Assembly (NCBI RefSeq): GCF_002261335.1
Contig: NZ_NEVL01000002.1
Location: 558,001 to 622,000 of the forward strand
DNA from: Bordetella genomosp. 1
GTDB taxonomy: Bacteria; Pseudomonadota; Gammaproteobacteria; Burkholderiales; Burkholderiaceae_B
Direction: 5' to 3'
Length of the DNA: 64,000 bases
A program made the position numbers and the translations under genes. The notes beneath the pieces are model-generated. The model saw only the letters and a list, made by a program, of their open reading frames with translations, was not told where the DNA came from and searched no databases. Positions 1-64,000 of this stretch are shown piece after piece. How positions within the stretch are numbered: position 1 is the stretch's first letter; every line of letters begins with the position of its first letter.

Positions 1-1
1 G

Positions 2-373
2 CCGCACCCGCGCGGCCTGCAACAGGAGATCAGCGAGGGCGGCGCCGGCCTGTCGGGCGGGCAGCGCCAGCTCGTCAACCTCACGCGGGTCTTTCTGCGC
101 AAGCCACGCGTGTGGCTGCTCGACGAGCCCACCGCGTCGCTCGATCGCGACACGGAACGCGGCGTGATCGCGGCGCTGCAACGGGCGCTGCGCCCGGACG
201 ACACGCTGATCCTCATCTCCCACAAGCCCGAGCTGCTGCGGCTGGTCGACCGCCTCGTCATGGTGGCGCACCACCAGATCGTCGCGAGCGGCCCGCGCGA
301 TGCCGTGATCGAGAAACTCCAGGCGGAGGCGCGCAAGGCCGCCCCCGCCGTCCCGCAGGCCATGACGACATGA
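2..373 (+). CDS. Type I secretion ABC transporter, C-terminal part (5' truncated by window)
   Basis: Only the last 123 residues of the nucleotide-binding domain are present; the frame is open from base 2 and the start lies outside the window. The ABC signature LSGGQ is at nt 50-64, followed by Walker B (VWLLDEP), the D-loop SLD and the switch His in ISHKPELL. The stop overlaps the ATG of the next gene, an HlyD-type adaptor (ATGA), so the two are translationally coupled. The pair is the usual inner-membrane half of a type I secretion system. The giant adhesin at 8133-16043 is the obvious substrate; the TolC-like outer-membrane partner is not in the window. Family assignment is firm; substrate is inferred from context. 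Confidence 0.9.
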   Translation, partial: PHPRGLQQEISEGGAGLSGGQRQLVNLTRVFLRKPRVWLLDEPTASLDRDTERGVIAALQRALRPDDTLILISHKPELLRLVDRLVMVAHHQIVASGPRDAVIEKLQAEARKAAPAVPQAMTT

Positions 374-1530
374 ATCACGAGTCCACCCGGCGCTATCCCA
401 TCCTGTGGTTCATGGCCCTGGCCATCGGCGCGGCGGTCGCCTTCTCCGCCTTCTTCGAGATCGACCAGTCGGTGCGGGCGCAGGGGCAGGTCATCCCCGG
501 CTCGCGCACGCAGGTGATCCAGGCCGTCGATGGCGGCGTGCTGACCGCGATCCGCGTGCGCGAGGGCGACCGGGTGCGGGCCGGCGACGTGCTGGCCGAG
601 CTCGAGCCCGACCGCGCCCGCGCCAGCCTCGCCCAGGCCCAGGCCGAGGTCCTGAGCAAGCAGGTCGCGTTGGCGCGCGCCCAGGCCGAGCTGGCCGACG
701 ACGCGCCCGATTTCACGGCCTTCGGCGCCACCGCGCAGGCCTTCGTCGTGGCGCAGACCGGCCTGTACGTCCAGCGGCGCAAGACCCGCGACGAAGAGCT
801 GTCCGCCTTGCAGTCCTCGCTGGCGCTGGCCCGCCAGGAGCTCGACATGAGTCGCCGGCTCTTCGCCGCGGGCGACCTGAGCCGCACCGAAGTGATGCGG
901 GCGCAGCGCCAGATGCTGGATCTCGAGGCGCGCACCAGCACCGTGCGCAACAAGTACTACCAGGACGCGCGCATCGAGGTCACCAAGCTCGAGGAAGAGC
1001 TCGCCGCCAGCCGCGCCCGGCGCGACGAGCGCGAAACCGTGCTGCGCCACACCACGCTGGTCGCGCCCATGGACGGGGTGGTGAAGTCGGTCAAGGTCAA
1101 CACCGTGGGCGGCGTGCTGCGGCCGAGCGACGAGCTGATGCAGATCAGCCCGGTCGACGACGCACTCGTGGTCGAGGTCAAGGTCAATCCGGCCGATCGC
1201 GGCCTGCTGCATGCGGGGCTGCCCGTCACGCTGCGCTTCGACGCGTTCGATTCCAACATCTACGGCTCCGTGCCGGGCCGGCTGCGCTACATCAGTCCCG
1301 ACACGCTCAGCGAACCCGGCGCGCAGGGGCGCGCGCAGGTCTATTACCGCGCCGAGGTCACCGCCAGCTGGGACGACCTGCCCGCCGGCGGCGCGCGCCG
1401 CCTGCATCCGTCCGACATCAAGCCCGGCATGATCGCCACCGCCGACGTGCGGGTAGGCACACGCTCGATCCTGGTCTACCTCGCCAAGCCCGTCACCCGC
1501 GCCTTCAGCGGCGCGCTGCGGGAGCGTTGA
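370..1530 (+). CDS. HlyD-family type I secretion periplasmic adaptor
   Basis: 386 residues. The ATG at 370 overlaps the stop of the ABC transporter gene; the same frame is open further upstream but that stretch lies inside the transporter gene. One N-terminal membrane segment (about residues 11-31) precedes a lipoyl/biotinyl-like half-motif (about 45-85, VDGGVLTAIRVREGD). A long Ala/Glu/Arg-rich coiled-coil hairpin follows (about 95-225), then the second lipoyl half (APMDGVVKSVKVNTVGG) and a beta-barrel with the HlyD-like end. The protein bridges the inner-membrane ABC protein and an outer-membrane TolC-type channel. Length and layout are those of HlyD/LapC adaptors. It very likely exports the BapA-like adhesin encoded downstream. 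Confidence 0.93.
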   Translation: MNHESTRRYPILWFMALAIGAAVAFSAFFEIDQSVRAQGQVIPGSRTQVIQAVDGGVLTAIRVREGDRVRAGDVLAELEPDRARASLAQAQAEVLSKQVALARAQAELADDAPDFTAFGATAQAFVVAQTGLYVQRRKTRDEELSALQSSLALARQELDMSRRLFAAGDLSRTEVMRAQRQMLDLEARTSTVRNKYYQDARIEVTKLEEELAASRARRDERETVLRHTTLVAPMDGVVKSVKVNTVGGVLRPSDELMQISPVDDALVVEVKVNPADRGLLHAGLPVTLRFDAFDSNIYGSVPGRLRYISPDTLSEPGAQGRAQVYYRAEVTASWDDLPAGGARRLHPSDIKPGMIATADVRVGTRSILVYLAKPVTRAFSGALRER

Positions 1531-1815
1531 GCGGGCCACGGGCGAGCGCCGGGGTCGGGCCCGGCTCGAAGCGCGCGAGCCCGCGGGTGGCAGCTGTCCG
1601 TCGCCGGCCAGCTGCCGCGCGCCGCCCACCCCTCTCTCAACCGGGTTGCTCGCCGCCGGCCGCGGCAGCGGCCGCAATGGCGCCATGCACGCGTCACCAG
1701 CGAGGTTTGACGAGCTTGCCTCGCGCAATCAAGCGATAGATTGCCATCCATGCTGCCCGTACGTGCAAACAGGATGTTGCGTTTTCCCCGGGCGGGTTCC
1801 TGGCTAGGAGTCACG

Positions 1816-2808
1816 ATGAAAGAAATCAATCCGCTTTATGCCATCGACGGCCGGCCGCGGCTGATCGCGGTCGGGTTCGCCGCCGATGATGCGTTGCTCA
1901 CCTGCGCCCGTCGCGAGCCCGGCCTGCGGTTCTCGGCCCTGGCCGACGTCGCCCAGCTCGGCCAGGAGGGGCAGGGCGGCCCGCGGGTGCAGGCCTCCGA
2001 CCTGGCCCTGCTGAGCGCGCCCCGGCTGGGCCGCAACCTGCTGCGTTCGGTGTCGCTGCTGCGCGCGATCGCGCCGGGCTGCCGCATCGTGGTGGCGGAT
2101 GCGGCCGGGCCGGCCGGCGTGGCCACGATGGCCTGCGGCGCGGATGTCTGCATCTCCAGCTCGGTGTCGGCGCGCGAGTTCGGCGCCATCGTGCAGCTGC
2201 TGCTCGACCCGCCCCGTCCCGGCCGCTCGGCGCCGCCAGCTGCGCCCGGCGCGGCGCCCCGCGCCACGTCCGAGCCCCCACTGCCGCCCGCGCCGGCCTC
2301 GTTCGTCGCCGAGCCCTTTGCCGACGCGGCCGGCGCCGGGCCCATCGAGGCGGGGTCCATCGAGGCCGGCGCTCTTGCCGCCATGACGTCCGCGCCGCCA
2401 CCCGCCCAGTCGAGCGTCTGGCGCATCAATCGCGAGCGCGGCGCGCTGGCCTCGCCCGAGGGCGTGCCGGTCTGGCTCACGCCCAAGGAGGCGGTGCTGA
2501 TGAACGGCCTGTGCATGGCGGTCAACCAGGTGCTGACCCGCGATCATTGGCTGCAAACCTACGACAAACCGGAGGCGGCCACCGAGGCCGTGCGCAACCT
2601 GCGCGCCATGGAGCTGGCGGCCGTGGTCAGCCGCTTCAAGCGCAAGGTGGCGGTGCGCACCGGCATCGAGCTGCCGATCCGCACGCTGCGCGGCGTGGGC
2701 TACCAGTTCATGGCCGAGCTGCTCGCGGAGCCGCCCCCGCCGGCGGCCGACGCCGTCGCGGTGCCCGCCACGTCCGCGGCGCCCACCTACGCCACGCCGC
2801 AGCCATGA
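1816..2808 (+). CDS. OmpR-type winged-helix regulator with degenerate receiver domain
   Basis: 330 residues. The ATG at 1816 was chosen because GGAG sits five bases upstream; an in-frame upstream ATG lacks this. Residues 1-135 resemble a response-regulator receiver, but the phospho-acceptor position reads DLALLS and the usual TKP segment reads ISSS, so phosphorylation is unlikely. A Pro/Ala-rich linker follows (about 135-200). The C-terminal trans_reg_C winged helix (about 205-310) ends in the typical GVGYQF wing. The stop overlaps the ATG of the next regulator gene, so the two are co-translated. Placed between the type I exporter and its putative adhesin, it may regulate them; that role is inferred. 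Confidence 0.8.
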   Translation: MKEINPLYAIDGRPRLIAVGFAADDALLTCARREPGLRFSALADVAQLGQEGQGGPRVQASDLALLSAPRLGRNLLRSVSLLRAIAPGCRIVVADAAGPAGVATMACGADVCISSSVSAREFGAIVQLLLDPPRPGRSAPPAAPGAAPRATSEPPLPPAPASFVAEPFADAAGAGPIEAGSIEAGALAAMTSAPPPAQSSVWRINRERGALASPEGVPVWLTPKEAVLMNGLCMAVNQVLTRDHWLQTYDKPEAATEAVRNLRAMELAAVVSRFKRKVAVRTGIELPIRTLRGVGYQFMAELLAEPPPPAADAVAVPATSAAPTYATPQP

Positions 2809-4049
2809 TGCGCCCTCACGCCCTCACTGGCGGGCTCTCGCTCACGGCCGTCGGCTTCGAGGTAGGCGGCGTCGTCCTCACGCAGTGCGCCAGCGGCCTG
2901 GGCTTTCCCACCCGCGTCAGTCTCAAGCCGCTGCACGAGTGTGCGGATCCCGTGCACGCCGCCGGCCAGGTGCAGCCCGACCTGATCCTGTTCAACGCGG
3001 AATGCGTCGCTTCGCCGGCTCTGCTCCGGACCCTGTCCCGGCTCCGTGCCGGCCTGCCGTCGGTGCCGCTGCTGGTGCTCGGTGCGCATCAAACCCTCCG
3101 GCTCGCGGCCCTGGCCTGCGGGGCGGATCTCTGCAGCCCGGCCCGGCTGGCGCCGCGCGAGCTGCGCGCCATCGTCCGGCTGCTGCTCGAGCGCGACGCC
3201 ACCGCCGGCCACGGCGGCGAGGCCGATGCCGAGGCTGGCGCGGCGATGCCTGCCGAGTCGGCCGCCACGTCCGCGCCCGCGCTTCCAGTGCCCGCCATCG
3301 GCGATCTTTCGTGTGTGCCGCCCGGCGCGCCGCGCAGTGCGCCTCGCGGTGCGCCTCGCGGTGCGCCCACCTGGTCGCTCGATCCGGTCTGCGGGGCCCT
3401 CGTCACGCCGGTGGGCGAGCCGATCTGGCTCACCGCCAACGAGGTGCGGCTGCTCCAGGCCATGTTGCAAGCCGAGCATGGCGAGCTCACCGCGCAGGCC
3501 TGGGTGCGCGCGCGCGGCCAGGCGGTGCCCGCAGACGCGCCCGACCGCCTCACGGTGCGCGACCTGCCGGTGGCGATCAGCCGCCTGAAGGCCAAGGTCG
3601 CGCGCCAGTCTCCCTTCGAGCTGCCCGTGCGCGCGGTGCGCGGCACCGGCTACCAGTTCATGGACGCGCTCTATCTCACCAGCCTGCTCGTGCCCGGCGA
3701 AACCTGGCAATACGACGCGCAGCAGCGCGCCCTGCGCGCGCCGTCGGGCCGTTCGCTGCGGCTGTCGCGCCGCGAAAGCGCGCTGCTGCTCGGTTTCCTG
3801 GCCTCGGAACGGCGCGTCATCACCAACACCGCCTGGACGACCGTGCAGCCGGCCCGCCGCCGCAGCCGCGATGTCGCCGAGCCCGTCGATGCACGCAACC
3901 TCGCCGTCGTGGTGTCGCGCTTCAAGACCAAGCTGCTGCAGACGCTCGGCGAGCCCGTGCCGGTCTGCTCGATCCACGGCCTGGGCTATCAGTTCGTCGG
4001 ACGCCTGGAGCAGGCGTCGTTGCTGATGCAGCGCCCCGCGGTCGGCTGA
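2805..4049 (+). CDS. Regulator with pseudo-receiver and two tandem OmpR-type winged-helix domains
   Basis: 414 residues; the ATG at 2805 overlaps the preceding stop, and a second ATG follows at 2808. The N-terminal part (about 1-130) looks like a receiver whose acceptor Asp is replaced (DLILFN) and whose conserved Lys is missing (GADLCSPAR). Two winged-helix DNA-binding domains follow, about residues 189-292 ending GTGYQF and 300-405 ending GLGYQF. Each has the helix motif (V/A)(I/V)SR(L/F)K. Tandem trans_reg_C domains in one chain are uncommon. The N-terminus and the domain type match the upstream regulator, suggesting duplication. The gene converges on the TehA-like gene, with 54 bp between. 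Its target is unknown; the adhesin/type I secretion genes are the natural guess. Confidence 0.8.
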   Translation: MMRPHALTGGLSLTAVGFEVGGVVLTQCASGLGFPTRVSLKPLHECADPVHAAGQVQPDLILFNAECVASPALLRTLSRLRAGLPSVPLLVLGAHQTLRLAALACGADLCSPARLAPRELRAIVRLLLERDATAGHGGEADAEAGAAMPAESAATSAPALPVPAIGDLSCVPPGAPRSAPRGAPRGAPTWSLDPVCGALVTPVGEPIWLTANEVRLLQAMLQAEHGELTAQAWVRARGQAVPADAPDRLTVRDLPVAISRLKAKVARQSPFELPVRAVRGTGYQFMDALYLTSLLVPGETWQYDAQQRALRAPSGRSLRLSRRESALLLGFLASERRVITNTAWTTVQPARRRSRDVAEPVDARNLAVVVSRFKTKLLQTLGEPVPVCSIHGLGYQFVGRLEQASLLMQRPAVG

Positions 4050-4103
4050 GCCGCGGGCGCGATCTCGCGCTGCGGGTTCAGCGGCACACCCCGAATTCGC
4101 TCC

Positions 4104-5105
4104 TCAGCCGCTGAGCGTCCGCAGCTCCCCGGTCAGCAACCCGGCCAGCGTGCGCAGCAAGAGCGCCAGGATCGACAGGCTGGCCAGCGCGAGAAACAGC
4201 AGCGCAATGCCATGCGCATACAGGCTCGGGTGGTACTCGGCGTAGTGCAGCGCGCAGATGGCCGAGGCCGCCAGCGGAAAGCTCACCGACCACCACGACA
4301 CGCGGAACGGGCAGCAGGTGCCCAGGTGCCGCATCTGCAGGCACAGCACCGCCATCAGGAACACGGTCAGGAAATACAGCGACTGCGCAAACACGTCGTG
4401 GTTGCCGGTGACGGTGGTGTAGGTCGAATACCCCACCGCGAAGGGGGCCACCAGGATCATCAGCGAAGGCCGCATGCCCTCGGCCATCGGCGGCTCGAAC
4501 AGCAGGCGCGCGAAGATCAGCGTGAACAGCGGCACCGAGAAAAACAGCCCCACTGCGAGCGCGAACACGGCCAGCCCGCCGTGCACGGGCAGCCCGAGCG
4601 CCGGCATGGCCAGGGGCAGGTCGAGCAGACCCACCACCGGCACGATCCATGCCGGCGTGGCGTCGGCCGCCGCCTGGCGCGAGCCCATCCAGCGATTCAC
4701 GATCCACCAGGCCAGCAGCGTCATGCCGATCGCGCCGATGACCCATATCGTGCGCGCCAGCATCGGGCTGGCCTCCGCGATCACCAACGGCACCAGCAGA
4801 AAGCTGATGCACACCGTGCCGAACAGGCTGCCCACCACCGGGTGGCCGAACTCCTTGCGCACCGCCTGCCACGCGCTCAGGCATTTCCAGCCGTAGGCCA
4901 GCACCATGGCCACGAACGCCAGCACCGCGATCACGCCGATGCTGCCGGCCACCCACGCCGGTGCGCCGTACAGGCCGCCTGCGACCCGCCAGGCGATCGA
5001 CAGACCGACCAGCCCCATGACGGAACCAAACAGCCCCACCGGCAGGTAATCGAGCTGGGCGCGCCGACGCGGCAGGCCGGGAGGGATCGGGGATGTCGTG
5101 TCCAT
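4104..5105 (-). CDS. TDT/SLAC1-family channel or exporter (TehA-like)
   Basis: 333 residues with about ten hydrophobic segments and the N-terminal pattern LPVGLFGSVMGLVGLSIAW seen in TehA/SLAC1 (voltage-dependent anion channel) proteins. This family includes tellurite-resistance protein TehA, C4-dicarboxylate carriers and fungal sulfite exporter Ssu1. It is the last gene of an operon with a SoxC-type sulfite dehydrogenase and a cytochrome c, only 3 bp after the cytochrome stop. From that neighbourhood a sulfite/anion export role is more likely than tellurite resistance, but the substrate cannot be read from the sequence. Confidence 0.85.
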   Translation of the reverse strand: MDTTSPIPPGLPRRRAQLDYLPVGLFGSVMGLVGLSIAWRVAGGLYGAPAWVAGSIGVIAVLAFVAMVLAYGWKCLSAWQAVRKEFGHPVVGSLFGTVCISFLLVPLVIAEASPMLARTIWVIGAIGMTLLAWWIVNRWMGSRQAAADATPAWIVPVVGLLDLPLAMPALGLPVHGGLAVFALAVGLFFSVPLFTLIFARLLFEPPMAEGMRPSLMILVAPFAVGYSTYTTVTGNHDVFAQSLYFLTVFLMAVLCLQMRHLGTCCPFRVSWWSVSFPLAASAICALHYAEYHPSLYAHGIALLFLALASLSILALLLRTLAGLLTGELRTLSG

Positions 5106-5108
5106 GGG

Positions 5109-5666
5109 CTATTTCTTCCTGGAGCTGCGGATGAGGTGGCGGAATTCCGGTTCGGGCACGAAGCCGTCGCGGTTGGGCATGCGGATCGCCGGCAGCGTCG
5201 TCGCGTCGAGCTTCGCGTCGTCCGGCAGCAGCCCGTTGCGGTTCAGCAGGTAGGCCGCCAGGGCGTAGTAGTCGTCGTTGCTGAGCGACCCCGGCGCCTG
5301 GTAGGGCATGGCGCGCCGGATGTAGTCGTAGAGCGTGGTGGCATAGGGCCAGAAGCTGCCGACGGTCTTGACCGGATGATCGGTGGCGAGCGTGCCGATG
5401 CCGCCGGCGAGCCGGTCCTTGAAGCCGCCCTGCGCGTCGGGCCCATGACAGGCCATGCAATGGTTGTCGTAGAGCGCCTTGCCCTGCGCCACGGTCCCGC
5501 TGCCCTTGGGCAGCCCGGTACCGTCGGGCAACACGTCGATGTTCCATTGCGCGATGTCCTCGGGCGTGGCCGGCCTGCCGTAGCGGGGCGGCGCGGCCTG
5601 CGCGGCGCCCAAGGGCGCGAGCGGAGTCAGCAGGGCGACAAGCATCACGAATCTAGGCGAGTACAT
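5109..5666 (-). CDS. Periplasmic c-type cytochrome, SoxD-like, partner of sulfite dehydrogenase
   Basis: 185 residues. A signal peptide (about 1-25, ending AAQA-A) precedes a single haem c motif, C70-M-A-C-H74, with Met120 (RRAMPYQAP) as the likely distal ligand. The segment before the haem (YGRPATPEDIAQWNIDVLP) resembles the N-terminus of SoxD cytochromes, although SoxD itself is usually longer. The start overlaps the end of the molybdoenzyme gene by 14 bp, which indicates coupled translation. Expected role: accept electrons from the molybdenum subunit during sulfite or sulfane oxidation and pass them to the respiratory chain. Confidence 0.88.
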   Translation of the reverse strand: MYSPRFVMLVALLTPLAPLGAAQAAPPRYGRPATPEDIAQWNIDVLPDGTGLPKGSGTVAQGKALYDNHCMACHGPDAQGGFKDRLAGGIGTLATDHPVKTVGSFWPYATTLYDYIRRAMPYQAPGSLSNDDYYALAAYLLNRNGLLPDDAKLDATTLPAIRMPNRDGFVPEPEFRHLIRSSRKK

Positions 5667-7002
5667 TTGTCACTCCTCCCTGCGCGTCGATGGCCCAGGT
5701 CTGCTGGGCGTTGTAGTGAAACAGCGCGTTCTCGCCCATCGTGGCCAGCAAGGTCTTGCGGTCCGGCTGCACATTGCCCTTCTCATCGGTCGCGCGGCTC
5801 ACGATACGCGTGGGCTTGCCGTCCCACGTCCACGCCGCCTCGAAGCGCACCTGCGCCTTGTGCAGCACCGGCGGATTGATGCGCGCCACGTGCCAGCTGT
5901 GTCCGCCGTCGGTGCTGAACTCCACCTTCGCGATCTTGCCGCGCCCGCTCCAGGCCAGGCCCGTGATGCGCTGACGGCCCCGTTCGATGCGCATCGTGCC
6001 CGAGGGCGAGGTGATGACGGAGTTCACTTCCTGGTAGAGCTGGAACTGGCGTGATTTCCCGCTCGGCAGCAGCTGCGTGTAGCGGTCGGTCTCCCAGCGC
6101 GTCATGAAGGGCTGCTTGCCGAACTTCAAGCGCCGCAGCCACTTGATGCTGAGGTTGCCTTCCATGCCGGGCACCAGCAGCCGCATCGGAAAGCCATGCG
6201 CGGGCCGCAGTGGCTCGCCGTTCTGCGCATAGGCCACCAGCACATCGGACAGCACGTCGGGTGTGAGCGGAATGCTGCGCGCCACGCCCGCGGCATCGCC
6301 GCCCTCGGCCAGCATCCAGGTCGCGTCGCGATCCACGCCGGCCACTTCCATCAGGTAGCTCAGGGGCACGCCGGCCCATTCGTGCATGCTGACCAGACCG
6401 TGGGTTTCCTGCACAGTCAGGGTCGGATCCGCCTTCTTCCAGTTGGCCCAGCCGTTGCCGGAACACTCCATGAAATGCAGCCGCGAGAGCGAGGGCATGG
6501 CTTTGAGGTCGGGCAGTGCGAGCACCACGGGATTGCGCACCATGCCGTGGATCAGCAGCCGGTGCCGGGCCGGATCGAGATCCGGCGAGCCCGAGTGGCT
6601 GCGCTCGTAGTGCAGGTCCGAGGGCGTCACCGTGCCCTCGAGCTTGTCCAGCGGCGTCTTCGAATTGATCGCGAGAACGGGGTCGACGTTCAGCTTGCCG
6701 GGCGACGACTCGGTGATGCGGGCCAGCGCGACGTGGGTCGAACGTTTGCTGTTCAGGCTGATCGGGTCGCCCGGCACCCGGGGCGGCACGTCCGCCAGGG
6801 TCTCGGCCAATGCGGGGGCGGCCAGCGCGGCGGCGACGCCGGCGCCCGCGGCATTGAGAAACTTGCGCCGCGACAGCCGCGCGCTGTCGGCCAGCAGGGC
6901 ACAGGTCTGCGCGTCTTCGTCCTGCGTCGTGGTGTCAGGCGGCCCGGCGCGCCGTGGCGCATGGGGCCGTGGGTGCGGGGCCGGTGTGTCATCGATTGCC
7001 AT
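5653..7002 (-). CDS. soxC: SoxC/SorA-type sulfite dehydrogenase, molybdopterin subunit
   Basis: 449 residues. A twin-arginine signal is present (SRRKFLNAAG, Arg45-Arg46) after an unusually long 40-residue N-region. The oxidoreductase molybdopterin-binding domain includes the Mo-ligating Cys180 in HFMECSGNG and the later GVPLSYLMEVAG and PAHGFPMRLLVPG segments. A C-terminal Mo-co dimerisation domain (IAKVEFSTDGGHSW) closes the protein. The family oxidises sulfite or protein-bound sulfane in the periplasm. No other sox genes (soxXAYZB) are in the window, so a stand-alone sulfite dehydrogenase is the likelier role. GGAG precedes the start. The gene lies in an operon with the cytochrome, the TehA-like channel and probably the upstream DUF302 gene. 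Confidence 0.9.
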   Translation of the reverse strand: MAIDDTPAPHPRPHAPRRAGPPDTTTQDEDAQTCALLADSARLSRRKFLNAAGAGVAAALAAPALAETLADVPPRVPGDPISLNSKRSTHVALARITESSPGKLNVDPVLAINSKTPLDKLEGTVTPSDLHYERSHSGSPDLDPARHRLLIHGMVRNPVVLALPDLKAMPSLSRLHFMECSGNGWANWKKADPTLTVQETHGLVSMHEWAGVPLSYLMEVAGVDRDATWMLAEGGDAAGVARSIPLTPDVLSDVLVAYAQNGEPLRPAHGFPMRLLVPGMEGNLSIKWLRRLKFGKQPFMTRWETDRYTQLLPSGKSRQFQLYQEVNSVITSPSGTMRIERGRQRITGLAWSGRGKIAKVEFSTDGGHSWHVARINPPVLHKAQVRFEAAWTWDGKPTRIVSRATDEKGNVQPDRKTLLATMGENALFHYNAQQTWAIDAQGGVTNVLA

Positions 7003-7084
7003 GGAGAGACTCCTTGATAGCGAGCACGACTGGGAAAGCGCCCGGCGCCGGCAGCGGCATGCGCCGGGCGGGGCGCTGGCGGGA

Positions 7085-7561
7085 TCAGGGCGCGATGGCC
7101 GCGGCCAGCAGCGTCTCGGCCGGCGCGAGACGCTCGGCCATGCCTGCGGGCAGCCCGTGCTTGCCCTCGTATGCAGCCGAGGTGTCGTAGACGACCCAGG
7201 TGCGGCCGGCCTCGTCTTCCCGCACCAGCACCCGCAGCGGCAGGGCCAGCGCGAAGTCGGGCGCGGCCAGCATCAGCGGCGTGCCGGCCTTGGGGCTGCC
7301 ATAGATCAGCACCGTGGTGGGCGGCATCGCGAGGCCGTCGGCCTGGGCCGCGGCCTGGTGATCGATCGTCGCGAACACTTTCAGCCCCTTGGCGGCGAAG
7401 GCCGCGCGCAGACGCTGGAGGGTGTCGGAGAAGGAATGTGCGCTCGCGAGTTTCATGGTGTGGGCTCCCTGGGGTGCCGCGAACGCGGCGGCGCTGACGA
7501 GCAGCATGGCGGCGACCGCGCCGTGTCGGACGGATCTGATGAGCAGCTTGGGCAGAGGCAT
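7085..7561 (-). CDS. DUF302 family exported protein
   Basis: 158 residues from the ATG at 7561, chosen because GGAG lies eight bases upstream and a signal peptide follows (about 1-29, LLVSAAAFA-A). The frame is open further upstream but without signal-peptide character. The mature protein is a DUF302 domain: FSDTLQRLRAAFAAKGLKVFATIDH, then the conserved IYGSPKAGTPLM and a C-terminal WVVYDTSAAY. The function of DUF302 is not established. It is transcribed toward the sulfite dehydrogenase gene with an 82-bp gap and is probably the first gene of that operon. Confidence 0.85.
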   Translation of the reverse strand: MPLPKLLIRSVRHGAVAAMLLVSAAAFAAPQGAHTMKLASAHSFSDTLQRLRAAFAAKGLKVFATIDHQAAAQADGLAMPPTTVLIYGSPKAGTPLMLAAPDFALALPLRVLVREDEAGRTWVVYDTSAAYEGKHGLPAGMAERLAPAETLLAAAIAP

Positions 7562-8132
7562 GAGCGATATCTCCAAGTTGAGCCGGGATCGATGGCGGTG
7601 GTGGACCGCGCGGCGCGACGAGGAGAAGTTCAAGCCTGTGCACGCCGCTACCCGGCGGCCCAGCGTCGAGGGGATCGGACGATGAGCGTTGGATTCATTG
7701 TGGTGTGCGGGGTGGGGGCCATGAAGACGTGTTGGTCTCAGTTTTTGGCCGATTCGTCTCAAGCTGCGGCGCGCGCTCAAAGCGGTTTGCCGGTCCTGGA
7801 CCAATGGTGTGACGGATGCATCGCGGCCTGCCGGATCGACGCGTTTTTCGCACCCGGCGATCTGGTCTCGCATCGTCACTTTGAGAGTTTTAGAGGATGT
7901 TCCGGCGCGATCTCGCCCTATTCTCGAACCATTTCGGGCAGGGAAGTTCGCGAAAACTGACGCCGCCCTGGTGCCCGCGCGGCCCGCGCTCGATGCCCGT
8001 TGATCCGCGCAGCATCACAGCCGCTACACCGCGGCTCCGCACCAGCCCGGCGTCCGAATCGTTCTCCTGCATCACCTTGCCATCCGGGCTGCGCCCTCAC
8101 GCCGCATCCTCTCTCGTCACGGAAACCATCCT
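7562..8132. other. 571-bp intergenic region between divergent DUF302/sulfite operon and adhesin gene
   Basis: No convincing gene is seen. Short open frames here lack ribosome-binding sites and family character. The region is less GC-rich than its flanks in places (for example around 7730-7760 and 7880-7930) and must hold both divergent promoters. Neither could be matched to a clear sigma-70 pair. The start of the adhesin gene is preceded only by a weak GGAAA element. Confidence 0.5.
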
Positions 8133-11100
8133 ATGAAGCTTCAGATCACCAACGTTGCCGCCGGCGGGGCAGTCGTCAAGCCGGTCGAGCCGGGCCAGCA
8201 CGCCGTCGTCAAGATCGCCAAGGGCCAGCGCCTGGCCCTGGCAGACAAGGCCGCCCCGGGCCAGGCCGAAGATGTCGTCGCCACCCGCGATGGAGAGGCC
8301 CTCGAGCTCAAATACGCGGACGGCACGTCCGTGCGGGTCGAGAATTTCTACACCGAATGCGTCAATGGCGAGTGCGAGATTCTGGTCGACGGCGCGGCCG
8401 CCGAGCCGGTGTCCCTCACCGCCGAAACCGCCGGCGGCGCGGATGTCGTCTATGCCTACGGCTCGCCGGAAGCCCTGCACGGCATGCTGGGCGATGCCGC
8501 TGATGCGCTGCTGGCCGAGGCCACGCCGGTGGCGGGCGGCATGCTCGAGTTCGCCCCCGCCACGGCTGCCGTTGCCGCCGGTGCGGCGCCGGCGGGCTTG
8601 TCACCCTGGACGGTGCTGGGCCTGGGCGCGCTGGGCGTGGCGGGCGTCGCCGCCGCGGCGTCCGGCGGCGGTGGCCACGACAACGACGACACCGCAAGCA
8701 CCCCGAGCGCGCCACAGCCCGTCACGCCGCCCGCCCGGCTCGGAGCACCCGTCCTCGCCCTCAAGCACGACGCGGGTGGATCCGCGAGCGATGGCGTCTC
8801 CAACGACGGCCGGATGGTCGTGAAGGGCGTGGATCCCGGCAACACCTGGGAATACACCACCGACGGCGGCACCACCTGGAAGGCGGGCACCGGCGATGAA
8901 TTCGATCTGCCCGAAGGCGATTACAAGGCCGGCGACGTGAAGGCGCGCCAGATCGATGCGGCCGGCCATAAATCGCCCGTCGGCAACACCCCCACGGCCA
9001 TCACGATCGACAAGACCCCGCCGACCTCGGGCTTCGATGCCCCGGCCGTGGCCCTGAAACACGACGCCGGCGGCAGCGCCAGCGATGGCCTGTCCAACGA
9101 CGGCACCATGAAGGTCACCGGCGTGACGCCGGGCAACGGTTGGGAATACACCACCGACGGCGGCACTACCTGGAAGGCCGGCTCGGGCGACGAGTTCGAC
9201 CTGCCCGAAGGCGACTACAACGCGGGCGACGTGAAGGTCCGCCAGGTCGACCTGGCCGGCAACACCTCTCCCGCGGGCGACACGCCGGCCGCGATCACGA
9301 TCGACAAGACCCCGCCGACCTCCGGCTTCGATGCTCCCGTGGTCAAGCTCAAGCACGACGCGGGCGGCTCCGCCAGCGATGGCGTCTCGAACGACGGCCG
9401 CGTGTCCGTGTCGGGCGTCGACCCGGCCCATCAGTGGGAATACACCACCGATGGCGGCCAACACTGGACCCGCGGCAGCGGCGATGGATTCGACCTGCCC
9501 GAAGGCCAGTACAAAGCGGGTGATGTCCAGGCGCGCCAGATCGATCCGGCCGGCAACACCTCCCCCATCGGCAACACGCCCACCGCCATCACGATCGACA
9601 AGACTCCGCCGACCTCGGGCTTCGATGCGCCCGCCGTGGCCTTGAAGAATGACAAGGGCAGCAGCGCCAGCGATGGCCTGTCCAACGACGGCACCATGAA
9701 GGTCACCGGCGTGACGCCGGGCAACGGTTGGGAATACACCACCGACGGCGGCACCACGTGGAAAGCCGGCACCGGTGACGAGTTCGACCTGCCCGAAGGC
9801 GACTACAACGCGGGCGCGGTGAAGGTCCGTCAGGTCGATCTGGCCGGCAACACCTCGCCATCGGGAGACGCTCCCTCGGCCATCTCGATCGACAAGACCC
9901 CGCCGACTTCCGGTTTCGACGCCCCCGCGGTGGCCCTGAAGAATGACGCGGGCGGCAGCGCCAGCGATGGCCTGTCCAACGATGGCACGATGAAGGTCAC
10001 CGGCGTGACGCCCGGCAATGGCTGGGAATACACCACCGACGGCGGCACCACGTGGAAAACGGGCTCGGGCGATGAATTCGACCTGCCTGAAGGCGACTAC
10101 AAGGCCGGCGACGTAAAGGTGCGCCAGGTCGACACCGCGGGCAACACGTCCGCCTCGGGCGACTCGGCCTCGGCCATCACGATCGACAAGACACCGCCGA
10201 CTTCCGGCTTCGATGCGCCGGGCGTGGCCTTGAAAAACGACGCGGGCGGCAGCGCCAGCGATGGCCTGTCCAACGACGGCACGATGAAAGTCACCGGCGT
10301 GACGTCGGGCAACGGTTGGGAATACACGACCGACGGCGGCGCCAACTGGACGAAGGGAACGGGCGATGAGTTCACCCTGCCCGAAGGCGACTACAAGGCC
10401 GGCGATGTCAAGGCGCGTCAGATCGATCCCGCCGGCAACACGTCCCCTGCGGGCGACACGCCGACGGCCATCACGATCGACAAGACCCCGCCCACGTCCG
10501 GCTTCGATGCGCCCGCCGTGGCCTTGAAGAACGACGCGGGCGGCAGCGCCAGCGATGGCCTGTCCAACGACGGCACGATGAAGGTCACCGGGGTGACGTC
10601 GGGCAATGGCTGGGAATACACGACCGACGGCGGCACCACGTGGATGAAGGGTACGGACGACGAGTTCGACCTGCCCGAGGGCGACTACAACGCGGGCGCG
10701 GTGAAGGTGCGCCAGGTCGATCCCGCGGGCAACACGTCTCCCGCGGGCGACTCGCCCTCGGCCATCACGATCGACAAAACCCCGCCGACCTCCGGCTTCG
10801 ATGCCCCGGGCGTAGCCTTGAAAAACGACGCGGGCGGCAGCGCCAGCGACGGCCTGTCCAACGACGGCACGATGAAGGTTACCGGCGTGGATCCGGCCAA
10901 CGGTTGGGAGTACACCACCGACGGCGGCAGTACGTGGAAGAAGGGCACGGGCGATGAATTCGACCTGCCCGAGGGCGATTACCAAGCCGGCAGCGTGAAG
11001 GTGCGTCAGGTCGACCCGGCCGGCAACAAATCCGCCTCGGGCGACTCGCCCGCGGCCATCACGATCGACAAGACGCCGCCGACCTCGGGTTTCGACGCGC

Positions 11101-14100
11101 CTGCGGTCGCGCTGAAAAACGATGCCGGCGGCAGCGCCAGCGATGGCCTGTCCAACGACGGCACCATGAAGATCACCGGGATCACCACCGGTAACGGCTG
11201 GGAATACACCACCGACGGCGGCAGCACGTGGAAGAAGGGCACGGGCGATGATTTCGACCTGCCCGAAGGCGACTACAAGGCGAGCGACGTGAAGGTGCGT
11301 CAGGTCGATCCCGCGGGCAACACGTCCGCGTCGGGCGACTCGCCTTCGGCCATCACGATCGACAAGACACCGCCGACGTCCGGCTTCAATGCCCCGGGCG
11401 TGGCCCTCAAAAACGACGCGGGCGGCAGCCAGAGCGACGGCCTGTCGAACGACGGCACGATCAAGGTCACCGGCGTCGATCCGGCCAATGGCTGGGAATA
11501 CACCACCGACGGCGGCAGCAGCTGGACCAAGGGCACGGGCGACGAATTCACCTTGCCCGAGGGCGACTATCAGGCGGGTAAGGTCAAGGCGCGTCAGATC
11601 GACCCCGCCGGCAACAAATCCCCCGCGGGCGATACGCCGACGGCCATCAGCATCGACAAGACCCCGCCCACCTCCGGGTTCGACGCGCCCAGCGTGGCCC
11701 TGAAGAATGACGCCGGCAGCAGCGCCAGCGATGGCCTGTCCAAAGACGGCACCATGAAGGTCAGCGGCGTGACGCCGGGCAACGGCTGGGAATACACCAC
11801 CGATGGCGGCACCACGTGGAAGACGGGCTCGGGCGACGAATTCGACCTGCCCGAAGGCGACTACACGGCCGGCAACGTGAAGGTGCGCCAGGTCGATCCC
11901 GCGGGCAACACATCCGTGTCGGGCGCGACGCCCGCCGCCATCACGATCGACAAGACACCCCCGACCTCAGGCTTCGACGCGCCGACGCTGGCGCTGAAGA
12001 ACGACACCGGTGCGTCGGCCACAGACGGGATCTCCCGCGACGGCACGATGGTCGTGACCGGCGTCGGGGCCGGCAACACCTGGGAGTATTCCACCGATGG
12101 CGGCGCAAGCTGGACGCAGGGCAGCGGCGACACGTTCACGTTGAAGGAGGGCAGCTACGCAGCCGACGCCGTGCAGGTGCGGCAGTCCGATGTCTACGGC
12201 AACGGCTCCGCCATCGGAAAGCCTGCCACCGCCATCACGATCGACCAGACCCCGCCGCCTGTCGAGCAGACGCCCGCGCGGCTTCGCTTGGTCGAGGATT
12301 CCGGCGAAAGCGACACCGATGGCATCACCAACAAGACCTACATCGCCGTGGAATGGCAGGGCAGAAAAAACATCAACTGGGAGTTCTCGACCGACGGTGG
12401 GGCGACATGGAAGCTGGCGGCGCGCCTGGACAGGCAAAGAGACCAGTTTGCCGTGGTTGATGGCGTGTATCAGCCCGGCCAGATCGTCGTGCGCGGCGCG
12501 CCCGACGAAGCCGGCAACTACAACACGGTCAGCAACACGAGCACGTTCGACATCGATTCGAGCAACTCGCAGCCGGTGGTCACGTTCGAACTGAAGAGCG
12601 GCACCGCCGCCGGCGCCGAGGCGGGGACCTTCGTGAGCCAGGGCACGTTCAAACTGACCTCGGCGGTCGTCCCCGGCAATACCTGGCAATACACCTTGGG
12701 CAGGAATATCTGGTACGACGGCGTCGGCGACGAATTCACGCTCGACGAGGGCCGCTACGACCTGCGCTTTCTGCGTGTGCGGCAGGTGGAGCCCAAACGT
12801 GGTGCCGTCTCCGATTCGTCTGGCCTGCCCGTGGAGTTCACGAACACCACCCGCACCCTCATCGTCGACCATTCCGCCCCGGCCGCGCCGACCTTCGCGC
12901 TGAAAAACGACAACGGGCCCGCCAACAATGACGGCATCAGCAGTGACGGCACCATCTCGGTGGCCGGCATCGAAGCGGGCGCAAGCTGGGAGTACTCCAC
13001 CGATGGCGGCGCCAGCTGGCAGGCAGGCTCCGGCGACAATTTCGTGCTTGCCCTGGGCAGCTACGCCGCCGACACCATCCGCGTGCGGCAAACGGACGCG
13101 GCGGGCAACGTCTCGGCCGTGGGCCGCAACGCCGGCGCGTTGTTCATCGGCGTGCCGGCGCCGGTCGTGGCGCTTGCCGACGACGACAACACCCCGGGCG
13201 ACGGCATCAGCAAGAACGGCCTGGTCAAGGTGTCGGGCGTGAGTGCCGGCAACACCTGGGAGTACACCACCGACGGCCGGACCTGGCAGGCCGGGGTCGG
13301 CGATGGGTTCACGCTGACCGACGGCACCTACGTCAAGGGCACCGTGCAGGTCCGCCAGATCGATGCCGCCGGTGTCCGCTCGGCCGAGGCGGAGCCGGCC
13401 ACGACGCTGGCGATCTCGCAGTTCGGCCTCACCCTGCAGCTCAAGGCCGACACCGGCGAGAGCGGCACGGACGGCGTGACCGCCGACGGCAGAATGGTCT
13501 TCTCCGGCAGGGACAACGGGCAATGGCAATACTCGCTCGACGGCGGCCAGACGTGGAGCCGGGGCAAGCCTTCGTCGCACGAGTTCCGGGCGCGCAATGG
13601 CACCTACGAGGTCGACCAGATCCAGGCGCGCGACAAGAACGGCCATATCCTCAGCAACAAGCAGCGCTACGAAATCTTGGATGGCTTGATGGATAAGACG
13701 CCGAGCCCGGCGCTGGTGCAGGATACCGGCAGCAGCGCCAGCGATCGCGTGACGAACGATGGCACCTTCAAGGTGTCCGGCGGCACCGCCGACCTGCGGC
13801 TCGAATACTCTCTCGACGGCGGAAAGACGTGGAGCCCCGCCGTTGGCGACAGCTTCGTCGTGCCCGACGGCAGCTACAACCACCGGAGTACGCTGGACGC
13901 GCTCGCCGTGCGATTCGTGGATCCGCGCAGCGGCCAGATGTCGTCGGTCATCACCTACAGACAACCGTTCACGGTGGATACGAAGGCGCCCGACGCGCCG
14001 GAGCTGCTGTTGCATGGCGCGCGCAACGGCGTCACCCATGACGGCGCCGTGTCCGTCGGCAGCCTGGAGGCAAGCGGGACCTGGGAGTATTCGGTCGACG

Positions 14101-16043
14101 GCGGCGCCAGCTGGGTCGCCGGATCGGGCACCGAGTTCGCACTTGCGATCGGCAGCCATGCGGCGGGGCAGGTCGGGGTGCGCCAGTTCGACCGCGCCGG
14201 CAACGTGTCGCAGCTGACATGGAACACCGCGCCGATCACCGTTACCACCGGCATGTCGGTCCAGTTGCGCAACGACCTGGGCACGCCCGAAGACGGCGTG
14301 AGCCGCTCCGGCACGATGCTGGTCACGGGCGTGGGCCAGGGCGAGCAATGGCAGTACTCGCTCGATGGGGGCGCCAGCTGGAGTAGCAGCTTCGACGCCA
14401 GCGTCAAGACCTTCCTGCTGCAGGGCCAGCACTACGACGAGGGCATGGTGCGCGTCCGCAAGACCGACACCGCCGGCGCGACCACCGACGTGCAGGCCAT
14501 CGGATCGCTCGACTGGCAGGTTTTGCACTGGGATTCGGCCGGGGCCCTGGCCTTCACGCTCGACGCCTCGCGCACGCCGGACGCGCCGCAGGCCAACGTG
14601 CTGGCCAATGGCGATACCACCGGCCAGGCCTTGACGCTCGCCCACCTGAATCTCTCCGGCTATCACGATGCCGCGAGCACGCAGGTGCACGTATCGAAGG
14701 CGGTCAACCTGTCGTTCACCCGCGACGGGCAGGCGGTGGACACCTTCACGCTCGCCGACGTGGTGGCCGGCAGGATCCGGGTGAGCTACACCCAATCCGG
14801 CCAGGACACGGCCGGCACCTTTGCCCATGCCAGCTTCACCGTGACCGATCGCGCCAGCGGCGACGTCATCGACATCCAGCTCGGTGCGCAGCCCGGCTTC
14901 CACGACAGCAACGGCCAGTGGCTCGCCAAGCCCGACACGGCGCTGTGGGGCGATCCGTCCGGCGATGGCTGGAAGGGCTCGAACGAGATGCCCGGCTCCG
15001 GCCAGGGCGGCGCGGACACGCTGGTCGGCGGCAACGGCCGCGACCTGATCTTCGGCGATGGGTCGGGCGGTGGGCTGAACCTGACCAATGGGTTCGGTGG
15101 CGCGCCGGGCTCGGGCGATGACATCATCTACGGCGGGCAGGGCGACGACATCCTGTTCGGCGACGGCTTCGGCAGCGACGGCAGGCAGCGGCCCGTGTTG
15201 AACAACGGCGGGTTCGGCGGCGGCGGCGGTGGCGCGGGCGTGTCGGCTTTCAAAACCGGCGGCGCGGGCGGTGTGGGCGCAGGCGCCGGAGGCGACAAGG
15301 GCGGCGCGGGCCATGGCACGACGATGGGCAACGGCGACACGGCGCCCGGCGCGGCGGACGATTCCGGGTTCGGCGTCGGGGTCGGCAGCGGCCGCCCTCA
15401 GGAGGCCGTGACCGCCGAGGTCGACGGAGCGGGCCAGAACAACCCCGGCTTCGTGTTCGACAACACCGGCAAGGTCACCGACGCGATCACCCAGGTGGAA
15501 ACCGCCTTCGTCGATGGCGCGAAGGGCGGCAGCGACCTGTTCGCCCAGGACCAGGGCGCCGGCAACGACCAGATCCATGGCGGCGCCGGCAATGACCTGA
15601 TCATGGGGATGGTCGGAAACGATCTCATCGTGGGCGGCACGGGCAACGACATCATGTACGGGCGCGGCGGTGGCTACGAGAGGCGCGTCATGGAAGACGC
15701 CGATACCTTCCTCTGGCAGCGCGGCGACGCCGGCACGCAGGGCACCGCGCTCGACGTGATCCGCGATTTCGGCGGGGACGGCATCGCCGATCACCTCGAC
15801 ATCCAGGGTCTGCTCGAAGGATACGTGGCGGGCAACGACCTGAAAGACTGGGTCTCGGTCCAGACCGGGGTCACCGCGCCTGCCGGCGCGCGCGGATCCG
15901 ACGTGGGTGCCACCGGCACGCTGATCACCATCGACGTCGACGGCGCCGGCGCGGGCACCACGGTGCAACAGATCTTCCTCACCGGCGTCGACCTCGACAC
16001 CAACGTCAACAACCTGGTGAACACCGGGGTGCTGATCGTGTAG
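8133..16043 (+). CDS. Giant BapA-like repeat adhesin exported by type I secretion
   Basis: 2636 residues without a signal peptide. Residues 1-125 form a BapA prefix-like domain. A hydrophobic stretch (about 155-175, TVLGLGALGVAGVAAAA) and a GGGGHDND spacer follow. Then come about 20 Ig-like modules of 85-105 residues sharing W(E/Q)Y(T/S)xDGGxxW and VRQxDxAGN. Modules 1-12 are close to 98 residues each; the later ones (about 1376-2126) are divergent. A cadherin-like domain (about 2130-2265) is followed by RTX nonapeptides in two blocks (about 2290-2345 and 2471-2511) separated by a Gly-rich stretch. The C-terminus (DTFLWQRGDAG to GVLIV) is the LapA/BapA-type secretion signal. Expected role: cell-surface biofilm adhesin exported by the transporter at 2-1530. 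Confidence 0.92.
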   Translation: MKLQITNVAAGGAVVKPVEPGQHAVVKIAKGQRLALADKAAPGQAEDVVATRDGEALELKYADGTSVRVENFYTECVNGECEILVDGAAAEPVSLTAETAGGADVVYAYGSPEALHGMLGDAADALLAEATPVAGGMLEFAPATAAVAAGAAPAGLSPWTVLGLGALGVAGVAAAASGGGGHDNDDTASTPSAPQPVTPPARLGAPVLALKHDAGGSASDGVSNDGRMVVKGVDPGNTWEYTTDGGTTWKAGTGDEFDLPEGDYKAGDVKARQIDAAGHKSPVGNTPTAITIDKTPPTSGFDAPAVALKHDAGGSASDGLSNDGTMKVTGVTPGNGWEYTTDGGTTWKAGSGDEFDLPEGDYNAGDVKVRQVDLAGNTSPAGDTPAAITIDKTPPTSGFDAPVVKLKHDAGGSASDGVSNDGRVSVSGVDPAHQWEYTTDGGQHWTRGSGDGFDLPEGQYKAGDVQARQIDPAGNTSPIGNTPTAITIDKTPPTSGFDAPAVALKNDKGSSASDGLSNDGTMKVTGVTPGNGWEYTTDGGTTWKAGTGDEFDLPEGDYNAGAVKVRQVDLAGNTSPSGDAPSAISIDKTPPTSGFDAPAVALKNDAGGSASDGLSNDGTMKVTGVTPGNGWEYTTDGGTTWKTGSGDEFDLPEGDYKAGDVKVRQVDTAGNTSASGDSASAITIDKTPPTSGFDAPGVALKNDAGGSASDGLSNDGTMKVTGVTSGNGWEYTTDGGANWTKGTGDEFTLPEGDYKAGDVKARQIDPAGNTSPAGDTPTAITIDKTPPTSGFDAPAVALKNDAGGSASDGLSNDGTMKVTGVTSGNGWEYTTDGGTTWMKGTDDEFDLPEGDYNAGAVKVRQVDPAGNTSPAGDSPSAITIDKTPPTSGFDAPGVALKNDAGGSASDGLSNDGTMKVTGVDPANGWEYTTDGGSTWKKGTGDEFDLPEGDYQAGSVKVRQVDPAGNKSASGDSPAAITIDKTPPTSGFDAPAVALKNDAGGSASDGLSNDGTMKITGITTGNGWEYTTDGGSTWKKGTGDDFDLPEGDYKASDVKVRQVDPAGNTSASGDSPSAITIDKTPPTSGFNAPGVALKNDAGGSQSDGLSNDGTIKVTGVDPANGWEYTTDGGSSWTKGTGDEFTLPEGDYQAGKVKARQIDPAGNKSPAGDTPTAISIDKTPPTSGFDAPSVALKNDAGSSASDGLSKDGTMKVSGVTPGNGWEYTTDGGTTWKTGSGDEFDLPEGDYTAGNVKVRQVDPAGNTSVSGATPAAITIDKTPPTSGFDAPTLALKNDTGASATDGISRDGTMVVTGVGAGNTWEYSTDGGASWTQGSGDTFTLKEGSYAADAVQVRQSDVYGNGSAIGKPATAITIDQTPPPVEQTPARLRLVEDSGESDTDGITNKTYIAVEWQGRKNINWEFSTDGGATWKLAARLDRQRDQFAVVDGVYQPGQIVVRGAPDEAGNYNTVSNTSTFDIDSSNSQPVVTFELKSGTAAGAEAGTFVSQGTFKLTSAVVPGNTWQYTLGRNIWYDGVGDEFTLDEGRYDLRFLRVRQVEPKRGAVSDSSGLPVEFTNTTRTLIVDHSAPAAPTFALKNDNGPANNDGISSDGTISVAGIEAGASWEYSTDGGASWQAGSGDNFVLALGSYAADTIRVRQTDAAGNVSAVGRNAGALFIGVPAPVVALADDDNTPGDGISKNGLVKVSGVSAGNTWEYTTDGRTWQAGVGDGFTLTDGTYVKGTVQVRQIDAAGVRSAEAEPATTLAISQFGLTLQLKADTGESGTDGVTADGRMVFSGRDNGQWQYSLDGGQTWSRGKPSSHEFRARNGTYEVDQIQARDKNGHILSNKQRYEILDGLMDKTPSPALVQDTGSSASDRVTNDGTFKVSGGTADLRLEYSLDGGKTWSPAVGDSFVVPDGSYNHRSTLDALAVRFVDPRSGQMSSVITYRQPFTVDTKAPDAPELLLHGARNGVTHDGAVSVGSLEASGTWEYSVDGGASWVAGSGTEFALAIGSHAAGQVGVRQFDRAGNVSQLTWNTAPITVTTGMSVQLRNDLGTPEDGVSRSGTMLVTGVGQGEQWQYSLDGGASWSSSFDASVKTFLLQGQHYDEGMVRVRKTDTAGATTDVQAIGSLDWQVLHWDSAGALAFTLDASRTPDAPQANVLANGDTTGQALTLAHLNLSGYHDAASTQVHVSKAVNLSFTRDGQAVDTFTLADVVAGRIRVSYTQSGQDTAGTFAHASFTVTDRASGDVIDIQLGAQPGFHDSNGQWLAKPDTALWGDPSGDGWKGSNEMPGSGQGGADTLVGGNGRDLIFGDGSGGGLNLTNGFGGAPGSGDDIIYGGQGDDILFGDGFGSDGRQRPVLNNGGFGGGGGGAGVSAFKTGGAGGVGAGAGGDKGGAGHGTTMGNGDTAPGAADDSGFGVGVGSGRPQEAVTAEVDGAGQNNPGFVFDNTGKVTDAITQVETAFVDGAKGGSDLFAQDQGAGNDQIHGGAGNDLIMGMVGNDLIVGGTGNDIMYGRGGGYERRVMEDADTFLWQRGDAGTQGTALDVIRDFGGDGIADHLDIQGLLEGYVAGNDLKDWVSVQTGVTAPAGARGSDVGATGTLITIDVDGAGAGTTVQQIFLTGVDLDTNVNNLVNTGVLIV
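8740..12240 (+). repeat. Tandem 294-bp (98-codon) repeats within the adhesin gene
   Basis: Twelve in-frame modules. The segment encoding IDKTPPTS recurs exactly every 294 bp at 9006, 9300, 9594, 9888, 10182, 10476, 10770, 11064, 11358, 11652 and 11946. Modules 2-11 are near-identical at DNA level; module 12 diverges and leads into the degenerate modules. Such a tract is prone to recombination and to assembly collapse. Confidence 0.95.
15000..15665 (+). other. RTX calcium-binding repeats of the adhesin, split by a Gly-rich insert
   Basis: Nonapeptide repeats of type GGxGxDxUx are visible: GGNGRDLIF and GGQGDDILF in the first block, GGAGNDLIM, GMVGNDLIV and GGTGNDIMY in the second. About 120 residues separate the blocks, including a very Gly/Ala-rich stretch (about 15205-15400). 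RTX repeats bind calcium and promote folding after type I secretion. Confidence 0.88.
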
Positions 16044-16233
16044 CCCCGCGCCCGTTCGTGTGCGTTCGCATGCGGTCGCGATCGCGTTCGGCTCCCCGGC
16101 CGACGCGTTCGCGCACTGCGCCGCCGCGCCGCGGCGAGGATCTACGTGATTTCGCGGCCCGGCGGGCCCGTAGCATTCGCCCACTGATGCGCTGTGCCGG
16201 TCTCCTCCAGGGCAGCGGCGTCATCGGGCACGG

Positions 16234-16324
16234 ATCGTGCAAGGACCATGGACCCGGACCCCATGGAAACGCAGTACCCTGCACGATGCTTCGCGCCGAA
16301 GGCCTCGCCTTCGGCGCTTTTTTT
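16234..16324 (+). ncRNA. Candidate structured small RNA ending in an intrinsic terminator
   Basis: An outer imperfect 11-bp stem pairs 16234-16244 with 16277-16287 (one A-C mismatch). It encloses a second hairpin, CCATGG at 16246-16251 with CCATGG at 16261-16266. Immediately downstream is a strong terminator hairpin (16293-16324). No open frame with a ribosome-binding site lies here. The element sits about 190 bp after the adhesin gene and 230 bp before ssrA. It could be an independent sRNA or the structured 3' end of the adhesin mRNA. No clear promoter was found, so confidence is limited. Confidence 0.35.
16293..16324 (+). terminator. Strong intrinsic terminator downstream of adhesin gene
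   Basis: A perfect 11-bp GC-rich stem (16293-16303 with 16307-16317), a 3-base loop, then seven T residues (16318-16324). It would end transcription from the adhesin gene or from the candidate small RNA before ssrA. Confidence 0.85.
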
Positions 16325-16532
16325 GCGTCGTCGTGCCAAAGAGGCGTGGTGCCGTTTCCCGGGCGCATGCGCGTTGGAGCCGCTGCGCGCAGCGCCCGGC
16401 CTCGTTGTCGCGACGAGGGTCGGGAGCGGGGCGCCTCGATGCCGCTGGCGTGCGGGACACGAGCGCTGTTCGCGCCGGGGCCGCATCCGCCCCGGCGCCG
16501 TGCTGCCACAGGACTGTGGCACGATTTTGACG

Positions 16533-16538
16533 TACAAT
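16533..16538 (+). promoter_or_regulatory. Probable -10 element of ssrA
   Basis: TACAAT lies 14 bases before the mature tmRNA 5' end, the right distance for a short 5' leader. The -35 position for a 17-base spacer (16510-16515) does not match the consensus well. Confidence 0.45.
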
Positions 16539-16551
16539 ATGAAGTTCACCT

Positions 16552-16941
16552 GGGGCCGATCCGGATTCGACGTGGGTCATGAAACAGCTCAGGGCATGCC
16601 GAGCACCAGTAAGCTCGTAAATCCACTGGAAACAAACTAAACGCCAACGACGAGCGTTTCGCTCTCGCCGCTTAAGCGGTGAGCCGCTGCACTGATCTGT
16701 CCTTGGGTCAGGCGGAGAGAGGCAACTCTCTAGGGGGGCAACCCTCGAACCGCAGCAGCGTCCTTCACAAGGAATCGGTCTGCGCTGGGGTCACACGGCT
16801 CAGACTTAAACTACGTGAATCGCTCTGGTCCGGCCCGTTGATCGGCTAAGTCCAGGGTTAAATCCAAATAGATCGACTAAGCATGTAGAACTGACTGCGG
16901 AGGGCTTGCGGACGGGGGTTCAATTCCCCCCGGCTCCACCA
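16552..16941 (+). ncRNA. ssrA: tmRNA (transfer-messenger RNA), trans-translation
   Basis: 390 nt. The 5' end GGGGCCG pairs with 3' CGGCTCC (one G-U pair) to form the alanyl acceptor stem, and the RNA ends in CCA encoded in the DNA. The T-arm sequence GGTTCAATTCC is at about 16917-16927. The tag reading frame starts at GCC 16643 and ends TAA 16673-16675, encoding ANDERFALAA, the tag expected of Bordetella and relatives. Pseudoknot-forming sequences follow the tag. tmRNA rescues stalled ribosomes with SmpB, which is not in this window. Orientation and ends are fixed by the acceptor stem. Confidence 0.97.
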
Positions 16942-16966
16942 AATTTGCAGGCGCAAGCAAGTGATG

Positions 16967-17002
16967 AAGAGCGGCCCGGGCAACCGGACCGCTCTTTTTT
17001 TT
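16967..17002 (+). terminator. Intrinsic terminator of ssrA
   Basis: Stem AAGAGCGG-c-CCGG (16967-16979) pairs with CCGG-a-CCGCTCTT (16984-16996) around a GCAA tetraloop. It is followed by a run of T to 17002. Confidence 0.87.
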
Positions 17003-17052
17003 GCTTGTCTTTCAGGGATCGGGAAAGCGCCCGGGCCGGGGCGCGGCGGGAA

Positions 17053-18279
17053 TCAGCCGCGGCTGTCGGCGCAGGCGGTGCCGGCCGGGCAGGCGTCGGC
17101 GGCGATGGCGTCGGGCGTGGCGGCCGGGCGCGCGGTGGCGCGGCGGCTGGCGGCCATCAGGACGATGGCGACCACGAGGGCGGCGGCCAGGATCAGCGCC
17201 GAGCTCCAGCCCAGGGCGGCGAGGCCCAGGCGGTCGATGATGGCGCCGCCCACGACGGCGCCCAGGCCGATGCCGATGTTGGCGCCGGAGATGTTGAGCG
17301 AGGCGGCGAACGCGGGCGCCTGCGGAGCCGACTTCATGACGCGCACGTGGCACACGATAAAGAGCGCCGCCTGCGAGATGCCCCACAGGCCGAGCGTGAG
17401 CGCGAGCAGCGGGTGGTTGTGCATCACGCTCGTGACGAAGCTCAGGCCGAGCGCCATCAGCGCGGCGAACAGCGTCGTGGTGCCGAGCGGATTCTTGTCG
17501 ACCATGCGGCCGCCGATCCAGTTGCCCAGGATGCCGATGGCGCCGAAGGCCATCATGCTCCAGCCCACGATCTTGCCGTCGAAGCCGGCCAGGCGTTCCA
17601 GCATGTCGGCGAGGTAGGTATAGGCGGTGAACATGCCGGTGAAGATCAGCAGCGACAACACCACGTTGCCCACCACGATGGGGTCACGCACCACGCGCAG
17701 CTGGGTGGCGAAGCGGATGGTCTCGCCCACGATGCGCTTCTGCGGGAAGTACACGAACAGCAGCAACGCCTTAGCAAAGGCCACGGCCGCGAGCACCCAG
17801 AACGCGGCGCGCCAGCCGAATGCATCCGAGATCAGCACGCCGATGGGGATGCCGAACACCGTGGCGGCCACGATGCCGAACGCGACGGTGGAGATGGCGC
17901 GGCCCGCGTAGGCGGGGCCGACAATCTCGACCGCGGTGGCGCTGGCGAGCGACCAGAACACCGGCAGCGTGAGGGCCGGGATGAAGCGCGCCACCGCCAT
18001 CACCCAGATGTTGGGCGACAGCGCGGCCAGCACGTTGGACAGGCCGAAGACGATGAGCACGCCGATGAACAGGCGCTTGCGCTCGATGTTGGCCATCAGC
18101 GCGGTGAGGAACGGGCCGGCGGCCGCCACCGTGAAGGCGAACAGCGACACCAGCAGGCCGGCCTGCGAGACGCTGACCCCGAGGTCGCGCGCCATGGGCG
18201 GCAACAGGCCGATGATGAGGAATTCGGTGGTCAGCACGGTGAAACCGGCTGCCGACAAGAGCAGGATGGGCAATAGCAT
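17053..18279 (-). CDS. MFS drug/sugar efflux transporter, DHA1 family
   Basis: 408 residues with about 12 hydrophobic segments, no signal peptide, and the N-terminal pattern TTEFLIIGLLPPMARDLGVSV followed by loop motif ANIERKR. Motif C-like glycine-rich segments are also present, as in AraJ/YdhP-type exporters of the DHA1 family. The start at 18279 has AGGGAG upstream. It converges on ssrA and stands alone as a transcription unit. The substrate is unknown. An inverted repeat upstream (18441-18470) may be an operator site. Function as a proton-driven exporter is a family-level inference. Confidence 0.87.
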   Translation of the reverse strand: MLLPILLLSAAGFTVLTTEFLIIGLLPPMARDLGVSVSQAGLLVSLFAFTVAAAGPFLTALMANIERKRLFIGVLIVFGLSNVLAALSPNIWVMAVARFIPALTLPVFWSLASATAVEIVGPAYAGRAISTVAFGIVAATVFGIPIGVLISDAFGWRAAFWVLAAVAFAKALLLFVYFPQKRIVGETIRFATQLRVVRDPIVVGNVVLSLLIFTGMFTAYTYLADMLERLAGFDGKIVGWSMMAFGAIGILGNWIGGRMVDKNPLGTTTLFAALMALGLSFVTSVMHNHPLLALTLGLWGISQAALFIVCHVRVMKSAPQAPAFAASLNISGANIGIGLGAVVGGAIIDRLGLAALGWSSALILAAALVVAIVLMAASRRATARPAATPDAIAADACPAGTACADSRG

Positions 18280-18440
18280 GGGGCTCCCTGCGCTGCGCGA
18301 AAGGGCAACGCGGACTGGCCCGAAGATCGGGCTGATGGAGGTGGTGTTTGGGGCAGGAGGCGCGCCGCGGAAGAAATGCGATGCGGCGGCGGGTAGTGTG
18401 ACTACTGTAAAGCCGATTCGTGACGGGATAAAGGCCGGCG

Positions 18441-18470
18441 ATTCGGAATGACTGTTCGCTCAGTCGGAAT
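18441..18470. promoter_or_regulatory. Candidate operator upstream of the MFS gene
   Basis: GACTG (18450-18454) and CAGTC (18461-18465) form an inverted repeat around a 6-base centre. They are flanked by the direct repeat TCGGAAT. The site lies about 165 bp upstream of the MFS start. It is a weak prediction based on symmetry alone. Confidence 0.25.
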
Positions 18471-18589
18471 AATACGCCGACATCCAAGCAACGTCGCCAC
18501 GCAGCGCGCATCTTGCCAGAAGATGCGCGCGGCTGCACTGGGCCGCCGAGCGGCGCACGGATCCGCGAGTGCGCTGGCCGCTGCCGCCG

Positions 18590-18720
18590 CCTCGCTTGAT
18601 TGCTGCTCCAGCCGCAGCTGCCTTCGTTTGAATGCTGCTCTGGCCGCTGTCGCCGCCGCTGCCTTCGCTTGAATGCTGCTTTGGCCTCTGTCGCCGTTGC
18701 CGCCTCGCTTGATTGCCGCG
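18590..18720. repeat. Four imperfect ~40-bp tandem repeats (intergenic minisatellite)
   Basis: The core CGCTTGA(T/A)TGCTGCT or a close variant begins at about 18593, 18625, 18666 and 18706, with GCC/GCT-rich spacers. Spacing is 32-41 bp. It lies between two divergent genes and encodes nothing recognisable. Confidence 0.7.
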
Positions 18721-19061
18721 CAACGCCGCCACCCGTTCCGCCTGCGAATCCGTCCATGCCGCCGCCTCACCGCCGCACCGGCGCCCGCGCGTCTGCGGCA
18801 GCGCCGTCCGGTCTGTGCCGCCAGCGCGGGCCCCATGACCGGATCGCTGCGCGCGCAACCACTGCGGCGCGGCCCCGGAAGCCCTCCCGAGCGCCACACA
18901 ATCGGCAATGTGCGGCAATGAAGCGGGCGCGTTTGAAACATGGGTGTACGCAAACGTTCAGGATGGTGAGGCGGACCGCAAATGCGCGTGGGGGCAGGGC
19001 ATAATCGGCATTCGAGGTCCTGCGGGCGACCGCGGGGCCGGACACGTTTTCGTGAGTCACG

Positions 19062-20114
19062 ATGCCCGTTGATCTGCCCTCCCTGAACCGTCTTTCCCGC
19101 GCGCCGGCCGACAGCGATGCCGCTGCGCTTCCCGCCAGCGAGGCGCGGCGTCGGCTGCTGCGGCTCGTGCTGCTGGGGCCCGCGGCGCTGGGGCTTGCCG
19201 GCCTTGCGGGGTGCAGCACCGGGCCCGGTCTGCAGGGCAGTTTCCTGCAGCCCTGGCAGAGTCACCTGAGCCTGTCCCGCACGCAATGGCGCCGCCGCAT
19301 GGGTGAGATGCATGCGTTGGGGTGCCGCGAGGTGGTGCTGCAATGGGTCGGTCTGTACGGCGGCAAGGATCCGGAATGGCGGGTGCCCGACGAGGTGCTC
19401 GAAACCATTTTCGAGACCGCCGGGGTGCAGGGCATGAACGTGCGGGTGGGGCTGCCCTTCGACAATCGCTGGTGGGCGGCGCTGCAGCAGGATCCGCGCG
19501 GCCTGCAGGATTTCTTCACGCGTTCGCGCGAGGAGGCGCTGGCCTTCATGGCATCGGCGCCCTGGCCGCAGCGGCGCCGCTTCGCGGGCTGGTACATCCC
19601 TTACGAGCTCGAGCAATATCACTGGGCCGAGCCCGCGCGCCAGGACCTGCTGTGCACGTGGCTGCAGGCGCTGTCGCAAGGCGCGCAGCAGGCGGGCCGC
19701 GGTGCGCCCGCGATGTCCACCTACTTCAGCCGGCTCGAGACGCAGGGCACGCTGCGGCAGCTGTGGTCCACGATTCTCGATCGCGCGCAGATCCGGCCGA
19801 TGGTGCAGGACGGCGTGGGCGTGGCCGGCTGGCCCAACCTGAGCAAGGTCGCGCCGCTCATCGAGATGCTGCGCGAGCGCGGCGTGCCGTTCGACGTGAT
19901 CGTCGAGTTGTTCGAGGAGCTGCCCTCGGAGAAGAACGACGGCACGGATTTCCGCGCGCAGTCCGCCGACTGGGCGCGCGTGCAGCGCCAGCTCGAATGG
20001 GCGGCACAGACCGGCGCCGAGCACATCGTGGGGTTCGCGGTCGATCCCTGGGTCACCAACGACGACGAGCGGGCGCGGGCGTTGCGCCGCAGCTGGCGCC
20101 GCTCCTACTTCTGA
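19062..20114 (+). CDS. DUF4434 lipoprotein, glycoside-hydrolase-like fold
   Basis: 350 residues. The N-terminus is a lipoprotein signal with lipobox LAGC (Cys51), preceded by an ARRRLLRLVLLG n/h-region. The roughly 28 residues before it are unusually long, so the true start may be internal, but no better start codon is in frame. The body (Trp-, Arg- and Glu-rich; motifs VVLQWVGLYG, WYIPYELEQYHW, GFAVDPWVTN) matches DUF4434, a TIM-barrel family related to glycosyl hydrolases. The acidic residues in YELEQ and ELFEELPSE could be catalytic. It has no cluster partners on its strand. It may act on a cell-surface polysaccharide, but this is not shown. Confidence 0.7.
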   Translation: MPVDLPSLNRLSRAPADSDAAALPASEARRRLLRLVLLGPAALGLAGLAGCSTGPGLQGSFLQPWQSHLSLSRTQWRRRMGEMHALGCREVVLQWVGLYGGKDPEWRVPDEVLETIFETAGVQGMNVRVGLPFDNRWWAALQQDPRGLQDFFTRSREEALAFMASAPWPQRRRFAGWYIPYELEQYHWAEPARQDLLCTWLQALSQGAQQAGRGAPAMSTYFSRLETQGTLRQLWSTILDRAQIRPMVQDGVGVAGWPNLSKVAPLIEMLRERGVPFDVIVELFEELPSEKNDGTDFRAQSADWARVQRQLEWAAQTGAEHIVGFAVDPWVTNDDERARALRRSWRRSYF

Positions 20115-20347
20115 GCCGGGCCGTCCTCCGGCCCCGTCTGGCGCGGCCGCGCCACACATTTGGCTACGCATCCGGCGCCCGCGCGCCCGTACTCCGGGAG
20201 TATCGTGGCGGCATACCGGGTACGGGGCGTCCGAGCGTGCGCCCGCCCGGGGCTCGCCGGCGCCGCGCGTCTCACCTTCGCCGCCCGCGCCGCGTCACGC
20301 TCGCCCTCGCCGCGCGCGCCGGTGCGCCGCGCATCAGGAGTCGCCGC

Positions 20348-20827
20348 ATGGTCAGCAAAAACACCATCTGTCTCTGGTTCGATGGCGACGCGCTCGACGC
20401 CGCCACCTTCTATGCCGCCACCTTTCCCGACAGCCGCGTCGGCCGCGTCATGCATGCGCCCGGCGACTATCCTGCCGGCAAGCAGGGTGATGTGTTGACC
20501 GTGGAATTCACGGTCGCCGGCATTCCATGCCTGGGCCTGAACGGCGGGCCGGCCTTCAAGCACAGCGAGGCCTTCTCGTTCCAGATCGCCACCGACGACC
20601 AGGCCGAGACCGACCGGCTGTGGCACGCCATCGTCGACAACGGCGGCCAGGAGAGCGAGTGCGGCTGGTGCAAGGACAGGTGGGGCCTGTCGTGGCAGAT
20701 CACCCCGCGCGTGCTGACCGACGCCATCACCGATCCGGATCCCGCCGTCGCCCGGCGCGCGTTCGACGCCATGATGACCATGCGCAAGATCGACGTGGCC
20801 GCGATCGAGGCCGCGCGCCGCGGCTGA
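20348..20827 (+). CDS. VOC-superfamily protein, PhnB-like (3-dmu-9_3-mt domain)
   Basis: 159 residues from the ATG at 20348, with AGGAG just upstream. The sequence ICLWFDGDALDAATFYAATFPDS and the later GLNGGPAFKHSEAFSFQI, ESECGWCKDRWGLSWQI and DAMMTMRKIDVAAIE are the hallmarks of PhnB-like glyoxalase-fold proteins. These are often annotated as '3-demethylubiquinone-9 3-methyltransferase' although that activity is doubtful for them. It is a cytoplasmic small protein. No functional partner is visible nearby. Confidence 0.88.
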   Translation: MVSKNTICLWFDGDALDAATFYAATFPDSRVGRVMHAPGDYPAGKQGDVLTVEFTVAGIPCLGLNGGPAFKHSEAFSFQIATDDQAETDRLWHAIVDNGGQESECGWCKDRWGLSWQITPRVLTDAITDPDPAVARRAFDAMMTMRKIDVAAIEAARRG

Positions 20828-21025
20828 TCCGGCCTGCGCGGCGACGGCGCGCGAGGCCCGCGGCGCAGGCACGACACGCGCCACGAAAAGGCCTATAGTC
20901 AGCCCCGGACCTGCCGACGGGGCGCGAGACTCGGCGGCGCGCGCGGCCTCGCCGTGACGCCATCGAGGCCCGACCGACCTGCCGCGTCGCAGGACGCGCG
21001 ACCCTACACCGATACGCCGTACAAG

Positions 21026-21958
21026 ATGAAAACCGCTCTGCTCGTGTTGTGCCCGGTGGCACCCGCCAACCTGGAAACCCTGAGGCAACGCTATGACGTG
21101 ACCTACGCGCCGACGCCGGCCGAGCGCCAGGCGGCGATCGCCCAGCACGGCGCGCGTTTCCAGGCGGTGGTGACGATCGGCACCATCGGTCTCACGGCCG
21201 ACGAGATCGCCGCCATGCCGGCGCTGCAACTGGCCTCCTGCATGGGCGCGGGCTACGAAAACCTGGACGTGGCGGCCGCGAAGGCCCGCGGCGTCGTGGT
21301 CACCAACGGGCGAGGCGCCAACGACGAGTGCGTGGCCGATCATGCGATGGGACTGATGATTGCGTGCATGCGCAACTTTCGCGAGCTCGACCGGCTCTGC
21401 CGCGAGGGCGTGTGGCGCACGCAGATCGCGCTGCCGCCCAACGCGTCGGGCAAGCGGCTCGGCATCCTGGGCATGGGCACGATCGGCGACAAGATCGCCG
21501 CCCGCGCCGGCGCGTTCCGGATGGCCGTCGGCTATCACAACCGCTCCGCCAAGGCCGGCTCGCCGCACCGGTATTTCGACACGGTGCTGGGGCTGGCCGA
21601 ATGGTGCGACGTGCTGGTGTGCGCCGCGCCGGGCGGCGCGTCCACCCACCATCTGGTGAATGCCGAGGTGCTGCAGGCGCTCGGCGCCGAGGGCTTCGTG
21701 GTGAACGTCGGGCGCGGCAGCATCGTCGATACGCAGGCGCTCGCGGCGGCGCTGGCGGCCGGCACGATCGCGGGCGCCGGCATCGATGTGTACGAGAGCG
21801 AGCCGGCGCCGCCCGCCGAGCTCGTGGGCCTGGACAACGTGATCCTCACGCCGCACATGGCGGGCTGGTCGCCCGAAGCCGTGGCGGCCCAGTTCACGAT
21901 CTTCCTGGACAACATGGAAGGGCACTTCTCGGGCAAGGGCGCCGTCACGCCGCTCTGA
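21026..21958 (+). CDS. D-isomer 2-hydroxyacid dehydrogenase (glyoxylate/hydroxypyruvate reductase-like)
   Basis: 310 residues from the ATG at 21026; the frame is open 24 codons further, but the domain begins at MKTALLVL. The catalytic domain is split around a Rossmann NAD(P) domain (LGILGMGTIGDKIA). The catalytic triad is visible: Arg in VNVGRGSIVD, Glu in YESEP, His in TPHMAGWSPEA. The family reduces 2-keto acids such as glyoxylate or hydroxypyruvate. It is followed 11 bp later by a RidA-family gene, so the two probably form an operon handling reactive keto/imino acids. The exact substrate is unknown. Confidence 0.88.
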   Translation: MKTALLVLCPVAPANLETLRQRYDVTYAPTPAERQAAIAQHGARFQAVVTIGTIGLTADEIAAMPALQLASCMGAGYENLDVAAAKARGVVVTNGRGANDECVADHAMGLMIACMRNFRELDRLCREGVWRTQIALPPNASGKRLGILGMGTIGDKIAARAGAFRMAVGYHNRSAKAGSPHRYFDTVLGLAEWCDVLVCAAPGGASTHHLVNAEVLQALGAEGFVVNVGRGSIVDTQALAAALAAGTIAGAGIDVYESEPAPPAELVGLDNVILTPHMAGWSPEAVAAQFTIFLDNMEGHFSGKGAVTPL

Positions 21959-21969
21959 GGAACCCTGCC

Positions 21970-22368
21970 ATGACCGACCGCCAGATCCTGATTCCCGCCG
22001 CCATGCAGACGCTGGCGCAGCGTGCCGGCTATGCACCCGCGGTGAGGGTAGGCGACACGGTGTACTGCGCGGGCCAGGTCGGCCGCACGGCCGACCTGCA
22101 GGTGATCGCCGACCCCGCCGCGCAGTTCGTGGCGGCCTGGGAAAATCTCAGGCTGGTGCTGGCCGAGGCCGGCTGCACCTTCGAAGACGTGGTCGACATG
22201 ACGACCTATCACGTCGACATGGCGCGCCACATGGACGTGTTCCGCGAGATCAAGGACAGCGTGTTCCCGCGCGGCATCTGCGCCTGGACCTGCATCGGCG
22301 TGAGCGAGCTCGCGCGGCCCGGCCTGCTGGTGGAGATCAAGTGCGTGGCCGTGGCCCGCTCGCACTGA
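21970..22368 (+). CDS. RidA/YjgF-family protein, catalytic Arg apparently absent
   Basis: 132 residues; GAGGA lies upstream of the ATG at 21970. The RidA core is present (VRVGDTVYCAGQVG, VVDMTTYHVDM, PGLLVEIKCVAVAR). Aligned by eye, the Arg that RidA deaminases use (usually in an ARxxV context) is replaced by Trp in CAWTCIGV. Together with its operon position after a hydroxyacid dehydrogenase, this suggests a Rid-family member with a different or lost enamine/imine deaminase activity. It converges on the acyl-CoA dehydrogenase gene, 27 bp away. Confidence 0.87.
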   Translation: MTDRQILIPAAMQTLAQRAGYAPAVRVGDTVYCAGQVGRTADLQVIADPAAQFVAAWENLRLVLAEAGCTFEDVVDMTTYHVDMARHMDVFREIKDSVFPRGICAWTCIGVSELARPGLLVEIKCVAVARSH

Positions 22369-22395
22369 GACGGGCACGGTCGCTGCACGCGTGGC

Positions 22396-23523
22396 TCAGA
22401 GCGAGCGCCCGATGATCTCGCGCAGGATTTCGCTGGTGCCGCCGAAGATGCGCAGCGCGCGGGCGTCGGCCCAGGCGCGCCCGATGCCGTATTCGGCCGT
22501 GTAGCCGTAGCCGCCATAGAGCTGCACCAGGTCGTCGAGCACCTTGCCCTGGATCTCGGTGGCGTTGAGCTTGGCCACGGCGGCGGTCAGCGCGTCGAGC
22601 GTGCCGGCCATTTCCCTGGCCAGGCAGTCGTCGAGGAACACGCGCAGCATGGTGAGCTGGGCCTGGGCGTCGGCCAGCTTGAAACGGGTGTTCTGGTAGT
22701 CGAACACGCGCCGGCCGAAGGCCTTGCGATCGCGGGTGTAGCTGGCGGCCTCGGCCAGCATGCCCTCGGCCGAGGCGGCCGCGCGCAGGGCGATGGCCAG
22801 GCGTTCGCCGGCCAGTTGCTCGCCCATGTACTCGAAGCCCTTGCCTTCCTCGCCCAGCAGGCAGTCGGCCGGCAGCCGCACGTCGGTGAAGAACAGCTCG
22901 CAGGTGTCCTGCGCGTGCTGGCCGATCTTGTCGATCGCCGGCCCTTTGGTGAAGCCGGGCGTGTTTTCCTCGATCACGAACAGCGACAGGCCGCGCGCGC
23001 CCAGGTCGGGATCGGTGCTGGCCGCCACGACCACCAGGCCGGCGTTCACGCCGTTGGTGATGAAGGTCTTCTGGCCGTTGATGACATAGCCGTCGCCCTC
23101 GCGCACGGCGCGCGTGCGGATCGCCTTGAGATCGCTGCCGGCGCCGGGTTCGGTCATGGCGATCGCGCCGATCAGCTCGCCGCTGGTCATGCGCGGCAGC
23201 CAGCGCTCGCGTTGCGCGTCGGTGCCATAGCGCATGATGTACGGCGACACCATGTCGGAGTGGATCGAGAAGCCGATGCCCAGGAAATTGGCGCGGGCCA
23301 GTTCCTCGATCACGCAGGCGGCGTGGCCGTAGTCGCCGCCCAGGCCATAGGGGTCGGGCAGCGAGCAGTTCAGCAGGCCTTCGGCGCCGGCGCGCAGCCA
23401 CAGGCTGCGGGGGGTGATGCCGGCGCGTTCCCAGTCGGCATAGTGCGGCCGGATCTCTTCATCGATGAAGCGGCGAACCTGGTCACGGAACAGCTCGTGA
23501 TCGTCACGAAAAACGTTGCGCAT
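22396..23523 (-). CDS. Acyl-CoA dehydrogenase family flavoprotein at the end of the polysaccharide operon
   Basis: 375 residues with the full acyl-CoA dehydrogenase fold. Flavin-binding segments are AMTEPGAGSD and FITNGVNAG; the C-terminal pattern is YGGYGYTAEYGIGRAWADAR then FGGTSEILREI. The catalytic base is probably the Glu in LAGERLAIA (long-chain/isovaleryl type), because the medium-chain position (FGGT) has Gly. The start is only 11 bp after the stop of the algF-like gene, on the same strand. It is therefore probably co-transcribed with the exopolysaccharide cluster, although a role there is unproven. It may desaturate a carrier- or CoA-bound acyl group, or simply serve fatty-acid oxidation. 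Confidence 0.88.
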   Translation of the reverse strand: MRNVFRDDHELFRDQVRRFIDEEIRPHYADWERAGITPRSLWLRAGAEGLLNCSLPDPYGLGGDYGHAACVIEELARANFLGIGFSIHSDMVSPYIMRYGTDAQRERWLPRMTSGELIGAIAMTEPGAGSDLKAIRTRAVREGDGYVINGQKTFITNGVNAGLVVVAASTDPDLGARGLSLFVIEENTPGFTKGPAIDKIGQHAQDTCELFFTDVRLPADCLLGEEGKGFEYMGEQLAGERLAIALRAAASAEGMLAEAASYTRDRKAFGRRVFDYQNTRFKLADAQAQLTMLRVFLDDCLAREMAGTLDALTAAVAKLNATEIQGKVLDDLVQLYGGYGYTAEYGIGRAWADARALRIFGGTSEILREIIGRSL

Positions 23524-23534
23524 GCAATGACAGC

Positions 23535-24233
23535 CTAGCGGGTGTACGCATCAGTCCGGCCGGTCTGGCCCGACAATTGGGGAGCGGTGGCGCTGCCGGT
23601 CAGGAAAAGACTGTAATGGTCACCGGGTTGCAGGGCGGGCAGGGCCCAGGTCTGGCTCACCGCCTGGCCGCACGTGGCCGTCAGGGAGGCGGTCACGGGG
23701 TTGATGGCGCGGGCCTTGGAGGTGGCGGTGGCGACGTCCGCAAACAGCGTGGGGCCGCTCACCACCGTCAGGCTGCCAGCCGGGCAGTCCTTGGCCAGAT
23801 TGTAGAACCGGATTTCCGCCTTGAGGGCATCCTGGTTGCCGTTGGTGTCGTCCAGCACCTGGAACGGGCGGGCCGCCCCGGGCGTGGGCAGCAGCGTGTT
23901 GAACGTGTCGGGGCCCACTTCGAAGGCGCCGGCGGGCTTGCCGTTGATCGTCACGTCGAAGGTCTGTCCGCCCTTGACGATGGCGTAGCTGCTGGCGCGC
24001 TGCTTCGGGCCGATTTCCTGCTCGGGGCCGTTGGCCAGCTTCACCTTGATCGGGTCGGTGCCGGGGTTCACCAGGCGCACGAACGACGAGCCGACGGGCG
24101 GACGGGCCGCGTACAACTGGGCGAAGGCGCCCTCGGCATGGACGGCGGGCGCGGCCAGTGCGGTGAGCGCGGCCAGCGCGGCGGCCATCGTGGCGGCCTG
24201 CAGGCCGGCTTGCGGTCGGGAAACTCGGGTCAT
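23535..24233 (-). CDS. algF: AlgF-like periplasmic polysaccharide acetylation protein
   Basis: 232 residues from the ATG at 24233, which overlaps the stop of the ligase gene (ATGA). A signal peptide ends near residue 33 (APAVHA-E). The mature protein is beta-rich with the AlgF-type opening LYAARPPVGSSFVRLVNPG and the later IGPKQRASSYAIVKGG. In alginate systems AlgF works in the periplasm with AlgI and AlgJ/AlgX to place O-acetyl groups on the polymer. Here it is the last clear member of the polysaccharide operon. The symbol is by homology; no alginate synthase is present, so the polymer is a different one. Confidence 0.78.
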   Translation of the reverse strand: MTRVSRPQAGLQAATMAAALAALTALAAPAVHAEGAFAQLYAARPPVGSSFVRLVNPGTDPIKVKLANGPEQEIGPKQRASSYAIVKGGQTFDVTINGKPAGAFEVGPDTFNTLLPTPGAARPFQVLDDTNGNQDALKAEIRFYNLAKDCPAGSLTVVSGPTLFADVATATSKARAINPVTASLTATCGQAVSQTWALPALQPGDHYSLFLTGSATAPQLSGQTGRTDAYTR

Positions 24234-25705
24234 TTTGCTTTCTCCGTGGCCTTGCTCGTGCGCGCGTCCAGATACATGCGCTCGAGCTTCTTGCGGTCCA
24301 CCTTGTCGCTGTTGGTCGTTGGGAACAGGTCGCACGCGATCAGTTCCGAGGGGATCATGTAGGGCGGCATGCGCACGCCCAGCAGTTGCTTCCAGTCGGC
24401 CAGCGCCGGCGGCAGCGGGCTCAGGCCCGGCGCGCCCGCCTGGGCGAGTTCGACGAAGCCGATCATGCGCACCAGCGTGCCGTCCGGGCGGCGCAGCGCC
24501 ACCGTGGCGCCGGCGCGCACGCCGGGCAGGGTGGCCAGCGCCGCGTCGACTTCGGCCAGCTCGATGCGGTAGCCGTGCATCTTGATCTGGTCGTCCTTGC
24601 GGCCGCGGAAGGTCACCAGGCCGTCGGCATCGATCTCGCCCAGGTCGCCGCTGCGGTAGGCCCGCTTGCCGTTGTGCATGAACAGCACGTTCTGGTCGAG
24701 GTCGGGCCGGTTGAGGTAGCCGTACATTACGTGGTCGCCCGCCATGCAGATCTCGCCGTCGACCAGGAACACCTCCGCGTAGGGCTTGGCGCGACCGATC
24801 GGGAAGGGATTGGGCGCCTTCTTGCGCATCGCCGGATCGATTTCCACGTAGGTGGTCGAGCAGGTGGCCTCGGTGGGACCGTAGGAATTGATGATGCGCA
24901 CGCTCGGAAAGCGCGTCCACAGCTCTTCGGCCAGCGTGGGCGTGAGCGACTCGGCGCCGAACACGAACACCCGCAGGTCGGGCAGGTGCGCGTGGTTGAA
25001 ATCCTCGTTGAACAGCTGCTGGCGCACGAAGGAGGGCGTGGAGGCCCAGACCTCGATGTGGTTGTGCGCCAGGTAATCGACGAATTCGTCGCGCTGGCCG
25101 ATCACCTCGCGCGGGCACAGCACGCAGACCCCGCCCAGCACCAGCGCGCCGCAGATGTCGAACAACGAGAAGTCGAACGAGAACAGCATCTGGTTCATGA
25201 ACGCCGGGGCGGGCCCGAGGTGCAGGCAGTCGCGGATCCAGCCGGCGAACAGCGCCACGCTCTCGCGGCCGATCTGCACGCCCTTCGGGTCGCCGGTGCT
25301 GCCCGAGGTGAACATGATGTAGGCCAGGCCGGGCTGCGCGAGCGGCTGCGGATCGCTGCTGGCCGCTTCGAACCGGTCGGCCGTGGCGTCGTAGCGCAGC
25401 GGCGCGTGCACGATCTCGCCGATGCGCTGGATACGTTGCAGCGGATTGATGGTGTCGACCGGCACATAGGTCACGCCCATGCGCAGGCAGCCGATCATGG
25501 CCACCAGGAAGGCGGCCTCCTTGTGGCCGGAGATCACCAGGGCCGGCCCGGGGGCGATGCCCGCGGCACGGGCCCGGGCCATCCAGGCGTCGGTCGCCGC
25601 GCGCAGCTCGCCCCAGCTCATGGTGCCGCGCGCATCCTGGATCGCGGGCGCGTCGGGGGCCGTGTCGAGGTCGGCGAAATCGTAGAGATCGAAGTCGAAA
25701 CGCAT
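24230..25705 (-). CDS. dltA: DltA-like amino-acid (or acyl) adenylating ligase
   Basis: 491 residues, an ANL-superfamily adenylation enzyme. The motifs are A3 FTSGSTGDPKG, A5 NSYGPTEAT, A7 YRSGDLG, A8 GRKDDQIKMHGYRIELAEVD, and the catalytic Lys in NSDKVDRKKL. The segment FSFDFSLFDICGAL resembles DltA (D-alanine-carrier ligase) more than fatty-acyl ligases. It lies 45 bp after the carrier-protein gene and overlaps the algF-like gene. It is predicted to activate a small amino or carboxylic acid and load it on the 79-residue carrier for transfer by the MBOAT protein. D-alanine is the best guess; the pocket cannot be resolved by eye. Confidence 0.85.
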   Translation of the reverse strand: MRFDFDLYDFADLDTAPDAPAIQDARGTMSWGELRAATDAWMARARAAGIAPGPALVISGHKEAAFLVAMIGCLRMGVTYVPVDTINPLQRIQRIGEIVHAPLRYDATADRFEAASSDPQPLAQPGLAYIMFTSGSTGDPKGVQIGRESVALFAGWIRDCLHLGPAPAFMNQMLFSFDFSLFDICGALVLGGVCVLCPREVIGQRDEFVDYLAHNHIEVWASTPSFVRQQLFNEDFNHAHLPDLRVFVFGAESLTPTLAEELWTRFPSVRIINSYGPTEATCSTTYVEIDPAMRKKAPNPFPIGRAKPYAEVFLVDGEICMAGDHVMYGYLNRPDLDQNVLFMHNGKRAYRSGDLGEIDADGLVTFRGRKDDQIKMHGYRIELAEVDAALATLPGVRAGATVALRRPDGTLVRMIGFVELAQAGAPGLSPLPPALADWKQLLGVRMPPYMIPSELIACDLFPTTNSDKVDRKKLERMYLDARTSKATEKAK

Positions 25706-25750
25706 GTCCGGTACTCCTGTGCGGCGTCAGCCCCGCGGCCGGGGCGGCAA

Positions 25751-25990
25751 TCAGCTCTTCTTGTTCTCGGCGATGAACTGCGCCAGCGCCTGCACCGATT
25801 CCAGGTGCACGTCGATCTCGGTCGGGGGGATCTTCACGCCGAACTTGCGCTCGACCGCCAGCGCCACGTCGACCGCCGACAGCGAGTCGATCAGGCCGGA
25901 TTCGACCAGCAGCGTATCGGCATCGACCTTGGTGAGGATCACGCCTTCGATGATGTCGGCGACTTGTTGTTCGAGTGCTTGCATGTCCAT
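25751..25990 (-). CDS. Acyl/D-alanyl carrier protein (DltC-like)
   Basis: 79 residues, acidic and helical. The phosphopantetheine attachment site is Ser36 in GLIDSLSAVD, followed by a second carrier-protein helix (VERKFGVKIPPTEIDV). The site context resembles DltC and stand-alone carrier proteins rather than fatty-acid AcpP (DSLDTVE). ATG codons at 25990 and 25984 are both possible. It sits between the MBOAT gene (19 bp upstream) and the DltA-like ligase (45 bp downstream), the same trio as in dlt operons. Confidence 0.88.
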   Translation of the reverse strand: MDMQALEQQVADIIEGVILTKVDADTLLVESGLIDSLSAVDVALAVERKFGVKIPPTEIDVHLESVQALAQFIAENKKS

Positions 25991-26009
25991 GACGGCTCCA
26001 GTGCGGGGT

Positions 26010-27593
26010 TCAGAATTGGAAATAGAGGAAGCGGGTCTCTTTGTGCAGATTCAGCAGGCACAGCGCCAGCAGAAGCAGCATCACGCCCAGCCAGGCCAGG
26101 TTCGGCTGCCAGCGCATCCACGGCGTGGGGGCGGGATTGGCGCGCACCAGCGCGGGCGAGTAGCGGCCCATGATCTGGTGTGCGTTCGGCGTGAACCACA
26201 CGATGGCGAGCAGCACGATCACGTACAGCAGCTGGATGTGGCGGCCGGCCAGCATGCGCCAGCCGTCGGCGAACGACACGCCCGACAGGTAGGAGAACGT
26301 CTCCAGCCCTTCAAAGCCGCGCAGGCCCATCATGCCCTGGACCAGCAGCCAGGCGTCGGCGGTGCTGTGCGCGCGGAAGAAGGCCTGCGCCACCAGCACC
26401 GCGACGAAGGTCAGCAGCAGGTAGCCGATCTTGGTCAGGCGGCCGGTCTGGCGCGCCGAGGCGGCCTGCCGGCCCACCACGAAGATGCGCCAGGCGTGGT
26501 TGATCGACAGATAGCCCGCGTGCAGCAGGCCGAACACCAGGTACTGCAGGCCGGCGCCGTGCCAGATGCCCGCCAGGCCCATCGTGAAGACCGTGGGCAG
26601 CACGATGGTGGAGGCGAAGCCGCCGAGCGTGGCCACGCCCGCCGCGCCCACGGGCTTGTCGCGATTGGTGCGCCAGCGCGACACGGCCATCGCCACCGGA
26701 TAGTAGAGATAGGCCGTGAGATAACGGGTGAGCGTGATGTGCCAGCGCGCCCAGAAGTCGATGATGCTCGAGGCCTTGTAGGGCGAGTTGAAGTTCAGCG
26801 GGAAGCGGATGCCGAACATCTTGGCCAGGCCCAGCGCCATGTCGGAGTAGCCGGAGAAGTCGAAATACAGCTGCAGCGCGTAGCTGGTGCTGGCACCCCA
26901 GGCGGCCCAGAACTGCAGCGTGCCGGGCTCGGCGAAACCGGCGTCGGCGTAGGGCGCGATCGAGTCCGCCAGCAGCACCTTCTTGGTCAGCCCGATCAGG
27001 AACAGCATGCCGCCGATCGACAGGTTCTCCGAGCGGAAGCGGTAGTTATCGCGCTGGGCGAACTGCGGCATCATCTCCTTGTGATGCAGGATCGGGCCGG
27101 CGATCAGGTGCGGGAAGAACGTCACGAACAGCACGTACGACAGCAGGCTGCGCTCGTTGACGACGCCGGCGCGGCAGTCGAGCAGGTAGCCGATCTGGGT
27201 GAACGTGAAGAACGAGATCCCCAGCGGCAGCAGGATGTCGTCGACCGGGCCGCCGTTGCCGATCCCCATGCCATGCAGGAAATTCACCAGCGTGACGAAG
27301 TACTTGTAGTGGAACAGCAGCACCAGGTCGCCCGCCACGCCCAGGCCGGTCACCAGCAGCTGCAGCCTGGGCCGCGCCGCGAGGCTCAGGATGATCTGGC
27401 TGACCACGTAGTTGAACGCGATGGAGCCGGCCAGCAGCACCACGAACTGCGGGTTCCACCAGCCGTAGAACACGATGGAGGTGATGCACAGCCACAGCGC
27501 CGCCAGCCGCAGGCTGATGGCGCCGACGGCGTAGTGCACGGCCAGCGTGATCGGCAGGAAAACCAGCAGGAACAGATAGGAGTTGAAAAGCAT
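26010..27593 (-). CDS. algI: MBOAT-family O-acyltransferase (AlgI/DltB-like)
   Basis: 527 residues with about 11-12 hydrophobic segments. The MBOAT catalytic His is about residue 345 in AGIWHGAGLQYLVFGLLHAG; the upstream SYALQLYFDFSGYSDMA and GWWNPQF segments are also typical. AlgI moves acetyl groups, and DltB D-alanyl groups, across the inner membrane toward periplasmic transferases. Length fits AlgI (about 520) better than DltB (about 400). With both a carrier/ligase pair and AlgJ/X/F-like proteins beside it, either donor is possible. Confidence 0.9.
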   Translation of the reverse strand: MLFNSYLFLLVFLPITLAVHYAVGAISLRLAALWLCITSIVFYGWWNPQFVVLLAGSIAFNYVVSQIILSLAARPRLQLLVTGLGVAGDLVLLFHYKYFVTLVNFLHGMGIGNGGPVDDILLPLGISFFTFTQIGYLLDCRAGVVNERSLLSYVLFVTFFPHLIAGPILHHKEMMPQFAQRDNYRFRSENLSIGGMLFLIGLTKKVLLADSIAPYADAGFAEPGTLQFWAAWGASTSYALQLYFDFSGYSDMALGLAKMFGIRFPLNFNSPYKASSIIDFWARWHITLTRYLTAYLYYPVAMAVSRWRTNRDKPVGAAGVATLGGFASTIVLPTVFTMGLAGIWHGAGLQYLVFGLLHAGYLSINHAWRIFVVGRQAASARQTGRLTKIGYLLLTFVAVLVAQAFFRAHSTADAWLLVQGMMGLRGFEGLETFSYLSGVSFADGWRMLAGRHIQLLYVIVLLAIVWFTPNAHQIMGRYSPALVRANPAPTPWMRWQPNLAWLGVMLLLLALCLLNLHKETRFLYFQF

Positions 27594-27609
27594 CGCGGCG
27601 TCGTCGTTG

Positions 27610-28812
27610 TTATTTGAGGGCGGCGAGGGCCGTGCGTTCTTCCGGGGTGAGCGGCAGCGACAGCGCCATCTCCGAAAATTCCCAGATCACGAGCTTCAGG
27701 CTCTTGGGCCATTTCTGTTGCTGCTTGAACGCGCCCAGCAGGGCGCCGGAAAACTGGCCGCCGTCCATGCTGAGGTTCCAGACCTCGCGCCCGAGGCGAT
27801 CGCCCAGGCGCTCGGCAAACAGGCTGCGCAGGCCGTTGGAGCTGCCCGCGAGCAGCACCTCCACCGGCGGCGTGTCGTCGAGCAGGCCCCCGCCGCGCAC
27901 CGGAGCGATGGTCTGCTTCGGCTCCTGATCCAGCGGCGGGCGCCAGGCGGCGGGTGCGTGTTCCAGGCCCGCCAGCACGATCAGGTCGCCCATGCGCGGC
28001 TCCGGGGCGCCGGGCGGATCGACCTTGAACGTCTGCGGACCGCGCCCGCCCAGCAGCGGCAGCGCGGCGTCGGCCACGGCATTGGCCGCCGCCTGTGCGC
28101 CGACGGCGGTCATGTGCACGTCGGTATGGAAGAACCGCGGCGCATCGCCCTTGGCCAGCGCCGGCCGCAGATCCACGTACGGCACCCTGTAGCTGCCCAG
28201 CGCCTGCTGCCAGGCGTCGAGCCGCTGGCGCATCGATTCGGCGTAGGGCAGGCCGCAGAGCCCGTCGGACTGGATGCGCGACTTGTCGGGCACGGGCACG
28301 ACCAGCACCTGCACGCCCTGCTGGCGCAGCCGGTCGACCCAGTGCTGCATCAGTTTGATGCGGTCTTCGAAGGCGCCGCGCACGCCCGGTTGCGGGCGCA
28401 ACCCATCACGATAGAAGAGCCAGTCCGGGCAGCCCAGCGCCACCTGCGGGCCGAGGTCGCCGAGCAGCCGGTAGCGCGCGGCAGCCGTGGTCGTGTCGAG
28501 CTCCGCCTGGATGGGCAGGCGCAGCGCGGCGTTCAGCGCGTTGCCGGCGTGGCCGTCGAGCCAGGCGGACGGGGCGAGCTGGTCGCGGCTGACGTTGGCG
28601 TGCGCCAGCATCCAGATGCCGGAGACGCCCCCCACCGCCAGCAGGCCTGCCACCACGAAGGCGGTCAGGCGGTGCGAAGGCTCGGGGCCGCTGGGCGCGG
28701 GCGCCCCCCCGGCTTTCTTGATGCCGGGACCGCCGGCCTTGGCGGCCAGCTTGCCTGCCGCCATGCCCGGCGCGGTCTCGGCGCCCGATGCGTTCGGCTC
28801 TTGCACGCTCAT
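27610..28812 (-). CDS. algJ: AlgJ/AlgX-type SGNH O-acyltransferase, membrane-anchored
   Basis: 400 residues. A Gly/Pro-rich cytosolic N-terminus of about 48 residues precedes one membrane anchor (about 49-70, LTAFVVAGLLAVGGVSGIWML). The periplasmic SGNH domain shows CPDWLFYRDGL, VVPVPDKSRI, the Asp-x-His pair in FFHTDVHMTAVGA, and a Ser motif LLAGSSNGLRS. In alginate systems AlgJ and AlgX pass acyl groups from AlgI to the polymer. The stop is 4 bp after the AlgX-like gene's... neighbouring boundary on the same strand, and the MBOAT start follows 16 bp later, so it is in the operon. The N-terminal extension is longer than usual. Confidence 0.82.
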   Translation of the reverse strand: MSVQEPNASGAETAPGMAAGKLAAKAGGPGIKKAGGAPAPSGPEPSHRLTAFVVAGLLAVGGVSGIWMLAHANVSRDQLAPSAWLDGHAGNALNAALRLPIQAELDTTTAAARYRLLGDLGPQVALGCPDWLFYRDGLRPQPGVRGAFEDRIKLMQHWVDRLRQQGVQVLVVPVPDKSRIQSDGLCGLPYAESMRQRLDAWQQALGSYRVPYVDLRPALAKGDAPRFFHTDVHMTAVGAQAAANAVADAALPLLGGRGPQTFKVDPPGAPEPRMGDLIVLAGLEHAPAAWRPPLDQEPKQTIAPVRGGGLLDDTPPVEVLLAGSSNGLRSLFAERLGDRLGREVWNLSMDGGQFSGALLGAFKQQQKWPKSLKLVIWEFSEMALSLPLTPEERTALAALK

Positions 28813-28816
28813 GGTG

Positions 28817-29812
28817 TCATTGCCCCAGGGCGCGGCGCATGCGGCTGCGGAACGTGTCGGGCGTCATGATGGAGGCGTTGTCCCACAGTCCCTGCGCGTT
28901 CGGCCCCTGCGAATAGGCCGGCTCGAACATCTGCCACACCAGCACCTGCGGCGGGTTCTGCTTGAACGCGGGCGACTCGAGGTATTCGAGCAGCATGACC
29001 CAGTGGCCGATGTTGCCCGGCTTCCAGTTCACCGAGACCGGGCGGTCCAGTTCGTTGGAGAGCTTTTGCGGGAAGCCGAAGTAGGGCTGGACCATGCTGT
29101 GGCCGGTCACGTGCACCGGCGCCGGCGCGTCGTCGAGCAGGCCCTGGTTCTCGGCCTGGCGGCGCACCGTGAAGGTGTCGCGGCCGATCTGCTTGCGCTG
29201 GTCGGCGGTCAGGAACAGCTCGGCCAGGTCGCCGTAGCGGCGTTCGTTGAACTCCTTGCCCAGCGCCATGCCCGTGCCCGGCTTGCCGGACAGGTTCTTG
29301 ATGTTCTGCTTGATGTCCGCGGCGACGGCCACGGCGGTCGCGTCGGCGGCGGCCTGGGTCCAGTGCTGGTCGCTGCGGTAGAACACGTCGGCGCCGCCGT
29401 CCTTCACCTTCTTCAGCACGGCCGCGTCGTCGATCGCGCGGATCTGCGCATTGCGCAGCTTGCCGAGGATGAGCTGGTAGCGGCCCTGCACCGCGGCGCT
29501 CAGCTTCTTGTCGGCCGGCATCTTGTCTTCGTAGAAGCGGGTCTTGTCCGGCAGCACCAGCACCTGCAGCTCGATGTTGCGCTTGGCCAGCGCGTCGCGC
29601 GTTTCCTTGATGAGCTGGGTGGCGTTGTCGATGCCCGCGGTGTCGACCTGGGTCAGGCTGCCCCAGGCGGGGAACAGCCAGCCGTCCTTGCCCTGGAACA
29701 CGATCGAGGAGCCCGCCTGGGCATGGGCCGCGCCGATGCCGGCCAGCGTCAGCACGGCCGCGGCGAGCGGGCGGCGCAGGCCGCCGAGCGATTGGATGAA
29801 CGAAGGTTTCAA
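28817..29812 (-). CDS. algX: AlgX-like periplasmic SGNH protein (TTG start)
   Basis: 331 residues if started at TTG 29812. This codon follows GAGGAG by six bases and begins a clean signal peptide (KPSFIQSLGG to AAHA-Q). There is no in-frame ATG near it, and the longer open frame upstream lies inside nfrA. The ALGX/ALGJ SGNH-like domain has GKDGWLFPAWGS, VLVLPDKTRFY, DVFYRSDQHWT (Asp-x-His) and the Ser motif VTGHSMVQPY. It is predicted to transfer acyl groups to the exported polysaccharide in the periplasm. It begins 29 bp after nfrA and ends 4 bp before the AlgJ-like gene. Confidence 0.83.
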   Translation of the reverse strand: MKPSFIQSLGGLRRPLAAAVLTLAGIGAAHAQAGSSIVFQGKDGWLFPAWGSLTQVDTAGIDNATQLIKETRDALAKRNIELQVLVLPDKTRFYEDKMPADKKLSAAVQGRYQLILGKLRNAQIRAIDDAAVLKKVKDGGADVFYRSDQHWTQAAADATAVAVAADIKQNIKNLSGKPGTGMALGKEFNERRYGDLAELFLTADQRKQIGRDTFTVRRQAENQGLLDDAPAPVHVTGHSMVQPYFGFPQKLSNELDRPVSVNWKPGNIGHWVMLLEYLESPAFKQNPPQVLVWQMFEPAYSQGPNAQGLWDNASIMTPDTFRSRMRRALGQ

Positions 29813-29841
29813 GAAAGTCTCCTCAAGCAGATTGGCGCGTA

Positions 29842-32610
29842 TCAGTAGTAGACCGTCACGGTCATGAAAAAGCCCTTGGCGCGTTCGGTCGCGCCGCCGC
29901 CGATCGGGATCCGGTACTGCATCGACATGTTGAAATACGATTGCGGCGCGTTGTAGTGGTCTTCGCGGAACCAATAACGGAAGTCCAGGCCGGGACCCGC
30001 GCCGAGCGACCAGCTCTTGCCGTTGCCCGAGAGGTCGTAGCTGAGTTCGCCGAGGTTGCCGCCGTAGTCCACGCCGGTCGCGCGATTCTTCTGCCAGAGC
30101 CAGTCGGCCGCCACCACCGCGTGCGGGTACACCACCAGGCGGTTGCTGATGCTGTCCAGGCGGAAGCTCTGGCCGGCGCGCAGCTCGGCCGAGGCGAACA
30201 CCTGGTCGCGCTTGAGCTTGCCGGTGGAATGGATGTCGCGCCCGGGCGCGCCGTTGGCCGTGGTGCCCTGGATGGTGTAGCGCGCCGTGTTGCTGTCCCA
30301 GGCGTAGCCGAGCTGCGAATAGCCTTCGACGGTGAGCCAGCTCGGCACGTCCGAACGCAGGCTGTTGCCGAAGTAGTAGCCGTAGGTCATGTACGTCATC
30401 CAGCCGCCGGCGTCGCCGTTGAGCTTGTACTTGGCGGCCGTGTTGGCCTCGGCGGCGTTGTCGAAGTCGGTGCGGATGTCGCACTGCGTGCTGCGCGAGG
30501 CCGGGTTCAGCGAGCCCTTGCGCGTGGCGGTGCCGAGGAAGAAGCGCCGTTCCAGGCCGAACGACAGGCCCGTGTCCGCCAGCGCATAACGCAGGCCGAG
30601 CGAGCCGATCGTGCTGGGCCAGCCGGTCACGGACGAACTGCGCTGGCTCTGGTCGGTGTCCTGGTCGGGCAGCACGCCACAGGGATCGACGAAGCGGGTC
30701 GAGCGGAACTCGCTGCCGCCGTCATAGATCGTGTTCGACAGGCGTCCGTAGGCTTCGAGCGTGCCGTAGCGGTTGTTGGTGGCGGGCGGGCGCCAGAACA
30801 CTTCGGCGGTGCTGAACGCGGCGTCGCCCGGCGTGCTGATGGCCGCGCCGTCGAGGCTGCTGGAGGCCGGCCGCGCGCCGCGGAAGCCCACCGACGCGAT
30901 GGCGCCCCATTCGCGCGAGAGGCCGGCGATGGCGCCGCGCGTGTTCTCGCGCTGTTGGTCGTCGAGTTGCAGCGCCCCGGTGTCGGCCAGGTCGATCGCG
31001 TGCTTGAGCTGCTGCACGGCCTGGCGGTTCTCGCCCATCGCCGACAGCGCATAGGCCTCGTCGAGCACCACGGTGGGCGGCGCCTTGCCCGTGTCGCGCG
31101 CGGCGCGGAAATCCTGCAGCGCGCGGTCGGGCTGGCCCAGGCGCTGGCGCAGGTAGGCGCGCTGCATCAGCAGCGAGGGATCCTGCGGCGTCTGGGCGAG
31201 CGATTCGTTCAGGCGTTTTTCGGCCAGCGCGGCCTGTTCCTTGTTGCCCGATGCCAGCGTGGTGGTCAGCAGCTGCTGCAGGCCGGCGTTGTTCGGGTCG
31301 GCATCGACCGCGGCCTGCGCCTGGCGGATGGCTTCCTGGTAGTCCTGGCGGCCGTAGGCGGCGTAGGCCAGCGATGCCGGGCCGCTGCCGCCGCCCAGCG
31401 CATCCGACGGCGCCAGTTCGCACTGGGTGCCGTAGGGCGTGTCGTGGCAGTCCTGCACCGGCGGCGGATAGTTCGCCAGCGTGAGCTGCCGCGGCGCGCT
31501 GTTGCTGCGCGCGTTCTTGAGCCTGCGCGCCACCGCGTCGTCCTTGGCGTCGAGCGGCTTGATCAGCTCGAGCGCGCGTTGCGGCTTGCCGGCGGCCAGG
31601 GCGGCGTCGGCGGCGATCAGGCGGATGTTGCGGCGCTGGTCGTCGTCGAGCCAGTCCTGCTTGAGCGCGGTATCGAAGTCGGTGTTGGCCGCCTCGGTCT
31701 TGCCCTGGCGCTGGCGCAGATAGCCGCGCATCGTCAGCGCCACGGTGTTCTCGTCGTCGTAGGCGATGGCGTCGCTGGCGGCCTGTTCGGCCTCGGCGAG
31801 CTGGTTGCTCAGCATCAGCGAGGTGATGAGCAGCAGGCGGTGGGTGCCCACGTCGGGCGCGAGCCGGACGGCCTCGCGCGCGTACGGCACGGCCTCCTCG
31901 GGACGGTTGGCGATCAGGGCCTGGTAGCCGTTCTCGGCGGGCTTGACCGCCATGCGACGCTTGAGCGTCTGGCGTCGCGCATCCAGGTCGGTCTTGTTGG
32001 GCGCGCCCAGTTTCAGCGCGGTTTCGGCAGCCTGTTCGGCGTCGCCCAGGCGGTTCTGCGCCTCGAGCGAATCGATCCACAGCAGGGCCCACGGGCCCTG
32101 CGTCGGGTCGGTGCGGAAGGCGCGCTCGGCGCCCGCGGCCGCGGCCGTCATGTCGCCGCGGTTGTAGTCGGCGTAGGCCTTGGTGGCGAACGGGAAGGCG
32201 CGGTTATAGGCGGCGCTGCGGCCGTTGCCGGCCGGCGCGCCCGCCGCCGGACCCTGGCGCAGGTTGGTCACCGCCGCGCGCAGCCCGGGGTCGTCGACGC
32301 CCTGCTTCAGCGCGGCCTGTGCGGCCTCGCGCGCCTCCTTGATGCGACCCAGCTTCTGCAGCGTGTAGACCTTCAGCAGTTGCAGGCGGGCGACGTCGGG
32401 GCGGGTCTTGAGCGCGCCGTTGACCTGCTCGAGGGCCTCGGCATACTTGCCCGCCTCGTAGCTCTTGTAGGCCTGGTCGGCGTACTGCCAGGCGTCGCCG
32501 GTCAGCGGTGCCTCTTCTGCCGCCACGGCGGCGCGCGCCGGCAGCAGGGACGTGCCGGTGGCGGCGCACAAGGCAGCCGCCAGAAGCAGGGGGCGCGAGA
32601 GTGCAATCAT
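29842..32610 (-). CDS. nfrA: NfrA-like outer-membrane TPR/porin for polysaccharide export
   Basis: 922 residues. A signal peptide (about 1-30, ending AAVA-A) precedes a long TPR-rich periplasmic region (about 35-580; repeated A-x-Y-x-R/A-x-x-D-x-x-x-A helices). The C-terminal beta-barrel domain (about 580-922) ends in alternating residues and terminal aromatic Tyr-Tyr, as in outer-membrane proteins, and matches the NfrA C-terminal family. In E. coli, NfrA is the outer-membrane receptor of phage N4 and exports the NfrB-made glycan. The ATG overlaps the nfrB stop by 4 bp. The TPR-plus-barrel layout also recalls BcsC/PgaA exporters. Confidence 0.88.
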   Translation of the reverse strand: MIALSRPLLLAAALCAATGTSLLPARAAVAAEEAPLTGDAWQYADQAYKSYEAGKYAEALEQVNGALKTRPDVARLQLLKVYTLQKLGRIKEAREAAQAALKQGVDDPGLRAAVTNLRQGPAAGAPAGNGRSAAYNRAFPFATKAYADYNRGDMTAAAAGAERAFRTDPTQGPWALLWIDSLEAQNRLGDAEQAAETALKLGAPNKTDLDARRQTLKRRMAVKPAENGYQALIANRPEEAVPYAREAVRLAPDVGTHRLLLITSLMLSNQLAEAEQAASDAIAYDDENTVALTMRGYLRQRQGKTEAANTDFDTALKQDWLDDDQRRNIRLIAADAALAAGKPQRALELIKPLDAKDDAVARRLKNARSNSAPRQLTLANYPPPVQDCHDTPYGTQCELAPSDALGGGSGPASLAYAAYGRQDYQEAIRQAQAAVDADPNNAGLQQLLTTTLASGNKEQAALAEKRLNESLAQTPQDPSLLMQRAYLRQRLGQPDRALQDFRAARDTGKAPPTVVLDEAYALSAMGENRQAVQQLKHAIDLADTGALQLDDQQRENTRGAIAGLSREWGAIASVGFRGARPASSSLDGAAISTPGDAAFSTAEVFWRPPATNNRYGTLEAYGRLSNTIYDGGSEFRSTRFVDPCGVLPDQDTDQSQRSSSVTGWPSTIGSLGLRYALADTGLSFGLERRFFLGTATRKGSLNPASRSTQCDIRTDFDNAAEANTAAKYKLNGDAGGWMTYMTYGYYFGNSLRSDVPSWLTVEGYSQLGYAWDSNTARYTIQGTTANGAPGRDIHSTGKLKRDQVFASAELRAGQSFRLDSISNRLVVYPHAVVAADWLWQKNRATGVDYGGNLGELSYDLSGNGKSWSLGAGPGLDFRYWFREDHYNAPQSYFNMSMQYRIPIGGGATERAKGFFMTVTVYY

Positions 32611-34310
32611 GTTGTGTTTTGTTTTTCTTCGGCCGGAGCCGGATGGGGATGATTCGGGGTCGAGTTGCCGTGCTGATAGGAGATCGCTTCCTTCAGCGTG
32701 GGCTCGTCGAGCCAGCCCTGCTCGAGCAGGATCTGGCCCAGGGGCTTGTGCTCGGTGCTTTGCAACGCCAGGGCTTTGTGCAGGTGTTCTTCATCGACGG
32801 CGCGCCACGACAGCAGCAGGTCGCCCAGGCGCTGGCGCTGTTGCGTCAGCTGATCGGCCGAGGGGAAGTCGTGCATCGTCTTGTCCCACACCAGGCGCTT
32901 GCGCAGGAACAGGTGGCCGAGATAGAGCCGCCAGGCGCGTGCGGCCGCCATGGCGTTGATGAAGTTGCCCACGATCATGCGCGGCGCGGAGAGCAGCGCG
33001 TGCTCCCAGCCATAGAGCCGGCCCACGAACCAGGCCCGCTGGAACACGCGCGCGCCCAGCAGGATGGTGTTGATCCACATCAGGTTCATCACCCAGCTGT
33101 TGGGCGTGAACGCGGCAGGGTAGAACGTGGTCCAGAGGCCCGTGGCGTTGAGCAGCAGAAACAGCAGGAACTGCGCCAGCAGCAGGTAGGCCACCATCGC
33201 GACGAACGAGGTGAACAGGCCCTTGCGGTCGCGGAACAGCAGGTACTTGGTGGCGAGCGTGCCGGTCCAGCCCACCTGCTGCCAGCCCTGCAGCCCGATG
33301 CCCAGCGTCCAGCGCGCCTTCTGGCGGTAGGCCGTGCGGAAGGTGTTGGGGAAGTACTCGCGCACGCCCAGCGGCATGTGCACCGCCACCATCTTCTCGC
33401 GGCCCAGGCCGAACCAGGTCTTGCGCTTGGCCACGTAGTCGACCGGGAACTTGCCGAAGATCTGCTTCATGCCGCGCTGCGAGAGGCGGGCGCCGATGTC
33501 GTAGTCTTCGGTCAGCGTGTCGGTGTTGAAGGGCTGGTTGTGCGTCTGGGCGGCCAGGTCGAGCAGCGCGCGGCGCGAGAAGCAGGTGCCCACCCCGGCC
33601 GACGGCACCATGCGCGACAGGCTTTCGCGCACCACCAGGTCCTTGGTGTGCCACTCGGCGAACTCGTCCATGTAGGTGCCGGCCACGAACTCGTGCCAGT
33701 TGCGCTCGAGCGAGGTCACCGGCAGCTGGATGAAGTCGATGCGCGGCAGCAGGTAGTTGAAGTACTTCAGTTCGAGCGGGTGCAGCACGTCTTCGCTGTC
33801 GTGCAGGATCACGCCGGCGAAGGGTTCGGGCTGCTTGGCGTCCTGCGCGAAGATCGCCTGCACGATCCAGTTCAGGCAGTCGGCCTTGCAGGTGGGACCA
33901 TCGTGCGGCACCTCGACGCGCACCAGCTGCCGGTAGCGCAGCTTCATGCGCTCGACTTCCTGGATGGTGCGGGCATCGTTCTGGTAGGTGCCGGCGAAGA
34001 TCATGTAGTTTTTGTATTCGAGCGTGGCGACCATGTTTTCCAACATGGCCGCGATCACGTCGTACTCCAGCCAGGCCGGCACCATGATGGCCAGCGGCTG
34101 TTCCGGTTTCGCGCGCAACTGTTCGGCGGTCAGCGCCTTGTAGCGGCGCTTGACCGTGACCGAGCGCCACGCCTCGCGGATCCAGTACCAGAGGTCGATG
34201 AACAGATCATCCAGGCTGGACAGCATGATGAGCACGCCTACGATCACGGTCAGGATTTCCAGACCGCGATAGTAGTCGGCGACCAGATAGGGCCAGTAGA
34301 GCGAAGACAT
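32607..34310 (-). CDS. nfrB: NfrB-like family 2 glycosyltransferase with C-terminal MshEN (c-di-GMP) domain
   Basis: 567 residues. An N-terminal membrane segment (about 16-36) is followed by a GT2 domain: acidic motif LHDSEDVLHP (about 167-177), TEDYDIG (about 266) and QKARW (about 328). A cluster of membrane segments (about 365-450) follows. The C-terminal region (about 490-550), with RLGDLL-x12-LHKAL and LGQILLEQGWLDE, matches the MshEN c-di-GMP-binding fold. E. coli NfrB polymerises ManNAc from UDP-ManNAc made by WecB under c-di-GMP control. wecB is in this same operon. It is expected to be the inner-membrane synthase and translocator of the polymer. Confidence 0.9.
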   Translation of the reverse strand: MSSLYWPYLVADYYRGLEILTVIVGVLIMLSSLDDLFIDLWYWIREAWRSVTVKRRYKALTAEQLRAKPEQPLAIMVPAWLEYDVIAAMLENMVATLEYKNYMIFAGTYQNDARTIQEVERMKLRYRQLVRVEVPHDGPTCKADCLNWIVQAIFAQDAKQPEPFAGVILHDSEDVLHPLELKYFNYLLPRIDFIQLPVTSLERNWHEFVAGTYMDEFAEWHTKDLVVRESLSRMVPSAGVGTCFSRRALLDLAAQTHNQPFNTDTLTEDYDIGARLSQRGMKQIFGKFPVDYVAKRKTWFGLGREKMVAVHMPLGVREYFPNTFRTAYRQKARWTLGIGLQGWQQVGWTGTLATKYLLFRDRKGLFTSFVAMVAYLLLAQFLLFLLLNATGLWTTFYPAAFTPNSWVMNLMWINTILLGARVFQRAWFVGRLYGWEHALLSAPRMIVGNFINAMAAARAWRLYLGHLFLRKRLVWDKTMHDFPSADQLTQQRQRLGDLLLSWRAVDEEHLHKALALQSTEHKPLGQILLEQGWLDEPTLKEAISYQHGNSTPNHPHPAPAEEKQNTT

Positions 34311-34325
34311 GGTCGCCCGCCGCCG

Positions 34326-36533
34326 TCAATGGTTCTTGCTGCGCTTGTTGGCGCGGCGCGCCATCACGGCCAGGACGATGGCGAGCAGCAGCAGGATGCC
34401 GATCAGCGGAACGCCCCAGGCGAGATACTGACGCCATTCGTAGAACGGGCCGCCGCCCATGCCCGCGGGCTGGCTCAGCCCGGGATCGGTGGTGTCGACC
34501 CAGGCCAGCGCACCGCGCTCGCCCAGCACCACGGCGTTGCCGCGCGTCAGCATGAAGCTCTCGCCGATGCGGGCCGGATGCTCGCCCAGCGCCTGCCACA
34601 GAATGCCGTTCTGCGTGCCCGACTTCACCACCGCGGCGGTGCTCAGGCGGTCCGGGCCTTCCAGGTCGAGCCAGGGTTGCTGGTCCTGCGCGCGGCCGCT
34701 CACCGTCAGGCGCTTGCCGTCGGTCACGCTGATCGGCGGCTTGGCGCCGTCGACCGGCACGCCCATCGAGAGGAACGGCTTGGTCGGCTTGAACGGCTGC
34801 GCGCCGTCGGCCACCACCAGCTCGGTGCGCACCGGCGACAGGGCGCTGGCGTTGGCGAGGTTGACGAGGTTCTGCAGCGTGGTGACCGGCGCGTCGAGCG
34901 CGGCCTGCGGCACCAGCAGCTGCGGCGAGCCGGCCAGCAGCGGCAGCAGGCCGACGAAGGTGCCGTCCGGCTCGGCGCTGGCGGCGCGCACGAAGCTGGT
35001 GGGCAGCACGTTGACCGGGAAGCCCTGCGGCGTTTCCGCACAGTTGGGCGAGACCGGCTGGCGCTGGAACGACACGCGCAGGTTGTTGGTCACGCCCAGC
35101 GCGTAGCCGGGCACGCGCGCCACGAGGCGCTCCGGGTGGCCGTCGGCGTCGAGTTGCTTGGCGTTGAGCAGCACGCCGTTCCAGAGCACCGAGGCGACCG
35201 GCTTGGTCACCGAGGCGCCGGGGGCGGCGGCCAGGTCGAGCACCAGCTCGCCCGGGATGCGGCCGTCGCTGGACACGGCGGCCAGCGGGAACGCGAGGTT
35301 CCAGTCGCCGCGCGTGGTCACGTCGAAGGCGGTGGTCGAGCCGCCCAGCAGGCTCAGGCGCGTGGTGTCGCTACCGTAGGTGCCGGCCTGGCCGGCCTGG
35401 TAGACGGTGGCCTGGCGCGAGGTCAGGACACGGCGCCAGATGCTGTCGAACACGCCGGCCGCCTGGGCGCCCGCGTCGGGCGACACCGAGATCACCGGCT
35501 GGTGACCCAGCATCGCCACCTTGATCTGCTGCGCGGCCGGCTTGTCGCTGGCGAGCGAGGCGTGGCGTTCGCGCCATTGGGCCAGCGCCTGGGTGGCGTC
35601 GGCATCGCCCTGCAGCTGCGCGCCGAGCGCGTCGAGCGCGGCGTTGATCTGGCCGATCAGCGCGGTATCGGTGATGGCGAGGTCGCCCGGCACGGCGCCG
35701 AGCACCAGCAGCGCGCCGACCTCGGCGGGATCGGCCAGCTTGTGGCCGTCCTTGCCGTTGAGCGCCGCGAAGGCCGGCACGTTGGCCAGCGCCGCCGGCA
35801 CCTGCACGCCCTTGAATGTCACCTCGTCGCCCACGGCGGGCAGGGCCCGCACGCGGGCGTGCTTGCCCGCGCGCTCGAGCGCCACGCCCACGCGCCAGGC
35901 GGCGTCGAAGCTTTGTTTGTCGAGCTTGCCGTTGGCGACCAGCAGCACCGGATTGCCGGGCAGGGTGTGCCAGGCGTCGTCGAGCCCGCCCACGGTGTGC
36001 GCGGCATAACGATAGGTCAGGCGCGTGTCGGGCGACAGCGTCAGCACGTTGGCCGTGCGGCGATCGGATTCGCACAGGCGCAGCCCGATCGGCGAGCTCC
36101 AGTTCACGCTCAGCTGCACGAAGCCCGAATCGCGGGAGCGCGTGTCCACCGTCAGCGGCCGGCTCAGGTTGCCTTCACGATCCACCACGCGCTGCGCCAC
36201 CACCGGGCGGCCATCGACCGCGACGTTGAGGGTGGCGGGCACGTCCTCGCCCTTCAGGTAATTGCCTTCAAGCGTGAGCGCCACGTCCGAGAGGGCGACG
36301 CCGCGCGGCACCGGCAGGTAGAACTCCTGGCGGTTGTCGCTCTGGTCCAGCACGACGGGGTTGCCGATGCCGAGGTCCTTCAGCGAGAGGGAGCGCTGCA
36401 CCAGGCCATCACGGCCGAGTTCATGCAGCGCATCGCTCGCGGGGCTGGCGTAGGCGGCGGCCGGCACGGAAAGGCTGGCCAGCAGCAGCGCACGTCGCAC
36501 GGCATGAAGGCGGAAATTGCGGTTAGTGGTCAT
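34326..36533 (-). CDS. bcsB: BcsB-like periplasmic membrane-anchored synthase subunit
   Basis: 735 residues. A signal peptide (about 1-29, AAAYA-S) precedes BcsB-type beta domains (LSLKDLGIGNPVVLDQSDNR, YLPVPRGVAL, VQLSVNWSSPIGL, GNPVLLVANGKLD) and a C-terminal membrane anchor (about 706-727, GVPLIGILLLLAIVLAVM). In cellulose synthases BcsB guides the nascent glucan through the periplasm beside BcsA. No BcsA is encoded here; NfrB follows 15 bp later and is the presumed partner. The symbol denotes family, not cellulose production. Confidence 0.85.
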   Translation of the reverse strand: MTTNRNFRLHAVRRALLLASLSVPAAAYASPASDALHELGRDGLVQRSLSLKDLGIGNPVVLDQSDNRQEFYLPVPRGVALSDVALTLEGNYLKGEDVPATLNVAVDGRPVVAQRVVDREGNLSRPLTVDTRSRDSGFVQLSVNWSSPIGLRLCESDRRTANVLTLSPDTRLTYRYAAHTVGGLDDAWHTLPGNPVLLVANGKLDKQSFDAAWRVGVALERAGKHARVRALPAVGDEVTFKGVQVPAALANVPAFAALNGKDGHKLADPAEVGALLVLGAVPGDLAITDTALIGQINAALDALGAQLQGDADATQALAQWRERHASLASDKPAAQQIKVAMLGHQPVISVSPDAGAQAAGVFDSIWRRVLTSRQATVYQAGQAGTYGSDTTRLSLLGGSTTAFDVTTRGDWNLAFPLAAVSSDGRIPGELVLDLAAAPGASVTKPVASVLWNGVLLNAKQLDADGHPERLVARVPGYALGVTNNLRVSFQRQPVSPNCAETPQGFPVNVLPTSFVRAASAEPDGTFVGLLPLLAGSPQLLVPQAALDAPVTTLQNLVNLANASALSPVRTELVVADGAQPFKPTKPFLSMGVPVDGAKPPISVTDGKRLTVSGRAQDQQPWLDLEGPDRLSTAAVVKSGTQNGILWQALGEHPARIGESFMLTRGNAVVLGERGALAWVDTTDPGLSQPAGMGGGPFYEWRQYLAWGVPLIGILLLLAIVLAVMARRANKRSKNH

Positions 36534-36552
36534 GGATGGACTTGGAGGCGGA

Positions 36553-37713
36553 TCAATGGGAGAGGGCCACGTGCGGCCGGCTGGGATCGAATTCGTTCAC
36601 CTCGCGGCCCAGCAGGGCCGCCACGATACGCGCGCTCGCATGCCCGTCACCATACGGGTTGATGCCGCGTGCGAAGCGTTCATAGTGCGCCGGATCATCG
36701 AGCAGCGCATTGACCTCGCGTACGATGCGCGCGGACTCCGTGCCCACCAGCGCCACCGTGCCGGCGGCGAGGGCTTCGGGCCGCTCCGTCACGTCACGCA
36801 TCACCAGCACGGGCTTGCCCAGGTGAGGGGCTTCCTCCTGGACACCGCCGGAGTCGGTGAGAATGATGTGGGCGCGTCGCATGAACCAAACAAAGTCCAG
36901 ATAATCGAGGGGATCGATGAGGTGCACATTCGATAGTCCCGACAGCGTGCCCATCACCACCTCGCGCACTTGCGGGTTGAGATGCACCGGATAGACGATA
37001 TCCAGGTCATCGCGCTTCGCGAGTGTGGCGAGGGCCGCGCAGATATTGCGGAAGCCTTCGCCAAAGCTTTCACGGCGGTGTCCGGTGACGAGCAAAAGTC
37101 GGCGGTCCGGATTCTGCCAGTGGTATTTGGATGACAGCGCTGTATTTAATGCCTGGTCAGTGTCAAGCTTTGTTAATGTCAGGTCCAGGGCATCGATCAC
37201 GGTATTTCCCGTGACGAAAATCCGGCCCTGCAGATTTTCTTTTTGCAGATTCGCGCGCGACGTCACCGTGGGCGCGAATAACCATTGACCCACCACGTCG
37301 ACGACGCGGCGATTCATTTCTTCGGGAAAGGGCTGTGCCAGATTGCCGGTGCGCAATCCCGCTTCGACGTGGCCGACGGGGATGCGGCGATGAAACGCCG
37401 CGAGGCTGCACGCGGTGGCGGTGCTGGTGTCGCCGTGCACCAGCACGACGTCGGGCCGGACCGTTTCGAGCAGCGCGTCCACGCGGCTCATGATGCGGGA
37501 AAACAGGCCGTTCAGCGTCTGGTTCGGCACCATCACATCGAGGTCGTGATCGGCGCGGATCTCGAACAGCTCGAGCACCTGGTCGAGCATCTGGCGATGC
37601 TGACCCGTGACGCACACGATGCTCTCGATCGCGCTTTCCCGCTGTAATGCCCGCACCAGCGGGACCATTTTGATGGCCTCGGGCCGCGTACCAAAAATCG
37701 ACAGGATCTTCAT
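36553..37713 (-). CDS. wecB: UDP-N-acetylglucosamine 2-epimerase (non-hydrolysing)
   Basis: 386 residues from the ATG at 37713 (MKILSIFGTRPEAIKM); an in-frame TTG four codons upstream is less likely. Diagnostic segments are VHGDTSTATACSLAAF, GHVEAGLRTGN, FPEEMNRR, NPQVREVV and LTDSGGVQEEAPHLGKPVLVMRDVTERPE. The enzyme converts UDP-GlcNAc to UDP-ManNAc in the cytosol. It is the first gene of the exopolysaccharide operon, 19 bp before the BcsB-like gene. This supports a ManNAc-containing polymer as the product of NfrB, as in the E. coli N4 glycan receptor. The AT-rich region upstream (37714-37870) must contain the operon promoter. Confidence 0.95.
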   Translation of the reverse strand: MKILSIFGTRPEAIKMVPLVRALQRESAIESIVCVTGQHRQMLDQVLELFEIRADHDLDVMVPNQTLNGLFSRIMSRVDALLETVRPDVVLVHGDTSTATACSLAAFHRRIPVGHVEAGLRTGNLAQPFPEEMNRRVVDVVGQWLFAPTVTSRANLQKENLQGRIFVTGNTVIDALDLTLTKLDTDQALNTALSSKYHWQNPDRRLLLVTGHRRESFGEGFRNICAALATLAKRDDLDIVYPVHLNPQVREVVMGTLSGLSNVHLIDPLDYLDFVWFMRRAHIILTDSGGVQEEAPHLGKPVLVMRDVTERPEALAAGTVALVGTESARIVREVNALLDDPAHYERFARGINPYGDGHASARIVAALLGREVNEFDPSRPHVALSH

Positions 37714-37870
37714 CGGACACACCAATCAAGGAAAGTGGTCCCGGGCGCGTAGCTATGCGCGGGCGATGAGTGCCTCGCAATATTCGGAAAGAAACGAATG
37801 AAGGCGTGGCAAGAATTAGCCAGATGCTAAATCTTGCTCACTAAAATCTCATATCCGGGACACGTTTGAA
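37714..37870 (-). promoter_or_regulatory. AT-rich upstream region of the exopolysaccharide operon
   Basis: The segment between the gph terminator hairpin and wecB is clearly lower in GC than its surroundings (notably 37770-37865). It is the only sizeable gap before the operon. No confident -35/-10 pair was identified, so the promoter is placed by position only. Confidence 0.4.
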
Positions 37871-37895
37871 AGGGGCGCCGTGTGACAGCGCCCCT
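37871..37895 (-). terminator. Hairpin terminator after gph
   Basis: AGGGGCGC (37871-37878) pairs perfectly with GCGCCCCT (37888-37895). Read on the minus strand the stem is followed by TTTC, so it is a moderate intrinsic terminator separating ubiG-gph from the exopolysaccharide operon. Confidence 0.5.
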
Positions 37896-37905
37896 GCGGG
37901 CCGGC

Positions 37906-38580
37906 TCAGCGCAGATCTTGCGGCAGCAGCGGTTTGATCACGGACCAGAGGTCGGCCGGGGAGTCGGCCGTGGCTTCTGCGAGCCAGGTCGTGCAATCTT
38001 CGTCCTGCCCCACATAGCCGTACGCCGCGGCAACGGCCGGCATTCCGGCCGCGTGGGCGGCCTGGATGTCGCGCAGGTCGTCGCCGACATACACGCAGCG
38101 ATCCGGTTGGTATCCGGCGACCTCAGCCGCATGGATTAGGGGCAATGGATGAGGTTTGGAATGTGCTGTAGTGTCGCCACAAACCAACACTGCACTGTGC
38201 TCGTTGAGCCCAAGATGGGCCACGATAGGCAAGGTTAGGTGCGTGACTTTATTGGTAACAATGCCCCACGCGAGACCGCTTGCGCGGATCTCATCCAGCA
38301 ATTCCGCGATGCCGGGGAACAGTCGGCTCTGGCTCGTGGAGCCGGCCGCGTAGTCTTCGAGAAACTGCAGCCGGGTGGGCTCGTAGTCGGCGTCGCCCGG
38401 TTTGAGTTCGAGCGCTACACGCAACAATCCCCGCGCGCCCTGCGAGGCCACGGGGCGCAGCGTCTCGTAGGGCAGGGGCGCCAGGCCGCGGCGTTCGCGC
38501 TGGCGGTTGGCGGCGGCGGCCAGGTCGGGCGCCGTGTCGGCCAGGGTGCCGTCGAAGTCGAACAGAACCAGTGCGCTCAT
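37906..38580 (-). CDS. gph: Phosphoglycolate phosphatase
   Basis: 224 residues from the ATG at 38580, which overlaps the ubiG stop (ATGA). A HAD-family phosphatase with [13 protein letters not shown] (nucleophile Asp), VTNKVTH (motif II), a Lys in HSKPHPLP (motif III) and [12 protein letters not shown] (motif IV). It removes 2-phosphoglycolate formed during DNA repair. The ubiG-gph pairing is standard in Bordetella and relatives. Confidence 0.93.
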
Positions 38581-39302
38581 TTGCGGGTCGCCATCAGGTA
38601 GTTCACGTCGGTATTGGCGCTGAGCGTATACACCTGGGTGATCGGGTTGTATTCCATGCCGCGCATGCCCGAGGGCTCGAGGCCGGCCTGGCGCGCCGCG
38701 GTGGCGAGCTCGCTGGGCTTGATGAACTGGGCGTAGGAGTGCGTGCCGCGCGGCAGGAGGCGCAGCACGTATTCCGCGCCCACGATGGCGAACAGGAACG
38801 ACTTGGGGTTGCGGTTGAGCGTGGAGAAGAACACCCAGCCGCCCGGCTTCACCAGCGCCGCGCAGGCGCGCACGATGGAGGCGGGGTCGGGGACGTGCTC
38901 GAGCATTTCCATGCAGGTGACCACGTCGTACTGGCCGGGCTGTTCGGCCGCCAGCTCCTCGACGGGCACCTTGCGGTACTCGACCTTCACGCCGGATTCC
39001 AGGCCGTGCAGGCGCGCGACCTTGAGCGATTTGTCGGCCAGGTCGATGCCGGTGACCTCGGCGCCGGCGCGGGCCATGGACTCCGACAGGATGCCGCCGC
39101 CGCAGCCCACGTCGAGCACGCGGCGCCCGGACAGCGGGCCGGCCAGCTCCTGGATCCATTCCAGGCGCAGCGGATTGATGGCGTGCAGGGGCTTGAATTC
39201 GCTCTCAGGATCCCACCAGCGCGAGGCGAGGGCGGCGAACTTGTCGAGCTCGGCCTGGTCGGCGTTGATGGGGCGGGTCGAAGTGGGGCTGTCTACGGTC
39301 AT
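38577..39302 (-). CDS. ubiG: Ubiquinone biosynthesis O-methyltransferase
   Basis: 241 residues from the ATG at 39302 ([11 protein letters not shown]), the length usual for UbiG; an in-frame ATG at 39317 is also possible. SAM-binding motif [16 protein letters not shown] and the UbiG-specific [39 protein letters not shown] and [10 protein letters not shown] are present. It catalyses two O-methylations in ubiquinone synthesis at the inner membrane. It is co-transcribed with gph through a 4-bp overlap. Confidence 0.95.
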
Positions 39303-39454
39303 GGCAGGCACTGGCATGGACGTTCCGGCGCGCGGCGCGCGCGGAAGCAATATGAGAAAAGGGCGCACGGCCCATAGCCTCGATTGTGCCTGAAATCAGG
39401 GTCTCATGACGGCACGGCGGCCCGGCGGGCGTGCCGCCCGGGGCGCGCGGGCAT

Positions 39455-39485
39455 AAAAAAAGGCCTCGCCGAAGCGAGGCCTTTT
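39455..39485. terminator. Bidirectional intrinsic terminator downstream of ompA
   Basis: GGCCTCGC (39462-39469) and GCGAGGCC (39474-39481) pair around a CGAA loop. Seven A precede the stem and four T follow it. On the minus strand it gives a long U-tract after the ompA gene, which ends at 39506. Confidence 0.88.
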
Positions 39486-39505
39486 CATCGTGACCGACGT
39501 TGCAA

Positions 39506-40099
39506 TTACTTGCGACGGCTGCCGACGATTTCGATTTCCACGCGACGGTTACGCGCGCGGCCTTCGGCGGTCTTGTTGGTGGCGATGGGCTGCAGTTCGC
39601 CCTTGCCTTCCGTGTAGACGCGGTTGGGATCGATGCCCTTCGAGACCAGGTAGGCCTTGACCGAAGCGGCACGGCGCTCGGACAGCTTCTGGTTGTAGGC
39701 TTCGGTACCGATCGAGTCGGTGTGGCCGACGGCGATGATGGTTTCCAGATCGATCGTGCCAGCTTGCTGGGCCACTTGATCCAGCAGCTGACGGCCTTCC
39801 GGCTTCAGAACCGACTTGTCGAAGTCGAAGAACGTGTCAGCGTTGAACACGACCTTGGCGGCCATCGGAGCGGGCTTGTCCTTCTGAGCGACCGGCACGC
39901 CGTCGCAGCCGGGGATACCGGTAGCGGGGGTCCAGAACGCATCGCGCCAGCACAGTTCATTGGTGCCGTTCTTCCACACGTCGCCGAACGCATTGCGCCA
40001 GTTGTCCACCGTTTGCGGGTAGGACTGGGCCGAGGCTACACCAGAGGCCGTAACGGCGGCGAAGGCGAGCGCCAGAGCGAATTTGGAGGGTTTGTTCAT
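39506..40099 (-). CDS. ompA: OmpA-family outer-membrane / peptidoglycan-associated protein
   Basis: 197 residues. A signal peptide (about 1-25, SGVASA-Q) and a short N-terminal domain with three Cys (LCWRDAFW, PGCDG) precede the C-terminal OmpA domain (about 80-190). That domain has FDFDKSVLKPEGRQLLD, VGHTDSIGTEAYNQKLSERRA and GKGELQPIATNKTAEGRARNRRVEI, the peptidoglycan-binding motif. It lacks the long N-terminal beta-barrel of enteric OmpA, as is normal for this family in Bordetella and Burkholderia. A perfect GAGGAG ribosome-binding site, a good promoter and a strong terminator point to high expression. Confidence 0.93.
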   Translation of the reverse strand: MNKPSKFALALAFAAVTASGVASAQSYPQTVDNWRNAFGDVWKNGTNELCWRDAFWTPATGIPGCDGVPVAQKDKPAPMAAKVVFNADTFFDFDKSVLKPEGRQLLDQVAQQAGTIDLETIIAVGHTDSIGTEAYNQKLSERRAASVKAYLVSKGIDPNRVYTEGKGELQPIATNKTAEGRARNRRVEIEIVGSRRK

Positions 40100-40174
40100 G
40101 TTTCTCCTCGTTGAGCTTGAAGCTGGATAAGTGACTCGCAGCGAACCCCCGCCGCATATCAGGAAAACGGGGCC

Positions 40175-40202
40175 AGTATAGCAACGCCAAGAACAGGTTC
40201 AA
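40175..40202 (-). promoter_or_regulatory. Sigma-70 promoter of ompA
   Basis: On the minus strand TTGAAC (40202-40197), a 16-base spacer and TATACT (40180-40175, preceded by TGC as an extended -10) lie about 75 bp upstream of the ompA start. Confidence 0.65.
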
Positions 40203-40425
40203 AGGGCCGCCACTGGGTCTCCTGCGTGCTGGAAACAATCTTAAGGCATTTGGGGACCTTTGGCTGCGTTGCGGCCACCCATCGGCGCAGGATATGACCA
40301 TTTCGGCGCCCGGCGCGTTTTTCATGTTGGTTTTTGACAACAGGGCTGGTGCGGCCGTTGCGGGCGCTTGCGTTGCCTGGTTGGGGCCGGATCGGAGGCG
40401 CCCCGGCGTGGGGCGGGCGTTCGGA

Positions 40426-40434
40426 TGATAGAAT
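40426..40434 (+). promoter_or_regulatory. Extended -10 promoter element of gyrA
   Basis: TGATAGAAT matches TGn plus a -10 hexamer (TAGAAT) about 55 bp upstream of the gyrA ATG. No -35 hexamer is evident, as is allowed for extended -10 promoters. Confidence 0.4.
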
Positions 40435-40488
40435 TTCCCGTTTACCCGGCCTGGGTTCCTTCTTAAACACGATTCAGTCGTTATATAT

Positions 40489-43155
40489 ATGGATTCCTTT
40501 GCCAAGGAGACGCTTCCGGTATCGCTGGAAGAAGAGATGCGCCGCAGTTACCTCGATTACGCAATGAGCGTGATCGTTGGGCGGGCACTACCGGACGTCC
40601 GAGATGGTCTTAAGCCGGTGCACCGGCGCGTGCTCTATGCCATGCACGAGCTCAACAACGACTGGAACCGCGCTTACAAGAAGTCGGCCCGTATCGTGGG
40701 CGACGTGATCGGTAAGTATCACCCCCACGGCGACCAGTCCGTCTACGACACCATCGTCCGCATGGCGCAGGATTTCTCCATGCGCTACATGCTGGTCGAC
40801 GGCCAGGGCAACTTCGGCTCGATCGACGGCGACAACGCCGCGGCGATGCGTTACACCGAAATCCGCCTGGCCAAGATCGCCCACGAGCTGCTGGCCGACA
40901 TCGACCAGGAAACGGTCGACTTCGGGCCCAACTACGACGGCAGCGAGCAAGAACCGCTCCTGCTGCCCTCGCGCCTGCCCAACCTGCTGGTCAACGGCAG
41001 CTCGGGCATCGCCGTGGGCATGGCGACCAACATTCCGCCGCACAATCTGCAGGAAGTGGTCGACGGCTGCCTGTATTGCCTGCGCAATCCCGCCTGCACG
41101 ATCGACGAGCTGATCGAGATCATTCCGGCGCCCGACTTCCCCACCGGCGGTGTCATCTATGGCATCTCCGGCGTGCGCGAGGGCTACCGGACCGGCCGCG
41201 GCCGCGTGATCATGCGCGCCAAGACCCACTTCGAGGATCTCGAGAAGGGCAACCGCCAGGCCATCGTGATCGACGCGATTCCCTACCAGGTCAACAAGAA
41301 GACCCTGCAGGAACGCATCGCCGAGCTGGTCAACGACAAGAAGATCGAGGGCATCTCCGACATCCGCGACGAGTCGGACAAGGACGGCATGCGCCTGGTG
41401 ATCGAGCTCAAGCGCAACGAAGTGCCTGAGGTCGTGCTCAACAATCTGTACAAGAACACGCAGCTGCAGGACACCTTCGGGATGAACCTGGTGGCGCTGG
41501 TCGACGGCCAGCCCCGCCTGCTCAACCTGAAGCAGATGATCGAATACTTCCTGCAGCATCGTCGCGAAGTCGTGACGCGCCGCACGGTGTATCAGCTGCG
41601 CAAGGCGCGCGAGCGCGGCCACGTGCTCGAAGGCCTGGCCGTGGCGCTGGCCAACATCGACGATTTCATCGCGATCATCAAGGCCGCGCCGACCCCGCCG
41701 GTGGCGCGCCAGGAACTGATGGCCCGCACCTGGGATTCGTCGCTGGTGCGCGAGATGCTGTCGCGCGTCGATGGCGACGCGGCCGGCGGCCGTGACGCGT
41801 TCCGTCCCGACGATCTCGCGGCCGAGTTCGGCCTGCAGGGCGATGGCCTGTACCGCCTGAGCGACATCCAGGCGCAGGAAATCCTCAACATGCGCCTGCA
41901 GCGCCTGACCGGCCTGGAGCAGGACAAGATCATTGGCGAGTACAAGGACGTGATGGCCACCATCGCCGACCTGCTCGACATCCTGTCCAAGCCCGAGCGC
42001 ATCTCGTCGATCATCAGCGAAGAGCTGCAGGCCATCAAGGCCGAGTTCTCGACCTCGGCCAAGGATTCGCGCCGCTCCGACATCGAGCACAACGCGACCG
42101 AGCTCGACACCGAAGACCTGATCACCCCGATGAACATGGTGGTGACGCTTTCGCACGGCGGCTACATCAAGAGCCAGCCGCTGTCGGAATACCGTTCGCA
42201 GAAGCGCGGCGGCCGCGGCAAGCAGGCCACCGCCACCAAGGAAGACGACTGGGTCGACCAGCTCTTCATCGCCAACACCCACGACTTCCTGCTGTGCTTC
42301 TCCAACCGCGGCCGCGTCTACTGGCTCAAGGTCTGGGAAGTGCCGCAGGGCACGCGCACCTCGCGCGGCAAGCCGATCGTCAACATGTTCCCGCTGGCCG
42401 ACGGCGAGAAGATCACGGTCGTGCTGCCGGTCAAGGAATTCAGCGACGACCACTTCGTGTTCATGGCGACCTCGCGCGGCACGGTCAAGAAGACCCCGCT
42501 GTCCGACTTCTCCAACCCGCGCAAGGCCGGCATCATCGCGGTCGACCTCGATGACGGCGACTACCTGATCGGCGCCGACCTCACCGACGGCAAGCACGAC
42601 GTCATGCTGTTCTCCGACGCCGGCAAGGCCGTGCGTTTCGACGAGAACGACGTGCGTCCGATGGGCCGCAACGCCCGCGGCGTGCGCGGCATGATGCTCG
42701 AAGAAACCCAGACCGTGATCTCGCTGCTGGTGGCGGGCGACGAAAGCCAGAGCGTGCTGACCGCGACCGAAAACGGCTACGGCAAGCGCACCTCGATCGT
42801 CGAGTACACGCGCCACGGCCGTGGCACGAAGGGCATGATCGCGATCCAGACCAGCTCGCGCAACGGCAAGGTGGTGGGCGCGGTGCTCGTCACCCCGAGC
42901 GACGAAATCATGCTGATCACCACGGGCGGTGTGCTGGTGCGCACCCGCGTGAGCGAGATCCGCGAGATGGGCCGCGCCACGCAGGGCGTCACGCTGATCA
43001 GCGTCGATGACGGCAGCTCGCTGTCCGGCGTGCGCCGCGTGGTCGAAAGCGATGCCGACGAAAGCGCCGACGCCGAGGACGGCGAGGCGGGTGACAATGG
43101 CCAGGGCGACGCCACGCCCGACGCCGCAACCGATACTGCAGAACCTACGGAGTAA
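40489..43155 (+). CDS. gyrA: DNA gyrase subunit A
   Basis: 888 residues; the start [20 protein letters not shown] aligns residue for residue with other GyrA N-termini despite the weak ribosome-binding site. Catalytic Tyr122 (AMRYTEIR) and the quinolone region [10 protein letters not shown] are present, the latter with Gln83 and Asp87 in E. coli numbering. The C-terminal DNA-wrapping domain carries the GyrA box QKRGGRG. The acidic C-terminal tail (about 850-888, Asp/Glu-rich) is typical. It introduces negative supercoils as an A2B2 enzyme with GyrB, which is encoded elsewhere. It is followed 2 bp later by serC, at the head of the aromatic supraoperon. Confidence 0.98.
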
Positions 43156-43157
43156 AA

Positions 43158-44288
43158 ATGGCCCGCCCCTGGAATTTCTCGGCCGGTCCTTCGGTATTGC
43201 CGGAGACCGTATTGCAGCAGGCCGCTGCCGAGATGCTGGACTGGCATGGCAGTGGCATGTCAGTGATGGAAATGAGTCACCGGGGGCGCCAGTTCGTGCA
43301 GATCTGCGACGAAGCAGAAGCCGACCTGCGCGAGCTGCTGGGTCTGCCGGCCGATTACGCCGTCATGTTCATGCAGGGTGGCGGGCTGGGCGAGAACGCG
43401 ATCGTGCCGATGAACCTCATCGGCCGCCGCGGCCCGGCCGCCGCCGACTTCGTGGTCACCGGCCACTGGTCGACCCGTTCGCACAAGGAAGCCGGCCGCT
43501 ATGGTGATGCGCGCATCGCCGCCACCAGCGGCGCGGCCACCCGTCTCGACGACGCCGACCAGGCGCCGTTCACCTGGGTGCCGCCGGTCGAGTCCTGGAA
43601 CGTGCGCCCCGAGGCCGCCTACCTGCACCTGTGCAGCAACGAAACCATCGGCGGCGTCGAATTCACCGAGTGGCCCGACACGGCCGCGCTGGGCGCGCCC
43701 GACGTGCCGCTGGTGGTCGATGCCTCCTCGCATTTCCTGTCGCGTCCGCTCGACGTGCAGCGCGCCGGCCTGGTGTTTGCCGGCGCCCAGAAAAACGCCG
43801 GCCCGGCCGGCGTGACCGTGGTGATCGCCCGCCGCGACCTGATCGGCAAGGCATTGCCGATCTGCCCGTCGGCGTTCGATTACGCCAACGTCGCGGCCGA
43901 GCATTCGCGCTACAACACCCCGCCCACGTTCGCGATCTATGTCGCGGGCCTGGTCTACAAGTGGGTCAAGGCCAACGGCGGCGTGGCCGGCATGGAAGCC
44001 GCCAACCGCGCCAAGGCCGAGCTCCTCTACGGCTACCTCGACAGCTCCGCGTTCTATCGCAACCCGGTGCACGCGCCGGTGCGTTCGCGCATGAACGTGC
44101 CGTTCGTGCTGCGCGACGAATCGCTCAACGACGCCTTCCTGCAAGGCGCCGAGGCGGCGGGCCTGACCCAGCTCAAGGGTCACAAGAGCGTCGGCGGCAT
44201 GCGTGCCTCGATCTACAACGCCATGCCGCTCGAGGGCGTGCAGGCGCTGGTCGACTACCTGAAGGACTTCGAGCGCCGTTATGGATGA
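43158..44288 (+). CDS. serC: Phosphoserine aminotransferase
   Basis: 376 residues; GGAG precedes the ATG. The opening [17 protein letters not shown] is typical; the PLP Lys is in [21 protein letters not shown] and [16 protein letters not shown] close the protein. It makes 3-phosphoserine for serine and pyridoxal-phosphate synthesis. It lies 2 bp after gyrA and its end overlaps pheA by 8 bp, so it is part of one transcription unit. Confidence 0.97.
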
Positions 44289-45366
44289 GACCCTGCAGGC
44301 GCAACTCGCGCCCCTGCGCGCGCGCATCGACGCCATCGATGCGCAGATCCTCGATCTGCTGTCGCAACGCGCCCGCACCGCCCAGGAAGTGGGCGTGGTC
44401 AAGCACGCGGCCCAGGCCGACGGCCCGGTGCTGCGTCCCGAGCGCGAGGCCGAGGTGATCCGCGGCCTGCAGGCAAAGAACGGCGGTCCGTTTCCCAACG
44501 CCGCCGTCGCGTCCGTCTGGACCGAGATCATGTCGGCGTGCCGGGGCCTGGAGCGCGGCATGACCGTGGCCTATCTCGGCCCGCAGGGCTCGTTTTCCGA
44601 GCAGGCCGCGTTCGAGCAGTTCGGCCATTCGGTGCAGGGCCTGCCGTGCGCCTCGTTCGACGAGGTGTTCCGCGCGATCGAAGGCGGCCAGGCCGACATG
44701 GGCATGGTGCCGGTCGAAAACTCGACCGAAGGCGCGGTCAACCGCAGCATGGACCTGCTGCTCAACACGCAACTCAAGATCATGGGCGAGCGTTCGCTCC
44801 TGATCCGCCATTGCCTCATGACCCGCTCGGGCACGATGGATGGCATCACCACGATTTCGGCGCATCCGCAGGCCCTGGCCCAATGCCAGGGCTGGCTCAC
44901 GCGCCACTACCCGAACCTGAACCGCGTCGCCGCCGCCAGCAACTCCGAGGCCGCGCGCGTCGCCGCCGAGGATCCCTCGGTGGCCGCCATCGCGGGCGAG
45001 GTGGCCGCGCCGGCCTGGAAGCTCCAGGTCGTCGAGTCGGGCATCCAGGATGACCCGTACAACCGCACGCGCTTCCTGGCGATCGGCCACATCGAGCCGC
45101 TCTCCAGCGGCAAAGACAAGACCAGCCTGATCCTGGCCGTGCCGCACCGCGCGGGCGCCGTCTACGAGATGCTCAAGCCGCTGGCCGCCAATGGCGTGTC
45201 CATGACGCGCTTCGAGTCGCGCCCGGCCCGCACCGGCCAGTGGGAGTATTACTTCTACGTCGACGTGCTCGGCCACCAGCGCGATCCGCAGGTGGCGACG
45301 GCGCTCGCCGAGCTGCAGTCGCAGGTTGCCTTCCTCAAGATTCTGGGCTCCTACCCGGCGCAGTGA
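44281..45366 (+). CDS. pheA: Bifunctional chorismate mutase / prephenate dehydratase (P-protein)
   Basis: 361 residues. An AroQ-type chorismate mutase domain (about 1-90, [20 protein letters not shown]) is followed by prephenate dehydratase (from about 95, [18 protein letters not shown] motif in [10 protein letters not shown]). The C-terminal ACT domain (about 280-355) has the phenylalanine-binding ESRP motif. It converts chorismate to phenylpyruvate, with feedback inhibition by phenylalanine through the ACT domain. It overlaps serC. Confidence 0.97.
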
Positions 45367-45420
45367 TCCGCCTGCGGCGGCCTGCCCGGTAGGTCTTCGT
45401 TCCTTTTTCCGCTCGTCATC

Positions 45421-46539
45421 ATGACCGCACAAAAAAATCTCGTCGCGCCCGCCCACGTGGGCGCCATCGCGCCGTATCAGGCTGGCAAGCCGATCGAAGA
45501 GCTGGCCCGCGAATTCGGGCTCGACCCGGCCGGCATCGTCAAGCTGGCGTCCAACGAAAACCCGCTCGGCATGCCGGAATCGGCGCGCCAGGCCATGCTG
45601 GCCGCGGCCAACGCGCTGGCCCGCTATCCCGATCCGAACGGCTTCGACCTCAAGGCGGCGCTCGCCGAACGCTATAGCGTGCCGGCCAACTGGCTGACGC
45701 TGGGCAACGGCTCGAACGACATCCTCGAGATCGTGGCGCTGGCCCTGCTGGAGCAGGGCACCTCGGCCGTGTATGCCCGCCATTCGTTCGCCGTCTATCG
45801 CCTCGCCACGCAGGCCCGCGGCGCGCGCCACATCGTGGTGCCGGCGCGCGACTACGGCCATGACCTCGACGCGATGTTCGATGCCATCGCCGACGACACC
45901 CGCGTGGTGTTCATCGCCAACCCGAACAACCCGACCGGCACCTTCGTGCCCGGCGCCGAGATCGCGCGCTTTCTCGAGCGCGTCGAAGCCGCCCACGGCA
46001 CCCGCGTGACCGTGGTGCTCGACGAGGCCTACAACGAATACCTCGATCCGGAACTGCGTTTCGACAGCACCGCGCTGGTGCGCCGTCACGCCAACCTGAT
46101 CGTCTCGCGCACCTTCTCCAAGGCCTACGGCCTGGCCGGCCTGCGCGTGGGGTTCGCCGTGGCGCAGCCCGGCCTGACCGACCTGCTCAACCGTGTGCGC
46201 CAGCCGTTCAACGTGAACACGCTGGCCCAGGCCGCGGCGATCGCCGCGCTGGCCGACACCGAGTTTCTGCAGCGCGCCTACGAGGCCAACAAGGCCGGCA
46301 AGGAGCAGCTCTACCGCGCATTCGAGGCGCTGTCGCTGCGCTACGTGCCCGGCTTCGGCAACTTCGTGCTGGTGCACGTGGGCGACGCGCCGCGCGTCAA
46401 TCTCGAGCTGCTCAAGCGCGGCGTGATCGTGCGCCCGGTGGCGGGCGACGATCTGCCCGAATGGCTGCGCGTCACGATCGGCCTGCCGGCCGAGAACGAG
46501 CGCTTCATCGCCGCGCTGACCGAGATCCTGTCCGCATGA
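45421..46539 (+). CDS. hisC: Histidinol-phosphate / aromatic aminotransferase
   Basis: 372 residues, a fold-type I aminotransferase. LASNENPLGMPESA, NPNNPTGTFVPG, LDEAYNEY and the PLP Lys in SRTFSKAYGLAGLRVGF are present. This supraoperon copy (called hisHb in comparative work) is thought to act on aromatic keto acids as well as histidinol phosphate. Its end overlaps tyrA by 4 bp. A 54-bp gap separates it from pheA. Confidence 0.94.
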   Translation: MTAQKNLVAPAHVGAIAPYQAGKPIEELAREFGLDPAGIVKLASNENPLGMPESARQAMLAAANALARYPDPNGFDLKAALAERYSVPANWLTLGNGSNDILEIVALALLEQGTSAVYARHSFAVYRLATQARGARHIVVPARDYGHDLDAMFDAIADDTRVVFIANPNNPTGTFVPGAEIARFLERVEAAHGTRVTVVLDEAYNEYLDPELRFDSTALVRRHANLIVSRTFSKAYGLAGLRVGFAVAQPGLTDLLNRVRQPFNVNTLAQAAAIAALADTEFLQRAYEANKAGKEQLYRAFEALSLRYVPGFGNFVLVHVGDAPRVNLELLKRGVIVRPVAGDDLPEWLRVTIGLPAENERFIAALTEILSA

Positions 46540-47441
46540 GTCTCGCCGCCGAATCCACCGGCGTCGCGCGCACGCCCGCGATCCCGGTGCTGGCGGTGGT
46601 TGGGGTAGGGTTGATCGGCGGCTCGTTCGCCGCCGCGCTGCGCCAGGCCGGCCACGTCGGCCGCGTGCTGGGCGTGGGCCGCAACGCGCAATCGCTCGAG
46701 CGCGCACGCGCGCTCGGCCTGATCGACGCCGCGGCCACGCCGGCCGAGGCCGCCGCGCAGGCCGATCTCGTCATGCTGGCCACGCCGGTGGGCGGGCTGG
46801 GCGCGGTGCTGGCGCAGATGCGCGAGCACCTGCGGCCGGACACCGTGCTCACCGATGGCGGCAGCACCAAGGCCGAAGTGATCGACGCCGCGCGCACCGC
46901 GCTCGGCGATCGCATCGGCCAGTTCGTGCCCGGCCATCCGATCGCCGGCGCCGAGCGCACCGGTCCCGACGCGGCCGACGCGGCGCTGTACCGCCAGCGC
47001 AACGTGATCCTCACGCCGCTGCCCGAGAACGGCGCCGCCGCGCTGGCCCGCGTGCGCGCCGCGTGGCAGGCCTGCGGCGCGCAGGTGCTCGACATGGACG
47101 CCGCCGACCACGACCGCGTGCTGGCCTCCGTCAGCCACATGCCGCACCTGCTGTCGGCCGTCTACATGGCCCAGGTCGTGCAGGCCGCCGACGCCGATAC
47201 GCGCCTGGCGCTGGCCGGCTCGGGCTTTCGCGACTTCACGCGCATCGCCGCCGGCTCGCCCGAAATGTGGCGCGACATTTTTCTTTCGAACCGCGCTGCG
47301 ATGCTGGCCGAGCTGGCCGACGTGCGCGCGGTGCTCGATGCTGCCGAGTCCGCGCTGCGGGCCCGCGATGGCACCGCGTTGCAGGACATGCTCGCGGTGG
47401 CGGCCGATGCGCGCCGTGACTGGCGCAAGGAGTCTCACTGA
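46536..47441 (+). CDS. tyrA: Prephenate (arogenate) dehydrogenase
   Basis: 301 residues from the ATG at 46536, overlapping the hisC stop (ATGA). The Rossmann motif GVGLIGGSFAAALR starts near residue 20. TDGGSTKAEVIDAAR, the PGHPIAGAERTG substrate segment and the helical dimerisation domain with SHMPHLLS and GSGFRDFTRIA follow. It oxidises prephenate or arogenate on the way to tyrosine. Confidence 0.95.
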   Translation: MSLAAESTGVARTPAIPVLAVVGVGLIGGSFAAALRQAGHVGRVLGVGRNAQSLERARALGLIDAAATPAEAAAQADLVMLATPVGGLGAVLAQMREHLRPDTVLTDGGSTKAEVIDAARTALGDRIGQFVPGHPIAGAERTGPDAADAALYRQRNVILTPLPENGAAALARVRAAWQACGAQVLDMDAADHDRVLASVSHMPHLLSAVYMAQVVQAADADTRLALAGSGFRDFTRIAAGSPEMWRDIFLSNRAAMLAELADVRAVLDAAESALRARDGTALQDMLAVAADARRDWRKESH

Positions 47442-48788
47442 ATGAACGCCCAGGCATATCTCGACTTGCCGCGGGTGCGTCACGCGCAGGGCGTGGTGGC
47501 GTTGCCCGGTTCCAAGAGCATTTCCAATCGCGTGCTGCTGCTCGCCGCGCTGGCCGAGGGCCGCACGGAGATCACCGGCCTGCTCGACTCCGATGACACC
47601 CGCGTGATGCTGGCCGCGCTGCGCCAGCTCGGCGTGCAGGTCGAAGAGCAGGGCGCCGGCGAGGGCGCCGGCACGGGCGCCGGCCAGGTCGCGGTCACCG
47701 GCGTGAGCCGGTTTCCGGTGACCCAGGCGGATTTGTTCCTGGGCAACGCCGGCACCGCCTTCCGGCCGCTGTGCGCCGCGCTGGCGCTGATGGGCGGCGA
47801 CTATCGCCTGTCCGGCGTGCCGCGCATGCACGAACGCCCGATCGGCGACCTCGCCGAGGCGCTCAAGGGCTGGGGCGCGCGCATCGACTATCTCGGCCAG
47901 GAGGGCTACCCGCCGCTGCACATCGGCCAGGGGGCGATCGCCACCGACACGCCGGTGCGGGTGCAGGGCTCGGTCTCGAGCCAGTTCCTCACCGCGCTGC
48001 TGCTGGCCGCGCCGATCCACTGCGCCGCCAGCGGCCAGCCGGTGGTGATCGAGGTCGTGGGCGAGCTGATCTCCAAGCCCTACATCGAGATCACGCTCAA
48101 CCTCATGGCGCGCTACGGCGTGCAGGTCGAGCGCGACGGCTGGCAGCGTTTCACCGTGCCCGCCTCGGCGCGCTACCGCAGCCCGGGCCGCATCGCCGTC
48201 GAGGGCGACGCCTCCACCGCCTCGTATTTCCTGGCGCTCGGCGCGATCGGCGGCGGTCCGCTGCGCGTGACCGGCGTGGGCGCCGACAGCATCCAGGGCG
48301 ACGTGGCCTTCGCCGATACCCTGGCCGCCATGGGCGCCACGCTCGAAAAAGGGCCGGACTGGATCGAGGTGCGCGGCGTCGAGGTGGCCCGAGGCGGTCG
48401 CCTCAAGGCCTTCGACACCGATTTCAACCTGATCCCCGACGCCGCCATGACGGCGGCCGCGCTGGCGCTGTATGCCGACGGCCCGTGCCGGTTGCGCAAC
48501 ATCGGCAGCTGGCGCGTGAAGGAAACCGACCGCATCCACGCCATGCACACCGAGCTGGCCAAGCTGGGCGCCACAGTCACCTCGGGGCCGGATTGGCTCG
48601 AAGTGGTGCCGCCGGCCGCGGGCCAGTGGCATGATGCGCATATCGGCACCTACGACGATCACCGCATGGCGATGTGTTTCTCGCTGGCGGCGTTCGGGCC
48701 GGCCGCGGTGCGGATCCTGGACCCGGGCTGCGTCAGCAAGACCTTCCCGGGCTATTTCGACGTCTACGCCGGGCTGGTCTCGGCCTGA
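47442..48788 (+). CDS. aroA: 5-enolpyruvylshikimate-3-phosphate synthase
   Basis: 448 residues starting at the base after the tyrA stop. [32 protein letters not shown], the [10 protein letters not shown] loop, [10 protein letters not shown] and the C-terminal DHRMAMCF segment are diagnostic. A Gly/Ala/Glu-rich insert (about residues 68-82, [11 protein letters not shown]) sits in an early loop and is unusual but outside the active site. The enzyme makes EPSP, the precursor of chorismate. Class I-type motifs suggest glyphosate sensitivity. Confidence 0.97.
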
Positions 48789-48890
48789 GCCGCTGCCGGG
48801 CAGGGCGCCGCGCGCCGCCCGGCATTCTTTCGACCGCCGGCCCAGGCCGGCCAGGGCGCCCACCCGGCGCCGCCTTTACTGGAATTTCGC

Positions 48891-49574
48891 ATGAGCTCTA
48901 CCGCAGCCGCAGGCGCCCCGGCGCCCGTGATCACCATCGACGGCCCGACCGCCTCCGGCAAGGGCACGATCGCCCACCGCGTGGCCAAGGCCCTGGGCTT
49001 CACGGTGCTCGACAGCGGCGCGCTGTATCGCCTCACTGCCCTGGCCGCGCGCAACGCCGGGGTGGCGCCCGAGGACGAGGCCGCCGTGGTGGCGATCGCC
49101 CAGAATCTCGACGTGCGCTTCGAGGGTCCCCATATGTACCTCGCGGGCAAGGACGTGAACCACGAGATCCGCGAGGAGGCCGTGGGCAACATGGCCTCGC
49201 GCATCGCCGGCTATCCCGCGCTGCGCCAGGCCCTGCTGGAGCGCCAGCGCGCGTTCCGCCTGCCCCCCGGCCTGGTGGCCGACGGGCGCGACATGGGCAC
49301 CGTGGTGTTCCCGGATGCGTCCCTGAAGATCTTCCTGATCGCCGATGTCGAGGCGCGCGCCGAGAGGCGCTGTAAGCAGTTGATCGAAAAGGGAATTTCT
49401 GCTAACCTACCCGACCTCTTGAAAGATCTGCGTGAGCGAGACGCCCGCGATTCCCAGAGAGCGGTGGCGCCCCTGGCGCCGGCGGCCGATGCGATCGAGC
49501 TGGATTCGTCCTCGCTTTCGATCGAGCAGACGGTGGCGGCGGTGCTCGATCACTGGCGCGCCCGGCCCCGCTGA
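48891..49574 (+). CDS. cmk: Cytidylate kinase
   Basis: 227 residues. P-loop [45 protein letters not shown] and the lid RCKQL with [13 protein letters not shown] are typical CMP kinase segments. It phosphorylates CMP and dCMP. A 102-bp gap separates it from aroA, but it lies in the conserved aroA-cmk-rpsA order. Confidence 0.96.
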
Positions 49575-49787
49575 GCGCAGGCGCAAGCCGCGCTGCCCAC
49601 CGATTCGTTTTCTCCCTGACGTGCCTGTGCACGGCAGGTTTTCAAGGCCCTGACGGCCAGACCGCGCTCCCACGGGACCACCCCGCAAGAGCCCGGCGCA
49701 ACCGCCAGGTTTGTTCACTCCACTGTGGCGGGCAATCCGCTGTGGTGTGTTTTCACTGGCCATTTTGGCCTAATGGATTCCAACCTA
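49575..49787 (+). promoter_or_regulatory. rpsA leader region
   Basis: 213 bp between cmk and rpsA. It includes the small inverted repeat GGCCATTTTGGCC near the start codon and no strong Shine-Dalgarno sequence. rpsA leaders in other bacteria fold into hairpins that mediate S1 autoregulation; a similar role here is inferred. Confidence 0.35.
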
Positions 49788-51500
49788 ATGTCTTCCGTTT
49801 CCACTCAAGCTGCCGGCGGCGAAAGCTTTGCCGCCCTGTTTGCCGAGAGCCTCAAGAGCCAGGACATGAAGTCCGGCGAGGTCATCAGCGCCGAAGTCGT
49901 TCGCGTCGATCACAACTTTGTCGTCGTCAACGCCGGCCTGAAGTCCGAAGCCCTCATCCCCCTGGAAGAGTTCCTGAACGACCAGGGCGAACTGGAAGTT
50001 CAACCCGGCGACTTCGTCTCGGTGGCGATCGACTCGCTGGAAAACGGCTACGGCGACACCATCCTGTCGCGTGACCGTGCCAAGCGTCTGTCGGCCTGGC
50101 TGCAGCTGGAAAAGGCCCTCGAAAACGGCGAGCTGGTCACCGGCACCATCACCGGCAAGGTCAAGGGCGGCCTGACCGTCATGACCAACGGCATCCGCGC
50201 GTTCCTGCCGGGTTCGCTGGTCGACCTGCGTCCCGTCAAGGACACGACCCCGTACGAAGGCAAGACCCTCGAGTTCAAGGTCATCAAGCTCGACCGCAAG
50301 CGCAACAACGTCGTGCTGTCGCGCCGCCAGGTGCTGGAAGCCAGCATGGGCGAAGAGCGCCAGAAGCTGCTCGAAACCCTGCACGAAGGTGCCGTGGTCA
50401 AGGGCGTGGTCAAGAACATCACCGACTACGGCGCGTTCGTCGACCTGGGCGGTATCGACGGCCTGCTGCACATCACCGACATGGCCTGGCGCCGTGTGCG
50501 TCACCCCTCCGAAGTCCTGCAAGTGGGTCAGGAAGTCGAAGCCAAGGTCCTCAAGTTCGACCAGGAAAAGAGCCGCGTCTCGCTGGGCGTCAAGCAGCTG
50601 GGCGAAGATCCGTGGGTGGGCCTCGCACGCCGCTACCCGCAAGGCACCCGCCTGTTCGGCAAGGTGACCAACCTGACCGACTACGGCGCGTTCGTCGAAG
50701 TCGAAGCCGGCATCGAAGGCCTGGTGCACGTCTCCGAAATGGACTGGACCAACAAGAACGTCGATCCGCGCAAGGTCGTGACCCTGGGCGAAGAAGTCGA
50801 AGTCATGGTTCTCGAGATCGACGAAGACCGTCGCCGCATCTCGCTGGGCATGAAGCAGTGCCGCCAGAACCCGTGGGAAGAGTTCGCCACCAACTTCAAG
50901 CGTGGTGACAAGGTCCGCGGCGCCATCAAGTCGATCACCGACTTCGGCGTGTTCGTCGGCCTGCCCGGCGGTATCGATGGCCTGGTTCACCTGTCCGACC
51001 TGTCGTGGACGGAAACCGGCGAAGAAGCCGTGCGCAACTTCAAGAAGGGCGACGAGATCGAAGCCGTGGTGCTCGGTATCGACACCGACAAGGAGCGCAT
51101 CTCCCTGGGCATCAAGCAGCTCGAAGGCGATCCGTTCAACAACTTCGTGGCCACCTATGACAAGGGCGCCGTGGTTCCTGGCACGATCAAGTCGGTCGAG
51201 CCCAAGGGTGCCGTGGTGACGCTGTCGGTCGACGTCGAAGGCTACCTGCGCGCTTCGGAAATCTCGTCGGGTCGCGTCGAAGACGCCACCACCGTGCTGA
51301 CCGCCGGCGCCAACCTCGAAGCCATGATCATCAACATCGACCGCAAGGCGCGTTCGATCCAGCTGTCGATCAAGGCTCGCGACAACGCCGAGACCGCCGA
51401 AACCATCCAGCGCATGTCGGAAGCCAGCGCCTCCTCGGGTACCACCAACCTGGGTGCTCTGCTCAAGGCCAAGCTGGACCAACAGCGCAACGACGGTTAA
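49788..51500 (+). CDS. rpsA: 30S ribosomal protein S1
   Basis: 570 residues from the ATG at 49788 ([18 protein letters not shown]), the usual length. In-frame ATGs at 49773 and 49725 are less likely. Six S1 RNA-binding repeats are visible, with recurring G-x-V-x-x-(I/L)-T-D-(Y/F)-G-(A/V)-F-V signatures (about residues 210, 295 and 385). The protein brings mRNA to the 30S subunit. The weak ribosome-binding site is common for rpsA. ihfB follows after 3 bp. Confidence 0.97.
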
Positions 51501-51503
51501 TAC

Positions 51504-51863
51504 GTGACCAAGTCGGAGCTGATCGCCGCTCTGGCGGCCCGCTATCCCCAGCTGGCCGCCCGCGACACCGATTACGCCGTCAAGACCATGCTCGACGCGA
51601 TGACCCAGGCCCTGGCCTCGGGTCAGCGCATCGAGATCCGAGGCTTTGGCAGCTTCTCGTTGTCCCAGCGGTCGCCACGCGTCGGTCGCAATCCCAAGTC
51701 GGGCGAGCAGGTGCTGGTGCCTGGTAAACAGGTGCCGCACTTCAAGGCCGGCAAGGAATTGCGCGAACGCGTGGATCTGGTTGGTAGCGAACAGGGTGGC
51801 GATTCGTCCAATGGATCGTCCGACCCGTTGCAGTCCGTCCTCGACCTGCACGCCATGCATTGA
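51504..51863 (+). CDS. ihfB: Integration host factor, beta subunit
   Basis: 119 residues with a GTG start 3 bp after the rpsA stop, so translation is probably coupled. [41 protein letters not shown] and [14 protein letters not shown] match IHF-beta. A polar C-terminal tail of about 22 residues extends beyond the core. It bends DNA as a heterodimer with IhfA. Confidence 0.95.
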
Positions 51864-51910
51864 GCAGGGCGTGCGCGTCAGGCGCACCGCGAAGGTCGTC
51901 TCGACCCACG

Positions 51911-51938
51911 ACAAGGCCTCTCCCCGGAGAGGCCTTGT
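51911..51938 (+). terminator. Perfect inverted repeat downstream of ihfB
   Basis: ACAAGGCCTCTCC (51911-51923) is exactly complementary to 51926-51938, giving a 13-bp stem. Only TTC follows, so termination may be weak or shared with the second hairpin at 51981. Confidence 0.4.
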
Positions 51939-51980
51939 TCATTGGCGGCCGCCCCGCGCGGCGATCCCCGTCGGTCCTGC

Positions 51981-52013
51981 CAGGGCCCGTCTTCGGACGG
52001 GCCCTGTTCTTTT
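51981..52013 (+). terminator. Intrinsic terminator of the rpsA-ihfB unit
   Basis: CAGGGCCCGTC (51981-51991) pairs with GACGGGCCCTG (51996-52006) around a TTCG tetraloop, followed by TTCTTTT. Confidence 0.88.
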
Positions 52014-52091
52014 GGGGCGCGATCGCGCCTGCCCGGCCCGTTATCTGCGCGGCAATGCGCGGCAGGCGGCAGTCCGGGGACGCTTCTCGCT

Positions 52092-52097
52092 TACAAT
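52092..52097 (+). promoter_or_regulatory. Possible -10 element of lapA-lapB
   Basis: TACAAT about 36 bp upstream of lapA, just after the rpsA-ihfB terminators. The -35 match is poor. Confidence 0.35.
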
Positions 52098-52132
52098 CAC
52101 GCGTTGAGTTTCTCTAATTTGGAGCATGCGCC

Positions 52133-52447
52133 ATGCGCTACCTTGTCTGGGCCCTGCGATTGCTCGTGTTCGTTGCGGTGTTGATGTTCGCGCTCAAGAA
52201 CACCGACCCGGTCGCGGTGAAGTTCTATGCCGACTACGTCGTGCACGACGTGCCGCTGATCGTGGTGATGTTGGTCACCTTCGTGCTGGGCACCGTGTTC
52301 GGCCTGCTGCTGACCGTGCCCGCGTCGATGCGCCGCCGCCGCGAGGCGCAGCGCCTGCGCCGCGAGGTCGAGCGCCTGCAGGCCGCCGCCAACGGCACGC
52401 CGCAGCCGGTCGTGCCCGAGGCCGTCGCCCCGATGTCGCCCCTCTGA
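52133..52447 (+). CDS. lapA: LapA-domain membrane protein (lipopolysaccharide assembly)
   Basis: 104 residues. Two membrane segments (about 3-20 and 42-62) and a basic, coiled-coil cytosolic tail (RRRREAQRLRREVERLQAAA) match LapA (DUF1049). TTTGGAG lies upstream of the start. LapA works with LapB at the inner membrane in control of LPS synthesis. lapB follows 102 bp later. Confidence 0.92.
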   Translation: MRYLVWALRLLVFVAVLMFALKNTDPVAVKFYADYVVHDVPLIVVMLVTFVLGTVFGLLLTVPASMRRRREAQRLRREVERLQAAANGTPQPVVPEAVAPMSPL

Positions 52448-52549
52448 GGCCCATCCGGCGCGGAACCTGCCCGCCTGCACTGATTTTTCCGATACCGTCT
52501 CCCGAGACGGTATCTTTGTTATTCACGCAACCCTGCGAGAGCCCAAGCT

Positions 52550-53770
52550 GTGGATTTTGAACCTTGGTGGCTGATATTCGTGCCCGTGCTGTTTGCCCTC
52601 GGATGGCTGGCGGCGCGCTTTGATTTCCGGCAGATGCTGCGCGAGACGCGCACCTTGCCCGATTCGTACTTCCGCGGCCTGAACTTCCTGCTCAACGAGC
52701 AGCCCGACCGCGCCATCGACGCGTTCGTCGAGGTCGCCAAGCTCGATCCCGAAACCACCGAGCTGCACTTCGCGCTGGGCAGCCTGTTTCGCCGGCGCGG
52801 CGAAATGGAGCGGGCGATCCGCGTGCACCAGAGCCTGCTCGCGCGCTCCGACCTGCCGCAGGCCGAGCGCGAACACGCGCAGCACGAGCTGGCGCAGGAC
52901 TTCCTCAAGGCCGGCATGCTGGATCGCGCCGAGACCACCTTCGAGGCGCTCAAGGACACGCGCTATGCGCTGCCCGCGCTGCGCTCGCTGATCCGCATCT
53001 ACGAATCCGAGCACGACTGGCCGCGCGCCATCGAGGCGGTCAAGACCCTGCATGGCCTGGTCGACGAGCCGGTGCCGCAGATCGTGCATTACTACTGCGA
53101 AGAGGCGCAGACGGCGCTGTCGGCCAAGCCGCCCGCGATCGAGGCGGCCCACACCGCGCTCGACGCCGCCGATCACGCGGCCGAGCTGGCCGCCAAGAGC
53201 GGCGGCACCAGCAAGGCCTCGAAGGTGCGCACCGCCATGCTGCGCGCGCGCCTGGCCGCCGCCACCGACGATCCCAAGACCGAGCGCCTGCACCTCGAAT
53301 CGGTGCTGAACGAGGCGCCGGATTTCGCCGGCCTGGTCGCCGAGACGCTGCTCAACAACTACCGCCAGGCCGGCCAGCCCGCGCAGGGCCTCGAGGTGCT
53401 GCACAAGCAGTACGAGCGCCATGCCTCGCTCGACCTGTTCAACGTGGTGTTCCGCGAGCTGCGCGTGCAGCAGGGCAGCGCCACGGCCTGGGCCTTCGCG
53501 CGCAATGCGTTGCGCCACCATCCCTCGCTGCTGGGTCTGGACCGCCTGCTCGAAGCCGAGCTGGCCAGCGCCAAGGACGGCACCGAGGACGGCCCCGTGC
53601 CCGGCGCCGACCTCAGCCTGCTGCGCAGCCTGATCCACAAACACACGCAGCGACTCGATCGTTATGCCTGCCGCAGCTGCGGCTTTCAGGCGCGGCGCTT
53701 TTACTGGCAATGCCCCGGCTGCAACGCCTGGGAGACCTACGCGCCGCGCCGCCTGGAAGAATCCGAATGA
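52550..53770 (+). CDS. lapB: Lipopolysaccharide assembly protein B (TPR, rubredoxin-like metal site)
   Basis: 406 residues. One N-terminal membrane helix (about 3-20) is followed by TPR repeats (about 40-350). The C-terminal rubredoxin-like knuckle has two Cys pairs, CRSCGF and CPGC, in the last 30 residues. In E. coli LapB (YciM) recruits FtsH to degrade LpxC and so limits LPS synthesis. The stop overlaps the next gene (ATGA), linking it to heptose synthesis genes. Confidence 0.95.
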   Translation: MDFEPWWLIFVPVLFALGWLAARFDFRQMLRETRTLPDSYFRGLNFLLNEQPDRAIDAFVEVAKLDPETTELHFALGSLFRRRGEMERAIRVHQSLLARSDLPQAEREHAQHELAQDFLKAGMLDRAETTFEALKDTRYALPALRSLIRIYESEHDWPRAIEAVKTLHGLVDEPVPQIVHYYCEEAQTALSAKPPAIEAAHTALDAADHAAELAAKSGGTSKASKVRTAMLRARLAAATDDPKTERLHLESVLNEAPDFAGLVAETLLNNYRQAGQPAQGLEVLHKQYERHASLDLFNVVFRELRVQQGSATAWAFARNALRHHPSLLGLDRLLEAELASAKDGTEDGPVPGADLSLLRSLIHKHTQRLDRYACRSCGFQARRFYWQCPGCNAWETYAPRRLEESE

Positions 53771-54708
53771 CGCGTTTCCCCTCCGCCAAAGTCGCCGCGG
53801 CCCGCATCCTGGTCGTGGGCGACGTCATGCTGGACCGCTACTGGTTCGGTGAAGTCGACCGGATCTCGCCGGAAGCGCCGGTGCCCGTCGTGCGCGTCGC
53901 GCGCCGCGAAGACCGGCTGGGCGGCGCCGCCAACGTGGCGCGCAACATCGCCGCGCTGGGCGCGCAGGCCACGCTGGTCGGCATCATCGGCGACGACGAG
54001 GCCGGCGCCAGCATCCAGGCCCTGGCCGCCGCCGACGGCGTGCGTGCCGAGCTGGTGCGCGACCCGCAGCGCCACACCACGCTCAAGATGCGCGTGCTCG
54101 GCCGCCAGCAGCAGCTGCTGCGCGTCGATTTCGAAGAACAGCCCGATGCCGCCGCGCTCGACAATATCGAAGCGGCGTTCGCGCGCGAGCTGGCGCGCCA
54201 CGACATCGTGATCTTCTCCGACTATGCCAAGGGCACGCTGGATCGCGTCGCGCACCTCATCGCGCTGGCGCGCGCGGCCAACATCCCGGTGCTGGTCGAC
54301 CCCAAGGGCGACGACTACACCCGCTATCGCGGCGCGGCGCTGGTCACGCCCAACCGCTCCGAAATGCAGCAGGCCGTGGGCCGCTGGAACACCGAGGCCG
54401 AGCTCACCGACCGCGCGCAGCGCCTGCGCGGCGAGCTCGATCTCGAGGCATTGCTGGTCACGCGTTCGGAGCAGGGCATGACCCTGTTCACGCAGGAAGG
54501 CCGCGAGCACGTGGACGCACAGGCTCACGAAGTTTTCGACGTTTCCGGCGCGGGCGACACCGTGCTCGCCACGCTCGCCGTGATGCGGGCCGCCGGCCAG
54601 CCCTGGGCCCAGGCCATGGGCTGGGCCAATCGCGCCGGCGGCATCGTGGTCGGCAAACTCGGTACCTCGGTGGTGACGGCCGCCGAACTCGCAGGAGAAA
54701 CATCATGA
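53767..54708 (+). CDS. rfaE1: D-glycero-beta-D-manno-heptose-7-phosphate kinase
   Basis: 313 residues from the ATG at 53767, overlapping the lapB stop. It is a PfkB-family kinase ([42 protein letters not shown]; anion hole/base motif [15 protein letters not shown]). It contains only the kinase half of E. coli HldE; the cytidylyltransferase half must be encoded elsewhere. It phosphorylates heptose-7-P at C1 for LPS core heptose. The stop overlaps hldD. Confidence 0.94.
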
Positions 54709-55694
54709 TCGTGGTCACTGGCGCCGCCGGTTTCATCGGCAGCAACCTCGTGCGCGGGCTCAACCGCCGCGGCATCACCGACATCATCGCCGTCGACGAA
54801 CTCACCGATGGCGACAAGTTCCGCAACCTGGTCGATTGCCGCATCGCCGACTATCTCGACCGCGACGACTTCCGCGCGCGCGTGCGCGAAGGCCGTCTGC
54901 CCAAGCTGCGCGCCGTGCTGCACCAGGGCGCCTGCTCGGACACCACCGAGCGCAACGGCCAATACATGATGGACAACAACTACCGCGTCACGCTGGAGTT
55001 GTTCGAGTATTGCCAGGCGCACAAGGTGCCGTTCCTCTACGCCTCGTCGGCCGCCGTGTACGGCGGTTCGTCGGTCTACGTCGAAGAGCCCGCCAACGAG
55101 AAGCCGCTCAACGTCTACGGCTATTCGAAGCTGCTGTTCGACCAGGTGCTGCGTACCCGCATGGACCGCCTGACCGCGCAGGTCGTGGGCCTGCGCTACT
55201 TCAACGTCTACGGTCCGCACGAACAGCACAAGGGCCGCATGGCCTCGGTGGCGTTCCACAACATGAACCAGTTCCTGGCCGAGGGCCACGTGCGCCTGTT
55301 CGGCGGCTGGGACGGCTGGGCCGATGGCGGCCAGAGCCGCGACTTCATCTCGGTCGACGACGTGGTGGCGGTGAACCTGCATTTCCTGGATCACCCGCAG
55401 ATCTCCGGCGTGTTCAACTGCGGCACCGGCCGGGCGCAGCCCTTCAACGACATCGCGCACGCCGTGGTCAACGCGCTGCGCGCCGAACGCGGCGAGGCCG
55501 CGCTGACGCTGGCCGAGCAGGTGGAGCAGGGCCTGATCCGCTACATCCCGTTCCCCGACGACCTGAAGGGCCGCTACCAGAGCTTCACCCAGGCCAACGT
55601 CGACAACCTGCGCGCCACCGGTTTCGTGGCGCCCATGCGCGACGTGCAGACCGGCGTGAGCGAATACGTGCGCTACTGGCGCGCGCTGAAGTAA
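54705..55694 (+). CDS. hldD: ADP-L-glycero-D-manno-heptose 6-epimerase
   Basis: 329 residues overlapping rfaE1 by 4 bp. It is a short-chain epimerase with [18 protein letters not shown], the catalytic Tyr-x3-Lys in YGYSKLLFD, and HLDD-specific [10 protein letters not shown] and [14 protein letters not shown]. It makes the final ADP-heptose donor for the LPS inner core. Confidence 0.96.
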
Positions 55695-55798
55695 GCCCTG
55701 CCGGCGCGGGCCGAGGCCTCGCTTCGGACCGCGCTGAGGGACGTAAACATGCACTTCGCGGGCCGCGCCGGCTCGCGCTTGCGCACCATGGCACAGGT

Positions 55799-55824
55799 GC
55801 GGCCGCCATCGTGGCGGCCGCCTT
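55799..55824 (+). terminator. Hairpin terminator after hldD
   Basis: GCGGCCGCCA (55799-55808) pairs with TGGCGGCCGC (55812-55821) around TCG, followed by CTTTCCCC. The U-tract is short, so efficiency is uncertain. Confidence 0.45.
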
Positions 55825-55840
55825 TCCCCTGGAGCCTGCC

Positions 55841-56254
55841 ATGTCTCTTTCCTCCTTCATCTCCATGATGCCGCGTGCCGTGCGCCGCGGCCGGGGGCTG
55901 CTCGCCGCCCTCACGCTGCTCAGCGGCCTGGTGCTGCCGGGCGGCGACGCCCATGCCATCGACGTCAACCGGGCGGATGCCCAGCAACTGCAGACCGTGC
56001 GCGGCATCGGGCCGCAGATGGCCGGCCGCATCGTGACCGAGCGCGACCGCAACGGCCCGTTCGCCTCGCTCGAGGCGCTGCGCGAGCGCGTGCGCGGCAT
56101 CGGCGAAAAGAAGCTGCAGGCGCTGCGCGATGCGGGGCTGTCGGCCGGCGCGGCGGGCGGCGCGGGCGCGGGCGGTGCGCCGGGCCGGGCGGGGCAGGGC
56201 GCCGCGCCGGCGCGTGGCGTTCGGTCCCATTCGGCGGCGCCGCCGGCGCACTGA
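55841..56254 (+). CDS. comEA: ComEA-like helix-hairpin-helix DNA-binding protein
   Basis: 137 residues with GGAG seven bases before the ATG. The signal peptide (about 1-39, GGDAHA-I) is followed by a helix-hairpin-helix pair: IDVNRADAQQLQTVRGIGPQMAGRIV and GPFASLEALRERVRGIGEKKLQAL. The C-terminal tail (about 100-137) is Gly/Ala/Pro-rich. ComEA-type proteins bind DNA in the periplasm during uptake. No other competence genes are nearby. Confidence 0.87.
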   Translation: MSLSSFISMMPRAVRRGRGLLAALTLLSGLVLPGGDAHAIDVNRADAQQLQTVRGIGPQMAGRIVTERDRNGPFASLEALRERVRGIGEKKLQALRDAGLSAGAAGGAGAGGAPGRAGQGAAPARGVRSHSAAPPAH

Positions 56255-56439
56255 GCGCCGCCATGGCGCGCCTCGTTTGCCGCAGCGCAATGCGGGGCCG
56301 GGCGGCGCCGCGGCCCATCCGGCCCCGTGGCGCCGCACTCTCGCGCCAGGCAGGGGGTGGGCGGGGCCGGCTCCCCGGAGGCCATGACGCCGCCCGGGCT
56401 TTTGCCGCCGCGCACAAAAGACGCGGTTATGATCGACTC

Positions 56440-57351
56440 ATGAGCAAAGTCACCTACCCCACCGTCGAACAGACCGTCGGCAACACGCCGCTGGTGCGCC
56501 TGCAACGCATTCCGGGCGCGGCCGGCGACCCGCGCGGCAACGTCATTCTCGCCAAGCTCGAAGGCAACAACCCGGCCGGCTCCGTGAAAGACCGGCCCGC
56601 GCTGTCGATGATCCGGCGCGCCGAGGAGCGCGGCGAGATCGCGCCCGGCGACACCCTGATCGAGGCGACCAGCGGCAACACCGGCATCGCGCTCGCCATG
56701 ACGGCGGCGATGCGGGGCTATCGCATGATCCTGATCATGCCCGACAACCTCTCGGTGGAGCGCCGCGCCGCCATGACGGCCTACGGTGCCAAGCTGATCC
56801 TCACGCCGGCCGACAAGGGCGGCATGGAGTACGCGCGCGACCTCGCCATGGCGATGCAGGCCGAGGGCAAGGGCAAGGTGCTCGACCAGTTCGCCAACCC
56901 GGACAATCCCCGTGCCCACATCGAGGGAACGGGTCCCGAGATCTGGGACCAGACCGGCGGGCAGGTCACGCACTTCGTCAGCGCCATGGGCACCACCGGC
57001 ACCATCATGGGCGTGTCCACTTACCTGAAGTCGCGCAATCCGGCGGTGCAGGTGGTGGGCGCCCAGCCGGCCGAAGGCGCGTCGATCCCGGGCATCCGCA
57101 AGTGGCCCGAGGCCTACCTGCCGTCGATCTTCGACCGCAACCTGGTCGACGCCTACGAGTCCATCGGCCAGGCCGACGCCGAGGAAATGGCGCGCCGGCT
57201 TGCCGCCGAAGAGGGCATCTTCGCCGGCATCTCGTCGGCGGGCGCGCTGATCGGCGCGCTGCGCGTGGCCGAGCGGGTCGAAAACGCCACCATCGTGTTC
57301 ATCGTGTGCGATCGCGGCGACCGCTATCTGTCCACCGGCGTCTTCAACTGA
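56440..57351 (+). CDS. cysM: Cysteine synthase B (O-acetylserine sulfhydrylase)
   Basis: 303 residues. A PLP fold-type II enzyme: PTVEQTVGNTPLVRL, the PLP Lys in GNNPAGSVKDRPAL, EATSGNTGIALAM, SAMGTTGTIMG and EGIFAGISSAGALIGAL. The length and KDRPA form fit CysM, which can use thiosulfate as well as sulfide. No Shine-Dalgarno sequence is evident; a TATGAT hexamer ends six bases before the ATG. Confidence 0.95.
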   Translation: MSKVTYPTVEQTVGNTPLVRLQRIPGAAGDPRGNVILAKLEGNNPAGSVKDRPALSMIRRAEERGEIAPGDTLIEATSGNTGIALAMTAAMRGYRMILIMPDNLSVERRAAMTAYGAKLILTPADKGGMEYARDLAMAMQAEGKGKVLDQFANPDNPRAHIEGTGPEIWDQTGGQVTHFVSAMGTTGTIMGVSTYLKSRNPAVQVVGAQPAEGASIPGIRKWPEAYLPSIFDRNLVDAYESIGQADAEEMARRLAAEEGIFAGISSAGALIGALRVAERVENATIVFIVCDRGDRYLSTGVFN

Positions 57352-57371
57352 CGTCTTCCCCGCAGTCGTGA

Positions 57372-57407
57372 AAACGCCCGCGCGTCTCGATCGGCACGCG
57401 GGCGTTT
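57372..57407. terminator. Convergent terminator between cysM and mltB
   Basis: AAACGCCCGCG (57372-57382) is complementary to CGCGGGCGTTT (57397-57407) around a loop of about 14 bases. Short A/T ends on both sides suggest it serves both convergent genes. Confidence 0.5.
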
Positions 57408-57425
57408 AACGTGCGCGGGCGCGCG

Positions 57426-58643
57426 TCAGCGCCGGGGCGCAGCGGCGCCCGGGGCCGCGGCGGCCGGCGCGGCGGCGGCCGCGGCCTGGCGGTCCATGCG
57501 CGCCTGCAGCTCGTCGGCCAGGTCGGACACCGCCGTGGCGTAGAAGTAGCTGCGGTTGTACTGGGTGAGCGCGAAGAAGTTGGGCGTGGCGGTGCGATAC
57601 ACCGCCGTGCCGCGCATCTCCTCGGCCAGGTCGATCACGCCCAGCGGCTGGCTCTGCCAGGTGCCGCCCGAGGCGCCCGGCGCCAGGCGTGCGCCGGCGC
57701 GTTGCAGGCCGGGCCAGTCGAGCGTGGGGGTCAGGCCGCCGGCCACCAGCGGGCCGGCATTGGCGGGCAGCGTCACCGGCGCGAACACCGGCATGCCGCG
57801 CTGCCAGCCGTGCTGGACCAGGAAGTTGCCGACCGACATCACCGCGTCCTCGACGCTGCTCTCCAGACGGATGTGGCCGTCGCCGTCGCCGTCGACCGCG
57901 TAGCGCGCGATCGAGCCGGGCATGAATTGCGGCATGCCGATGGCGCCGGCGAACGAGCCGACCGCGTCGATCTCCAGCTTGCCCTGGTACGACAGCGTGA
58001 TGAAGTCGGCGAGCTGGCCGCGGAACATCTCGGCGCGTTCGGGCTTGGCCGGATCCGGGTAGTCGAAGGCCAGCGTGCCCAGCGCGTCCAGGACGCGGAA
58101 GTTGCCCATATTGCGGCCGTAGAGCGTTTCCACGCCGATGATGGACGCGATGATCGAGGCCGGCACCCCGTATTGCTGGGCGGCGCGGTTGAGCAGCGGC
58201 GCGTTGGCGTTCCAGAACTCGACGCCCCAGCCGATGCGCTTGGGCTCGATGAAGCGGCTGCGGTAGGTGTTCCAGCTGCGCCAGACCTTCTTGCCCGGCG
58301 CGGAGGGCGCGATCAGGCGCGACACCGTGGCGTTGTAGCGGCTCGATTCCAGCGTGCTCAGCACCTGCGGCAGGGGCAGGCCGCGTTCGCGCGCCAATTG
58401 CTCGCCGAAGGCGCGCACCTCGGGGCGCAGTTGGCCCGACGGCGTGAGCGTGGCGGAGGTGGGTTCGGGCGTGGGCTCGGCGGGGCCGATGCGCACCGCG
58501 CCGGGCTTGCCGCTGGCGGGCGCGGTGGAAGGCGTGGGGGCCGCCTCGGCCGGCTTGGCGGCGGGGCTGGCGCAGCCCGTCAGGGCGGTGGCGAGGGTGG
58601 CGGCAAACGCGCCGATTTGCAGGAAACGACCACTGATGAACAT
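57426..58643 (-). CDS. mltB: Membrane-bound lytic murein transglycosylase B
   Basis: 405 residues from the ATG at 58643, with AAGGA upstream. A lipoprotein signal with lipobox LTGC (about Cys23) precedes a Pro/Ala-rich linker and the MltB domain (about 70-380). That domain has VWRSWNTYRSRF, the catalytic Glu in SIIGVETLYGRNMG, and FAGAIGMPQFMPGS. The C-terminus is Ala-rich. It cleaves peptidoglycan glycan strands from the outer-membrane side. It is divergent from the deacetylase gene with only 10 bp between the start codons. Confidence 0.93.
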   Translation of the reverse strand: MFISGRFLQIGAFAATLATALTGCASPAAKPAEAAPTPSTAPASGKPGAVRIGPAEPTPEPTSATLTPSGQLRPEVRAFGEQLARERGLPLPQVLSTLESSRYNATVSRLIAPSAPGKKVWRSWNTYRSRFIEPKRIGWGVEFWNANAPLLNRAAQQYGVPASIIASIIGVETLYGRNMGNFRVLDALGTLAFDYPDPAKPERAEMFRGQLADFITLSYQGKLEIDAVGSFAGAIGMPQFMPGSIARYAVDGDGDGHIRLESSVEDAVMSVGNFLVQHGWQRGMPVFAPVTLPANAGPLVAGGLTPTLDWPGLQRAGARLAPGASGGTWQSQPLGVIDLAEEMRGTAVYRTATPNFFALTQYNRSYFYATAVSDLADELQARMDRQAAAAAAPAAAAPGAAAPRR

Positions 58644-58653
58644 AATCTTCCTT

Positions 58654-59577
58654 ATGGAGACCATGTATCTTACCCACCCCTCATGCCGCCTGCATGAAAT
58701 GGGCAGTTGGCACCCCGAGAGCCCGCAGAGGCTGGATGCCATTTCCGATCAGCTGCTGGCCAGCGGGCTGGCGCCGTATCTCAACGAGCGCCAGGCGCCC
58801 GAGGCCTCGCGCGCCGACATCCTGCGCGTGCACACGCGCGCCTATCTCGACAATCTGCGCGAGCGCCAGCCCGTGGTGGGCTACGCCACCATCGATCCCG
58901 ACACCCTGATGAATCCCTACACCTACGAGGCCGCGCTGCACGCGGCCGGTGCCGGGGTGGCCGCGGTGGATGCGGTCGTGGGCGGCGAGGCCCAGACGGC
59001 GTTCTGCGCGGTGCGTCCGCCCGGCCATCACGCCGAGTCCGCCCGCGCGATGGGATTCTGCTTTCTCAACAATGTGGCGATCGCCGCCGCCCACGCACTG
59101 GACTTTCACAAGCTCTCGCGTGTCGCGATCGTCGATTTCGATGTACACCACGGCAATGGCACCGAGGAGATCTTCGCGGGCGACGATCGGGTGCTGATGT
59201 GCAGTTTTTTCCAGCATCCCTTCTTTCCCAATAGCGGGACGGATCATCCGGCGGCCAATATGGTCAACGTGCCGGTCGACGCCTACACGGCGGGGCCGGC
59301 CGTGCGCGAGATCGTGCGCGCACAATGGCTGCCGCGCCTGGCGGCGCACCGGCCCGAGCTGATCCTGGTGTCGGCGGGTTTCGATGCCCACCGCGAGGAC
59401 GACATGGGACAGATGGGGCTGGTGGAGGCCGATTATGCCTGGATCACGGATCAGCTCGTGGCGCTGGCCGACGAGCACGCGCAGGGGCGCATCGTCAGCA
59501 TGCTGGAGGGGGGTTACAACCTGTCGGCATTGGGCCGAAGTGTCGTGGCGCACATACGATCCCTTTCAAAGCTGTAG
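58654..59577 (+). CDS. Histone deacetylase family (class II-like) enzyme
   Basis: 307 residues from the ATG at 58654; a second in-frame ATG at 58663 is preceded by GGAG and may be the true start. The zinc-dependent deacetylase core is intact: RPPGHHAE, DFDVHHGNGTEEIF, SAGFDAHREDDMG and EGGYNLSALG. Bacterial relatives act on acetylpolyamines or acetylated small molecules and proteins. Substrate unknown. It lies head to head with mltB and upstream of etfB. Confidence 0.93.
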   Translation: METMYLTHPSCRLHEMGSWHPESPQRLDAISDQLLASGLAPYLNERQAPEASRADILRVHTRAYLDNLRERQPVVGYATIDPDTLMNPYTYEAALHAAGAGVAAVDAVVGGEAQTAFCAVRPPGHHAESARAMGFCFLNNVAIAAAHALDFHKLSRVAIVDFDVHHGNGTEEIFAGDDRVLMCSFFQHPFFPNSGTDHPAANMVNVPVDAYTAGPAVREIVRAQWLPRLAAHRPELILVSAGFDAHREDDMGQMGLVEADYAWITDQLVALADEHAQGRIVSMLEGGYNLSALGRSVVAHIRSLSKL

Positions 59578-59603
59578 AATCGAAAGAAATTTGTGCAATG
59601 CGG

Positions 59604-59623
59604 GCCCGGTGACATCACCGGGC
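59604..59623 (+). other. Inverted repeat before etfB
   Basis: GCCCGGTGA (59604-59612) and TCACCGGGC (59615-59623) are perfectly complementary around two bases and are followed by AATTATTGTTAATT. It may be a weak terminator for the deacetylase gene or an operator for etfBA. Confidence 0.4.
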
Positions 59624-59650
59624 AATTATTGTTAATTAGGAGGCTGCTGG

Positions 59651-60400
59651 ATGAAGGTGCTGGTACCAGTCAAGCGTGTCGTTGACTACAACGTCAAGGT
59701 GCGCGTGAAGTCGGATCAAACGGGGGTGGATATCGCCAACGTGAAGATGTCGATGAACCCGTTCGATGAGATCGCCGTCGAAGAGGCCACGCGTCTCAAG
59801 GAAAAGGGCAGCGTCGCTGAAGTCATCGCCGTCTCCTGCGGCGTTGCACAAAGCCAGGAAACCCTGCGTACCGCGATGGCCATCGGCGCCGACCGCGGCG
59901 TGCTGGTCCAGACCGACGCCGAACTGCAGCCGCTGGCCGTGGCCAAGCTGCTCAAGGCCGTGGTCGACAAGGAACAGCCGCAGCTCGTGATCCTGGGCAA
60001 GCAGGCCATCGACGACGACGCCAACCAAACCGGCCAGATGCTCGCCGCGCTGCTCGACTGGCCCCAGGCCACGTTCGCCAGCAAGGTCGAACTGGGCGAC
60101 GGCAAGGTCACCGTCACGCGTGAAGTCGACGGCGGTCTCGAAACCGTCGCGCTCAAGCTGCCGGCCATCGTCACCACCGACTTGCGCCTGAACGAGCCGC
60201 GTTATGTCACGCTGCCCAACATCATGAAGGCCAAGAAGAAGCCGCTCGACACCCTGAGCCCCGCCGACCTCGGCGTGGATCCGGCGCCGCGCCTCAAGAC
60301 GCTGAAGGTCAGCGAACCGCCCGCGCGCAAGGCCGGCATCAAGGTGGCCGACGTGGCCGCCCTGGTCGACAAACTCAAGAACGAAGCGAAGGTGGTGTGA
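59651..60400 (+). CDS. etfB: Electron transfer flavoprotein, beta subunit
   Basis: 249 residues with a strong AGGAGG site upstream. [61 protein letters not shown] and the AMP-binding and recognition-loop segments are typical of the bacterial beta subunit. It pairs with EtfA to carry electrons from acyl-CoA dehydrogenases to the quinone pool. The stop overlaps etfA. Confidence 0.97.
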
Positions 60401-61329
60401 TGACGACGCTGGTTATTGCCGAACACGACAACGCCCAGTTGAAGGGCGCCACCCTGAACACGATCGCCGCCGCCGCCAAGATCGGCGGTGACGTGCACGT
60501 GCTGGTCGCGGGCAGCAACGCCCGCGCCGTGGCCGACCAGGCCGCGAAGGCCGCCGGCGTGAGCAAGGTTCTGCTGGCCGACGCGCCGCAGCTGGCCGAC
60601 GCGCTCGCCGAAAACGTCGCGGCGCAGGTGCTGGCCGTGGCGAGCGCCTACAGCCACATCCTGTTCCCCGCCACCGCCTCGGGCAAGAACGTCGCCCCGC
60701 GCGTGGCCGCCAAGCTCGACGTGGCCCAGATCTCCGACATCACCGATGTCGAATCCGCCGACACGTTCCAGCGCCCGATCTACGCCGGCAACGCCATCGC
60801 CACCGTGCAATCGGGCGACGCCGTCAAGGTCATCACCGTGCGCACCACGGGCTTTGACGCCGTGGCCGCCGAGGGCGGTTCCGCCTCGGTCGACACGATC
60901 GAAGCCGTGGCCGATTCGGGTCTGTCCTCGTTCGTGAGCCGTGAAGTCGCCAAGAGCGATCGTCCCGAACTCGCCGGCGCCCGCGTCGTCGTCTCGGGCG
61001 GCCGTGGCCTGGGCAGCGCCGAAAACTTCAAGATCCTCGATCCGCTCGCCGACAAGCTCGGCGCCGCGCTCGGCGCCTCGCGTGCCGCCGTCGATGCGGG
61101 CTATGCCCCCAACGACTGGCAGGTGGGCCAGACCGGCAAGATCGTCGCCCCGCAGCTGTACGTGGCGATCGGCATCTCCGGCGCGATCCAGCATCTGGCC
61201 GGCATGAAAGACTCCAAGGTCATCGTGGCGGTCAACAAGGATGCGGAAGCCCCGATCTTTGGCGTGGCCGACTACGGTCTCGTGGGCGATCTGTTCCAGG
61301 TCGTGCCCGAACTGACCTCGGCGCTGTAA
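60400..61329 (+). CDS. etfA: Electron transfer flavoprotein, alpha subunit
   Basis: 309 residues from the ATG at 60400, overlapping the etfB stop by one base. The C-terminal FAD domain is intact: [54 protein letters not shown] and [24 protein letters not shown]. It forms the heterodimer with EtfB. Two acyl-CoA dehydrogenase genes in the window (22396-23523 and 63411 onward) would feed this carrier. Confidence 0.97.
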
Positions 61330-61370
61330 GGCGCCCGGCCCGGCGCGATACCGCGCCGTGCCACGAGAAG

Positions 61371-61397
61371 CCGCGGGCCTGGCCTGCGGTTTTTTTT
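61371..61397 (+). terminator. Intrinsic terminator of etfBA
   Basis: CCGCGGGCC (61371-61379) pairs with GGCCTGCGG (61381-61389; one G-U), followed by eight T. Confidence 0.8.
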
Positions 61398-61621
61398 CGT
61401 CCATCGCGACACCAGCGGCGACGGCACTATCCGCAGTCTTGCGAATGGTGCTAACGTCTGCGGCACGGTTCCTGACTAGGACCAATCCCCGATTCGCTGC
61501 CGCGTCCCGCGCGCACCCTGCAAGACCGCAAGACCCTCCCAAAAATACCCATTCAAGGAGATGTCGGCATGGCTTGGAGCACTTCGGCGGTGCGCGCGAT
61601 GGCGCGCGATGGAGCAGGGTC

Positions 61622-63328
61622 ATGAGAGACCTCTCCTGCTCCGTGGGATTCTTCAACAGCGTGCCGATCGCCGTGGTGTTCATCGCGGTCGGCCTGGGTT
61701 ACCTGATCGGCAAGCTGCGCATCGGCCCGGTGGAGCTGGGCGGCGTGTGCGGCACCCTGATCGCCGCGCTGCTGCTCGGGCAGACCGGCTGCCAGGCCAA
61801 CTTCCAGGTCAAGGACATCGCCTTCGCCCTGTTCATCTTCGCGATGGGCTATTCCGGCGGCCCCGGCTTCTTCGCCAACCTCAATCGCTCCAGCCTGCGC
61901 TTCATGGTGCTGCCGCTGGTGGAGGCCGTGCTGGTGCTCGGCATCGCGCTGGCCGCGGCCCTGTTCTTCGGCTTCGATCCCGGCACCACGGCCGGCCTGG
62001 CCGCGGGGGCGGCCACCGAGTCCGCGGTGGTCGGCACCGCGTCGGAGGCGCTGCGCCACCTCGACCTGAACGCCGCGCAGGTGCAGCAGATGGAGGCGAA
62101 CATCGCGATCGCGTACTCGCTCACCTATCTGGTGGGCATGATCAGCATCGTGCTGTTCACCAGCCAGCTGGCGCCGGTGTTGCTGGGCATCGACCTCAAG
62201 CGCGCGTCGCGCGAGCTGGAAGAGAAGCTGGGCGCGGTGCCCGAGGCGGACGAGGCCAACGTGCCGGCCCTGCCCAGGCTGGTGGGCCGCTCGCACCTGG
62301 TGCGTGATGCCGCCGGGCGCAGCGTGGGCGAGATCGAAGGCGAGCTGGGCGGGCGCACCGCGGTCACGCGCATCTTCCGCAACGGCGCCGCCGTCGAGCC
62401 CGATGGCACCGAGATCCTGCAGTCGGGCGATATCGTGGTGTTCATCGGCCTGCGCCGTTTCGCGCTGCGCGGCACCGCGCTGATCGGCCCCGAGATCGAG
62501 CTGCCGGCCGAACACGCCGACGCGCTCAACATGGAAGAGCGCAAGGTGGTGGTGAGCCGCAAGCGCGTGAACGGCCGCACGCTGGCCGAGCTGGCCCGGC
62601 GCGCCAGTGCCCATCATTCGCGCGGCGTGTTCCTGCTCGCCATCGAGCGCGCCGGCCACGACCTCCCCGTCATGCCCTCGACCGCGCTGCAGTACGGCGA
62701 CGTGGTCACGCTGGTGGGAACCGACCCGATGCTGGGCGCCGCCGCCGAACGCCTGGGCGGCGAGCTGCGGCGCGACGGCACCACCGATCTGATCTTTCTG
62801 TGCGGCGGCATCCTGGCCGGCCTGCTGATCGGCAGCCTGGCCGTCACGCTGGGCGGGGTCCCGCTCTCGCTGGGCAGCGGCGGCGGCGCGCTGGTGAGCG
62901 GGCTGGTGTGCGGCTGGATCGCCGCCAAGCGGCCGCACATCGGCCACATCCCCGCGCCCGCGCTGCACCTCATCAAGGAGCTCGGGCTGGCGATCTTCAT
63001 TGCCTGCGTGGGCTTGTCCGCCGGGCCGCAGGCGATTACGCTTTTGAAAGAGCATGGCCTGGTGCTGCCGCTGCTGGGCCTCCTGGTTTCGCTGGGCCCG
63101 GCCTGCGCCTCGCTCTGGATCGGGCACAAGTTCCTCAAGATCGAGGGGCCGCTGCTGCTGGGCGCGATTGCCGGCCAGCACGTCAGCACGCCGACGCTCA
63201 GCGCGGTGATCGCCAAGGCCGGCAGTCCGATCCCGATCCTGGGCTACACCGTCACCTATGCGATCGCCAATGTGCTGCTGCCGGTGCTGGGGCCGCTCAT
63301 CGTGGCGCTGGCCTACCATGTAGGCTAG
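61622..63328 (+). CDS. AspT/YidE-family (aspartate:alanine exchanger family) transporter
   Basis: 568 residues from the ATG at 61622 (GGAG upstream); the frame is open further upstream without domain content. Two halves of about five membrane segments each (about 15-190 and 395-565) flank a cytosolic pair of TrkA-C/RCK_C-like domains (about 210-375; EGELGGRTAVTRIFRNGA, ILQSGDIVVFIGL, LQYGDVVTLVG). AAxATESAVVGTASEA and AGQHVSTPTLSAVI are the repeated family signatures. Members exchange amino or organic acids; the substrate here is unknown. Confidence 0.88.
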   Translation: MRDLSCSVGFFNSVPIAVVFIAVGLGYLIGKLRIGPVELGGVCGTLIAALLLGQTGCQANFQVKDIAFALFIFAMGYSGGPGFFANLNRSSLRFMVLPLVEAVLVLGIALAAALFFGFDPGTTAGLAAGAATESAVVGTASEALRHLDLNAAQVQQMEANIAIAYSLTYLVGMISIVLFTSQLAPVLLGIDLKRASRELEEKLGAVPEADEANVPALPRLVGRSHLVRDAAGRSVGEIEGELGGRTAVTRIFRNGAAVEPDGTEILQSGDIVVFIGLRRFALRGTALIGPEIELPAEHADALNMEERKVVVSRKRVNGRTLAELARRASAHHSRGVFLLAIERAGHDLPVMPSTALQYGDVVTLVGTDPMLGAAAERLGGELRRDGTTDLIFLCGGILAGLLIGSLAVTLGGVPLSLGSGGGALVSGLVCGWIAAKRPHIGHIPAPALHLIKELGLAIFIACVGLSAGPQAITLLKEHGLVLPLLGLLVSLGPACASLWIGHKFLKIEGPLLLGAIAGQHVSTPTLSAVIAKAGSPIPILGYTVTYAIANVLLPVLGPLIVALAYHVG

Positions 63329-63410
63329 TGCCGGTATCCGCAAGTCAGTATCCGCCGGCGGGCGGCGCGCCATGGGCGCGGCCCGCCGTGTTCAATTCCA
63401 CGGAGACACC

Positions 63411-64000
63411 ATGACCTACACCACGCCAGTGCGCGACATCCGCTTTGCCCTGAACGAATTGGCCGGCCTCGAAGAGATTCTCAAGCTGCCGGGATTCGAG
63501 GAGGTCACGCCCGACCTGGTGGATGCGATCCTGGAAGAGAACGCGCGCTTCGTGCAGAACGCCATCGCGCCGCTCAACGTGGCGGGCGACACGCAGCCGC
63601 CGGTCTGGAAGGATGGCCAGGTCAGCACCACGCCGGGTTTCGCCCAGGCCTTCGCCGAATACGCGGCGGGCGGCTGGCAGGGCCTGCAGCATCCGCAGCA
63701 ATGGGGCGGCCAGGGCCTGCCGCATCTGGTGTCGGCGCCGGCCGGCGAAAACATCCAGGCGGCCAGCCTGGCGTTCTCGCTGTGCCCGATGCTCACCGAC
63801 GGCGTGATCGAGGCCCTGCTCACGGTGGGCTCCGAGGCGCAGCGCCGCACCTACGTGCCCAACCTGCTGGGCGGCAAATGGACCGGCACGATGAACCTCA
63901 CCGAGCCGCAGGCCGGCTCCGATCTCGCGCTGGTCACCACCCGCGCGGTCAAACAAGACGACGGCTCGTATCGCGTGTCGGGCCAGAAGATCTTCATCAC
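63411..64000 (+). CDS. Acyl-CoA dehydrogenase, N-terminal part (3' cut by window)
   Basis: The ATG at 63411 follows GGAG. The 196 codons present encode MTYTTPVRDIRFALNELAG, WGGQGLPHLVSAPAGE, GKWTGTMNLTEPQAGSDLAL and GSYRVSGQKIFIT. This is the N-terminus of the long (about 590-residue) acyl-CoA dehydrogenases of the DmdC / phenylpropanoyl type. The FAD-contacting MNLTEPQAGSD motif is intact. It follows the AspT-like gene by 82 bp and etfBA on the same strand. The reading frame runs off the window. Confidence 0.92.
   Translation, partial: MTYTTPVRDIRFALNELAGLEEILKLPGFEEVTPDLVDAILEENARFVQNAIAPLNVAGDTQPPVWKDGQVSTTPGFAQAFAEYAAGGWQGLQHPQQWGGQGLPHLVSAPAGENIQAASLAFSLCPMLTDGVIEALLTVGSEAQRRTYVPNLLGGKWTGTMNLTEPQAGSDLALVTTRAVKQDDGSYRVSGQKIFI

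What the first reader, a model, noticed from the sequence alone, without database searches (positions are those of the whole stretch)
23535..37713. Hybrid exopolysaccharide operon: NfrAB-WecB core fused with BcsB, Alg-type acetylation and Dlt-type acid activation
Seen: ten closely packed minus-strand genes (4-bp overlaps to 45-bp gaps) in the order wecB, bcsB-like, nfrB, nfrA, algX-like, algJ-like, MBOAT, carrier protein, dltA-like ligase, algF-like. Known: E. coli NfrA/NfrB/WecB make and export a ManNAc polymer used by phage N4, controlled by c-di-GMP; AlgI/J/X/F acetylate alginate; DltA/C/B activate and transfer D-alanine. Inference: this operon makes a c-di-GMP-regulated ManNAc-rich exopolysaccharide decorated in the periplasm with acetyl and/or amino-acyl groups. 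I know of no description of this exact combination.
Basis: partly seen in the sequence, partly recalled or inferred. Interest (0 to 1): 0.88.

Follow-up and report, generated by a model that had tools for sequence, protein, structure and literature searches.

The report
Exopolysaccharide operon with carrier-fed acylation cassette
This is a real operon for a c-di-GMP-controlled surface polysaccharide that carries its own gene kit for activating what is probably an amino acid, possibly oxidising it on a carrier protein, and attaching it to the polymer; the polymer core has been noted in print before, but the kit is an unusual mixture of two acylation machineries.

Summary
The ten-gene minus-strand array is real and its family names hold, BcsB only remotely. 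The core is not new: Sellner et al. 2021 (PMC8669472) reported nfrA, nfrB and wecB clustered with a BcsB homologue and O-acetyltransferases in Achromobacter. Two parts were missed: an acyl-CoA-dehydrogenase gene (ACAD, 22396-23523), 5-32 nt behind algF in 29 of 30 distinct genomes with this operon, and a convergent gene (19062-20114) of E. coli YbcH's family. The ligase is not a D-alanine ligase: all 30 share a pocket lacking the D-Ala cysteine, which 15 of 15 Dlt-type ligases, one from the same genome, keep. The MBOAT ends in the FxYxxF acyl-tyrosine motif (32 of 32), yet sits beside a carrier protein and ligase, which a 2025 study says such systems lack. In two close Lysobacteraceae loci, algX-algJ-MBOAT-ACP-ligase-algF-ACAD is present or absent as one block between nfrA and the YbcH-family gene. 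Best reading: a Nfr-type polymer O-acylated with a carrier-activated, probably oxidised, non-D-Ala amino acid. No substrate or product was measured.

The parts
36553..37713 (-). wecB (nfrC): UDP-GlcNAc 2-epimerase, makes UDP-ManNAc
   Evidence: TIGR00236 477 bits against a cut-off of 210; R10 and K15 invariant in 15 of 15 aligned rows
34326..36533 (-). BcsB-like periplasmic/inner-membrane subunit (735 aa), remote BcsB relative
   Evidence: Pfam BcsB 17.1 bits, below cut-off 21; hhalign probability 77.7%, E 1.9e-5, collinear; no convincing PDB match by sequence, best E 0.22
32607..34310 (-). nfrB: processive GT2 synthase with C-terminal MshEN c-di-GMP domain (residues 494-546); shorter than E. 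coli NfrB
   Evidence: 42% identical to E. coli NfrB
29842..32610 (-). nfrA: TPR repeats plus NfrA_C, outer-membrane export porin
   Evidence: NfrA_C 83 bits and TPR repeats
28817..29812 (-). AlgX/AlgJ-like SGNH acyltransferase (331 aa, TTG start)
   Evidence: ALGX 241 bits; nearest PDB AlgJ 4o8v, then AlgX; D148, H150, S239 in 33 of 33 rows
27610..28812 (-). AlgJ-like SGNH acyltransferase (400 aa)
   Evidence: ALGX 218 bits; nearest PDB AlgJ 4o8v; D231, H233, S325 in 33 of 33 rows
26010..27593 (-). MBOAT with C-terminal RFLYFQF (FxYxxF acyl-tyrosine motif)
   Evidence: H345 in 34 of 34 rows
25751..25990 (-). stand-alone carrier protein (79 aa, GLIDSL, Ser36)
   Evidence: PP-binding 38 bits; Ser in 47 of 47 rows
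24230..25705 (-). DltA-family amino-acid adenylating ligase with a non-D-Ala pocket (D178 F179 F182 A221 V248 G250 S274 C282 S283)
23535..24233 (-). AlgF-like acylation adaptor (232 aa)
   Evidence: Pfam AlgF 53.6 bits, cut-off 34.4
   Evidence: three Acyl-CoA_dh domains; catalytic Glu240 in 31 of 31 rows; 5-32 nt after algF in 31 rows, 29 distinct genomes
19062..20114 (+). DUF4434 / YbcH-family gene, convergent, associated with nfr loci
   Evidence: DUF4434 193 bits; E. coli YbcH 235 bits to the same family; homologue in 28 of 28 loci L003-L030
20954..21958 (+). 2-hydroxyacid dehydrogenase lying between the acyl-CoA dehydrogenase and DUF4434; probably not part of the system
   Evidence: 2-Hacid_dh_C 170 bits; no hit of more than 45% identity in any of the 91 loci held

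Best explanation
The locus is a Nfr-type exopolysaccharide system (WecB makes UDP-ManNAc, NfrB polymerises under c-di-GMP control with a BcsB-like partner, NfrA exports, and a YbcH/DUF4434 protein assists) into which a seven-gene acylation cassette is plugged: algX-algJ-MBOAT-ACP-ligase-algF-ACAD. The ligase adenylates an amino acid other than D-alanine and loads it on the carrier protein. The flavin dehydrogenase oxidises the carrier-bound aminoacyl thioester (alpha,beta-desaturation; with proline it would give a pyrroline or pyrrole). The MBOAT takes the acyl group from the carrier onto its own C-terminal tyrosine across the membrane, and the two SGNH proteins, helped by AlgF, transfer it to hydroxyls of the polymer. 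Shown here by sequence: gene content, conservation, pocket divergence, catalytic residues, the motif, and block presence/absence. Inferred: every chemical step, the identity of the amino acid, and that the dehydrogenase acts on the carrier-bound acyl group.
For: ACAD in 27 of 28 loci L003-L030 and 29 of 30 distinct genomes in all, 5-32 nt behind algF, in five families (labels). In 250 family genomes the 16 with a ligase of at least 72% identity are exactly the 16 with an ACAD of at least 77%, the two within about 2.2 kb in each (coordinates). Pocket DFFA[VML]G.SCS in 32 rows, 30 distinct genomes, against DL[YF]VLC.TVA in 15 of 15 Dlt/dra-type ligases compared (15 of the 45 lower-identity hits other than G870); the amine-binding Asp is kept. 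PMC11253843 passages: L198 and C269 contact the D-Ala methyl, and C269 would clash with L-Ala; here they are F and G. FxYxxF in 32 of 32 distinct operon MBOATs and 0 of 15 dra MBOATs; each of these 32 has a carrier and a ligase gene close by, in G171 on the opposite strand just past algF. Where that neighbouring ligase has a Dlt-type pocket (G171) or an intermediate one (L051), the ACAD is absent. L050 (no cassette) and L024 (cassette) share neighbours on both sides, with two flanking genes 93-98% identical in DNA, and their NfrB proteins are sisters.
Against: The ACAD resembles long-chain acyl-CoA dehydrogenases (2pg0 380 bits, LCAD 367) more than the known prolyl-carrier dehydrogenases (4irn 163, 5zw0 141), and only 3 positions are nearly fixed for a different residue against 12 relatives of 54-64% identity, around which catabolic-type genes were found where profiled. 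L016 has the same ligase pocket but no ACAD, so the acyl machinery does not strictly need it. Pairwise distances of ACAD correlate with ligase (r 0.93) and MBOAT (0.94) but nearly as well with the backbone gene nfrB (0.91), so they say little beyond shared descent. The correlation of pocket and ACAD rests on single exceptions (G171, L051, L016).
Confidence: 0.5

Rival explanations
1. Carrier-fed aminoacylation without oxidation: the cassette attaches an unmodified small L-amino acid or glycine, and the acyl-CoA dehydrogenase is a passenger or only recycles by-products.
For: Ligase and carrier without ACAD occur in L051 and L016; the ACAD is close to catabolic enzymes.
Against: ACAD retained 5-32 nt behind algF in 29 of 30 distinct genomes of five families, and present or absent together with the cassette (L024 against L050).
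Confidence: 0.23
2. Ordinary O-acetylation: MBOAT, AlgJ, AlgX and AlgF acetylate the polymer from acetyl-CoA as in alginate, and ligase, carrier and ACAD serve another pathway or a minor branch.
For: The MBOAT has the fused FxYxxF motif of acetyl-CoA users (PMC12148441 discussion); its length and partners are of the alginate kind.
Against: Carrier and ligase lie between MBOAT and algF, with a 4-nt overlap of ligase and algF, their divergence tracks the MBOAT (r 0.96), and even in G171, where they are not in the operon, a carrier-ligase pair lies just past algF on the other strand.
Confidence: 0.12
3. D-alanylation of the polymer in the manner of Dlt.
For: DltA is the closest characterised stand-alone ligase family, the carrier resembles DltC, and in G171 the ligase next to a related operon has the Dlt-type pocket.
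Against: L198, C269 and V301 of DltA are F, G and C here; the same genome has a second locus with DltD, short MBOAT, carrier and a ligase that keeps L and C, so D-alanylation is already served.
Confidence: 0.08
4. Pyrrole-2-carboxyl (or pyrroline) decoration from L-proline, as in PltF/PltL/PltE-type pathways (a special case of the best explanation).
For: Same three protein classes (stand-alone adenylating ligase, carrier, ACAD-fold dehydrogenase), an analogy recalled from the literature; PltF 6o6e and prolyl-carrier dehydrogenases are among the PDB hits.
Against: Neither enzyme is closest to its prolyl counterpart; the proline pocket was not compared because no prolyl-ligase sequence was in hand.
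Confidence: 0.07

Closest known systems
E. coli NfrA/NfrB/WecB (NGR glycan, phage N4 receptor; Sellner 2021, Junkermeier and Hengge 2021)
   Same: WecB, NfrB with GT motifs and MshEN, NfrA, and a DUF4434/YbcH-family gene
   Different: E. coli has no BcsB-like gene and no acylation cassette beside nfrBA-ybcH; NfrB here lacks the C-terminal extension
Achromobacter xylosoxidans nfr cluster noted by Sellner et al. 2021 (PMC8669472 section 9)
   Same: nfrA, nfrB, wecB, BcsB homologue, O-acetyltransferases
   Different: The section read does not name the ligase, carrier or acyl-CoA dehydrogenase; its Fig. S5 was not seen and may show them
Alginate acetylation AlgI/AlgJ/AlgX/AlgF
   Same: long MBOAT, two SGNH proteins, AlgF family
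   Different: Adds carrier protein, adenylating ligase and flavoenzyme; different synthase
PatA/PatB and other MBOAT-SGNH pairs (PMC12148441)
   Same: FxYxxF fused to the MBOAT C-terminus, SGNH catalytic residues
   Different: Those are described as lacking a carrier protein; this one has one
Dlt D-alanylation (DltA/B/C/D/X) and the dra-like second locus L031
   Same: Ligase-carrier-MBOAT-SGNH logic
   Different: Non-D-Ala pocket; long MBOAT with own motif; AlgX/J in place of DltD
AlmE glycylation of LPS (from PMC11253843 passages)
   Same: Gram-negative stand-alone aminoacyl ligase for envelope modification
   Different: AlmE keeps the L and C residues that this ligase has replaced
Prolyl-carrier modules (PltE/F/L, PigA/G/I; recalled)
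   Same: Ligase plus carrier plus ACAD-fold dehydrogenase
   Different: Sequence not closest; product there is a small molecule, not a polymer ester (recalled)

Membership tests
Nfr/NGR exopolysaccharide system | NfrB with GT2 catalytic residues (D, D/TED, QxxRW) | tested here: met
   Invariant in 49-50 of 50 rows, the odd one a gap; alignment with E. coli NfrB
Nfr/NGR exopolysaccharide system | NCBIfam NfrB equivalog cut-off (NF008411, 1170 bits) | tested here: not met
   584 bits; the protein passes PRK15489 instead (933 against 537) and is 567 aa against a 723-position model
Nfr/NGR exopolysaccharide system | MshEN c-di-GMP domain on NfrB | tested here: met
   NF053729 52.9 bits, cut-off 38; L495/G496 in 48 of 50 rows, two gaps
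Nfr/NGR exopolysaccharide system | NfrA porin with NfrA_C, linked WecB, YbcH/DUF4434 | tested here: met
Nfr/NGR exopolysaccharide system | Polymer contains ManNAc | not testable with these tools
   Needs chemistry; inferred in E. coli from wecB genetics (PMC8669472, PMC8669469)
BcsB | Pfam BcsB over its cut-off | tested here: not met
   17.1 bits against 21
BcsB | Collinear profile similarity to true BcsB | tested here: met
   hhalign probability 77.7%, E 1.9e-5; unrelated profile A2 gave 0.1%
Alg-type MBOAT/SGNH acylation | MBOAT His and C-terminal FxYxxF; SGNH Asp/His/Ser; AlgF domain | tested here: met
Alg-type MBOAT/SGNH acylation | No carrier protein (acyl-CoA donor) | tested here: not met
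   Carrier and ligase genes lie inside the array
Dlt D-alanylation | DltA D-Ala pocket (L198, C269, V301) | tested here: not met
   F, G, C in 32 of 32 rows (numbering from PMC11253843)
Dlt D-alanylation | DltA equivalog score (TIGR01734, cut-off 560) | tested here: not met
   331 bits
Dlt D-alanylation | DltD family SGNH protein and short DltB without own motif | tested here: not met
   ALGX family instead; motif present
Prolyl-carrier dehydrogenase (RedW/PigA type) | NCBIfam equivalog cut-offs (650, 500) | tested here: not met
   215.5 and 188.5 bits
Acyl-CoA dehydrogenase superfamily | N, middle and C domains and catalytic Glu | tested here: met
DUF4434/YbcH | Pfam DUF4434 over cut-off 30 | tested here: met
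   193 bits

The most novel reading that the evidence does not exclude
A third architecture for moving acyl groups across a bacterial membrane: a motif-fused, Alg/Pat-type MBOAT fed by a carrier protein instead of acyl-CoA, whose cargo is an amino acid that a flavoenzyme oxidises while it is carrier-bound, giving a c-di-GMP-controlled ManNAc-type exopolysaccharide esterified with a dehydro- or heteroaromatic amino acid. I know of no exopolysaccharide with such a substituent (recall; the one paper search aimed at it, listed 7 papers, none with such a title). The genes move as a cassette between Nfr loci.
Probability: 0.3. Interest if true: 0.85.

Novelty: new variant of a known kind. Interest (0 to 1): 0.6.

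Why it matters
Nfr-type glycans are receptors for N4-like and other phages, and PMC8669472 suggests that Achromobacter N4-like phages may use the product of this kind of cluster, so a decorated version bears on phage adsorption and on biofilm matrix chemistry. Mechanistically, PMC12148441 states that MBOAT/SGNH systems other than Dlt lack a carrier protein and carry a fused motif; this operon, in 30 distinct genomes here, looks like a natural counter-example that could be tested with a few purified proteins. If the dehydrogenase works on carrier-bound cargo, it would link secondary-metabolite chemistry to cell-surface polymers.

Tried and rejected
Considered and set aside: (a) the Pseudomonas acidic polysaccharide (Pap) locus as the same thing; passages of PMC7716237 describe different genes. 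(b) RedW/PigA orthology of the ACAD: below cut-offs. (c) That the ACAD is just a neighbour: not the simplest reading, because it is absent from L050 and present with the cassette in L024, though a passenger role is kept as a rival. (d) D-Ala as substrate: pocket replaced. (e) Solved structures for DUF4434 and the BcsB-like protein by sequence: nothing better than E 0.19 and 0.22. (f) Promoters and terminators: 4 promoter-like sites, all on the plus strand, against 1.2 expected; 10 terminator-like sites against 8.7 expected; nothing usable about transcript ends. (g) My earlier view that G171 (L034) has no carrier was wrong: a check made for this report found a carrier gene next to its Dlt-type ligase (L080); I raised the best explanation from 0.48 to 0.50, lowered plain acetylation from 0.15 to 0.12 and moved the no-oxidation rival from 0.22 to 0.23 for that reason. 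Paper searches on the combination. No paper in the lists shown joins Nfr with a carrier, adenylating ligase or acyl-CoA dehydrogenase in title or abstract start, but one search showed 20 of 94 papers and one search showed 15 of 21, most subscription papers are not held and no supplement was read, so absence from print is not shown.

L028 was left out of A5 because its fragment holds a stop; L081 was left out of A6 because both strands were open; L005 and duplicates were left out of the trees, which used 24-28 chosen rows. Of 45 lower-identity ligase hits other than G870, 15 were compared. Flanks of L003-L030 stop at 10 kb, so wecB and part of bcsB could not be seen there; of the 16 nfrB genomes without acylation genes in the stretch taken, some contigs (L038, L044, L045, L048) end within it.

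Full report
What is there. The window (G000:C2:558001-622000) comes from an unnamed member of the Bordetella/Achromobacter group: the nearest named relative of the ligase is Bordetella genomosp. 5 at 88%. Profile searches support nine of the ten names at family level, although the NfrB and DltA equivalog models are not passed. The tenth, the BcsB-like protein, falls below the Pfam BcsB cut-off (17.1 against 21 bits) but aligns collinearly with true BcsB by profile comparison (probability 77.7%, E 1.9e-5; an unrelated profile gave 0.1%), so it is best called a remote BcsB relative.

What was missed. An acyl-CoA dehydrogenase gene, 22396-23523, starts 11 nt after algF. It is present in 27 of the 28 loci brought in by the ligase (L003-L030), and the algF-to-ACAD gap is 5-32 nt in all 31 rows measured, which are 29 distinct genomes (duplicates identified). 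The order nfrB-nfrA-algX-algJ-MBOAT-ACP-ligase-algF-ACAD is complete on one strand in 26 of the 28; L005 is a short contig and L016 lacks the ACAD and has algF moved. In 250 genomes of the same family, ligase hits of 72% or more identity occur in 16 genomes, and ACAD hits of 77% or more occur in exactly those 16, within about 2.2 kb of the ligase; the next dehydrogenases are at 64% or less. Twelve regions with these weaker relatives (54-64%) were fetched; in L069 the neighbours were profiled as thiolase, short-chain dehydrogenase, IclR regulator and AMP-ligase, a neighbour in L072 as AMP-ligase, and homologues of such genes recur in several of the others. So the enzyme was probably recruited from catabolism. 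A second missed gene, 19062-20114 on the plus strand, encodes a DUF4434 protein; E. [quoted passage not shown]

The block is a unit. In the 4 operon-less genomes of the same genus that I examined (of 13), gyrA, ompA and ubiG/gph are followed by the MFS gene and the tmRNA gene; in the window everything from wecB to DUF4434 lies between gph and that MFS gene. Within the block, the acylation part behaves as a cassette. L050 and L024 are closely related by NfrB (sister rows, 100/99 support) and share the nfr genes on one side and DUF4434, a purine-type permease and an ABC-transporter ATPase gene on the other, the last two 92.6% and 97.9% identical in DNA. L024, seen only from within bcsB onwards, has algX-algJ-MBOAT-ACP-ligase-algF-ACAD between nfrA and DUF4434; L050 has none of the seven, its nfrA running straight into DUF4434. 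The dehydrogenase thus comes and goes with the acylation genes in this pair. Across genomes with NfrB (14 of 300 in the order, 7 of 369 in the class, own genome in both) 3 of 20 distinct genomes carry the full set (own, G138, G133). One (G171, L034/L080) has wecB-bcsB-nfrB-nfrA-algX-algJ-MBOAT-algF and, just past algF on the opposite strand, a carrier gene and a ligase with a Dlt-type pocket, without ACAD. Sixteen show no acylation genes in the stretch taken, some of them on short contigs. G870 (L051), found by its ligase, has carrier and ligase without the dehydrogenase.

The ligase is not a D-alanine ligase. It scores 331-334 bits on the DltA models, well below their cut-offs, and DltA structures are its nearest stand-alone PDB relatives. 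PMC11253843 (passages) names D197, L198, C269 and V301 as D-Ala contacts in B. cereus DltA, C269 being the one that would clash with L-Ala. By alignment (positions placed by motif, in agreement with the printed DltA alignments) the operon ligases have D, F, G and C there. The pocket reads DFFA[V/M/L]G-S-C-S in 32 of 32 rows (30 distinct genomes). Fifteen ligases that lie with a short MBOAT and a carrier, including one in this same genome (L031: carrier, DltD, MBOAT, ligase), read DL[Y/F]VLC-T-V-A in 15 of 15 rows; they are 15 of 45 such hits. I take these to be the Bordetella-group 'dra' D-alanylation loci; that name is recalled, seen only in a search listing. G171's ligase reads DVYVLC-T-V-A and G870's DFFAYG-G-V-S. 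The amine-binding Asp is kept throughout, so the substrate is probably an amino acid, but which one cannot be read from the pocket.

The transfer machinery is a hybrid. The MBOAT ends in RFLYFQF, which is the FxYxxF motif whose Tyr carries the acyl group in PatA (PMC12148441, passages and the whole discussion). All 32 distinct operon MBOATs have it; none of 15 dra MBOATs does. [quoted passage not shown] This operon has the fused motif and a carrier with its ligase. Both SGNH proteins keep Asp, His and Ser in 33 of 33 rows and the carrier its Ser in 47 of 47.

Mechanism. Synthesis and export follow the E. coli Nfr model: WecB supplies UDP-ManNAc, NfrB polymerises when its MshEN domain binds c-di-GMP (L495/G496 align with E. 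coli L490/G491; G491L phenotype from PMC8669472), and NfrA exports. The BcsB-like protein probably sits beside NfrB as BcsB does beside BcsA (inference). The cassette would then work as ligase to carrier, dehydrogenase on the carrier, MBOAT Tyr, SGNH Ser, polymer hydroxyl. Only the parts list, motifs and conservation are shown; each chemical step is inferred. The weakest link is the dehydrogenase: it looks like a long-chain acyl-CoA dehydrogenase, has only three positions nearly fixed for a different residue against 12 relatives, its distances correlate with nfrB (r 0.91) almost as well as with the ligase (0.93), and L016 keeps the ligase pocket without it.

Known or new. Sellner et al. 2021 (PMC8669472, section 9 read) described nfrA, nfrB and wecB clustered with a BcsB homologue and periplasmic O-acetyltransferases in A. 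xylosoxidans; Junkermeier and Hengge 2021 (PMC8669469, passages) noted an alginate-acetyltransferase-like cluster in the nfr locus of Simplicispira suum. Their figures and supplements were not seen and may show more. The lists returned by searches held no paper that by title or abstract start joins Nfr with a carrier, adenylating ligase or acyl-CoA dehydrogenase. I therefore file this as a new variant of a known kind, of fairly high interest because it runs against a stated rule about MBOAT/SGNH systems and predicts an unusual polymer substituent.

Noticed in passing
window 8133-16043 (+), tmRNA at 16552-16941 (+): A single 2636-aa ORF with regularly spaced reverse-strand ORFs, probably a large repetitive surface protein, directly upstream of the tmRNA gene.
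   Followed up: no
window 20954-21958 (+): A 2-hydroxyacid dehydrogenase gene lies between the acyl-CoA dehydrogenase and DUF4434 in the window; no hit above 45% identity in any of the 91 loci held.
   Followed up: partly
L031 5671-9806 (G000:C3): A second, Dlt/dra-type locus (carrier, DltD, short MBOAT, ligase with the D-Ala cysteine) in the same genome; some relatives in the genus carry an in-frame stop or a split in this ligase.
   Followed up: partly
L080 2797-4475 (-), continuing L034: In G171 a carrier gene and a Dlt-type ligase lie on the opposite strand just past algF of an nfr/alg operon that has no carrier of its own, with no second MBOAT in the stretch.
   Followed up: partly
L016 5276-13995: Stenotrophomonas daejeonensis has algF moved in front of algX, lacks the acyl-CoA dehydrogenase, and keeps the ligase pocket.
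   Followed up: partly
L050 7605-9771 (+): The bcsB-like gene of this cassette-less locus reads as two overlapping pieces in different frames.
   Followed up: no
L035-L037, L050: nfr loci with a bcsB-like gene but no acylation genes show the backbone on which the cassette is mounted.
   Followed up: yes
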